NCBI GenBank assembly: GCA_026989395.1
Contig: JALSJK010000170.1
Span: forward strand, 1-37,832
Direction: 5' to 3'
Length of the DNA: 37,832 nt
From: Methylomonas sp.
GTDB lineage: Bacteria > Pseudomonadota > Gammaproteobacteria > Methylococcales > Methylomonadaceae
Part shown: piece by piece, positions 1-37,832 of the stretch
How the letters are laid out: every line of letters begins with the position of its first letter
Position numbering within the stretch: the stretch's first letter is position 1
Position numbers and translations under genes: made by a program
Notes under the pieces: model-generated
The model's input: the letters and a program-made list of their open reading frames with translations, nothing else
The model's database searches: none
Told to the model about the DNA's origin: nothing

Positions 1-115
1 ATGAAGTTTCTTTCTGTCGATGCGCGGGTCTTTTATGTTTGAAAAACATTCAATTATACTTTCACTCATGAGGCATTCCTTATATTTAAAATTAGAAATA
101 TCTCATAACTTACTT
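1..115. other. Window edge, no gene seen
   Basis: No coding region is supported here. The right part (about 76-134) is one copy of a roughly 60-bp direct repeat whose second copy lies at about 1745-1803. The repeat runs into the last codons of cbtA. Confidence 0.5.
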
Positions 116-835
116 TTAATTAATATAATTTAATGCGTTTGCCCTGGGCTGTAAACCTTTTTTTGTGAAAATTCCCTGGAAAATTCCTAATGCCAGCCAG
201 AATATCAGGTTTGCGATAATTGCCGCATTAATGAAGGATTTAACTATTGATTGAGGTGCTGCGCTTGCATGGACTTCAGGTTGAGGTGCACCAATTAAAT
301 GCGGTGAAATTAATATCAGGAGTCCAGATGCTTTCAGTAGCCAATTACCTGGAAAAACCAATAACGCCAGTCCGATTGCCGTTGCCAAAACAGTCGCAAG
401 CCACCATAACTGGCGGTCTTTAAGTGCTGCAGCTTCTGCGCCTGGAACTTCAGGTGGCAGACCCAACGCTGGAGCGACAAAAAACACCAGATAGCCTGCT
501 ATTCCCCATATCCCGCCTGTTAGCCAGTTTGTTTGTTTTCCGGATACCAGAATTGCTGCGCCTAACAGCATTGCAAAACTGAAAGCCATACTGATATTGG
601 CTAAGGCGGTATAAATTGTCCGTTCAATGCCATCTTCCGGTTGCCACTCTTCCATTTCATGGTTTTCTGTAGTTATTGGTGAAGAAATTTCAGTTGCAGC
701 ATGTTCAAAAATCTCAGCCTCAAACAAGGAAGGCATCACAAAAAAGTGTTGGATGATGGTCAAGAGTAGGCCGGCTAAAAGTCCGGAGACAGCAGCGGTT
801 AAAATAATATTTTTAATGTTGGTGAAATTAATCAT
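116..835 (-). CDS. cbtA: CbtA cobalt transporter subunit
   Basis: This is the membrane subunit of the CbtAB cobalt uptake system, which supplies cobalt for cobalamin synthesis. The 239-residue protein begins with the family's opening hydrophobic helix (ILTAAVSGLLAGLLLTIIQ). An acidic, His-containing loop (TTENHEMEEWQPEDG) follows, then the conserved stretch around GLPPEVPGAEAAALKDRQLWW and further membrane helices. I prefer the ATG at 835. A longer frame starts with TTG at 856 inside the cbtB stop region. The gene lies about 11 nt after cbtB on the same strand, so the two are co-transcribed behind the cobalamin riboswitch. The last codons (NALNYIN) and the stop fall inside the AT-rich direct repeat at 76-134. 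Family assignment is strong; transport of cobalt rather than another metal comes from family knowledge plus the riboswitch. Confidence 0.9.
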   Translation of the reverse strand: MINFTNIKNIILTAAVSGLLAGLLLTIIQHFFVMPSLFEAEIFEHAATEISSPITTENHEMEEWQPEDGIERTIYTALANISMAFSFAMLLGAAILVSGKQTNWLTGGIWGIAGYLVFFVAPALGLPPEVPGAEAAALKDRQLWWLATVLATAIGLALLVFPGNWLLKASGLLILISPHLIGAPQPEVHASAAPQSIVKSFINAAIIANLIFWLALGIFQGIFTKKGLQPRANALNYIN

Positions 836-846
836 CGCTATATTGC

Positions 847-1035
847 TTAATGACAAGGAAAACCAGCTGAATGGCGTCCATCGTGTGCGGCATTGTGTAA
901 AGCCGGTGTTTCAGCAAATCCAGTAAAAAAAAGTAATATTCCAGAGAATAAAGTGATTAATAATGCCGGTAAGATTTTATCCTGCCACAAGGATAATCCA
1001 GCATTTGATGTGATTAAACCAGAATTCGTAGACAT
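847..1035 (-). CDS. cbtB: CbtB small cobalt transporter subunit
   Basis: This is a 62-residue one-helix protein. The helix (LPALLITLFSGILLFFTGFAE) is followed by a short His-rich tail (HNAAHDGRHSAGFPCH), the usual CbtB pattern in which C-terminal histidines are thought to bind the metal. I chose the ATG at 1035 because AGAGGTG sits just upstream; the frame can be extended to a TTG at 1050, but that TTG overlaps the ribosome binding site. It is the first gene after the riboswitch and is followed directly by cbtA. Identification rests on size, tail and context, which agree well. Confidence 0.9.
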   Translation of the reverse strand: MSTNSGLITSNAGLSLWQDKILPALLITLFSGILLFFTGFAETPALHNAAHDGRHSAGFPCH

Positions 1036-1048
1036 AGCGACACCTCTC

Positions 1049-1076
1049 AAAAAAAACTGTTCCCAAAGCTGTGGGA
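1049..1076 (-). terminator. Possible riboswitch expression-platform hairpin
   Basis: Read on the minus strand, TCCCA and TGGGA pair around a CAGCTT loop and are followed by ACAG and a run of T, just before the cbtB ribosome binding site. This looks like a short terminator that cobalamin binding could favour. The 5-bp stem is weak, and control by masking the ribosome binding site is the alternative. Confidence 0.45.
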
Positions 1077-1149
1077 TTTTAAAGGAGGCGAAAAAAGACA
1101 GGCGTCAAGAGACACCATCTGAATCGCCCTCCGCAATTCAAATCAAAAA

Positions 1150-1320
1150 TTACTTCCGGGCCAGTATCCGGGCTTATGAGCGAATCTAGGATCAGAGTCA
1201 GCGCCTTCCCATGTTATTACACAGTGGCGTGTAGCTGACTTTATACTCAATTACCGTTGCGGGGGCAGCGTCGGCTTTGTTTATAAAGATCGCACCGACT
1301 TCCTGTTTAATTACCAAAGC
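1150..1320 (-). ncRNA. Cobalamin riboswitch
   Basis: On the minus strand the leader contains, in order, GGAAGTCGGTGCGAT, a CCGAC stem partner, the hallmark GCTGCCCCCGCAACGGTAA, CCACTGTG, GGGAAGGCGCTGACTC and AAGCCCGGATACTGGCC. These are the conserved elements of the adenosylcobalamin aptamer in the right order and spacing. It lies directly upstream of cbtB-cbtA and should shut them off when cobalamin is plentiful. The sequence match is direct; the response is family knowledge. Confidence 0.95.
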
Positions 1321-1537
1321 TAAGAAGCTTCAGCAAACCCGAAGAATTAATATCAGAAAATGATACGCTTTGCCAGTGAATCATGCAAGTAAAGATGCAT
1401 GTTAAGAAAGTGTTTCTTCAGTGGTATTGGGGCAGGACAAGCGCATTAAAATCAGCTCCCAAATAACAGCTTAAATCGGAAACCATCATTCCATACGGCT
1501 TTCGTCTTCCCTGAAAGTTATATCCAGGCTCCAAATA

Positions 1538-1700
1538 TATACTTCGCGCGGCCACATCTGCGGATTTCTAACGACTGATTTTTGCCGATAACTGCGTTAC
1601 TAAAACAGTTGCGTAGCTTGCTATGCGCCTGTTTTAGTGCCTTGCTTTCGACAAAAATCAGTGCGCTATAAATTCTGCATCCGTGACCGCGCGAAGTATA
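1538..1700 (-). repeat. Family A MITE-like inverted-repeat element, copy 1
   Basis: This 163-bp element has 18-bp terminal inverted repeats with one mismatch (TATACTTCGCGCGGCCAC on the left, complement of GTGACCGCGCGAAGTATA on the right). It carries no coding capacity. Related copies are at 20113-20276 and 35549-35713 in the opposite orientation. An internally deleted copy is at 29380-29643 and a half copy at 2853-2947. Confidence 0.85.
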
Positions 1701-1744
1701 GACTATTTTTCAGCCCCCTAATGGCTTCGAACGGCGTGAGAAGT

Positions 1745-1803
1745 TTCTTATATTTAAAATTAGGAAAATCTCATAATTTACTTTTAATTAATTTATTTTA
1801 ATG
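1745..1803. repeat. Direct repeat of the cbtA 3' end region
   Basis: About 60 bp closely match positions 76-134: both run from CTTATATTTAAAATTAG through TTTACTTTTAATTAAT or a near variant to TTTAATG. The first copy includes the cbtA stop codon. This copy may be a relic of a duplicated cbtA end or an intergenic repeat. Confidence 0.7.
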
Positions 1804-2095
1804 AGCTATTCCTGGCTATTTTGGGGGGTTAAGGAAAACTGGGAGTATTTCATATTTCGTGCAAAGCTATCAAAGAGTCAGTATGCAAATTAGCGCGATA
1901 ATTTGAGTCAGTCCACTGCCAAATATTTGAGAGTAGGTTTTAATTCATCTGCATTGAAGTATAAAATGTAATAAATAGCTATATACTTACTTTGCGTAGT
2001 CGTGATTGCGCGGAGTATAAGCAGTGGATGTCGTTTTTTCAGATCAGAGCTTCGTCCAATTTTTTGATTTGTAATTTGTGATGGTGAAATTTGAT

Positions 2096-2848
2096 ATGGA
2101 TAATCCCAACAGAGTTTATGAATTATTGTTAGATGCTTCAAATGACCAGCGTGAAGTTGAGCGTATTGTTATTGGTCAGGTCTGGACGGTTTGTCAGGCA
2201 AGTCATTCAGGTTTGGCAATGAGCCCTGCTATTGCAACTCGAACTTTGGCATGGGCAGGTACATTACAAGGCAAATCATTGCAGAAATTATCCACATGGG
2301 TAAAAGAATGGGACCCTTTCAAAGCTACAATCGGATTAGCAGCAATCAATTGCAGTATTAACAGTCAGGAAAGACTTACCGGCAAAATATTAGAGCCAGC
2401 GCCAGGGAAAGCTAATCTTGCCGTTTTTGAGCATTTCTTTCCTAAAATAAAAGATAAAAAAATAATTGTAATAGGTCATTACCCTGGTATTGAACGCTAT
2501 TATTCCCAATATAATCTTAAAGTGTTGGAGCGACAACCAGTGGATAGAGATTATCCTGATACAGCATCAGAATATTTTATAGCTGATGCTGATTGGGTTT
2601 TTGTTACTGCAACTTCAATCACCAATAAGACTTTTCCTCGGTTAATGGAGTTGTCTGCAAATACTAAAACAGTTTTGATGGGACCTAGTACACCATGGGT
2701 GACAGAATTAAGTAAATTTGGGGTTGATTATTTGGTTGGTGTCGATGTGGTTGACGCTGAGCAACTTTATCAAACTGCCGCAGAAGGTGGAGGGGTGCGG
2801 ATTTTTGAAGCAGCCGTCAGATATAAGGTGGTTGATTTATCTTCATAA
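2096..2848 (+). CDS. DUF4213/DUF364 protein, putative metal-chelate related
   Basis: This roughly 250-residue cytosolic protein matches the DUF364 family, annotated elsewhere as a putative heavy-metal chelation domain. An N-terminal DUF4213-like part covers about residues 1-95. A Rossmann-like domain follows (around KDKKIIVIGHYPGIERY, then ADADWVFVTATSITNKTF and TKTVLMGPSTPW). Family members often sit near metal uptake genes, which fits the cobalt genes on one side and molybdenum genes further along, but the substrate is unknown. I prefer the ATG at 2096 because GGTGA lies 8 nt upstream; an ATG at 2081 or GTG at 2078 would add five or six residues. It stands alone, and a truncated repeat element begins 5 nt after its stop. 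Confidence 0.75.
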   Translation: MDNPNRVYELLLDASNDQREVERIVIGQVWTVCQASHSGLAMSPAIATRTLAWAGTLQGKSLQKLSTWVKEWDPFKATIGLAAINCSINSQERLTGKILEPAPGKANLAVFEHFFPKIKDKKIIVIGHYPGIERYYSQYNLKVLERQPVDRDYPDTASEYFIADADWVFVTATSITNKTFPRLMELSANTKTVLMGPSTPWVTELSKFGVDYLVGVDVVDAEQLYQTAAEGGGVRIFEAAVRYKVVDLSS

Positions 2849-2852
2849 AAGT

Positions 2853-2966
2853 TATACTTAGCGCGACCACGACTTCAGATTTCTAACGACTGAGTTTTTG
2901 CCGATAGCTGCGTTACTAAAACAGTTGCGTAGCTTGGTATGCGCCTATTTCATGATCGTTCCTAAG
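2853..2966. repeat. Truncated family A element joined to a family C end
   Basis: Positions 2853-2947 match the first half of family A (TATACTTAGCGCGACCAC to TATGCGCCT). The sequence then changes to CTATTTCATGATCGTTCCTAAG, which resembles a family C end (compare TTATTCCGTGCTCGTTCCTAA at 14620-14640). The join lies near the core motif shared by both families. It covers the stop codon and last residues of the neighbouring minus-strand gene. Confidence 0.65.
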
Positions 2967-3805
2967 CTCATGGCTAAACGGAATCCCGACAATTTACTTT
3001 TACTGTCGGGCCTAAATCGTCCTCTAAATGCTGAACGGCAGAACTTGGCATCAAATCGCCAGCTACCACCCCTGCGAATACGAAAAGATCCATCGGCAGG
3101 ACCTTTAGGATTATTTTTGGGGCTGGTTTTGTAATAGTCAACTTCGTGCCAGTCCTGGACAAATTCCCAGACATTACCATGAACTTCATGCAACCCCCAG
3201 GGGTTGGCAGGTAAGGAACCAACGGGAACAGGCTGTTTTCTGTCAAGACCAATAATGTTGCCTTTGTACGGATAGTCACCATCATAATTCACTTGTGATG
3301 TGTTGATGTTATCGCCGAAAGAAAAGGCAGTCGTTGTACCTGCTCTGGTAGCATATTCCCATTCTGCTTCTGTTGGTAATCTAAATTGGAATCCGGTTTT
3401 GTTATGCAGTTTTTTTAAATAGATTTGAACATCTTCCCAGCTAATACTTTCAACCGGGCATTTTGCACCACACTCTTTAAAATGAGAAGGGTTGTTTCCC
3501 ATAACAGCTTCCCATTGAGCTTGTGTAATTTCGTATTTTCCGATTAAAAAATTTTTTGTAAGGCAAATTTTATGTTGATATTCTTCTTCTGCACGTTCTT
3601 TTTCTGTTGTGGGAGAGCCCATTAGAAAACAGCCGGCAGGTATGGCTATAAAATCGATTCCTGTTGTTGTTTTTATTTTTTCGATTGTCGCATCATAAAG
3701 GTGGAGTTTATTTTTTTGCGCGGGTGGCGGTGCGGCGCCTACTGAGTTAAAAAAAACAATGGGTATAGTGAGAAAGGTAATCAGTTTACGAATGGTTTTT
3801 TGCAT
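2945..3805 (-). CDS. Exported formylglycine-generating-enzyme-like (SUMF1 fold) protein
   Basis: A signal peptide (MQKTIRKLITFLTIPIVFFN) is followed by a complete SUMF1/FGE-sulfatase domain. Typical motifs are FIAIPAGCFLMGS, FLIGKYEITQAQWEAVMG, FRLPTEAEWEYATRAG, HGNVWEFVQDW and RRGGSW through GFRLA. True aerobic formylglycine-generating enzymes have a Cys pair spaced C-x4-C after GGS. Here the segment reads WRFDAKFC, with only the second Cys, so sulfatase activation is doubtful and a binding or structural role is more likely. I prefer the ATG at 3805; a TTG at 3823 would add six residues. The C-terminus LGTIMK and the TAG stop lie in repeat-derived DNA. It follows the membrane cytochrome gene on the same strand by about 67 nt, so both may act in the envelope. 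Confidence 0.85.
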   Translation of the reverse strand: MQKTIRKLITFLTIPIVFFNSVGAAPPPAQKNKLHLYDATIEKIKTTTGIDFIAIPAGCFLMGSPTTEKERAEEEYQHKICLTKNFLIGKYEITQAQWEAVMGNNPSHFKECGAKCPVESISWEDVQIYLKKLHNKTGFQFRLPTEAEWEYATRAGTTTAFSFGDNINTSQVNYDGDYPYKGNIIGLDRKQPVPVGSLPANPWGLHEVHGNVWEFVQDWHEVDYYKTSPKNNPKGPADGSFRIRRGGSWRFDAKFCRSAFRGRFRPDSKSKLSGFRLAMSLGTIMK

Positions 3806-3872
3806 AAGAAGGTTGCTATTCAATATTTAAGAGTACAGATGGAATACGTTAGTGTAGGCTAAGTTGTTCAAA

Positions 3873-4868
3873 CTAAATGGGATGTGCTGAAAACATATGT
3901 ACGGCAATAATATGAAATATCACAGAAACCATCATCATATAAAACAATGGTACATGCAGAAAATACCAGATACTCAATAAACGTTCATAAAATGAAAAGC
4001 TGGCAATTTTTTTGATGGTTTCATAATGAGCTGCTAGGAATTGATTTGCTTCCCTAAAGTTTTGCTTGTACATCTGTGATGTCCAATTATTGTTTTTTGT
4101 TAATTCTCTGAGCGCTTTTTTTAATATCTTTTTTGCCTTTGGTTTGGATGTCATGATTTGAGTATGGATGGATAACATCCGAAAAAAACATTTTAACAAT
4201 CCGGAAGAATCAACCTGTATATTATCGTTATATTTTTCAAGTGTGTTGAACAAATTCGGATTGACTTTGTTCAGTTGTGACAGTTGCTGTTGTGTAAAAA
4301 GATTGTCCAGTTGCAATTGTTCCAACTTTGCCTCGTTTTTGTATAATCCATAGCGAATCTTGTCATGCAAATAGCGTCCGACAATACCGCTGATGACGAC
4401 CACAATCATGCTGATCATTGCCACAGTTTCATTTGTGGAAGCGCCAAGACTGTAATTGCTGTGAAAGACAATAAGCACCGGACCAATAATTCCCAATATC
4501 ATGTGTATGGTGTACCAGGTTCGAGCCTGTCCCCAGTCACGCATTGATTTCAGGCGCTTTCGTAATGAATACAACAAGGTCAGCAACATCATGACAGAGC
4601 CAACAATACCCAGCCAATAGCCGAGGCCGGACTCTGCAGTGATATAATTTTCAAGATCTGCTTTCCAACCCAGGTAGAGAACAATCAATACCCCGATCGC
4701 AAATAAAACCGGAGTAATTTCTGCCCCGTGTGAAAGGTACATTTTTTCAATTTCCTGTTTTCTTTTTTCCAGGACTTGTTCCTCAGGGGCAGGTGGTTCT
4801 GAATGTGAATTTTTCGTGTTTAACGTAAAAGATGAATTTTCCATTTCTGTTTGGCTTGAAAATTGCAT
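3873..4868 (-). CDS. Ferric-reductase-like bis-haem b membrane protein
   Basis: This 331-residue membrane protein has about five helices and a long soluble coiled-coil-like region (roughly residues 170-290) before the last helix. Two helices each carry a His-x13-His pair: H122/H136 in IHMILGIIGPVLIVFH and H305/H319 in LHVPLFYMMMVSVIFH. This is the bis-haem signature of the ferric reductase/NADPH oxidase type, with two b haems stacked across the membrane. There is no flavin or NAD domain in the protein. The divergent neighbour at 4933 encodes a membrane-anchored ferredoxin/flavoprotein that could supply this part, so the pair may pass electrons from NAD(P)H across the inner membrane. The fold is supported by histidine spacing; partners and acceptor are inference. 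Confidence 0.7.
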   Translation of the reverse strand: MQFSSQTEMENSSFTLNTKNSHSEPPAPEEQVLEKRKQEIEKMYLSHGAEITPVLFAIGVLIVLYLGWKADLENYITAESGLGYWLGIVGSVMMLLTLLYSLRKRLKSMRDWGQARTWYTIHMILGIIGPVLIVFHSNYSLGASTNETVAMISMIVVVISGIVGRYLHDKIRYGLYKNEAKLEQLQLDNLFTQQQLSQLNKVNPNLFNTLEKYNDNIQVDSSGLLKCFFRMLSIHTQIMTSKPKAKKILKKALRELTKNNNWTSQMYKQNFREANQFLAAHYETIKKIASFSFYERLLSIWYFLHVPLFYMMMVSVIFHIIAVHMFSAHPI

Positions 4869-4876
4869 TTGAAAAT

Positions 4877-4894
4877 CATATATGAAGATATATG
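4877..4894. promoter_or_regulatory. Perfect inverted repeat in divergent promoter region
   Basis: CATATAT and ATATATG flank a GAAG spacer, a perfect 7-bp-arm palindrome in the 64-bp space between divergent redox genes. It is a candidate operator, though AT-rich palindromes also arise by chance. Confidence 0.35.
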
Positions 4895-4914
4895 CTTGAA
4901 TAAAAAAATAACAA

Positions 4915-4924
4915 CCTAATTAGG
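4915..4924 (+). promoter_or_regulatory. Palindrome overlapping a ribosome binding site
   Basis: CCTAATTAGG is a perfect 10-bp palindrome ending 8 nt before the ATG at 4933. Its right half supplies the TAGGA ribosome binding site, so a bound protein or a hairpin could affect translation of the flavoprotein gene. Confidence 0.35.
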
Positions 4925-4932
4925 AATAAAAA

Positions 4933-6294
4933 ATGTTTTTTCAAAATTTGGACAACTTTGTCAGTGAATTAATCAAACAGTATTCGCACCAGATACTTAT
5001 GCTTGTTTATCTGATTCCATTGATCATTATTTATCTGATTTATTTATATTGCAAGTACAGAGTTCATCGCCGATCTTCTCAAGTTTTGAAAGAAGCTATC
5101 GAGGATGGTATGACGCAGCCTGCATCATTACATCCTGTGATTAATCATAACCGTTGTATTGGCTGTCGTGCCTGCGTTATTGCTTGCCCTGAAAGCCATA
5201 ATCATGTTTTGGGCATGATTAATAACAAGGCGGTATTAACAAATCCGGCTGCATGTATTGGACATGGGCCATGTAAAGATGTTTGTCCTGTTGATGCGAT
5301 AACATTGGTATTTGGTACTGAAGAACGCGGCGTGGAGATTCCTAATGTAGACAAGAATTTTGAAACCAATGTGCCTGGAGTTTTTATTGCCGGTGAGATT
5401 GGCGGCATGGGTTTGATTCACAATGCGATTAATCAGGGTATCCAGGCGATGAATGCCATCTATCACAAAATCAAAGGAGACCAAAATAATGGTGATCTGG
5501 ATGTTGTTATTGTTGGCGCAGGTCCCGCCGGTATTGCTGCATCATTGGCGGCAATGGAAAAAAACCTTAAATTCAAGACCATCGAACAGGATTCGCTTGG
5601 TGGTGTGGTTGCACATTATCCAAGAGGCAAGCTGGTGATGACAGAGCCAGTTGAATTGCCGCTTGAAGGCAAAGTACCTATCAAGGAAACGAGCAAGGAA
5701 GAATTGCTTGGTTTCTGGCAAAAAGTGGTTAAAAAAACAGGCTTGAAAATCGATTTTAACGAAAGGGTAAAAACCGTCAAGCCCCATGAAAACGGTTTCG
5801 AGGTTATCCTAGAAAAAGGTGTATTAAAGACCCGGGCTGTGTTGTTAGCCATTGGTCGACAAGGGACACCCAGAAAGCTTGAAGTGGAAGGAGAAGATCT
5901 CAGCAAGGTGGTGTATCGTCTGGTTGATGCAGAGCAGTTTCGTAATCAGCATGTCCTGGTTGTCGGTGGTGGCGATAGTGCACTTGAAGCGGCTTACAGT
6001 ATTTCCCAGGAACCTGGGACAAGAGTTTCGTTGTCATATCGGGGAGAGGCTTTTACCCGCGCTAAAAAGAAAAACAGGGAAAATGTAAAATCGGCGGCTG
6101 ATGAGGGAAAATTACAGATCTTTTTTAACTCCCAAGTGTTGAAAATTGAACCTCACAGTGTTTTGTTAGAACAAGATGGGAACCAAATCAAGCTGGAAAA
6201 TGATGCGGTTATTGTTTGCATAGGGGGGGTATTACCCACCGGCTTTTTACAGGACATTGGCATTAAATATGATACAAAATTTGGTACGACATAA
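4933..6294 (+). CDS. Membrane-anchored ferredoxin/FAD-NAD(P) oxidoreductase fusion
   Basis: The 453-residue protein has an N-terminal membrane helix (about 20-40) and a two-cluster ferredoxin domain. The first cluster has four Cys (C75, C78, C81, C85-P). The second reads C108-x2-H111-x2-C114-x3-C118-P, with His replacing one Cys. Next comes the sequence TNVPGVFIAGEIGGMG (145-160), which in thioredoxin-reductase-type flavoproteins lies at the C-terminus. Then follow the FAD Rossmann motif VVIVGAGPAG (191-200) and an NAD(P) motif VLVVGGGDSA (341-350). The protein ends soon after VIVCIGGVLPTGF and lacks a second C-terminal FAD motif, so the flavoprotein part appears circularly permuted. It probably moves electrons between NAD(P)H and iron-sulfur clusters next to the divergent b-haem protein. 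TAGGA precedes the ATG. Substrate unknown. Confidence 0.8.
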   Translation: MFFQNLDNFVSELIKQYSHQILMLVYLIPLIIIYLIYLYCKYRVHRRSSQVLKEAIEDGMTQPASLHPVINHNRCIGCRACVIACPESHNHVLGMINNKAVLTNPAACIGHGPCKDVCPVDAITLVFGTEERGVEIPNVDKNFETNVPGVFIAGEIGGMGLIHNAINQGIQAMNAIYHKIKGDQNNGDLDVVIVGAGPAGIAASLAAMEKNLKFKTIEQDSLGGVVAHYPRGKLVMTEPVELPLEGKVPIKETSKEELLGFWQKVVKKTGLKIDFNERVKTVKPHENGFEVILEKGVLKTRAVLLAIGRQGTPRKLEVEGEDLSKVVYRLVDAEQFRNQHVLVVGGGDSALEAAYSISQEPGTRVSLSYRGEAFTRAKKKNRENVKSAADEGKLQIFFNSQVLKIEPHSVLLEQDGNQIKLENDAVIVCIGGVLPTGFLQDIGIKYDTKFGTT

Positions 6295-6295
6295 T

Positions 6296-8299
6296 ATGTG
6301 TTTAGTTTCTAAGAGCATTATTCCTATATTGGCTTGGGCGTTTTTATCATCAGCAAATGCAGCATCAATTGATGATGCAAAAAAAGCAATTAGAATACGC
6401 GATTACAGAGCCGCATTATCCATATTGTTGCCTTTGGCTGAATCCTCTGATGCTGAAGCTCAATATCAACTGGCAAGCCTGTATAGATCCGGCTTCGGTG
6501 TGGAAAAAAATCATCAAATTGCCGCAAACTGGTTGTTTGAAGCTGCGCAAAGAGGACATATAAAGGCGCAATATAATTTGGGAAAAATGTATGAGCATGG
6601 CTGGGGAGTTGAAAGGGATAAACAGAAGGCCATGTACTGGTATGGAATAGCGGCTCGTGCCAAATATCAACCCGCTATAGAGTATCTGGAAGCTATAAAG
6701 CAGGATTCTCTTGCTGATCTTGATGCAAAAGATGTCCAGACTCGTTTTCTGTGGGCAGTTAAAAACGACTTTATTGAAGAGGCCCTTAAATTTCATGATG
6801 AGGGCGCAAGTATCCATTTTGTAAATGAAGTGGGAGAAACCCCGCTGATGATTGCTGCAGAATTTGGTGCCGTGAAAGCTGCCAATTGGCTAATTAAAGA
6901 GAAAGTTAAAATTAATAGTCGAAGTAAACTGGGTGAAAATGCGTTGTTTATTGCCATCCGCAATGGACACACCAATGTTGCAAAACTTTTGATTGAAGCG
7001 GGAATTGATCTGGAAGCGACAGATGAGACAGGAAAAACAGCATTGATGCTTGCTGCCAAACAAGGTGATTTGTTGATTGCTCAGTTGCTGGCCGACAGAG
7101 GCGTTGACCTGTATAAAAAAAACAAGGCCGAAGATAATGCACTTGACATGGCGATTGTCGGTGAACAACTAGATATTATTAACTTTCTAAAAGCAAAAGG
7201 AGTTAAAGCATCGCCTAAAAAAACCAATAATGATATTGTCCCGTTGGATCGGTTACAGGCATCGACCGAATTGAAGCAGGGGCAGGTAGAAGATCCTTTT
7301 CATGACTGGCCGCCTTTGATTGTAGCGAGCTGGAGAAATCACACAGAATCGGTAGTGCGATTAATCAAGAAAGGCGCCAATATTGAAGTGCGTGACCGGG
7401 AAGGTATGACTGCTTTGATGAGAGCAGCCAGCGAAGGACATTATAAGGTTATGAAAATTTTGATTAATGCTGGCGCGGATGTTAACAAGATGGATAAACG
7501 TGGTAATACCGCGTTAATGTGGACAGCCATCAAGAATCATTTGCTAAATGCCAGTTTGTTGCTGGATCATCAGGCTCGAATCAATATCAAAAATAAAAAA
7601 GGCGATACTGCTTTGTTGTTGGCAGTCAAAAATAATCACCCCAAAATTGCCAGGCTATTGTTGAAATCAGCTGCAGATGCCAATACTAAGGACAAAAATC
7701 AACAAAATGCACTGATGCTTGCTGCTCGATTGGGTGATGTCGCTTTGGTTAAGCAATTATTGAAAACAAAAAGCAACTTGAATTCCAGAGACAAGCTTGG
7801 CCGGACAGCGCTTTGGCATGCAATTGATACCCGGCAATTAAACTTGGTAGCTACTTTAATCAAGGCTGGTGCGAATCCCGATATTCCCGATAATCAGGGC
7901 GTTACTCCATTATCATTGGCTGTTATTAAAGGTTCAAATTCAATTGTGAAACAATTAATAAAATTTGGCGCAAAAACTTCACTTGCATCCAGTCAAGGCA
8001 GTACACCCTTGATGCTTGCCGCAGAAGCAGGAAATCTGGTTGCAGTTAAAATGTTATTGAATACTGGAATTCCAGTGAATAAAAAAGACAAACTGGGGAA
8101 TACGGCGATCCTCAATGCTACGCGGGCAGGCCATACAATTATCGTTAATTTATTGCTGAAGCATGGCGCTAACCCCAATATTCGCAATAATAACAAGGAG
8201 AATGTTTTTGTAGTAGCCAAAGCCAACAAACGACAGGATATTCTGAAAATATTGCGTAAGCATTCGCCTAGGAGTGAATGGTTACAAGCTATTTTCTAA
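6296..8299 (+). CDS. Exported Sel1-repeat and ankyrin-repeat protein
   Basis: The ATG at 6296 follows the flavoprotein stop by one base, so translation is probably coupled; the reading frame is open further upstream, but this start gives a proper signal peptide (IIPILAWAFLSSANA-AS). The mature protein begins with Sel1-like helical repeats (EAQYQLASLYRSGFGVEKN, KAQYNLGKMYEHGWGVERD). It continues with about a dozen ankyrin repeats (for example GMTALMRAASEGHYKVMKIL) in two blocks, split by a linker near residue 300. Length is 667 residues. Such proteins are protein-binding scaffolds, and export places it in the periplasm. Coupling to the ferredoxin/flavoprotein suggests it organises or protects that redox module. 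It ends 21 bp from the convergent modC. No enzyme domain is seen. Confidence 0.85.
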   Translation: MCLVSKSIIPILAWAFLSSANAASIDDAKKAIRIRDYRAALSILLPLAESSDAEAQYQLASLYRSGFGVEKNHQIAANWLFEAAQRGHIKAQYNLGKMYEHGWGVERDKQKAMYWYGIAARAKYQPAIEYLEAIKQDSLADLDAKDVQTRFLWAVKNDFIEEALKFHDEGASIHFVNEVGETPLMIAAEFGAVKAANWLIKEKVKINSRSKLGENALFIAIRNGHTNVAKLLIEAGIDLEATDETGKTALMLAAKQGDLLIAQLLADRGVDLYKKNKAEDNALDMAIVGEQLDIINFLKAKGVKASPKKTNNDIVPLDRLQASTELKQGQVEDPFHDWPPLIVASWRNHTESVVRLIKKGANIEVRDREGMTALMRAASEGHYKVMKILINAGADVNKMDKRGNTALMWTAIKNHLLNASLLLDHQARINIKNKKGDTALLLAVKNNHPKIARLLLKSAADANTKDKNQQNALMLAARLGDVALVKQLLKTKSNLNSRDKLGRTALWHAIDTRQLNLVATLIKAGANPDIPDNQGVTPLSLAVIKGSNSIVKQLIKFGAKTSLASSQGSTPLMLAAEAGNLVAVKMLLNTGIPVNKKDKLGNTAILNATRAGHTIIVNLLLKHGANPNIRNNNKENVFVVAKANKRQDILKILRKHSPRSEWLQAIF

Positions 8300-8320
8300 A
8301 CCATGCAACAAAGATCCAGG

Positions 8321-9400
8321 CTAAACCTTTCCAAGGCATGAAAATGACTGAACCTTAATCAGGCAATGAATATCATCATTTGGCTTGAGATCAAGCTCAC
8401 ATAGTGCTTTACGGGTAATATTGACAACTAAAGGGGTTCCGATGTCTATATGCACGGTAATTCCTGAATCTTCGTGGCTTAGATGAAAAATTCTGCCTTT
8501 AATCTGATTTTGTATGGAAATTTGTTCAACGTGCTGTTTAGCAATGGCGATTTCACTGGAACGGACTGAAATATAGTATTGTTCACCAATGACATTATTT
8601 TTACTCAAGGGCAACAGAACCTTGTTGCCATACAGATTGGCAATCGTATGTCCTGACTCCAGGTCATGATCTTCAATAGTCACCTTGAATATGTTTTCCA
8701 GCCCTAAAGAATTGGAAAACTCCAGAATCCCATTTTTGCCAAGAATATCGTAGAAGTGACCGGTCCCCAGAATTTTGCCATTGTTGATGATGACCAGCTG
8801 ATCTGTTAAATGCAGGATCTCATCCATGCAATGACTGATATATACCATGGGTAAATCCAGTTCATCCTTGACACGTTTTAAAAAAGGCAGGATTTGTTCT
8901 TTTAAACCCTGGTCTAGTGAAGCCATAGGTTCGTCCAGTAACAAAAAACGGGGTGAAGCCAGTAATGCCCGGCCAAGACCAACACGTTGTTTTTCACCGC
9001 CCGAAAGCTGTGCCGGGCGCTTTTTCAGTAACTGACCAATCTCGAGTAAATCAACAATTTCAGCCATTTCGAAGCGACGTTGCTTTTTCTCAATCCGTTT
9101 ATAGCCATAAAGCAAATTTTTGTTGACAGGTAAATGCGGAAAGAGCTGGCTATCCTGAAAAACAACGCCGATATTTCTTTTATCAGGCGGCACGTTAATC
9201 TTTTTTGAGCTGTGAAACAGGTGACTATCGCTCAGTTTCAGCCATCCCTTGTCTGGGTTTGCAAGTCCGGCAATTAAATTTAACAAGGTGCTTTTTCCTG
9301 AGCCAGATGATCCAAACAGACCTGTGACCGGGTTATCCAGAGCGAAACTTGCTTCCAGATCAAAATTTCCTCTTTGCAGCTGTACATCAAGTGATAACAT
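8321..9400 (-). CDS. modC: Molybdate ABC transporter ATP-binding protein ModC
   Basis: This is the ATPase that powers molybdate import with ModAB. It has Walker A GSSGSGKST (about 30-38), Q-loop Q82, signature LSGGEKQR (132-139), Walker B FLLLDEP and a switch His in YISHCMDE. The C-terminal third (about 290-355) is a TOBE molybdate-binding domain, typical of ModC at 359 residues. Its start codon overlaps the end of modB by a base, showing a tight operon with modB and modA upstream. Confidence 0.93.
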   Translation of the reverse strand: MLSLDVQLQRGNFDLEASFALDNPVTGLFGSSGSGKSTLLNLIAGLANPDKGWLKLSDSHLFHSSKKINVPPDKRNIGVVFQDSQLFPHLPVNKNLLYGYKRIEKKQRRFEMAEIVDLLEIGQLLKKRPAQLSGGEKQRVGLGRALLASPRFLLLDEPMASLDQGLKEQILPFLKRVKDELDLPMVYISHCMDEILHLTDQLVIINNGKILGTGHFYDILGKNGILEFSNSLGLENIFKVTIEDHDLESGHTIANLYGNKVLLPLSKNNVIGEQYYISVRSSEIAIAKQHVEQISIQNQIKGRIFHLSHEDSGITVHIDIGTPLVVNITRKALCELDLKPNDDIHCLIKVQSFSCLGKV

Positions 9401-10095
9401 TATTTGGCTCCAATCCAGTGTGCAGCACGTTTTTCAATAAAACTACTAAAAAACAATGCGGCAAAAGCGAGAATAACAGAAATAATCAATAGTCGTTGCG
9501 CGGGGTCATTGCCATCCGGCACTTGAATATAGGTATAAATGGCCAATGGTAAGGTTCTGGTTTCACCTTCAATGTTACCCACAAAGGTAATGGTTGCGCC
9601 AAATTCTCCCAAGCTTCTGGCAAAGGCCAGGATACAACCTGATATGATGCCAGGAGCAGCCAGTGGCAAGGTAATAGTAAAGAAGGTGCTGAATGCGGTG
9701 GCACCAAGGCTTCTGGCTGCTTGCTCCATTTTGATTTCTATGGATGCAATTGAAAGCCGAATGGATCGAACCATCAACGGAAAACTCATGAGGGCTGTAG
9801 CTAATACTGCGCCGCGCCAGCTGAAGGCCAGGGTAATGTCAAAGTTTTGGTATAGCCACTGACCGATAAAACCCTGTCTTCCCAGTAATAGAAGTAATAG
9901 ATATCCTGTGACAACGGGCGGCATAACCAAAGGTAAATGTAACAGACCATCAAGAAATGCTTTGCCTACAAAATTGTGTCTTGCCAGTAGCCAGCCTGTA
10001 AAAATGCCGGGAATCAGAATGATAAAAACGCTCCAGGTGCTGACTTTAAGCGATAGCATCATTGCTGAATATTCTTCGGGACTCAATTCAAGCAT
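9400..10095 (-). CDS. modB: Molybdate ABC transporter permease ModB
   Basis: This 231-residue inner-membrane permease has about five helices. The cytoplasmic EAA loop that docks ModC is clear (MEQAARSLGATAFSTF). The family sequence around HLPLVMPPVVTGYLLL and LGEFGATITFVGN is present. It starts 6 nt after modA and overlaps modC, so modA, modB and modC are one transcript. Confidence 0.93.
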   Translation of the reverse strand: MLELSPEEYSAMMLSLKVSTWSVFIILIPGIFTGWLLARHNFVGKAFLDGLLHLPLVMPPVVTGYLLLLLLGRQGFIGQWLYQNFDITLAFSWRGAVLATALMSFPLMVRSIRLSIASIEIKMEQAARSLGATAFSTFFTITLPLAAPGIISGCILAFARSLGEFGATITFVGNIEGETRTLPLAIYTYIQVPDGNDPAQRLLIISVILAFAALFFSSFIEKRAAHWIGAK

Positions 10096-10101
10096 GCCAG
10101 A

Positions 10102-10875
10102 TTACCTCGCTTTCATGTTGAAACCATATTTTTTGAAAACTGCCTGGCTTTCAGGTGTTTGCAAAAAATTGATAAATGACATTGTCAAATCAGGTGATGA
10201 AATCAGCCTTGCAATGGGATAAACAATGGGATCATGGGTTTTATCTGAAAACTCGGCGATTACTTTGATTTTATTTGATGAATTGGCATCAGTCGAATAT
10301 ACAATGCCGGCAGCACACTCTCCGCGTTCTACCAGAGCCAGTGCAGCACGAACATCTTTTGTGCCCACTAGCTTGGGTTTAACCCTATCCCACCAATTCA
10401 ATGAAATTAGTGCTTGCTTGGCATAAATTCCGGCAGGAACATGATCCGGGTCGCCAAGACAAAGTTTGCCATTTAGTTGATTGTTGAAGTCAAAGTTTGC
10501 TTTCATCTCAACAGCGATTGGTTTGAATAAGGGGGAAATCAAAACGATCTTGTTATTGAGAAAATTAATTCTACTTTCAGGGATAATTAAATTCTGTTGT
10601 TCCAAAAAATCCATCCACTTGGGATTCGCGGAAACAAATAGATGCGCCGGTGCGCCAGCCTGAATTTGTTTTGCCAGCGTGGATGATGAGGCAAAAGAAG
10701 CCTTTACCTTGATGGCATTTTGTGAAGTGTTAAATTTCTTGATAATGTCTGAAAAAGCGTTAGAAGTGCTGGCTGCCGCATACAATAAAAGCGATTCAGC
10801 CGGGAAAGCCTGTCGCATTGAAGTGAGTAAGCAAAAACTCAGCAAGAATACAGTCAACTTACAATGTCTTTTCAT
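10102..10875 (-). CDS. modA: Periplasmic molybdate-binding protein ModA
   Basis: This 257-residue secreted binding protein has a signal peptide (LTVFLLSFCLLTSMRQAFPA). The ModA opening LLLYAAASTSNAFSDIIKKF carries a Ser expected to contact the oxyanion. Later motifs include ASSSTLAKQIQAGAPAHLFVS and the GDPDHVPAGIYAKQAL region. It captures molybdate (possibly tungstate) in the periplasm and delivers it to ModBC. It starts 7 nt after the ABC-2 permease gene, so the molybdate genes share a transcript with that transporter. Confidence 0.93.
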   Translation of the reverse strand: MKRHCKLTVFLLSFCLLTSMRQAFPAESLLLYAAASTSNAFSDIIKKFNTSQNAIKVKASFASSSTLAKQIQAGAPAHLFVSANPKWMDFLEQQNLIIPESRINFLNNKIVLISPLFKPIAVEMKANFDFNNQLNGKLCLGDPDHVPAGIYAKQALISLNWWDRVKPKLVGTKDVRAALALVERGECAAGIVYSTDANSSNKIKVIAEFSDKTHDPIVYPIARLISSPDLTMSFINFLQTPESQAVFKKYGFNMKAR

Positions 10876-10882
10876 TTCAAAA

Positions 10883-11656
10883 TTAATCCAAATAAAAATT
10901 GCGAAATGTCCATACGGATAAAATTAGCAAGAACCCGGCCAAGCCCGATAGCAGCATCAGGTTATGACCCGAAAATACATTCTGTTCAAAAAGCAGGGAT
11001 GTTCTGGCATTATTGACTACCAATGAAAGAGGGTTATATCGGGCAATATTCGCCAGCCAATCGGGCATTTGCTTGTTTGGCACCAATGCGGTGCTGGTAA
11101 ACAGCATTGGCATATTAACCAGATGCACGAAAGTGGCCATGTTTTCCTGAGACCTGGCTTTAAGAGCAATCCAGCAGGAAAGACTGCAAAAGGCAATACC
11201 AAATAAAGCAAGACTGGCTGTCATTTGGGTTAATGACACCATGCTGAATTTCAGTTTGGCTCCCAGCGCCAGACCTAGAGCCAGCACCAGAAAAGCTTGA
11301 ATCAGCAAGCGGGAAACATCAGCTATTATTTTACCACCCAGTAGCATGGATTTTGCTGCAGGGGTGGCAATAACACGTCCCAAAAAACGCGATTGTATAT
11401 CACGAATTAATTCGATTCCCGATTGCGATGCGCCAAATAGCACTGTCATCGCGCAAACACCAGGAACCAGAAAATCCAGATATTTCAGGTTAGAGGGGAG
11501 ATCGTTCAGAGAATAGCGATGAAATAAAAACCCAAAAAATAGCATCCACATGAGCGGCTGCACAAGAGAAAAGGTTAATGCCACCGGGCGCCGCATGGTT
11601 TTAATCCAGGTGCGACAAAAAGATGCACGGAAAACAGTCAGGTATTTGAGTATCAT
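10883..11656 (-). CDS. ABC-2 type transporter permease
   Basis: This 257-residue permease has about six helices and resembles the ABC-2 (DrrB/NodJ-like) family, with LVQPLMWMLFFGFLF near the N-terminus and VNMPMLFTSTALVPNKQMPDW in the second half. I place the start at the ATG at 11656, which shares its A with the TGA stop of the ATPase gene. A frame extending upstream to 11782 overlaps the ATPase coding sequence and is unlikely. Together with the ATPase it forms a complete exporter-type system. Position between molybdenum storage genes and modABC suggests a role in metal or cofactor handling, but the cargo is unknown. Confidence 0.85.
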   Translation of the reverse strand: MILKYLTVFRASFCRTWIKTMRRPVALTFSLVQPLMWMLFFGFLFHRYSLNDLPSNLKYLDFLVPGVCAMTVLFGASQSGIELIRDIQSRFLGRVIATPAAKSMLLGGKIIADVSRLLIQAFLVLALGLALGAKLKFSMVSLTQMTASLALFGIAFCSLSCWIALKARSQENMATFVHLVNMPMLFTSTALVPNKQMPDWLANIARYNPLSLVVNNARTSLLFEQNVFSGHNLMLLSGLAGFLLILSVWTFRNFYLD

Positions 11657-12666
11657 CAATGAGTCCTGGCTTTTTTTCGGCCTTGCTTCTTTTGCTTGTT
11701 TTGACTTGTTGTTGTGCCATTCGCTTTTTTTCCGGTTAATTGAAAGTAAGCAGCACCGAGTCCGGGTTCTTGCCAGTGGCATTCCGTTACAATAATACCG
11801 TTTGCGTAAAAAAATTGTAGTAATTTCAGCATAATAGCAGGTTTATCCTGGTCGGAAATTTCAAAAAAATTTAGTGTTGCCTGTTTATCTTTAAAATGAA
11901 AACTGACATTAGACCATTGCTGTTTTAAGAGCTGTGTCAAGGAAGACATACTATCTAGTTTTTGCAGAGACGTTATTTGCAATAGTGGTTTGGAATATTG
12001 GCGAATAATGTTGTCAGGAGGAGCATGGGCAACAATTTGGCCGTTGTTTAACAAGACAACCTGAGTGCAATATTGGCTAATTTTTTCCAGGTCATGCTCA
12101 ACGATTACCACGGTATTTCCAAGTTTCTGATACGAACAGATAAAATTCCAGATTAATAGCTTGCCTTCCGGATCCAAAGCGCTTCCAGGTTCATCCAGCA
12201 GCAATAATTCAGGTTCATGAATGACGCCAATGGCTAAATGCAGTCTTTGTTTTTGTCCGCCGGAGTAGCTTTGAACTTTTCTGTGTATAAATTGTTCCAT
12301 TGAAAAGTCACGAGTTAAATAACTGATTTTCGAATCAGCTGCTTTTCTTGTGAAACCATATAGTGCTGCAAAATAGTTTAATAATTCCTTGCCAGTCATT
12401 TCAGGGTCAAGCGCTTTTTCCTGGCTGATATAACTAATTTTGGCTTTTAATAATGGGGCATTCTGGAAAACATCGTAACCCAGTACTGTGATCTTGCCTC
12501 TGTCAGGTTTTAATCTTCCAGCGATAGTTTTCAAAAGTGTTGATTTTCCCGAGCCATTGGCGCCGATGATGCCAATAATATTTCCTTTGGAGATTTGCAA
12601 ATCAACCCTGTCAAGCGCAGTAATGTCTCTGGAATAGGTTTTTTGAATGCCTTGAAGCTGGATCAT
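11656..12666 (-). CDS. ABC-2 type transporter ATP-binding protein
   Basis: The ATPase partner of the permease has Walker A IIGANGSGKST, signature YSGGQKQRLHLA, Walker B LLLLDEPGSALD and a switch His in VIVEHD. After the ATPase core a domain of about 100 residues (IRQYSKPLLQITSL to YFQLTGK) resembles the C-terminal domain of DrrA-type ATPases, and the tail is very basic (KKQGRKKARTH). I prefer the ATG at 12666, preceded by GTGAG; a start at 12711 would reach into the terminator hairpin. Its first codon lies just past that terminator, so it is expressed by readthrough from the storage genes or from a promoter not visible to me. Confidence 0.85.
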   Translation of the reverse strand: MIQLQGIQKTYSRDITALDRVDLQISKGNIIGIIGANGSGKSTLLKTIAGRLKPDRGKITVLGYDVFQNAPLLKAKISYISQEKALDPEMTGKELLNYFAALYGFTRKAADSKISYLTRDFSMEQFIHRKVQSYSGGQKQRLHLAIGVIHEPELLLLDEPGSALDPEGKLLIWNFICSYQKLGNTVVIVEHDLEKISQYCTQVVLLNNGQIVAHAPPDNIIRQYSKPLLQITSLQKLDSMSSLTQLLKQQWSNVSFHFKDKQATLNFFEISDQDKPAIMLKLLQFFYANGIIVTECHWQEPGLGAAYFQLTGKKANGTTTSQNKQKKQGRKKARTH

Positions 12667-12675
12667 GTTGCTCAC

Positions 12676-12726
12676 TAAAAAGGAAACTGACCTCCGGACA
12701 GATAATTCCATCCGGAGACCAGTTTC
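12676..12726 (-). terminator. Strong intrinsic terminator after the molybdenum storage genes
   Basis: On the minus strand, GAAACTGGTCTCCGGA pairs with TCCGGAGGTCAGTTTC over all 16 positions (two are G-T wobbles) around a 12-nt loop, followed by CTTTTT. It separates the storage genes from the transporter operon and would make transporter expression lower than storage-protein expression. Confidence 0.88.
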
Positions 12727-12744
12727 AACAAGGGAGAGATATTA

Positions 12745-13578
12745 TTAATCGTCTGCTTTAACTATGGTACCTACATGTTCTCCGTTAACCGCTGCTTTAA
12801 TAAGCTCTGGCTTCAGGCCGTTAACGATTTGGAAAGATTTAACCAGTTTTGCTGTTCTTAAAACATCCGGCAATACTTCATCAAACGGCAGTGTTTTCAA
12901 GTTGCGCTCCTTAAGTTCAGAGACAGTAATCTCCGGAATAAATTCAGCAGTTGGATTGGTTTTAGGGTCTGAATCGTACAAACCATCGACATCTTTGACC
13001 AGGGTGACGGTTTTGCAGCCAAAGCATTCCGCGAGGATCAAACAGCCTGCGTCGGTTCTGTGTGGAGGAATGCGGCCAATGCCAGGAGGATGTTCCCAGA
13101 GTGAATAAGGAGGAACGCCATTGAAAATAGTTCCTGGAGCAGAACGGATAAACAATGGCAACAAATGTCCAAAAATTTCCGGTGGAATGGCAACCACGCC
13201 ATAAGGCGAAAGTAACGCGCCCAGCATATGAGCATTTCCCAGGGCATCAGTCACAGAAATTTGTGCCAATGCACCAGTTGGAAGCCCCAGATCGCAGCCA
13301 ATGGAAAAGACATGCTTGCTGCGCATGCCGCCACCAACGCCCAGGATTAACTTGTTATTTTCATCGAGTAGTTCGGCAAGTACATCAACAACCGGGTAGG
13401 TGCGCTCCTTGCCATGATCCATGATAGAGCTTGCGCCGACTTTGATGACATGGGCTTCAGGGAGCATCCTGACAACCGGTGTTTCGACTTCTGTTGAAGC
13501 CATGACTTTTTTATCCAGCAGGCTTTCCCGCATGAGAAAGGAGTCCAGATGATGGCGTTTATCAGTTTGATTAGTCAT
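12745..13578 (-). CDS. mosA: Molybdenum storage protein subunit, alpha-like
   Basis: This 277-residue member of the amino-acid-kinase fold belongs to the molybdenum/tungsten storage protein family, in which alpha and beta subunits form a cage that stores polyoxomolybdate using ATP. Visible family features are VIKVGASSIMDHG, LILGVGGGMRSKHVFSIG, GRIPPHRTDAGCLILAE, VKDVDGLYDSDPK and the C-terminal QIVNGLKPELIKAAVNGEHV. The glycine-rich loop reads GVGGGMRSKH rather than the GTGAGTRARH of the neighbour, so the two are diverged paralogues. It follows the beta-like gene by 58 nt. I assign alpha because the neighbour matches the beta subunit better; this gene is less typical. The stop is followed by a strong terminator. 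Confidence 0.82.
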   Translation of the reverse strand: MTNQTDKRHHLDSFLMRESLLDKKVMASTEVETPVVRMLPEAHVIKVGASSIMDHGKERTYPVVDVLAELLDENNKLILGVGGGMRSKHVFSIGCDLGLPTGALAQISVTDALGNAHMLGALLSPYGVVAIPPEIFGHLLPLFIRSAPGTIFNGVPPYSLWEHPPGIGRIPPHRTDAGCLILAECFGCKTVTLVKDVDGLYDSDPKTNPTAEFIPEITVSELKERNLKTLPFDEVLPDVLRTAKLVKSFQIVNGLKPELIKAAVNGEHVGTIVKADD

Positions 13579-13636
13579 TTTGTTTGTCTTTTGTTTTTTA
13601 TTCAGATAGAAAAAATGTTAGATTCATGTGTGGCAG

Positions 13637-14452
13637 TTAATCGGCACTAATAATGGTACCAACCTGTTCGCCATTCAGTGCTTTGGTGATATTTCCCGGA
13701 ACAAGTCCGTTGATGATCTGTATATCTCGCCTGACTTCGGCTTTTTTCATAAATTCAAGCACTGGCGTTTCTACAACCGAATCAGGCAAGTCCATTTCAA
13801 ACATTTCGTCGACGGTAATTTTAGGAATGAATTTGGCATTTTTGTCCTTTTTAGGGTCAGCAGTGTATAAACCATTTTCATCTTTGATATAAATCATGGC
13901 GCGGGTGCCAAACATTTCACTGATCAGGTAAGAACCACTATCTGTACGGTGTGCTGGCAGACGGCCAATTTCAGGGTTGCGTTGCCAGAAAACGTAAGGC
14001 GGCATGCCAAAAAAGATGACTGCCTGACGTTCCGCAAGATACAAAGGTAATTGAGGGAACTGGATGGGTTCAATAAAAGGAATACCGTGTTTTGCCATCA
14101 TGAAGTGAATCATTCTGGCATTTTGCATGCTGACGAAGGTTCCCAAAACACTTAATACTCCGGTCGGCATACCTAAGTCAACACCAACGCTGTATGCGTG
14201 TCTGGCTCTGGTTCCTGCGCCAGTGCCAATAATCATTTTGTGTTCGGATAGGTTTTCAACAAGCTCATCAAGAATTGGCAATACTGCTGCTCTGCCGCGA
14301 TCAATAATACTTTGTCCACCAATTTTAATGACATTGGCTTTAGGAAGCACTTTGAACACAGGTTGTTCAGAAGTTTGTTCGAGAAGTGATTTGTCGGTCA
14401 GGCTGCCATTAATTAGGTTGGCGCCCAGTTCAGTTAGAAGTTCGTTACTCAT
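13637..14452 (-). CDS. mosB: Molybdenum storage protein subunit beta
   Basis: This 271-residue protein closely follows the Azotobacter MosB pattern as I know it: VIKIGGQSIIDRGRAAVLP, GTGAGTRARHAYSVG, GMPPYVFWQR, PAHRTDSGSYLISE, KDENGLYTADPK and QIINGLVPGNITKALNGEQV. With the following gene it would make the storage cage that buffers molybdenum, in diazotrophs for nitrogenase. No nitrogenase genes are in this window. A family C repeat (14502-14640) fills most of the space upstream, so the promoter lies in or near that repeat. Confidence 0.87.
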   Translation of the reverse strand: MSNELLTELGANLINGSLTDKSLLEQTSEQPVFKVLPKANVIKIGGQSIIDRGRAAVLPILDELVENLSEHKMIIGTGAGTRARHAYSVGVDLGMPTGVLSVLGTFVSMQNARMIHFMMAKHGIPFIEPIQFPQLPLYLAERQAVIFFGMPPYVFWQRNPEIGRLPAHRTDSGSYLISEMFGTRAMIYIKDENGLYTADPKKDKNAKFIPKITVDEMFEMDLPDSVVETPVLEFMKKAEVRRDIQIINGLVPGNITKALNGEQVGTIISAD

Positions 14453-14501
14453 AATTTATAGTTTGTCATCATGTTGTTGTTAAAATTGCTTGTTATCAAG
14501 G

Positions 14502-14640
14502 TAAGGAACTGACGCAGTATTGTTATTCGTATTCAAGGCGTAGAAATAGGCGCATAGCGAGTTATGTAACTATTTTTACAACGCAGAAGACGGATAAAAA
14601 GACAAGCCAGTTGCCCAACTTATTCCGTGCTCGTTCCTAA
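14502..14640. repeat. Family C inverted-repeat element, copy 1
   Basis: The right end (TTATTCCGTGCTCGTTCCTAA) and core (TTCGTATTCAAGGCGTAGAA, GGCGCATAGC, CAACGCAGAAGACGGATAAA) match the copy at 21179-21339. The left end is shortened. The right end overlaps the last codons and stop of the methyltransferase gene. Confidence 0.8.
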
Positions 14641-15417
14641 TTTAATCGCATTCAGTTCATAGCGTTCTTCTGCCTCCAAAGGTTGATTCAAATCTGGAAA
14701 TAAATACAGCGCTCGATTTTCAAGTTCATCGAGAATTTTGTTTTTTAAAGTGGGTTCAATTTCGTTTCCAGCGATACCATCGACAACTCTCCAGGAATTT
14801 ATTGATTCGATAGGTGCATGGCTGACTTTCCAGCGCGATGTAATAACTGGATCAAGCACCTTTCCGCCTTTTTTCTCAAGTAATTCAAATAATTTTTTTC
14901 GATTGCTTTGACCGCTTTTTTCCTGAAAACCGTAGTCATGCAAAATTTTGTGCATTTCCTGACGCATGATTGTTTTTACCGAGGTTTTATTTCTTTTGAC
15001 ATGACCAAGAACCAGGATTGAATTGTGCGGGATGGAAAGTCGAGCAAGTTCGCTAACGACATGTTCTCGTTTCAGATGATGCAACGCTCTGGAACTGAAA
15101 AAAACTGAAACTAAATTATCATCCAGTGGCCAGGGGTTATTGGCGTCAGTCTGGATCAGCGTAGGGATGCTGTTTGGGTTCGTAAATCGCTTGCGGTAAA
15201 CGTCCAGCATCCTTGATGACAAGTCTATGCCAATATATGGGGTTCCAAGATCCTGAAGAAAAAAACCAATCTCTCCGGTTCCAGCACCTATTTCCATAAA
15301 TATTCCGTCTGAAAACGGTTTGATTAAGTTTCCAAGTGCTTGTGCTGTTTTGGAAGCGGTTTGTTCACCTAACCCGGTTCGCTTGTCGTAAATATCTGCC
15401 TGTTGGTCAAATTGCAT
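14620..15417 (-). CDS. Class I SAM-dependent methyltransferase
   Basis: This is a 265-residue soluble methyltransferase. Motif I is FMEIGAGTGEIGFFL (about residues 40-54), followed by YIGIDLSSRMLDVYRKRF and an acidic/hydrophobic motif near NLVSVFFSSRALHHL, so the SAM-binding fold is complete. The C-terminal half (RWKVSHAPIESINSWRV) is not recognised and may select the substrate. I prefer the ATG at 15417; the frame extends to a TTG at 15450. The final residues LGTSTE and the TAA stop are encoded by the end of a family C repeat. It lies between an IS1-like protein (41 nt upstream) and the molybdenum storage genes; the link to molybdenum is only positional. Confidence 0.8.
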   Translation of the reverse strand: MQFDQQADIYDKRTGLGEQTASKTAQALGNLIKPFSDGIFMEIGAGTGEIGFFLQDLGTPYIGIDLSSRMLDVYRKRFTNPNSIPTLIQTDANNPWPLDDNLVSVFFSSRALHHLKREHVVSELARLSIPHNSILVLGHVKRNKTSVKTIMRQEMHKILHDYGFQEKSGQSNRKKLFELLEKKGGKVLDPVITSRWKVSHAPIESINSWRVVDGIAGNEIEPTLKNKILDELENRALYLFPDLNQPLEAEERYELNAIKLGTSTE

Positions 15418-15458
15418 AATTTTTAGAAGTGCTGGAATGGATATATTCAATCAATGTG

Positions 15459-15908
15459 TTATTCATCGTCAGGTTTATCGACAAAACACAGCGCTGGTGC
15501 ATCAGGTTGTTTCAGGTCGATTAGTAATAATTCGGCTTCATTGGCTTGGTCTGTTTTTTTGCCAAGATGGCTTTCAATATCAAGAAAATTAACTATTTGG
15601 ACGCCTACTTTGGAGCGAAGTTTTTCAACCTCCGGGTGGTAGGGTTTGATCCAGTTGTAAACAGAAACATGGCTGCATCGGAGTAAATGACCGATTGAAC
15701 GATAGTCAAGTCCTTGCAAGTAAAGTATCAGAGCCTGTCTTCTTACATCATTAGTAAAACCCCGAAAATGAACCGTGTGTCGGTAGAAGCAAGCTTTGCA
15801 TTTATAGCGCTGTCGACCTCCAATAAACCCATCTTTCGTACACTGATTTTGTCCGCATTTCGGGCAAATTATATTGTTGTCAGATAAAAAGGCGGTTCCT
15901 TTGCGCAT
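15459..15908 (-). CDS. IS1-type zinc-ribbon/helix-turn-helix protein (InsA-like)
   Basis: The 149-residue protein has an N-terminal zinc ribbon (CPKCGQNQC, then CKAC) and a helix-turn-helix (LYLQGLDYRSIGHLLRCSHVSVYNWI), the arrangement of the IS1 InsA and related transposase N-termini. No DDE catalytic part follows in any frame before the methyltransferase gene. The C-terminal 45 residues end in PDAPALCFVDKPDDE. It may be the DNA-binding part left from an insertion sequence, or a domesticated regulator. No terminal inverted repeats were found around it. Confidence 0.7.
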   Translation of the reverse strand: MRKGTAFLSDNNIICPKCGQNQCTKDGFIGGRQRYKCKACFYRHTVHFRGFTNDVRRQALILYLQGLDYRSIGHLLRCSHVSVYNWIKPYHPEVEKLRSKVGVQIVNFLDIESHLGKKTDQANEAELLLIDLKQPDAPALCFVDKPDDE

Positions 15909-16896
15909 GAGTAACAGCTGATATTAGAAGGCTAAATTGGAAAACAAAGATAGAGTGTGAGTTTGCTTTCCTATATTTATTTAACGATAAATTCAAATAA
16001 AACTGAAATTATTAAAGCAATATTAATGCCATCCGTTTTGAAATTGGCTTTTGATTGTTCAATTATTTGGTAATTGGAGGTTTTAGAGAGGGAGGTAAAG
16101 AGTAGGATGATTTGTGGGGCTTTAATTGTTCATATATAACTGTTTTGGCGAATAAAATAGGCCTGATTAATGTCAATTAAATATAGTTACTTCTGGCTTT
16201 AATAATTTTTTTGCTGAATGACTAATAATCTGTAAGTTGATGTGTAAGTGATCAACCGGACATTAATTAAACTATGTTATTTAAATTTGAACTTGATGGG
16301 TTTAAAGGCGTGTTTTGTGAAAATTTTGACTTGATTATTAATAACTCATTAAGAAATCAAGTGGAAATTTGTTACTCATGGCTGTTCTGTGAGCACAAGC
16401 TTTCTGAAATATAAGGCAATACTTTCAATGTTATGGGTGTGTGGCAAATAGCATATTGCATTGCTTATTTTAAGTCATATAACATAGTTTAATTAACTAA
16501 TTATATTTTTGTTTACTATAGATAGTCGTATAAGTGTTTATTACATAATTTATTTTTAAATAAAAATTTATAGTGCTTTCTTGTCTTATTATAACTTATT
16601 AAACTATAAGGGTAATAAGTGATATTTTAATTAAAAAATATCATTATTTATTTAACATGTCTTTGGGTGGAAATAGTGATGTTTCCGAATTTAGTGGAAA
16701 TGGCTAAAAAGCAATCAAATAACCTGTTTTTTATTAAATTATGTAGGTTATCACTTAATAAATAGGGTAAATCCCACGGTTTGGCATCATGTTTGCTTAA
16801 TGTGTTGTGGATTGAGGGAAAAAATAACCTCGCCTGTTATTAACTAAATAGAACTAAAGTGAATATCAAACAATATATAAGGTTAGGAGATAGAGA
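15909..16896. other. Long AT-rich intergenic region
   Basis: This nearly 1-kb divergent spacer is very AT-rich and holds no supported gene. The only specific signal I can point to is a sigma-54-type promoter match at 16782-16797. The length and composition fit a heavily regulated upstream region. Confidence 0.5.
16782..16797 (+). promoter_or_regulatory. Candidate sigma-54 promoter
   Basis: TGGCATCATGTTTGCT matches the -24/-12 consensus TGGCAC-N5-TTGCW: GG and GC are separated by exactly 10 bases. It lies about 100 bp before the first surface-protein gene. A match of this size can occur by chance, and no activator site was identified. Confidence 0.45.
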
Positions 16897-17694
16897 ATGA
16901 AAAAAGCTTTTATGCCATTGGCAATTGCCAGTGTTTTTGCGGCAGGGTTGTCGGTTGCATCAGCAGCCGTTGATGGAAAAATTATGCCGGGAATGATAGA
17001 TAATTTTGATAATGGGAGCACAATGGGTTGGACCAATGGCGCCAGAGTTAAAACACCTCATCCGCCACATGTTGAAAACGGAAAGTTGGTGGTTGAATCA
17101 TTTGGCGAACGGTTTGATGATGAAGGAAGGCCAATTAATGACAATAAAAGGATGGCTTTTTTTAACGAAAGTTTCAGTTTTGACAGGGGTAAAAATACTT
17201 TTGATTCGCCCTGGGAAGGAGATTACAGCGGGATTAAAGCGATAAAGGCTGATTTTTCAGCAACCTCAACAACTACAGATAATCTATATCTGCGTCTTTC
17301 TTTTACTGATGGAGATAATTTCTTCTCCAGCAAAAACCCGTTCATTTTGCCAACGGATGGTGTTGAGAGGACGGCGACTTTTCTATTGGATTCGTCCAGT
17401 TTCTCAGTTAGCAAAGATTATAACAAGGGAAATACCTTTGCTGATGCCGATCAAGCGGTTTTTGATGCAGGAATTAAAAATTTTTTTGGGGTCAAAATAA
17501 TTTCTAATGAGGAGTATCCGATCTATGGTGGCAGCGATGTTGTAGCAGCAAAACTCACTATGGACAATTTCATGGCAACTGACCAGGTGGGCGTGGTTTC
17601 TAATGTTCCTTTGCCCGGTGCTGTATGGCTGATGATTTCAGGGTTGCTTGGTTTGAGCGGTGTTTCTGCAAGTAAGCGCAAAAATGCAGTCTAA
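16897..17694 (+). CDS. Secreted VPLPA-CTERM protein, beta-sandwich-like family
   Basis: This 265-residue protein has a signal peptide (MPLAIASVFAAGLSVASA) and a sorting tail: VPLPGAVWLM, a hydrophobic helix and a basic end (ASKRKNAV). That is the VPLPA-CTERM (PEP-CTERM-like) signal recognised by a dedicated exosortase. The middle begins MIDNFDNGSTMGWTNGA and contains WEGDYSGIKAIKADFSA, DNLYLRLSF and LTMDNF. This resembles a galactose-binding or laminin-like beta-sandwich. Paralogues lie at 19246, 20393 and 29834. A TAGGAGA ribosome binding site precedes the ATG. Expected location is the outer surface or extracellular matrix. No exosortase gene is in the window, and the ligand is unknown. Confidence 0.82.
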   Translation: MKKAFMPLAIASVFAAGLSVASAAVDGKIMPGMIDNFDNGSTMGWTNGARVKTPHPPHVENGKLVVESFGERFDDEGRPINDNKRMAFFNESFSFDRGKNTFDSPWEGDYSGIKAIKADFSATSTTTDNLYLRLSFTDGDNFFSSKNPFILPTDGVERTATFLLDSSSFSVSKDYNKGNTFADADQAVFDAGIKNFFGVKIISNEEYPIYGGSDVVAAKLTMDNFMATDQVGVVSNVPLPGAVWLMISGLLGLSGVSASKRKNAV

Positions 17695-17985
17695 TTCCTA
17701 CAATTTTTGAAATTATTCAGCGTATTTAATTTAACTAAATTTATTAAATATAAGTAACTTATGTAATAAGTGTATGTGTCATGGATGATACAATCAAGCC
17801 TACATGGACGTATTTACGGCGTCTTCTGGAATAAAATACTGATATTGACGCTATAAATACGCTAAGTAGTAGTTACCAATTTTTTATCAAAAACAAAACT
17901 AAGCATAATTAACCATCGAGAAGAGCTGTTTTCAGGAGATGAAGAAATGGCTCGAGAAAAAATTACTTTAATAAGGAGAAGTATT
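17695..17985. other. Intergenic region
   Basis: No gene is supported. A stretch at about 17802-17825 (CTACATGGACGTATTTACGGCG) resembles fragments of palindromic intergenic repeats I associate with gammaproteobacteria, but no full element is seen here. Confidence 0.35.
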
Positions 17986-19188
17986 ATGAATACAAAAATA
18001 TCCCTATTGGCTGTGCTTGCTGCTGCCAGTTTTAACAGCTATGCGGTCCCTGCATATCGTTTGTCCGATCTTGGTGTATTACCTGGTGACAGAGCATTTT
18101 CCCAAGCTTACAGTATAAGTGAAAATGGACTTATCTCTGGACGTGCTCGTGGCAGAATGCAGATTCCAGGCACAACAGATCAGCTGCGTGGACCCACCAA
18201 TGCGGTGAGGTTCTACAGTGAGAGTGGCTATATTCAGACCATGGGGACTTTGGGCGGTACTAGTGGCCACGGGTTGGCATCCTACGGGAGGGCAATCAAT
18301 AATAGTGGCTTGGTCGCAGGATATTCTACCATTACCCCGGATCCTAATCACGCTCGTCAATATCATGCTTTTGTTAATGATTATGGAAAAGGCACCATGA
18401 AAGATATAGGCACACTGGGTGGTCCTGAGTCTCGTGCTTATGGCATCAATAATCACGGTAAGGTTGTTGGTTGGTCAAACACCAAAGCCGATGGAAGCGA
18501 TCATGTGGCATTTGTTTATGATTCTGAAACCGGGGCTATGACTGGTCTGGGTGGCAATCTGCTAGGTGGTTCCCGGTCATTCGCCTTTGATATTAACGAT
18601 CTGGGCCAAGTTGCTGGTACAGCAACTTTGGCAGATGGGTCTGCGCATGCTTTTGCTTATTCAAACGGCACTGCAACTGATTTAGGGTCTTTGGATAATT
18701 CAGGATATTCTGAAGCACGGGCAATTAATGAAAACGGTTGGGTGACAGGCTGGTCTTTGACAGAATCCAAGGATTATCATGCTTTTATACATAATGGCAC
18801 TGAAATGGTTGACCTGGGATCATTAGGTGGTGATACCAAGGGTCTGGATATTAACAATAAAGCTCAAGTCGTTGGCTCTGGTACTGATGCCGAGGGTAAA
18901 TCGATTGCTTTTTTATATTCGGATGGGCAGATGTTTAATCTTATTGATTTATTATCACCTTCTGATCGAGCCATGCTGAAAGAAATTAGAGAAGCGGCAA
19001 GCATAAACGATGACGGAACAATTGTTGGACGTGCAAGTTTCTGGACTGATGAAGCCAATGGCAAAAGTCAGACAAGAGCATTTATGGTTAGTGCTGTTCC
19101 GGTTCCCGGTGCGATTTTCCTGATGGGGCCAGCGATAGGTTTTCTTGGTTTTATGGGTAAGCGGCGGGCAAGACAACAAGCAGCTTGA
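17986..19188 (+). CDS. Secreted HAF-repeat protein with VPLPA-like sorting tail
   Basis: This is a 400-residue extracellular protein. The signal peptide is MNTKISLLAVLAAASFNSYA. It carries a series of HAF repeats of the type LGTLGGxxSxAxxINNxGxVVG, for example DIGTLGGPESRAYGINNHG and DLGSLGGDTKGLDINNKAQ. These are predicted to form a beta-propeller-like fold. The C-terminus has VPVPGAIFLM, a hydrophobic helix and GKRRARQQAA, a variant of the VPLPA sorting signal. I use the ATG at 17986, preceded by AAGGAG; a frame from 17947 has no such site. A paralogue is at 30665. The function of HAF proteins is not known; surface display is the inference. Confidence 0.85.
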   Translation: MNTKISLLAVLAAASFNSYAVPAYRLSDLGVLPGDRAFSQAYSISENGLISGRARGRMQIPGTTDQLRGPTNAVRFYSESGYIQTMGTLGGTSGHGLASYGRAINNSGLVAGYSTITPDPNHARQYHAFVNDYGKGTMKDIGTLGGPESRAYGINNHGKVVGWSNTKADGSDHVAFVYDSETGAMTGLGGNLLGGSRSFAFDINDLGQVAGTATLADGSAHAFAYSNGTATDLGSLDNSGYSEARAINENGWVTGWSLTESKDYHAFIHNGTEMVDLGSLGGDTKGLDINNKAQVVGSGTDAEGKSIAFLYSDGQMFNLIDLLSPSDRAMLKEIREAASINDDGTIVGRASFWTDEANGKSQTRAFMVSAVPVPGAIFLMGPAIGFLGFMGKRRARQQAA

Positions 19189-19245
19189 AACGCGATTTAA
19201 AACACCTCGGGAAGTTAAAAAAGAAATATAGTTAGGAGATATAAA

Positions 19246-20004
19246 ATGAAAAAAATATTTAAACCGTTATTCGCTTTGGCTGCAGCAGTTGTTTGTACCA
19301 GCACTTTTGCTTCAGTCGCGCCGATGAGTGATTTTGAAGATGGTACCACCCAAGGTTGGGGCAAAGGTAGACGTGTTGAACTTCCGGTAACAATTGGAAT
19401 GGAAGATAACGGTAATCACTATCTAAGATACCAGTCTAATGGTCCTGATGCGGAGGAGCATGATAAAAGAATTGCGTTGTTAGCCGGGAAAGAATGGCGA
19501 GGCAATTACAGTGCTATGGGGGTTACATCAATCACTGCACGTATGAAAAATATGGGACCCAAGGATTTGGAAATGCATGCAGCTTTTGGGAATTCCCTGG
19601 CAGATTTACGTACTAGATTCGCTACCGAAGGAATAGCTTTGGCTGCAGATGGTGAGTGGCACGATATGGTCTTTGATCTGACCAATAATCTGCATCAGGT
19701 GTCGTTACATGGGCATGGAAAATCATCAGCTTTGTTTTCACTGGATGAAGTGTTAGGGAATATCGTGAATTTACGTTTTACCCATGGGACATTTGGAGAA
19801 ACATACCTTGAAAGACGCGGTCCTTTTGAAGGCTATAATGCGGGTGAAGAGATAATTGCGGATTTGTGGATTGATGATATTAAATTGTCAACTGCACCTA
19901 TTGGAAGTGAAGTATCGAATGTTCCGTTACCTGGCGCTGTCTGGTTGTTCACTTCTGCAATTGCAGGGTTATCAATAGCTAGAAAACGTAAACAGACACT
20001 ATAA
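19246..20004 (+). CDS. Secreted VPLPA-CTERM protein, beta-sandwich-like family
   Basis: This 252-residue paralogue of the 16897 protein has a signal peptide (LFALAAAVVCTSTFA). The body starts with MSDFEDGTTQGWGKGRRVEL and has WRGNYSAMGVTSITARMKNM, DGEWHDMVFDL and LWIDDIKL. The tail is VPLPGAVWLFTSAIAGL plus ARKRKQTL. TAGGAGA precedes the ATG. It is closer to the 29834 protein (shared RGNYSxxGVxSIxARMKNMG) than to the first member. It is 58 nt from the HAF gene and is followed by a terminator, so 17986-20004 may be one transcript. Confidence 0.82.
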   Translation: MKKIFKPLFALAAAVVCTSTFASVAPMSDFEDGTTQGWGKGRRVELPVTIGMEDNGNHYLRYQSNGPDAEEHDKRIALLAGKEWRGNYSAMGVTSITARMKNMGPKDLEMHAAFGNSLADLRTRFATEGIALAADGEWHDMVFDLTNNLHQVSLHGHGKSSALFSLDEVLGNIVNLRFTHGTFGETYLERRGPFEGYNAGEEIIADLWIDDIKLSTAPIGSEVSNVPLPGAVWLFTSAIAGLSIARKRKQTL

Positions 20005-20059
20005 CTCAAGGAGTATGGTAACTTGTAATTAAATTAAATTAAATTAAAACCCAAAAAAA

Positions 20060-20088
20060 GCAGCGATTTTGTTAATCGCTGCTTTTTT
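20060..20088 (+). terminator. Intrinsic terminator
   Basis: GCAGCGATT and AATCGCTGC form a perfect 9-bp stem with a 5-base loop, preceded by A residues and followed by TTTTTT. It ends the first group of surface-protein genes and could work in both directions. Confidence 0.92.
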
Positions 20089-20112
20089 ATGCTTGAACCT
20101 AAATCCGTAATT

Positions 20113-20276
20113 TATACTTCGCGCGGTTACGAATGCGGAATTTATAGCACACTGATTTATGCCGAGAGCAAGGCACTAAAATAGGCGCATAGCAAGCTAC
20201 GCAACTGTTTTAGTAACGCAGCTATGGGTAACAACTCAGTCGTTAGGAATCCGTAGTCGTAACCGCGCGAAGTATA
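20113..20276 (+). repeat. Family A MITE-like element, copy 2
   Basis: This 164-bp element runs from TATACTTCGCGCGGTTAC to the inverted end GTAACCGCGCGAAGTATA, a perfect 18-bp terminal inverted repeat. It is the reverse complement orientation of the copy at 1538 and parallels the one at 35549. Confidence 0.88.
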
Positions 20277-20392
20277 ACTACGGCAAAGGTAGAATTTATC
20301 CTTGAAAATAATAGATAGGGTGCGTGTTCAGTTTAAGTTGTCAAAAAATAAGTATCCAAAGAATATAACAGTTCTTTGAAAAGAGGTTCGTA

Positions 20393-21148
20393 ATGAAAAA
20401 AAATTATAATTTATTCATGGTGTTTTTATTTGCCAGCTGCTTGCAAATGGCTTCCGCAAGCGTCATTCAGCCAGGGATGATGGATGACTTTGAGGATGGA
20501 ACAACAGCTTCCTGGATAAAAGGAATTGAATTAACGAAAGCCAAGATCCTGCCGCCAAGAAATGTGGCTAATGCTGATGAAAGTAATCGTTTTCTTGAAG
20601 TCAAATCAACAGGCAGCAGTACTAATGATAATGTTGCACGAGACCCGCATTCTAGGATGGTTTTTTTTAATGAAAGTCAATGGACTGGTGATTATTCAGG
20701 AATAACGTCCATTACTGCCATGATGAAGGCAACTTCAAGTACTGAAGATAATTTATTTATGCGTCTGGCTCTCTATGACGAAAAAATTACTGGGGAGTCG
20801 CAATCACGTTATGTCTCTGCTGCTCCTGAAATTCTTAAAACAGACGGGGAGTGGCATTCCATGTTTTTTAGTCTGAATCCATCTGACCTGGTACGATTCA
20901 GAGGTGAAAAAACTGCTGAACAGGTGTTAAGCAATGTTGGGCATTTGAGGTTTTTATCAAGCAAGGACAATGCAGCTGCATGGCAGGTTGACAAAATTGA
21001 GGCCACATTAGGTATTGACAATATTACTGCTGTTTCAGCGTTAACTGCTGTTCCGTTACCTGGCGCTGTTTGGTTTATGATATCTGCAATGACTGGACTA
21101 ATGGGGATAAAAGTACGCCAAAAATTTTGTAACAATAAAACTCAATGA
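20393..21148 (+). CDS. Secreted VPLPA-CTERM protein, beta-sandwich-like family
   Basis: This is a third member in the same cluster, 251 residues. The signal peptide is MVFLFASCLQMASA. The body has GMMDDFEDGTTASWIKGIEL, NESQWTGDYSGITSITAMM, EDNLFMRLALYD, DGEWHSMFFSL and LGIDNITA. The tail has VPLPGAVWFMISAMTGL and ends VRQKFCNNKTQ, longer and less basic than in its paralogues. AGAGG precedes the ATG. It is separated from the previous gene by a terminator and a repeat element, so it probably has its own promoter. It is the last gene before the multihaem cytochrome operon. Confidence 0.8.
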   Translation: MKKNYNLFMVFLFASCLQMASASVIQPGMMDDFEDGTTASWIKGIELTKAKILPPRNVANADESNRFLEVKSTGSSTNDNVARDPHSRMVFFNESQWTGDYSGITSITAMMKATSSTEDNLFMRLALYDEKITGESQSRYVSAAPEILKTDGEWHSMFFSLNPSDLVRFRGEKTAEQVLSNVGHLRFLSSKDNAAAWQVDKIEATLGIDNITAVSALTAVPLPGAVWFMISAMTGLMGIKVRQKFCNNKTQ

Positions 21149-21178
21149 TGTAAACAGTTTATTGTTCGTATTTGTAAC

Positions 21179-21339
21179 TAAGGGACGAGCACGGAATAAC
21201 TTTGGAAAATGGCGTAGTAGTTTATTCGTATTCAAGGCGTAGAAATAGGCGCATAGCCAGCTATGTAACTATTTTTACAACGCAGAAGACAGATAAAAAG
21301 ACAAGCCAGTTGTTAAAGTTATTTTATGTTCGTTCCTAA
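21179..21339 (+). repeat. Family C inverted-repeat element, copy 2
   Basis: This 161-bp element begins TAAGGGACGAGCACGGAATAAC and ends in the inverse (TTATTTTATGTTCGTTCCTA). Its interior matches the copy at 14502-14640. The central GGCGCATAGC ... AACGCAG segment is also related to family A. It sits directly upstream of the cytochrome operon. Confidence 0.85.
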
Positions 21340-21422
21340 ATAAGTTACAAAGGAAAGTGTGGCTTGTTTTTTTTCTAAAGCTTTTCGGTTTTATCCCTCG
21401 TTGGTTCGTTATCCAGGAATAG

Positions 21423-22979
21423 ATGTTTAGGTTATTTCTCTATTTTTCATTTTTGATTTTGTTCATCCCGCCGCAATCCCATGCTGTTCGAATTGAGCAA
21501 TTAGCTATGCCTGGAAAATTAATCAAGGATCATGCAGAGTATGAAGACCGATGTGAAGATTGTCACAAGGATTTTAGTGAAGAAGCGCAAAGTTATCTGT
21601 GCAGTGATTGTCATGAAGAAATCGCTTTAGATGTAACCAGGAAAAAAGGTTATCATGGCGACGCCTTAGTCAGAGACAGGGAGTGCTCGGAATGTCATAC
21701 AGACCATAAAGGACGCGATGCCAATATTGTAATTTTTGATCCTGCTACATTTAATCACAAGCAAACAGATTTTGAGTTACGCGGCAGTCATAAACTTGCT
21801 GCATGCGAAGGTTGTCATGATCGTGAAAATAAGAAATATCGGGAAGCGCCCACAGAATGTTACGCTTGCCATAAAGAGGATGAGCCGCATAAGGGATTAT
21901 TAGGTAAGAATTGTGACAGCTGTCATAACGAAAAACAATGGAATGAGCTCGATTATGATTTTGATCACAACCAGACAGACTTTCCTTTAAAGTTTAAACA
22001 TACCGATATCGAATGCTTAACTTGCCATACCGAAGGTATCAGCAAAAAAATCTCAATTGAATGCGTAACCTGTCATATTATAAATGATGTACATGGTGGA
22101 CGTTATGGAAAGCGCTGTCAGGATTGTCATACTGAACGAGGCTGGGATAAAGGAAAATTTGATCATGATCAGACAGACTTTCCTTTGCGTGGCAGTCATG
22201 AGAAAGTGGTTTGTGACGCTTGTCATAAAGATCCAATTTTTGAAAAGGAAATGAAAATGGATTGTTATTCGTGTCATCAGGCAGATGATAAACATCATGG
22301 ACAGAATGGCAAGCAATGTAATGATTGTCATACACCAACTGCATGGAAAAAATATATTTTTGATCACGACACAACCGACTTTCCATTAAAAGGAGCGCAT
22401 AGAGATAATCCATGTACCAGTTGTCACAAAAAAGACATTTATAAAGAAGATCTGGAGATAGAATGTATCGGTTGTCATCGTCAGGATGATGTCCATAAGG
22501 AAGATCAGGGTGAGCAATGTGATGATTGTCATAATGAACAAGGCTGGAATAACAAAATTATGTTCGATCATGATATAACATCGTTCCCTCTGGTAGGTTT
22601 ACATGCCACAGTTCCATGTGAGGAATGCCACATATCCCAGGTTTATTCAGATTCAAAGTTGACTTGTATTAGCTGTCACAAGGTAGATGATGTTCATGAA
22701 AAAAAATTGGGAGTTAAATGTATTAGCTGCCATAATCCCAATGGCTGGGGCATTTGGCTATTTGATCATGATCTCCAGACTGAATATGTTCTTGATGGTA
22801 AACATAAAAATCTGGATTGCCATGCTTGTCATACCGAGCCGGTAGAAGATGAAATTCATTTGTTGACTACTTGTGTTTCATGTCATAAAAAAGATGACAT
22901 CCATGAAGGAATCCATACAGATTATTGTGAGCGTTGTCATGTAACCAGCTCTTTCAAAGATATTCAAATCAAAAGATAA
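21423..22979 (+). CDS. Exported multihaem c-type cytochrome with 21 CXXCH motifs
   Basis: This 518-residue periplasmic or outer-membrane cytochrome has a signal peptide (LFLYFSFLILFIPPQSHA). I count 21 CXXCH haem motifs spread evenly through the mature chain. They are embedded in a repeat of about 50 residues marked by FDHDxTDFPLxGxH, CxxCH and a DDxHxGxxGxxCxxCH segment. Many extra histidines can act as second haem ligands. The pattern resembles cytochrome c3/c7-like extended wires. AGGAA precedes the ATG. Its stop overlaps the start of the next cytochrome (TAATG), showing a coupled operon that ends with a barrel protein. Role inferred: long-range electron transfer across the periplasm toward the outer membrane. 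Not a recognised named cytochrome. Confidence 0.88.
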   Translation: MFRLFLYFSFLILFIPPQSHAVRIEQLAMPGKLIKDHAEYEDRCEDCHKDFSEEAQSYLCSDCHEEIALDVTRKKGYHGDALVRDRECSECHTDHKGRDANIVIFDPATFNHKQTDFELRGSHKLAACEGCHDRENKKYREAPTECYACHKEDEPHKGLLGKNCDSCHNEKQWNELDYDFDHNQTDFPLKFKHTDIECLTCHTEGISKKISIECVTCHIINDVHGGRYGKRCQDCHTERGWDKGKFDHDQTDFPLRGSHEKVVCDACHKDPIFEKEMKMDCYSCHQADDKHHGQNGKQCNDCHTPTAWKKYIFDHDTTDFPLKGAHRDNPCTSCHKKDIYKEDLEIECIGCHRQDDVHKEDQGEQCDDCHNEQGWNNKIMFDHDITSFPLVGLHATVPCEECHISQVYSDSKLTCISCHKVDDVHEKKLGVKCISCHNPNGWGIWLFDHDLQTEYVLDGKHKNLDCHACHTEPVEDEIHLLTTCVSCHKKDDIHEGIHTDYCERCHVTSSFKDIQIKR

Positions 22980-25681
22980 TGCTGCATTTTTTTTCATTAT
23001 CAGGTTCATTGAGTAGCAACGTAACCCTAAAGTTTAAAATATTATTCATACTGATTTTATGGTTTGTATTATTACCTGTTCATTCAGGTACAAAACAAAC
23101 TGAAGGTGAGTTTGATCATTTATCAACCGGTTTTTTTCTTTCTCCTGCACATAGAAATGTTGATTGTGCTGATTGCCATGTCAAAGGTATATTTAAGTCG
23201 ACTCCAAGGAAATGTAGCCAGTGCCACAATAGTTCGACTGTTATTACTGCATTAGGAAAAAACCGAGGTCATTTGCATAGCACGGATGACTGTGAAGAAT
23301 GTCATGGGGATAACGGGTTAACCTGGTCTGAAATTAATTTTAAAACCCATGATGCAGTTTTGGGCGATTGTTCCAGTTGTCATAATGGTAAGATTTCGAT
23401 TGGCAAACATCAATACCACATACCATCAAATGATCGTTGTGAAAGTTGTCATTTTAATACTTCAACTTTTGTTGGTGCTAAGTTTGACCATAGTAATACC
23501 ACAGGCAATTGTTCCAGTTGCCATAATGGTCGTAGCGCCACTGGAAAAAATCGTACCCACATGCGTTCTAGTGAAACCTGTGAAAGCTGCCACGTACCGG
23601 GAACCTGGAATAATATTACAGGCGTTGATCACAGTGATGTGGTTGATGGTACTTGTGCAGAGTGTCATGACGGTAATCTGGCAAGCGGTAAGCATACGGA
23701 TCATATACCGACATCCGAATCCTGTGATGTATGTCATTTTCAGGCTGGAGTAGTTTGGACAGGTGCCAGATTTGATCACAGTAATACGACCAGTGGTTGC
23801 TCGAATTGTCATAATGGAAGAAGAGCAACGGGTAAACATCGAGCGCACATGCGTTCGAGTGAAACCTGTGAAAGCTGCCACGTGCCGGGAACCTGGAATA
23901 ATATTACAGGCGTTGATCACAGTGATGTGGTTGATGGTACTTGTGCAGAGTGTCATGACGGTAATCTGACAAGCGGTAAGCATACGGATCATATACCGAC
24001 ATCCGAATCCTGTGATGTATGTCATTTTCAGGCTGGAGTAGTTTGGACAGGTGCCAGATTTGATCACAGTAATACGACCAGTGGTTGCTCGAATTGTCAT
24101 AATGGAAGAAGAGCAACGGGTAAACATCGAGCGCACATGCGTTCGAGTGAAACCTGTGAAAGCTGCCACGTGCCGGGAACCTGGAATAATATCACAGGCG
24201 TTGATCACGGTGATGTAGCTGATGGTACTTGTGCAGAATGTCATGATGGTAATCTGGCAAGCGGCAAGCATACGGATCATATACCGACATCCGAATCCTG
24301 TGATGTATGTCATTTTCAGGCTGGAGTGGTTTGGACAGGTGCCAGATTTGATCACAGAAATACGACCAGTGGTTGCTCGAATTGTCATAATGGAAGAAGT
24401 GCTACTGGGACTCATCGTGCGCATATGCCATCAAGTAATACCTGTGAGAGCTGTCATGTCCCTGCAAACTGGAATACGATTATCAATGTAGATCATGATG
24501 ATGTACTGCAGGGTACTTGTTCTGAATGCCATAATAATGGAATTGCTCAAGGAAAGAATCGTTTTCATATTGCCAGTAGCGATACCTGTGACAACTGCCA
24601 TTTTCAGGCCGGAATAACTTGGGCAGGAGCCACTGATCAGGAATCAACAGGTGGCGATATTGTCAGTAATGCCGCAATTGAAAGTGAAGTTAAAGTATTA
24701 TCTGCAAGTGTTAGTAATGCTAAGGATGAAGACATCGTTGAAAACTCTGTTGAAGTTGGAGATTCCAATCATCCAGATGTCACTGAAAATTGTTCTGATT
24801 GCCATGATGATAAGACAGCGCCAGGGAAAAAAACTAATCATTTGCCGACATCAGATAATTGTGAAGCTTGCCATCAAATTGGTAGTTGGGTTGTTGAAAA
24901 TTTTAATCATGATGCCGTTACAGCCAGTTGTTCAGATTGCCACAATGGATTAGCTGCATCGGGTAAATCAAACAAGCATATTACAACGACTAGCGCTTGT
25001 GCAGATTGTCATCGGACAGATCATTGGGTGCCAGTTGACCGAGTTGAACATATCATGACAATTGGAACGTGTTTTTCATGTCATGATCGCCGCACTGCTG
25101 AAGGAAAAACGCTTAATCATATTTCTAGTGATAATCAATGTGATAATTGTCATGTGACGCAATTATGGTCGCAGGTCGTTATGGATCATGGTAATGTCAC
25201 TGGCAGCTGTTCTGTTTGTCATGATGGGCGGACCGCATCAGGAAAGCCAGTAAACCATATCATGAGTAATAATGTCTGCAATGACTGTCACAGACGAAGG
25301 GCGTGGACGCCAGTTTATCGAGTCGATCATCTGGCTGTTTCTGGAAGATGTTCATTTTGTCACAATGGAAAAGTTGCTGAAGGGAAGCCCGTTACCCATC
25401 CAGGAAGTAATAATAACTGCGAAGAATGTCATCGAATAAATGCATGGAACCATGTGGTTTTTAATCATGATAATGTAACGGGTACCTGTCTGAGTTGTCA
25501 TGCAGATGTATACAGGCAGAAAGATCATATAAAAACCCGGCAACCGGTTATCACTTATTATTCTGCAAACGAATTAAGTGATTGTGCAGGTAGTTGTCAC
25601 ATCTATCAGGGACGAGATTCTACAAAGATTCAAACAAGAAGGCCTGGGCCTGAACACAGACCTGAACGAGCTGCCTGGTAA
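22979..25681 (+). CDS. Giant multihaem c-type cytochrome with 32 CXXCH motifs
   Basis: This roughly 900-residue protein begins at the ATG overlapping the upstream TAA; the frame reaches back to 22934 but then runs inside the previous gene. A hydrophobic segment (FKILFILILWFVLLPVHSG) is the signal peptide. I count 32 CXXCH motifs plus one CXXXCH (CAGSCH) near the C-terminus. The haem motifs come about every 24 residues in the pattern GxCxxCHxGxxAxGKxxxH. Three consecutive 96-residue units, each with four motifs, are almost identical in both protein and DNA. An acidic linker without haems (around 24630-24780) divides the protein into two haem modules. Expected location is periplasmic or outer surface, with electrons hopping along a haem chain. 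No close named homologue is known to me. Confidence 0.87.
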   Translation: MLHFFSLSGSLSSNVTLKFKILFILILWFVLLPVHSGTKQTEGEFDHLSTGFFLSPAHRNVDCADCHVKGIFKSTPRKCSQCHNSSTVITALGKNRGHLHSTDDCEECHGDNGLTWSEINFKTHDAVLGDCSSCHNGKISIGKHQYHIPSNDRCESCHFNTSTFVGAKFDHSNTTGNCSSCHNGRSATGKNRTHMRSSETCESCHVPGTWNNITGVDHSDVVDGTCAECHDGNLASGKHTDHIPTSESCDVCHFQAGVVWTGARFDHSNTTSGCSNCHNGRRATGKHRAHMRSSETCESCHVPGTWNNITGVDHSDVVDGTCAECHDGNLTSGKHTDHIPTSESCDVCHFQAGVVWTGARFDHSNTTSGCSNCHNGRRATGKHRAHMRSSETCESCHVPGTWNNITGVDHGDVADGTCAECHDGNLASGKHTDHIPTSESCDVCHFQAGVVWTGARFDHRNTTSGCSNCHNGRSATGTHRAHMPSSNTCESCHVPANWNTIINVDHDDVLQGTCSECHNNGIAQGKNRFHIASSDTCDNCHFQAGITWAGATDQESTGGDIVSNAAIESEVKVLSASVSNAKDEDIVENSVEVGDSNHPDVTENCSDCHDDKTAPGKKTNHLPTSDNCEACHQIGSWVVENFNHDAVTASCSDCHNGLAASGKSNKHITTTSACADCHRTDHWVPVDRVEHIMTIGTCFSCHDRRTAEGKTLNHISSDNQCDNCHVTQLWSQVVMDHGNVTGSCSVCHDGRTASGKPVNHIMSNNVCNDCHRRRAWTPVYRVDHLAVSGRCSFCHNGKVAEGKPVTHPGSNNNCEECHRINAWNHVVFNHDNVTGTCLSCHADVYRQKDHIKTRQPVITYYSANELSDCAGSCHIYQGRDSTKIQTRRPGPEHRPERAAW
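23563..24426 (+). repeat. Three 288-bp tandem repeats inside the cytochrome gene
   Basis: Units begin at 23563, 23851 and 24139 with GCGTTC(T/G)AGTGAAACCTG. The spacing is exactly 288 bp and nucleotide differences are few, including at silent sites. Each unit encodes 96 residues and four CXXCH motifs, so copy-number change keeps the frame and adds or removes four haems. Confidence 0.93.
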
Positions 25682-25687
25682 TACTGT

Positions 25688-27925
25688 ATGAAGATAAGTA
25701 CTGACAGGCAGAACTCACTTCTGTGGGGGTTAGCAATACAAACTACTAAATGCCCGAGTTCGATAAAACAATTTTTACTTGGTTTGTTGCTTTGTATGTT
25801 CTCACAACACGGTGTTGCGAGTGAGAAACTTTTAGAGTCAATAAATATCACTGATAAGTTTAGTTATTCCATAATTGATTTAAGGCTCAATCAGCCAGTC
25901 ACTGTAACCTCCTATGCGCCTTTAAAAGAAGGAGACTTGCTCAGAGTGAGAGTCAGGTCAACTTCGAATCGTTTGGACAATAAAGGCTTTTCAAGATTTG
26001 AGTTTTTGCCGTGGGAGCCAACTGCCAAGGTTCCGCTTTTCGAAGTCACTGTTGACTTAGATAATGAAATTTTGTTTCACTTTAAGCGGAAAATGAAATA
26101 TGAATTATTACCAGCGAGCAGCGCTTTTCATATTCTGGTTAAAGTATTTCATCCTGCCCGAATAACCACATTACCTCCTACAGAAAAGCAGTCTAAAAAG
26201 TCTGCGCTACAACCAAAAACACAGGCAACAAAAACAAAACAGAAGGCCAGTGTTGTCGAAAACCCGGTTCTGGCAGGTCTGATGGATGAAGCCAGAAAAG
26301 CAATGTTAAGTAAGGACTATAAGCGGGCAATCCGGCTTTATTCCAAGGTTGTGTTTGAAGGAGAAAATACTACCTATTATAAAGAAGCATTGGAATACCT
26401 TGGTCTTGCAAGAGAGCGTAACCTTCAGTTTGCCCATGCAAAAAATATCTATGAAAAATATCTTCAGCGTTTCCCAAAAGGTGAGGATGCTGATCGTGTC
26501 AGACAGCGTTTAATGGGCATTATAACGGCACAAACAGAACCTAAAGAGAAATTAAAAGAGGGAAAAAGTAAAGATAAATTTGTACCAGGTATTCGGTGGG
26601 ATGTATTTGGGAGTTTTTATCAGCTTTATAATCGCTTCGAAACAAAATTTAATGATGAGCCAGCCAGGCTTAATCGATCTTCATTGCAGAGTGGACTAGA
26701 TCTGAATGCGAGGCTGGAGTATCAGGAATATATGATTAAATCTCGATTTTCAGGCAGTTATAATGCAACTATTGAAGATTCGGAGGAGGATGAAAGTCGA
26801 ATACACAGTTTGTTTATAGATTTTCTCCATCAGCCCTCGGGCACTTTGCTCCGTATTGGTCGACAATCTAGCAGCTCAGGTGGAGTTTTGGGTCGATTTG
26901 ATGGTGGTTATTTAAGTTTGCCAATGGGGGATAAAATACGAATAAATTTAGTTGGTGGATTTCCTGTATTGTCTTCGCGGGATATTTTTATAAATAAAGA
27001 TGTTGAATTTTATGGCATCAATGCTGATCTAGGCCCATTTTTTGATTCACTGGATTTTAATATTTTTTATATTGAGCAGCATGATCACGGATTGCTCGAC
27101 AGACGTGCAGTTGGAGGAGAAATTAATTTCTTTCAGGAAAACAAATCATTTTTTAGTTTTGTCGATTATGATATTTATCATCAGACACTCAATTCATTTT
27201 TGTTTACCGGGCAGTGGGTTTTTGAAGATCGAACTGCAATCAATCTGTCCTATGATTATCGTACCTCTCCTTATTTAACGACCAGTAATGCAACCCAGGG
27301 CCAAAATTTTCGTGATGTAGAAACTTTAGACCAATTGCAGCGTTTTTTTTCAACTGAAGAAATTAAACAGATAGCCAAAGATAGAACAGCAGATAGTCAG
27401 ACCTGGGCTGTTGGTTTATCGAGACCTTTAACAGAAAACTTGCAGTTTAATGGTGATTTTAGAGCCAGTAAATATTCTAGTACCAATACCTCTGGTGGTG
27501 TTGAGGGATCAAATGGTACTGATTATGAGTATACCTATTCTTTTGACCTGACAGCAAACAGTATATTTATAGATGGAGATATTTATGTTTTTGGTGTTCG
27601 TTTCAGGGATATGGAGCGGGCAACAGCAACTTCATTCCGAATTAATGCACGTTACCCTGTGACCAGAGACTTTCGCATCAACCCAAGATTCAGGTTTAAT
27701 TTACGCGATAATGATGATGGCACCAAACGCTATTCCTATCAGCCTTCTGTTAGAATGACGTATCGTTTGTTTAAGGGGCTTCAGTTGGAACTTGAAGCGG
27801 GTGGGGAGTGGGAAAGTCAGGGGCGAACAGAAGAAGATCTCCGATTGTCTCCAGCCAATGACCAGGAGCCATTTGATCAAACCAAAGGTTATTTTCTGAT
27901 TGTTGGTTACCGGTATATCTTTTAA
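25688..27925 (+). CDS. TPR and outer-membrane beta-barrel protein of the cytochrome operon
   Basis: This 745-residue exported protein has a signal segment at SIKQFLLGLLLCMFSQHGVAS after a long N-region. An N-terminal domain is followed by a TPR-like stretch (DEARKAMLSKDYKRAIRLYS, AKNIYEKYLQRFPKGEDA). The C-terminal 450 residues show alternating polar/hydrophobic strands with many aromatic residues, ending in GYFLIVGYRYIF. A terminal Phe is the usual outer-membrane barrel signal. It starts 6 nt after the giant cytochrome. The arrangement of cytochromes plus barrel resembles porin-cytochrome conduits, though this is not recognisably MtrB or PioB. A solo family C end begins straight after the stop codon. 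Confidence 0.8.
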   Translation: MKISTDRQNSLLWGLAIQTTKCPSSIKQFLLGLLLCMFSQHGVASEKLLESINITDKFSYSIIDLRLNQPVTVTSYAPLKEGDLLRVRVRSTSNRLDNKGFSRFEFLPWEPTAKVPLFEVTVDLDNEILFHFKRKMKYELLPASSAFHILVKVFHPARITTLPPTEKQSKKSALQPKTQATKTKQKASVVENPVLAGLMDEARKAMLSKDYKRAIRLYSKVVFEGENTTYYKEALEYLGLARERNLQFAHAKNIYEKYLQRFPKGEDADRVRQRLMGIITAQTEPKEKLKEGKSKDKFVPGIRWDVFGSFYQLYNRFETKFNDEPARLNRSSLQSGLDLNARLEYQEYMIKSRFSGSYNATIEDSEEDESRIHSLFIDFLHQPSGTLLRIGRQSSSSGGVLGRFDGGYLSLPMGDKIRINLVGGFPVLSSRDIFINKDVEFYGINADLGPFFDSLDFNIFYIEQHDHGLLDRRAVGGEINFFQENKSFFSFVDYDIYHQTLNSFLFTGQWVFEDRTAINLSYDYRTSPYLTTSNATQGQNFRDVETLDQLQRFFSTEEIKQIAKDRTADSQTWAVGLSRPLTENLQFNGDFRASKYSSTNTSGGVEGSNGTDYEYTYSFDLTANSIFIDGDIYVFGVRFRDMERATATSFRINARYPVTRDFRINPRFRFNLRDNDDGTKRYSYQPSVRMTYRLFKGLQLELEAGGEWESQGRTEEDLRLSPANDQEPFDQTKGYFLIVGYRYIF

Positions 27926-27927
27926 AA

Positions 27928-27957
27928 AACGAACATGGAATAAGTTGGACAACAGGC
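27928..27957 (+). repeat. Solo family C end
   Basis: AACGAACATGGAATAAGTTG and the next ten bases match the inverted end of the copy at 14502-14640 at about 26 of 30 positions. The rest of the element is absent. It lies between convergent genes, directly after the barrel gene stop. Confidence 0.65.
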
Positions 27958-27976
27958 GCTGTCAATGGTCACCTGC

Positions 27977-28849
27977 TTAATGTTCGGGGATAATGAGTTG
28001 TTCCAGGATTCTTTCCAAAGCAATATTAAATTTCTCGGGCGCTTCCTGAGGCAGGTAATGACCTGAAGAGTCGATATAAATGATATTTCCAGGCGGTGCT
28101 GGTTCTGCGCTATATTTGATTGAACGCATCTGGAATAGGGGTACAGACAGCTTTGTTCTGATTATTGGGTATTTATCCGACATCCAATAAAAATAATTTC
28201 TTAATGAGTTGACGGCTATTTCAGGTGGCGCCAAAGCAATATCTTTAGAAATTTGATAAATAATTGCCTTATCAGTGTAAGGGGCAAATCTACTTTTTAT
28301 CATTGGATAGGCCGCTTTATAATAATTTTTGTTAAACGGCTTTAAAAAATCTTCAATATTATCTTTTTTAGGAATCTGTGCGGATTCCCTAAAAGTATTG
28401 ATACTGATTACACCCATGATGCGTCCGGGTAACTTAACTGCAGTTGCAACGGCAACGGCTCCTCCAAAAGACTGACCTACCAGTATTGGTTTTTTTAGTC
28501 CTAGTTTTCTGATGACTGATGCGACATCTTCAGCATATTTTTCGATAGTAAAAGAATGACGGTTGGTACCCGAAAGTCCGTGACCTGCTAAATCTAAAGT
28601 AATGGTTTGGTATTTTCTGGAAAAATATTTACTTTGTGCCTTCCAGTATTTGCTGTTACATCCCAGGCAATGAATGAACAACAAAGAAGTGTCATTTGGG
28701 TTGCCTTGTTTGGTAAAAAAAATGGGTATTCCGTCAGTGCTGTCGATATAGCCTTCAGATACCTGCGTATTTTTGTTTTCAACAAATGCAGTTACACAAC
28801 CTGTTAAAAAAAAACAAAGGAAAACAATGCTAAAAATAGTTTTATTCAT
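27977..28849 (-). CDS. Alpha/beta hydrolase lipoprotein
   Basis: This is a 290-residue alpha/beta hydrolase with a lipoprotein signal (FLCFFLTGC, lipidated Cys at 18). Catalytic features are the nucleophile elbow GQSFGG (Ser about 127), the LDLAGHGLSG strand typical of the family, and a late His in DSSGHYL. An oxyanion-side HCLGCN segment is also present. I use the ATG at 28849; a TTG at 28867 would extend it. The substrate is unknown; esterase or lactonase activity is a family-level guess. It follows the DUF486 gene by 18 nt on the same strand and converges on the cytochrome operon. Confidence 0.85.
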   Translation of the reverse strand: MNKTIFSIVFLCFFLTGCVTAFVENKNTQVSEGYIDSTDGIPIFFTKQGNPNDTSLLFIHCLGCNSKYWKAQSKYFSRKYQTITLDLAGHGLSGTNRHSFTIEKYAEDVASVIRKLGLKKPILVGQSFGGAVAVATAVKLPGRIMGVISINTFRESAQIPKKDNIEDFLKPFNKNYYKAAYPMIKSRFAPYTDKAIIYQISKDIALAPPEIAVNSLRNYFYWMSDKYPIIRTKLSVPLFQMRSIKYSAEPAPPGNIIYIDSSGHYLPQEAPEKFNIALERILEQLIIPEH

Positions 28850-28867
28850 GGTAATGTCATCAAACAA

Positions 28868-29212
28868 TCAACCGCCACGAAAAATAAAATAGGCTGCACC
28901 TATCAAACAAATTGATGCCCAGTAGTAGTCTGTTTTGAATGGCTGGTTCATGGCAAATAGAGCAAACGGTATAAATAACAGTAATGACATTCCAATTTGC
29001 AAGATTTGCAATTGAAATAAAGACATTTCGGTGTGCCCAATACGATTGGCTGGAATATGCACTGTGTATTCAAAAAAAGCAATCCCCCAACTGGCAATTG
29101 CAGCAATGTACCAAGGTTTATGATTCAGAAATCGCAAGTGAAGATACCAGGCGGAAAGCATAAAAAAATTTGAAACTAACAATAATAAAATAGTTCTGGT
29201 TAAAACAGACAT
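28868..29212 (-). CDS. DUF486 (DMT-like) small membrane protein
   Basis: This roughly 114-residue protein has four membrane helices and matches the DUF486 family: ILLLLVSNFFMLSAWYLHL at the start, SWGIAFFEYTVHIPANRIGH in the middle and AYFIFRGG at the end. The family is distantly related to drug/metabolite transporters, and the function is not known. I prefer the ATG at 29212, which gives the usual family length; the frame continues to an ATG at 29263. It is the first gene of a two-gene unit with the hydrolase. Confidence 0.85.
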   Translation of the reverse strand: MSVLTRTILLLLVSNFFMLSAWYLHLRFLNHKPWYIAAIASWGIAFFEYTVHIPANRIGHTEMSLFQLQILQIGMSLLLFIPFALFAMNQPFKTDYYWASICLIGAAYFIFRGG

Positions 29213-29379
29213 TTGGTTCTTTTTAGCTAAGGGCAATAGTGAGTGTGAATAATTGTTTTCCATGCATCATTAGTCACGACAATAGTTTGTTAAATTCCCT
29301 TTTGTTAAGTGATTAAATCAGACACTATTTTATCATGTTGAGAATGTTTAAAAAGCTCTTCACAATAATTACTTTTAAA

Positions 29380-29643
29380 TATACTTCGTGTGGCCACTAA
29401 AACAGTTGCTTAGCTTGCTATGCACCTTTTTTAGTGTCCTGCTCTCGACAAAAATCTGTACGCTAAAAACTCCGCATCCGTGACCGCCACTGTCATCAAG
29501 TTAAGACAAAGTGTAGGTTGGGTTAGTAGTAGCGTAACCCAACATTTTCTGGATTTTGTCGGGTTACGCTACCGCTAACTCGACCTGCAAAATTGCAAAT
29601 TCTCTTAACTTAATGGTAGTGATCCGTGATCATGCGAAGTATA
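29380..29643 (-). repeat. Family A element, internally deleted and interrupted
   Basis: It starts TATACTTCGTGTGGCCAC and ends CATGCGAAGTATA. Compared with the copy at 1538, about 45 bp are missing after GGCCAC. Element B (29488-29621) splits the right end. Confidence 0.8.
29488..29621. mobile_element. Element B, a 134-bp inverted-repeat element nested in family A
   Basis: Ends CACTGTCATCAAGTTAAGA and TCTTAACTTAATGGTAGTG are imperfect inverted repeats. The interior is a long hairpin: GTAGGTTGGGTTAG with AGTAGCGTAACCCAACA pairs with TGTCGGGTTACGCTACC and GCTAACTCGACCTGC. ATCCGTGACCGC on the left and ATCCGTGATCAT on the right look like a diverged target duplication. Confidence 0.78.
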
Positions 29644-29833
29644 AGGAAGGAGTTTATTGATATCAGCAATCTAAACTATGTTATCTAACACAAAAAATAT
29701 GGTGATATAACCTGTTTTTGAGTTATTTCACGCATTCATTTCTGGTATATCGCGGTTGGAACGACTATTGCTTTTGTTAAATCGGAATAAAGTGTTTGCT
29801 TTACCTGATTTTTCAATTTTTAAGGAGTAAGAA

Positions 29834-30604
29834 ATGAAAACATATCTTGTTGGGTTGTCTTTTGTTGTCGGCTTATTAACTTCAAATATTTCTCTCGCTG
29901 TTACCGTGAATTCCAGTTTGTTAAATGATTTTGAAGATGGTTTGCCACATGGGTGGAAAAAAGGTTCCAATGCCAGTCCCAGGCAGTTTCCAAAAGTTGT
30001 TGAGGAAGCGAATGGAAATCACTATTTGGAAGTCACATCAGTTGGAGGTGGGCCAGATGGTCGTGGGCCAAGTAGTCGAATGACTGTTATTAATGAAACC
30101 GAATGGCGTGGAAATTACAATTCTGCAGGTGTTGGTTCGATCAAGGCACGTATGAAAAATATGGGTGATGATACATTGTATATGCGCGTTGGTTTTACGA
30201 CTCGGGCTATTGAAGAGTGGCATTTTGCAGCATCCAAAGAACCACTCGAATTACCGGCAGATGGTAAATGGTATGATTTATCTTTTGCAATCAGTGAAGA
30301 ATATATAACACCATTTCTGGGAAATGAAGGAGAGTGTTGTTTTCCTGAATGGGATTTTAAAGAGGTTGTTGGTGGTGTCAATCAACTTAAGTTTCATAGT
30401 GGTAAAGATGCTCATTTTTGGGGAGGGGAAAGACTTGAGTCTACATTGGGAATTGATGATATTCATGTGTCATCAGATGTCATGCAGGCAATCACATTGA
30501 GTGAATTGGATACTACGCCTGTACCCCTTCCAGCTGCTTTTTGGCTGTTTCTGACGGGGTTGGTCAGTACAATCGGGCTAAAAAAAAGCCGAGGTTTGGC
30601 ATAA
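29834..30604 (+). CDS. Secreted VPLPA-CTERM protein, beta-sandwich-like family
   Basis: This is the fourth member of the family, 256 residues. The signal peptide is LVGLSFVVGLLTSNISLA. The body has LLNDFEDGLPHGWKKGSNA, NETEWRGNYNSAGVGSIKAR, DTLYMRVGF, DGKWYDLSFAI and LGIDDIHV. The tail reads VPLPAAFWLFLTGLVSTIGL plus KKSRGLA, the classic VPLPA form. AAGGAG precedes the ATG. It is followed 60 nt later by a HAF-repeat gene, repeating the pairing at 16897-19188. The second pair may be a duplication of the first. Confidence 0.83.
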   Translation: MKTYLVGLSFVVGLLTSNISLAVTVNSSLLNDFEDGLPHGWKKGSNASPRQFPKVVEEANGNHYLEVTSVGGGPDGRGPSSRMTVINETEWRGNYNSAGVGSIKARMKNMGDDTLYMRVGFTTRAIEEWHFAASKEPLELPADGKWYDLSFAISEEYITPFLGNEGECCFPEWDFKEVVGGVNQLKFHSGKDAHFWGGERLESTLGIDDIHVSSDVMQAITLSELDTTPVPLPAAFWLFLTGLVSTIGLKKSRGLA

Positions 30605-30664
30605 TTATTTTGACCAAATCAAATTAAGAAATACCCAATTACCATGAATTTTAAGGAGAACATC

Positions 30665-31777
30665 ATGACAATATACAAACTTGTATTTGCAATTGCTGCG
30701 GCAATAATAAGTAACAGTGCCTTTTCTGCCATAGCTTATCAAATTACTGACCTGGGAACACTTGGGGGTACATCATCGCGTGCATACGGAATAAACAATA
30801 TTGGAGATATCGTTGGCCGCTCCAGACCTATCAATGCTGACGGTACTAATGGTACACGCAGCGCCTTTTTATATACTAATGGCCGGATGCTTGATCTGGG
30901 CAATTTTGGTGGCAGTAACACTGTTGCAAGAGCTTCAAATTTTCATCGTCAAGTGGTTGGTTATTCCAGACCAACAGATAGCAAGGAGTATAAAGCATTT
31001 TTGTATGACAAAGGTGAAATGAAAAACCTTGGGACACTTGCAAATGGCAAATACTCTTATGCTTATGGTATCAATGACAAAGGCCAGGTTGTGGGTCATT
31101 CACATACCAATGAGTCAGGTACTACATCCGAAGCATTTATTTATGAGAATGGTGCAATGAAAGGTCTAGGTACCTTGGGTGGGAATTCTTCAGGTGCGTT
31201 TGACATTAACGAAGATGGGACGATAGTAGGTTCGTCTACACTGGCAACGGGTGATACCCAGGGGTTTGTCTACAAGGATGGAAAAATGACAAGTTTAGGT
31301 TCTTTAGGCAGTTCAGGGTTTTCAGAAGCCAGGGCAATTAATGATCTGGGGCAAATTGTTGGGAATTCATTGACCGATTCGGGACATTATCATGCGTTTT
31401 TGTATGAAGATGGCGGCATTCAGGATCTTGGAAGTATTGAAGGTGATTCATTTGCTTATGATGTCAATAATAAAGGTCAGATTGTCGGTGGATACCGCTC
31501 ACATCTTCTGGAAGGTTCAGGAAATGCTTATCTTTACAGTGATGGAGAGATGCTTGATTTGACCAGTCTTCTTAACCCTTCTGAACAGGACAGATGGAGT
31601 CTGACGGCAGCTTATGGTATTAATGATATTGGTCAGGTTGTTGGGTGGGGAACCCTGGCGGGTGAGACGCATGCTTATTTACTGACAGCTGTTCCTCTAC
31701 CTCCAGCATTCGTATTGCTGACGTTAGCTTTCGCACTATTAGGATTTACAGGAAATCAATCAGGAAGAAAGAATTGA
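30665..31777 (+). CDS. Secreted HAF-repeat protein with VPLPA-like tail
   Basis: This 370-residue paralogue of the protein at 17986 has a signal peptide (LVFAIAAAIISNSAFSA). About seven HAF repeats follow, such as ITDLGTLGGTSSRAYGINN and GLGTLGGNSSGAFDINEDG. The tail is VPLPPAFVLLTLAFALLGF and ends NQSGRKN. I use the ATG at 30665, which follows AAGGAG; a frame from 30644 lacks one. It is probably co-transcribed with the preceding beta-sandwich gene, and both should reach the cell surface by the same exosortase. Confidence 0.85.
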   Translation: MTIYKLVFAIAAAIISNSAFSAIAYQITDLGTLGGTSSRAYGINNIGDIVGRSRPINADGTNGTRSAFLYTNGRMLDLGNFGGSNTVARASNFHRQVVGYSRPTDSKEYKAFLYDKGEMKNLGTLANGKYSYAYGINDKGQVVGHSHTNESGTTSEAFIYENGAMKGLGTLGGNSSGAFDINEDGTIVGSSTLATGDTQGFVYKDGKMTSLGSLGSSGFSEARAINDLGQIVGNSLTDSGHYHAFLYEDGGIQDLGSIEGDSFAYDVNNKGQIVGGYRSHLLEGSGNAYLYSDGEMLDLTSLLNPSEQDRWSLTAAYGINDIGQVVGWGTLAGETHAYLLTAVPLPPAFVLLTLAFALLGFTGNQSGRKN

Positions 31778-31815
31778 TTGCTTGTTTTTCTGATGACTGA
31801 TAGTAAATTTAGAAA

Positions 31816-31837
31816 CGGGAGTGGTGTGCCACTCCCG
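31816..31837. terminator. Bidirectional terminator hairpin between convergent genes
   Basis: CGGGAGTGG and CCACTCCCG form a perfect 9-bp stem around TGTG. The minus-strand side is followed by TTTC and an AT-rich stretch, so it suits termination of the superoxide dismutase transcript; the plus-strand side has no clean T run. Confidence 0.72.
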
Positions 31838-31851
31838 CAATTTGGAGAAAG

Positions 31852-32619
31852 TTAACGGTACTGGTGAAAATAACCAGGAAGAGAAGCAGATTCACACACT
31901 TCGTTTATTTGCAATGCCTTTTGATAACGTAGGGAGGCATTTTGTCCGTTTATAAAATTGACAAAGCGTTTGATATATTCACCCTTGTTATTTTGATAGT
32001 CCAGATAATAAGCATGTTCAAACATATCAAGCGCCAATATTGGGACGCCTCCCCAAAGTACGCCATTACCATGATTATCAGAAATAATATTGTACAGTTT
32101 TTGTGAAAGTGGCTGATAAACCAGTAATGCCCAGCCACGGCTACTTAGAGCGGCTGCCTGGAAATCAGACCACCAACGATCAAAGCTGCCAAAACGGTTT
32201 TTAATGGCACTGGAAAGGGTGCTATCGAAATCAGTTGCTTGTGCTGCAGGGGCAAGGCCAGAAAAATACAGTTCATGCAATATAGTACTGTTTGCCTTGT
32301 GTGTTCTGGTTCTTAAACGAGCAGCATAACCTGTAGTATCAAATGATTCGTCCATCAATATGTTATCCAGGTTGTGATAGCCTTTTAAGGCGCCAACATA
32401 ATGCTTATCATGATGTACCTGAAGTTGTTTGGCACTTAGAAAACCTGGGATTTTTTTATAGGCCAGCATTTGTGGCTGGCCAGTTATCAATCCGGTTTCT
32501 GAATTTGAAGCGGCCATCGACTTCGGTCTAGTCTGAGCAGCAGGTGTCTGGGCAATTAACAGTGATGTTGCCGCAACTGCAGGAACAGCTGTTAAAAAAC
32601 GGCGTCGTGAATAAGTCAT
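31852..32619 (-). CDS. Tat-exported Fe/Mn-type superoxide dismutase
   Basis: This 255-residue protein has a Tat signal (SRRRFLTAVPAVAATSLL) and a full Fe/Mn superoxide dismutase domain. The segment LQVHHDKHYVGAL carries the first metal His. ILHELYFSGL matches the second His region, and LDMFEHAYYLDYQN carries the Asp and His ligands. It would destroy superoxide in the periplasm after folding with metal in the cytosol. The ATG at 32619 follows AAGGAGG; a frame from 32667 is open but has no such site. Most Fe/Mn enzymes of this type are cytosolic, so the export signal is notable. It lies divergent from the gene at 32960. The choice of Fe or Mn cannot be told from sequence alone. Confidence 0.88.
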   Translation of the reverse strand: MTYSRRRFLTAVPAVAATSLLIAQTPAAQTRPKSMAASNSETGLITGQPQMLAYKKIPGFLSAKQLQVHHDKHYVGALKGYHNLDNILMDESFDTTGYAARLRTRTHKANSTILHELYFSGLAPAAQATDFDSTLSSAIKNRFGSFDRWWSDFQAAALSSRGWALLVYQPLSQKLYNIISDNHGNGVLWGGVPILALDMFEHAYYLDYQNNKGEYIKRFVNFINGQNASLRYQKALQINEVCESASLPGYFHQYR

Positions 32620-32959
32620 AAAGACCTCCTTGTAGATTATGAAAAAAAGAAATATATCTTGATCCATAGCTGAAATATAGAATGTAGCTTAACATTCACT
32701 ATTAGCTGCTCTGATTGTAACGCTAGCTTAATATAAATTGCAATAAATTAATTGACATAACTTGTTATGATAAAAAATAAAGTGTCATGCTTGTCGCAAC
32801 AGCTAAGTTTATAGTGGATACAGTAAGCACTCATACCTTGAAGGTTATGATTATGGCAATGATAAGCAAGGCCAAAGTCATATCATTGGATACATTTCAT
32901 AGTTTATTACAATAGTCAGTCATAACAATAATATTGGTAACCAATAGCGAGTTTTTGCA
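32620..32959. other. Divergent intergenic region
   Basis: No gene is supported. The clearest feature is the palindrome at 32756-32769. A TTGACA precedes it by one base and could be a -35 element, but I could not place a convincing -10. Confidence 0.4.
32756..32769. promoter_or_regulatory. Perfect palindrome between divergent genes
   Basis: CATAACTTGTTATG is a 14-bp inverted repeat overlapping a TTGACA-like sequence. It is a candidate operator for the divergent dismutase and membrane-protein promoters. Confidence 0.38.
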
Positions 32960-35446
32960 ATGCAAACTGAATCATTAAAAACAACCATTATTTTTTTGTT
33001 TATGGCTTTTTGTTCTGGGGTTGCCGCACTAATTTATGAGTCTATTTGGCTACGCTGGTTCAAGATTCTTTTTGGTAATACTGCGTATGCGGCATCAGTG
33101 ACATTGGCTGCTTTTTTTGCCGGAATATCAATTGGAGCAATAATATTTGGCAGGATTTCACAAAGGACTTCTCGTTGCCTCAGGTTATATGGTTGGCTTG
33201 AACTTGCTATTGTGTTTTTTTCATTGTTGGTTCCTTTGCTAATTGACTTTCAGGATTCATTCTATCCATACCTCTATGAAAAATTAAGGTATAACCCTGG
33301 CATTTTTACAGGTGTAAAATTTATGCTTGCCTTTGTGGTAATTTTGCCGGCGTCAATTTCATTAGGCGGAACTTTGCCGTTAATGGTTCGTGCATATCTT
33401 CATGATTCATTTTCATTGGGAAAACAAGGTAACCGGGTATATGCAGTAAATACTTTGGGTGCAGTCGTTGGGGCTGCGCTGGGGGCGTTGTGGTTGCCTG
33501 AAATTATAGGATTGAAATTTACCTATGGCGTTGGCATGTTGTTTTCGTTGATTGCTGCATTGACTGCATTTTTTCTTGGTTCCAGATCAGGTTTGATACC
33601 CGCTGCCATTCATAATGAAGAGTCTTCCAATAAAATTTCCATTCAGTTACTAATGATTGCTGGAGCATCAGGTTTTGGTACATTGGCTTTGGAAGTGTTC
33701 CTTATGCATGCATTGTCACAAATGTTTGACAATTCAGTGTATTCTGTTGGGGCAGTTTTGATTGTTGTGCTTTTAGCCTTGGCTATTGGAGCTACTTTTG
33801 TATCAGTTACGTCACAACGAATTTCAGTTTTGACTTTGTTACGTACCGCCCTGATTGTGGAGTCAGGACTTGTCATGACACTTCCATGGTTTAGCAATTA
33901 TTTACTGGAGCGATATGGTTTTGTACCTGGGACATTAAGCAATGGATTATATTTTGCTTTGGTTTTGGGAGGTCCAGCTATTTTTATTGGTGGTTTGGTT
34001 TTTCCACTGACATTTCGCTTAGCTAACAATGATTTTTCAGGTCAGAATTCGGGTAATTTATTAGCTGTAAATATGATTGGCGGAGTTGTCGGATCAACTC
34101 TTGCCGGTTTTTATCTGCTAGAAAAAATTGGTATTTGGTGGTCATTTGGAGTTTTGGGGCTGGGCTATGGGGTGGCTGCAATTCTTATTGAGCAAAAAAT
34201 TCAATGGCGCATAGGTTCGGGTATCGCAGTTTTAATCTTAATTCTTGTTGTTTTTCTAAGTTCAGCCAACCCCGGATTGCTTCCTCTTGTTGCTTTAGAC
34301 AAAACTGAGTTGCTTGTTGACTATGCTCAAGGCCCACATGGTGTTATAAGTGTCGTCCATCGGCCAAAGTATGGCGATTACCGGATTAAAATGAATAATC
34401 ATTACACCTTAAGTGGTAGCGGTGTTAATAAATTGGCTGAACGTGGCGGCCACATACCTTTATTATTACATCCTGAGCCGAAATTCGTTGCATTTATTGG
34501 GTCTGCAACCGGAATAACAGCTGGTGCAGCCATGTTACATCAGGTTAAAAAAGTTGAACTAATAGAGTTAGTGCCAGAGGTTCGGGAGCTGGCATCCCGT
34601 CATTTTGGCGATTATAACCGCAATGTGTACCAGGATCATAGAACTGAAGTTGTCATTGAAGATGGAAGGAATCATTTGCGTGCTACGCGACAAAAATATG
34701 ATGTCATTGTTGCAGATTTGTTTGTGCCCTGGAGACCCGGTGTTGGTTCAATGTATACCAAAGAACATTTTCAGTCAGTAAGAGATCGTCTTGCTGAAGG
34801 CGGTATTTTTTGCCAATGGCTTCCAGTTTTCCAGTTACGCCAGCAAGATATTGATCTGATTTTGGCGACGTTTAGTGATGTATTTCCAGATACAAGTTTG
34901 TGGCGCAGTAATTTTTCTGCTGTCTATCCGCGTTTTGCACTAATAGGTCGAAAGGGAATCTGGCCAGAAAAATCTCAGGTTGAACAACGAATAAAACAGT
35001 TGCAGCAGGTCAGTGATGATCATTGGGTGACCAACCCAAAGGGCTTCTGGATGCAATATATCGGGCCACTGCATCAAGGTTTATTAAGCGAAAAGGGAAA
35101 GTCTCTGAATACTGATAATAATCCCATTTTTGAATATCAGGTATCACGTTCGACATTTAATGAGCGAGTCTCTTATCTCTCCTCAGGCGACTGGATGAAT
35201 TTTACAAATAGAATACAACAAACTGAAAAAACTTTATCTAATTGGCCCATAGAAGAATCGTCAGCAGGGCAGCTCTATGCACGTGCCGATGCTCAGTTTG
35301 TTAAGGACTTACAGAATAATCGGGGTATTTCTGATAAATTAATAAATTTACTAGAAAGACTTAGAAAGCAAGTACCGAATGAGCTTTTATCCTATGATCA
35401 AACCGTTGCAGATGTTAGTGTCTTTTTTAAAGGAAATTCGGATTAA
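32960..35446 (+). CDS. Fused membrane/spermidine-synthase-like protein
   Basis: The 828-residue protein starts with a large membrane region (about residues 1-440) with transporter-like helices in two halves, for example FMAFCSGVAALIYESIWLRW and GASGFGTLALEVFLMHAL. A spermidine-synthase-fold domain follows from about 470 to 700: FVAFIGSATGITAGAAMLH is the nucleotide-binding loop, then VELIELVPEV and YDVIVADLFVPW. This matches the widespread fused MFS/spermidine synthase family. Whether such proteins make polyamines is unclear; many lack the full putrescine site. About 100 C-terminal residues are not recognised. The ribosome binding site is weak. The dismutase gene is divergent. Confidence 0.85.
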   Translation: MQTESLKTTIIFLFMAFCSGVAALIYESIWLRWFKILFGNTAYAASVTLAAFFAGISIGAIIFGRISQRTSRCLRLYGWLELAIVFFSLLVPLLIDFQDSFYPYLYEKLRYNPGIFTGVKFMLAFVVILPASISLGGTLPLMVRAYLHDSFSLGKQGNRVYAVNTLGAVVGAALGALWLPEIIGLKFTYGVGMLFSLIAALTAFFLGSRSGLIPAAIHNEESSNKISIQLLMIAGASGFGTLALEVFLMHALSQMFDNSVYSVGAVLIVVLLALAIGATFVSVTSQRISVLTLLRTALIVESGLVMTLPWFSNYLLERYGFVPGTLSNGLYFALVLGGPAIFIGGLVFPLTFRLANNDFSGQNSGNLLAVNMIGGVVGSTLAGFYLLEKIGIWWSFGVLGLGYGVAAILIEQKIQWRIGSGIAVLILILVVFLSSANPGLLPLVALDKTELLVDYAQGPHGVISVVHRPKYGDYRIKMNNHYTLSGSGVNKLAERGGHIPLLLHPEPKFVAFIGSATGITAGAAMLHQVKKVELIELVPEVRELASRHFGDYNRNVYQDHRTEVVIEDGRNHLRATRQKYDVIVADLFVPWRPGVGSMYTKEHFQSVRDRLAEGGIFCQWLPVFQLRQQDIDLILATFSDVFPDTSLWRSNFSAVYPRFALIGRKGIWPEKSQVEQRIKQLQQVSDDHWVTNPKGFWMQYIGPLHQGLLSEKGKSLNTDNNPIFEYQVSRSTFNERVSYLSSGDWMNFTNRIQQTEKTLSNWPIEESSAGQLYARADAQFVKDLQNNRGISDKLINLLERLRKQVPNELLSYDQTVADVSVFFKGNSD

Positions 35447-35452
35447 CAGTTT

Positions 35453-35470
35453 CCTGCGTCCGTAACTTCA
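35453..35470 (+). repeat. Solo copy of the IS1380-like terminal sequence
   Basis: CCTGCGTCCGTAACTTCA matches CCTGAATCCGTAACTTCA at 37638-37655 in 16 of 18 bases. It may be the scar or relic of a related insertion sequence. Confidence 0.45.
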
Positions 35471-35548
35471 GCAAAAATTATCCACTTTTCCCGCAAAAAT
35501 ACCTTGTTGAATTCAATTGCACAGCATGATCTGTAGTAATTTTCTAGT

Positions 35549-35713
35549 TATACTTCGCGCGATCACGGATGCGGAATTTATAGCGCACTGATTTTTGTCG
35601 AGAGCAAGGCACTAAAACAGGCGCATAAGCAAGCTACGCAACTGTTTTAGTAACGCAGTTATCGGCAAAAACTCAGTCGTTAGAAATCCGTAGACGTGAC
35701 CGTGCAAAGTATA
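35549..35713 (+). repeat. Family A MITE-like element, copy 3
   Basis: This 165-bp element runs from TATACTTCGCGCGATCAC to GTGACCGTGCAAAGTATA, in the same orientation as the copy at 20113. The two are very similar throughout. Confidence 0.87.
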
Positions 35714-36196
35714 CACACGAATGAGAGCCAATATTTTGTATGTGCCCACCGCCATCAATTAATGTGAGTTTGATCATGTTTCATTAACGCACTCTCCAAA
35801 TCTAAAAAACATCGGGAGAATAGTTTTTTCAGCCTCCGTAGGACTATTAAATTGATTTTTTTGAAAACAAAATAAAACTAACCGATAAAACTCGGCTATG
35901 CGCACAATAGGTGCAAATAATGCGGGAGATTTTATCTCACTTGGAAAATGTATTTTTTGCGTCTAAAAACCTGCCAAGACTGTTATTAATTTTTTGGGGC
36001 TGTGTAGTTGCTATGCATACTAAGATAGTATCTATTGGGCGGTATTAAGATGATTAGTTTTTCGAAATGTCTTGTATTTTCTGTTGAATTTTACACTCAT
36101 TTAATATGTAAAAGTTCATATTTAAAAAAAGTATAAAAAAATATATTAATACCTGCGTTTTGCGCATTTTTTTATTTTCTTTTTTGGAGATAAGTC

Positions 36197-36784
36197 ATGA
36201 AAAAAATCATTAAATCAATAATATTCACAGTCACAAGTTGTATTTTGGCTGGTCAGACTGCAATGGTAATTGCGGCATCTAATCTTGAACTGGATGCAAA
36301 GCCAGTTGATTTTGTACCGATTGATCCGGTAATTGTTTTGCCTTTTTTCTCTTATGACGCAAAAACATTTCACGGAAGTGAATGCCAACCTTATTATGGA
36401 AGTCAGTCAGGGGATTTTAATTATTATACTAATCGTATTTATAATACTGGTTCCAGTGGTAGATGGGTCACTTGTCCAGTTGTTCGCGACAATACCACAA
36501 ATACTAGCGGTACTTTAGGAACGGAAATTTATGTCAGTAACATAGCAGGTCAAACACTTTCCTGTACACTTTATAGTTATGATTCACATGGGGTCTGGGT
36601 GGCCTCAAATTATAAATCAACGACTGCAGGAGGAAAGCAAACACTGTTTCCTGATGTAAATTCGAGCAAAAATATGGGCAACTATAGTCTGTCGTGCTAT
36701 TTGCCAAAAGGTGCATCGATCTATAGTTACAAAGTCAAAGAATGGCTGACTAACAACAATAGCCGAACTGATTGGTTCAACTAA
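36197..36784 (+). CDS. Secreted protein of unknown function
   Basis: This 195-residue protein has a signal peptide (IIFTVTSCILAGQTAMVIAA). The mature part has paired cysteines in GSECQPYYGSQSG, WVTCPVVRDN, LSCTLYSYDSHG and YSLSCYLPKGASIYSYKVKEW. This fits a small disulfide-bonded beta domain of a kind common in proteobacterial secreted hypotheticals, where a C-terminal beta domain contains a CPVVRD-like motif. TTGGAGA precedes the ATG. A hairpin terminator follows. I do not recognise a function. Confidence 0.8.
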   Translation: MKKIIKSIIFTVTSCILAGQTAMVIAASNLELDAKPVDFVPIDPVIVLPFFSYDAKTFHGSECQPYYGSQSGDFNYYTNRIYNTGSSGRWVTCPVVRDNTTNTSGTLGTEIYVSNIAGQTLSCTLYSYDSHGVWVASNYKSTTAGGKQTLFPDVNSSKNMGNYSLSCYLPKGASIYSYKVKEWLTNNNSRTDWFN

Positions 36785-36810
36785 GTTCATTAATTTCAAT
36801 ATGCCAGAAT

Positions 36811-36834
36811 CCACATCAATCAAGGTTGATGTGG
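36811..36834 (+). terminator. Terminator hairpin
   Basis: CCACATCAA and TTGATGTGG form a perfect 9-bp stem with a 6-base loop, followed by GTTCATTTTCC. It ends the secreted-protein gene just before the next start. Confidence 0.75.
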
Positions 36835-36870
36835 GTTCATTTTCCTGAATCTTTTAAAAAAGGCAACAAT

Positions 36871-37569
36871 ATGAATAAACCAACATTGATTGTAAGCTTC
36901 TTGATTTCGGCAGTTTTCGTATTTTCATTTCTGTTTTATTCAGGAGATTCTGAAAATCGAATAGATTTATCAATTGAAAATCAAAACAGATTAGCAGCTG
37001 TTGATCCGGCTGGAAATAAATTCAATAGAAAACACCATCAGCTTTTGCAGGAAGTTAAGTCGTTAAAACATGAGGTAGAGGCTATTAAATTAACGCTTAA
37101 ACAGATCATGTCTCACTTTGATCCGACTATGCATTCAAGTGGTATGACTTCCGAATTAAATGAACTTCCAAATCTTTCACAAATGGATTTGGAAGAAATG
37201 AAGTTAGTGGAAGAAAATATAAAAAAAGCGACAGACCAACAATATAACGAGCAAATGGCGATGATTGAAGATGAGTTTATTAAAGAACCTGTTAATCCAG
37301 AGTGGTCAGATGAAAAGAGCCAAATACTGATAACGGCATTAAATTCATTGCCTGAAGAAAAATATGAAGGTGTGGAATTAAAAGAAACCGATTGCCGTTC
37401 TTCAATGTGCCGGATTGAAATTGAATTTGCAGATGAACTTGCTCAGAATAGATTCGAAATGCAATTACCAATGTTGGTTGGAGAAGATTTTCCTCGCTTA
37501 TCGGTGATGCATGAAAACCAAGAAGGCTTAATTAGAGGCATATATTTATTGAAAGGGGACGATGCCTAG
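36871..37569 (+). CDS. Membrane-anchored periplasmic coiled-coil protein of unknown function
   Basis: This 232-residue protein has an N-terminal anchor or uncleaved signal (LIVSFLISAVFVFSFLFYSG). A coiled coil follows (HHQLLQEVKSLKHEVEAIKL), then an acidic linker and a C-terminal domain with TDCRSSMCRIEIEF, a Cys pair that could form a disulfide in the periplasm. Similar C-terminal domains occur in uncharacterised proteobacterial proteins. The ATG at 36871 follows AAAGGC; a frame from 36772 overlaps the previous gene and the terminator and is unlikely. No function is recognised. Confidence 0.72.
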   Translation: MNKPTLIVSFLISAVFVFSFLFYSGDSENRIDLSIENQNRLAAVDPAGNKFNRKHHQLLQEVKSLKHEVEAIKLTLKQIMSHFDPTMHSSGMTSELNELPNLSQMDLEEMKLVEENIKKATDQQYNEQMAMIEDEFIKEPVNPEWSDEKSQILITALNSLPEEKYEGVELKETDCRSSMCRIEIEFADELAQNRFEMQLPMLVGEDFPRLSVMHENQEGLIRGIYLLKGDDA

Positions 37570-37637
37570 GAGCTAGAAAAATTAAGTTGTTGAATAATGA
37601 TATTTTGAAGTCAGACATATTTTTGTTTTAAAAATAC

Positions 37638-37832
37638 CCTGAATCCGTAACTTCAAAGCAAGTAAAAACTCGTAGAGCCCGCACTATTGCTAGCGAAATC
37701 TGATAAAATACAGTATTCAAAATAGCACCTGAAAAGTGAACGATGAAACGCTTCAAGATTGAGCAATCAAGCGCAGATATTATTAGTCACAGCGGCCTGT
37801 CTTTAATCGGACAAGCCATCAAAAATTATACG
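37638..37832 (+). mobile_element. Left end of an IS1380-like insertion sequence
   Basis: The element probably begins at CCTGAATCCGTAACTTCA (37638) and runs off the window edge. Support comes from the transposase start at 37743 and from a second copy of the same terminal sequence at 35453. The exact left boundary is inferred. Confidence 0.6.
37743..37832 (+). CDS. IS1380-family transposase, partial at window edge
   Basis: Thirty residues are visible (MKRFKIEQSSADIISHSGLS and onward). This N-terminus is typical of IS1380-family DDE transposases, which begin MKxFKIEQS with ISHSGL shortly after. The catalytic part lies beyond the window. Whether the element is intact cannot be seen. Confidence 0.7.
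   Translation, partial: MKRFKIEQSSADIISHSGLSLIGQAIKNYT

Follow-up and report, generated by a model that had tools for sequence, protein, structure and literature searches.

The gene cluster at a methanotroph locus

Which kind of electron conduit is encoded where two extremely heme-rich cytochrome genes adjoin an outer-membrane barrel gene in a methanotroph, and with which partners would it exchange electrons? This question is raised by a 37,832-nt stretch of Methylomonas sp. DNA (hereafter, the window), in which two multiheme cytochrome genes, A and B, are contiguous with a barrel gene, C, in that order. Judged by sequence comparison, the window probably encodes a complete trans-envelope electron conduit of the PCC3 type from a Methylococcales methanotroph, in whose genome PmoA is also present. 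The PCC3 genes lie in two blocks 13 kb apart, one at 3.9–8.3 kb with the genes for an inner-membrane protein (IMP), an FNR-like protein and an ankyrin-repeat protein, and the other at 21.4–27.9 kb with genes A, B and C.

Gene A (21,423–22,979, + strand) encodes a probable periplasmic cytochrome of 518 aa with 21 CXXCH motifs, or 24.7 aa per heme, grouped as seven triplets that form tri-heme modules. Gene B (22,979–25,681, + strand) encodes 900 aa from its ATG, with 32 CXXCH motifs, one CX3CH near the end and 28.1 aa per heme. Direct counting thus reproduces the 21 and 32 motifs (53 in total) given in the first-pass annotation. No window frame longer than 60 aa other than A and B has more than one CXXCH, on either strand; the richness of these two genes is therefore not due to chance. 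The tight packing described earlier is likewise borne out, as the stop of A and the start of B share TAATG, a 6-nt gap separates the end of B at 25,681 from the start of C at 25,688, and the product of C ends in Phe (...GYRYIF).

Gene B encodes the large variable cytochrome, which is probably located at the cell surface. It contains a tandem array (23,558–24,476, + strand) of 3.2 copies of a 288-bp (96-aa, four-heme) unit, three copies of which are 94–99% identical (99.0% for units 1 and 2); because a short-read assembly could collapse such a near-identical array, the count of 32 hemes is valid for this assembly. Caps at the N- and C-terminal ends are conserved. Matches of B to the DmsE/MtrA-type decaheme model were partial and fell below the cut-off (112 versus 192 bits).

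Gene C (25,688–27,925, + strand; 745 aa) lacks CXXCH altogether and combines a beta-rich N-terminal domain (residues 49–154) with TPR helices (193–281) and a barrel (302–744). An AlphaFold2 model (mean pLDDT 85.9, pTM 0.60) lends support to the outer-membrane barrel claimed at first pass: the barrel domain is modelled with high confidence, and 22 strands are predicted from residue 302 to 744, counting 680–684 and 687–695 as one. In two fold-comparison searches, the nearest solved folds were closed outer-membrane barrels; MtrB was absent among the 50 matches listed per search, where generic barrels dominate, a result that is uninformative either way. No Pfam barrel family matched gene C, PF11854 (MtrB_PioB) being absent at E ≤ 0.1, nor was PF11854 among the families listed at E ≤ 0.01 for 62 barrel homologues. 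A SPOR domain, present in 33 of these 62, is absent from the window's barrel. The best 80 of 247 barrel relatives were kept as homologous loci, and the barrel alignment comprises 61 of 70 uninterrupted homologous frames plus the window's barrel.

Assignment to PCC3

The trio had been put forward as a possibly undescribed system matching no familiar named type. The second part of this statement holds with respect to Mtr and Pio, to which the trio does not correspond by sequence (no PF11854), but not with respect to PCC3, and the first must be withdrawn: these three genes make up the core of a type that He et al. named PCC3 in 2017 (PMC5566968). Sequence comparison assigns the window cluster to PCC3 almost certainly, because the PCC3 barrel of Amphritea atlantica is homologous and the gene order identical. 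He et al. describe the PCC3 of A. atlantica DSM 18887 as having 21 and 63 hemes (PMC5566968); in our locus set, this strain shows a 21-heme cytochrome, a 63-heme cytochrome and the barrel in succession, with IMP and FNR genes alongside. Identity to the window is 40% for the barrel, 47% for A, 32% for the IMP and 55% for the FNR; the closer L008 reaches 68% for A. The same paper already lists one methanotroph, 'Methylococaceae sp. 73a', among the organisms with PCC3 (PMC5566968).

The published PCC3 medians are 34 hemes for the surface and 21 for the periplasmic cytochrome, and the window has 32 and 21 CXXCH, few residues per heme and the 288-bp repeat. The PCC3 IMP is described as a protein of about 300 aa with five transmembrane helices, an SGXXG motif and two WX3HX13H motifs (PMC5566968); the window encodes one of 331 aa with five helices, SGIVG and both histidine motifs.

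The inner-membrane protein and its neighbors

Three further genes of the system, 13–17 kb from the trio in the same window, were overlooked in the first-pass annotation. The IMP gene (3,873–4,868, − strand) carries its two WX3HX13H motifs at W118/H122/H136 and W301/H305/H319 and SGIVG at residues 160–164. Alignment with first 19 and then 34 homologues from PCC3-type loci gave 25–35% identity, with all four candidate heme His invariant; the protein is likely a di-heme b cytochrome. Its model has a mean pLDDT of 83.6. Signs of homology with ferric reductases or NOX are weak: the match to SpNOX (Z 8.1, rmsd 3.8 over 122 residues, 16th in VIA-align) lies within the helical-protein background, Pfam Ferric_reduct matched 1 of 35 members, at 16.5 bits (cut-off 28), the best Foldseek E-value was 0.96, and a profile search of PDB sequences returned no NOX among 38 matches at E ≤ 10, none of them meaningful. 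The IMP gene is linked to the cytochrome genes but not adjacent, lying about 16.5 kb away; an IMP beside the cytochromes is 'largely conserved' in PCC3 according to He et al. (PMC5566968) and so is no strict criterion of the type. In a sister genome of L008, the IMP is on the cytochromes' contig and strand, about 9.8 kb upstream of the 21-heme gene.

Divergently oriented from the IMP gene across a 64-nt gap is the gene for the FNR-like protein (4,933–6,294, + strand; 453 aa), comprising an N-terminal transmembrane helix, two [4Fe-4S] motifs (the second being CIGHGPCKDVCP) and an FAD/NAD(P)H reductase domain that lacks the CxxC of TrxR. It matches Fer4 and Pyr_redox in Pfam and YpdA/TrxR-like proteins in NCBIfam and the PDB. 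The family consensus was built from 30 sequences, and the window's protein, like most others, starts with a membrane anchor flanked by basic residues. Downstream follows a Sel1 and ankyrin-repeat gene (Pfam Sel1/Ank; 6,257–8,299, + strand) with a signal-peptide-like start, whose likely ATG at 6,296 is 2 nt past the FNR stop and whose product is a probable periplasmic scaffold. A homologue was detected in 26 of 41 loci, adjoining FNR or IMP in 24 and lying only downstream of the barrel in L055 and L079, a count to be read with the caveat that ankyrin repeats cross-match easily. The main texts of the PCC3 papers hold no mention of the FNR and ankyrin genes that we could find, although their supplements may differ; the two seem to belong to PCC3 as further genes, a proposal that is new here.

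Conservation across genomes

Synteny was counted in 41 of the 80 loci, those with about 10 kb upstream, taking any frame with at least nine CXXCH as a cytochrome; since every locus was located by its barrel, the counts cover barrel-bearing loci. The first-pass annotation would have been contradicted by homologues that never occur together; instead, at least one cytochrome lies upstream of the barrel in 39 of 41 loci, and at least two in 36. The first cytochrome has exactly 21 hemes in 27 of these 36 and increases in size three hemes at a time, with 18, 21, 24 or 27 hemes in 37 of 39 cases, mostly 21. The second spans 11 to 63 hemes across homologous loci (35 frames, leaving out the N-interrupted last frame of L013; L013, L016 and L044 have runs of N upstream). 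A mostly constant first and a variable second cytochrome would fit a wire whose length suits the periplasm's width.

An IMP was found in 32 and an FNR in 27 of the 41 loci, and in L008 and L082 both lie beyond the flank on the barrel's contig. All six genes are contiguous and co-directional in L047 and L018, with gaps of 0, −1, 59, −4, −1 and 0, 14, 27, −4, −1, respectively. L040 and L084 are without clear orthologues of IMP and FNR, and L016 retains an IMP fragment only. Methylococcus capsulatus Texas and Methylococcus STC_26 possess A, B and the barrel, with no IMP or FNR match genome-wide. Such absences speak against the conduit reading, as do the 13 kb between the window's two blocks.

Among 274 genomes of the class, the barrel occurs in 36, FNR in 35 and IMP in 34, each pair of the three co-occurring in 33; barrel and FNR are discordant in five. 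In a phylum sample of 398 genomes, barrel and FNR occupy an identical set of six. The class counts exclude weak barrel matches (E above 1e-30; 8 of 44 matching genomes: G027, G044, G118, G171, G189, G226, G281 and G300), seven of which cover the TPR region only and one, G027, no more of a barrel than its final 60 model positions, and weak IMP matches (E above 1e-40; 8 of 42). The samples are not fully independent, because the 80 loci include some from class genomes; G062 and L046, for instance, have a 108,322-base contig in common. Between barrel, IMP, FNR and A, the pairwise distances correlate with r of 0.74–0.83, values that none of 2,000 permutations reached.

A proposed electron path and its alternatives

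The inner-membrane step of PCC3 has so far rested on hypothesis. From the six genes, a path can be sketched in which electrons would pass between NADPH, the flavo-FeS protein, the di-heme b IMP, the 21-heme wire, the barrel and the 32-heme outer wire. On the cytoplasmic side, the inner-membrane-anchored FNR would trade electrons with NAD(P)H, and the five-helix IMP would carry them across the inner membrane through two b hemes. Cytochrome A, nearly fixed in length, may span the periplasm; barrel C would let them cross the outer membrane; and cytochrome B, whose length varies, could reach outward as a wire. The periplasmic parts may be tethered by the TPR domain of C together with the Sel1-ankyrin protein. 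That NAD(P)H is the cytoplasmic partner seems to us nearly an even call. More tentatively, PCC3 might be a six-gene, NADPH-linked relay that bypasses the quinone pool, rather than a four-gene, quinone-linked one, with a NOX-like step feeding the 21-heme wire; FNR would then be a 2x[4Fe-4S]-FAD protein with a permuted TrxR-like fold and a conserved His replacing a cluster Cys. If this six-gene reading is true, methanotrophs can vent reducing power without oxygen.

Alternatively, PCC3 may be coupled to the quinone pool, as He et al. proposed, with the IMP acting as a quinone-active cytochrome b and FNR as an accessory in regulation, repair or cofactor maintenance, a reading we consider credible if somewhat doubtful. 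He et al. likened the IMP to a quinone-active cytochrome b or an FRD domain from its two HX13H motifs (PMC5566968), G230 in the class sample and L044 have barrel and IMP without FNR, and FNR is divergently transcribed at many loci, the window included. Nevertheless, FNR closely tracks barrel and IMP, accompanying the barrel in 33 of 36 genomes of the class sample and in 6 of 6 of the phylum sample; it also carries a membrane anchor at its N terminus and is contiguous with the IMP in L018 and L047.

As for direction, outward flow is in our estimate evenly balanced against all else; the likeliest use here would be to dump electrons, under oxygen shortage, on an extracellular acceptor such as Fe(III), humics or another cell. 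Uptake, in which the wire imports electrons from Fe(II), minerals or other cells, is conceivable, though we lean against it. As a methanotroph, the window's organism has an electron source inside the cell, and Fe(II) can reduce NAD(P)+ only energetically uphill, both of which count against uptake. PCC3 is, on the other hand, found in iron oxidizers and was modelled inward (PMC5566968), and in Sideroxydans CL21 the copy 2 IMP was significantly up when iron oxidation was possible (PMC12442390); in Sideroxydans ES-1, however, both PCC3 clusters were down under Fe(II), in a study that treats the function of PCC3 as unproven (PMC8788666); this also weighs against the conduit reading as such. With FNR and the Sel1-ankyrin protein as candidate cytoplasmic and scaffold parts, direction and electron source become testable.

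An envelope or periplasmic heme capacitor or redox buffer, without a connection to the outside, is improbable. It would suit the very large number of hemes, a gene A product that would fit wholly within the periplasm and the capacitor-like storage mentioned by Hoover et al., but the cytochrome genes are accompanied by one for an outer-membrane barrel (at loci found through that barrel), and the heme count of B ranges from 11 to 63 against a mostly 21-heme A, as expected if only B escapes the periplasm's fixed width. Finally, a new conduit type, as proposed at first pass, would agree with a trio that is not Mtr or Pio and a barrel outside the Pfam barrel families, yet it is all but ruled out by homology and synteny with the named Amphritea PCC3 and by the PCC3 IMP in the window.

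Comparison with known conduits

MtrCAB, MtoAB and PioAB likewise pair multiheme cytochromes with an outer-membrane barrel, but the window's barrel is not of PF11854 and its 21- and 32-heme arrays differ from MtrA-type decahemes. Another putative conduit from a Methylococcales methanotroph, the Methylobacter PCC reported by ter Horst et al. (2026; PMC13322032), is described as consisting of a decaheme MtrA/DmsE, an MtrB/PioB barrel and two monoheme cytochromes; identity with this system is ruled out, as PF11854 matches nothing anywhere in the present genome. PCC4, as described by He et al. (2017), shares the barrel, the multiheme cytochromes and a five-helix IMP with the same His motifs, but differs from PCC3 in having no extracellular cytochrome and an IMP of a different family (PMC5566968).

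PCC3 itself has figured since 2017 among the possible conduits for extracellular electron transfer, with a function described as unverified (PMC5566968). The window departs from it in the position of its IMP, 16.5 kb off on the other strand, and in its 22 modelled barrel strands versus the up to 42 predicted by He et al. (PMC5566968). In common with PCC3 as described there and in a Gallionellaceae survey (PMC10734462), it has the IMP, a 21-heme periplasmic and a large variable cytochrome, and the barrel, and its cytochromes are similarly repeat-rich, with about 25–28 aa per heme (PMC5566968; PMC10734462).

Gene content of the locus and its host

The window constitutes the whole of contig C170 (37,832 bases) in a 3.27 Mb assembly, and the presence of PmoA in this genome (2.5e-129) suggests that the organism is a Methylococcales methanotroph. 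A direct count bore out the first-pass annotation, which had placed exactly 21 and 32 CXXCH motifs in two adjoining cytochrome genes (A and B) and had noted that A and B meet at TAATG and that 6 nt separate B from the gene of a barrel protein (C) ending in Phe; the trio occupies 21423-27925 on the forward strand, and C is 745 residues long. No further open frame of more than 60 residues in the window contains more than one CXXCH. The motifs of A form seven triplets; spacings inside a triplet are 16-18, apart from one of 28 in the first triplet, and successive triplets are 32-40 apart. Pfam assigns seven Cytochrome_C7 stretches to the protein. B carries a heme every 23-26 residues along most of its length, with one 68-residue break, and includes three 288-bp units sharing 94-99% identity. 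A separate 118-nt repeat is present in two copies (91% identical) at 14523-14640 and, shortly upstream of A, at 21222-21339.

The porin-cytochrome type PCC3 combines a barrel with two cytochromes, one extracellular (median 34 hemes) and one periplasmic (median 21), and with a five-helix inner-membrane protein (IMP) bearing an SGXXG motif and two WX3HX13H motifs (He et al., 2017; PMC5566968). The window encodes such an IMP at 3873-4868 on the reverse strand, bearing W118/H122/H136, W301/H305/H319 and SGIVG; its four histidines (H122, H136, H305 and H319) are invariant in 35 sequences. Judged by its sequence, the locus is PCC3.

Related loci and heme number

In a set of 41 genomes, made up of 40 relatives plus that of the window, four contain the barrel: G000, G031, G039 and G026, where a contig end cuts it. 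In G039, a Methylococcus belonging to the same order as the window's genome, genes for 21-heme, 11-heme and barrel proteins are ordered as in the window, the 21-heme protein being 43% identical to A, and Methylococcus capsulatus Texas has a corresponding locus on contig NZ_AUKJ01000016.1. Another Methylococcus, with a single-contig genome, retains a 79-aa frame (G027:C1:3313718-3313897) matching only the last 60 positions of the barrel model, a pattern that would fit loss of the locus in that genome.

A scan of named genomes yielded 247 barrel relatives, the best 80 of which served for locus comparisons; synteny was counted in the 41 loci among these 80 with about 10 kb upstream, taking at least nine CXXCH to define a cytochrome. 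At least one cytochrome lies upstream of the barrel in 39 of the 41 and at least two in 36, and IMP is found in 32. Of the 36 loci with at least two, 27 have a first cytochrome of exactly 21 motifs. Across 39 first cytochromes whose start is not truncated by the locus boundary, the window's among them, the motif number is a multiple of three (18, 21, 24 or 27) in 37. For the cytochrome immediately preceding the barrel, motif numbers in 35 N-free frames span 11 to 63, with no three-heme step. Its ends are recognisable in most loci, with an N-terminal cap, FDHxxTGFxLxGxH...CxxCHxxGxFxGTP, and in many loci a C-terminal cap, YTVSELRDCxGxCHxYT...EHR, carrying a CX3CH heme; plausibly, the ends would dock and the middle grow. 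Upstream of position 10001 in locus L082, a cytochrome frame with 96 CXXCH continues past the locus edge, exceeding the 85 hemes of the largest cytochrome known to He et al. (2017; PMC5566968).

Predicted structures

In the barrel protein model (mean pLDDT 85.9), residues 49-154 form a beta-rich N-terminal domain, 193-281 are TPR helices and 302-744 contain 22 strands, counted by eye. In VIA-align, its best rows were TonB-receptor barrels, including PirA (Z 16.3, rmsd 3.9, 378 aligned), together with usher barrels, and the TPR part matched MamA (Z 14.9, rmsd 1.1, 88 aligned). SPOR, a peptidoglycan-binding family, is represented in 33 of 62 barrel homologues (alignment A4); no such domain was found in the window's barrel protein. 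IMP was modelled as a helical bundle (pLDDT 83.6). The most suggestive neighbour among the IMP matches listed, the NADPH oxidase SpNOX (Z 8.1, rmsd 3.8, 122 aligned, 16% identity), ranked 16th and fell within the helical-protein background.

FNR and ankyrin proteins

When the window's genes were compared by blast with the 80 loci (best 80 of 247), 4933-6294 (forward) was found in 30 and 6257-8299 (forward) in 27, mostly adjoining IMP. The first encodes an FeS-flavoprotein (FNR) with a membrane anchor at its N-terminus; it has two [4Fe-4S] motifs, and its FAD/NAD(P) domain is TrxR/YpdA-like. In a consensus of 30 sequences, read by eye, the TrxR dithiol is absent, and the second cluster motif, CIGHGxCxxxCP, has a conserved His at the usual Cys (cluster-ligand) position. 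The PGVFIAGE segment, normally terminal in such reductases, precedes the GxGPAG segment in this consensus, an arrangement that suggests a permuted fold. The second gene encodes a Sel1-ankyrin protein (ANK) with a signal-peptide-like start. In loci L018 and L047, six genes are contiguous and co-directional in the order FNR-ANK-IMP-MHC21-MHC31-barrel (MHCn, n-heme cytochrome), and the intervals between them measure -4 to 59 nt; in other loci, the window among them, FNR and IMP are divergently oriented. FNR and the ankyrin protein are likely an extension of PCC3.

In a class sample of 274 genomes (cut-offs 1e-30 for barrel, 1e-60 for FNR and 1e-40 for IMP), barrel and FNR occurred together in 33 genomes, barrel without FNR in three and FNR without barrel in two. 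In a phylum sample of 398, both were present in the identical six genomes, two of which (the window's own and G126) also belong to the class sample. Fisher values for this co-occurrence ignore kinship, and some class genomes recur among the 80 loci. Within the set of 41 near relatives, strong matches to IMP and FNR were confined to G000 and G031, both barrel-positive. Distances for barrel, IMP, FNR and A are correlated (0.74-0.83), which supports partnership without proving it, because common descent alone would give part of the correlation.

There are exceptions. Genes for A, the barrel and a B of 11 hemes are present in Methylococcus (G039/L055, L057), but neither IMP nor FNR was found genome-wide; this locus either uses another inner-membrane partner or is decaying. 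Neither was found for L040, and L084 gave only weak matches (IMP 2.1e-11; FNR 4.4e-34 at 30%). L044 has IMP and lacks FNR, L016 has FNR with IMP as a fragment only, and L008 and L082 carry both on the barrel's contig, beyond the 10-kb flank. Among barrel genomes of the class sample, G195 and G198 lack both, G230 lacks FNR and G217 lacks IMP; among those without a barrel match, G133 has IMP and FNR, and G138 FNR alone.

Probable rearrangement of the locus

The closest relative among the best 80 of 247 is L008 (barrel 57%, A 68%, IMP 56% and FNR 65% identical). In its genome all parts lie on a single contig in the order ankyrin(-) FNR(-) / IMP(+), about 9.8 kb, MHC21, MHC28, barrel, the interval holding exported-protein genes and a sulfatase-modifying-factor-like gene. 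The same exported-protein genes lie upstream of A in the window, where the IMP/FNR/ankyrin block is inverted relative to L008's genome and more distant, beyond molybdate genes. Because exported-protein genes also lie between IMP and MHC21 in L008's genome, and the window's block is inverted and farther away, the separation of this block from A probably arose in this lineage, with the window's copy rearranged further.

Between the two PCC3 blocks, 8321-14452 (reverse) holds molybdate transport genes (ModC, ModA and a permease). Adjoining them are an ABC-2 exporter pair and genes for two amino-acid-kinase proteins, which may be a molybdenum-storage protein pair. Exported-protein paralogues with a VPLPGAVW... 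C-terminal sorting-like tail, presumably of PEP-CTERM type, and HAF-repeat proteins lie at 16897-21148 and 29834-31777; L132, the sister locus in L008's genome, has homologues (32-69% identity) in the stretch from IMP to the 21-heme gene. A MITE-like intergenic repeat, at most about 170 nt long, is scattered in five copies, in both orientations and mostly 82-100% alike (1533-1705, 2848-2951, 20108-20279, 29376-29487 and 35548-35713). Both PCC3 blocks are flanked by copies of this repeat, which could have aided rearrangement relative to L132.

Proposed electron route

From the gene content, motifs and co-occurrence observed, we infer a route in which electrons would pass from NADPH to FAD, FeS, the b hemes of IMP, A and C/B, and thence outside. 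NADPH is the putative partner of FNR because a SYRxxxFxRAKxKNR stretch following GGGDSALEAA resembles what we take to be a 2'-phosphate site, as in TrxR. He et al. proposed instead that IMP exchanges electrons with quinone. Electrons may flow in either direction. Both PCC3 clusters of Sideroxydans ES-1 are down with Fe(II), which argues against Fe(II) uptake in that strain (PMC8788666). He et al. (2019; PMC6344600) suggested that Fe(III) or humics could serve methylotrophs with PCC genes as electron acceptors.

Comparison with known systems

In the main texts of PCC3 papers, including PMC5566968 and PMC8788666, no mention of FNR or ankyrin partners was found, and none of the flavin and NADH mentions in the main text of PMC5566968 concerns PCC3. 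Literature searches found nothing joining multiheme, ankyrin and outer membrane, and, for PCC3 with extracellular electron and NADPH, He et al. alone. The trio itself had initially been considered a possible undescribed system, a suggestion now superseded by the IMP in the window and by the match to Amphritea atlantica DSM 18887, a PCC3 example for which He et al. (2017; PMC5566968) already gave 63 and 21 sites. This strain (locus L035) has the gene order MHC21 - MHC63 - barrel, and identity to the window's proteins is 40% for its barrel, 47% for A and 32% for IMP. "Methylococaceae sp. 73a" was likewise named as PCC3-containing (He et al., 2017; PMC5566968). Both PCC3 and its occurrence in a methanotroph are already known.
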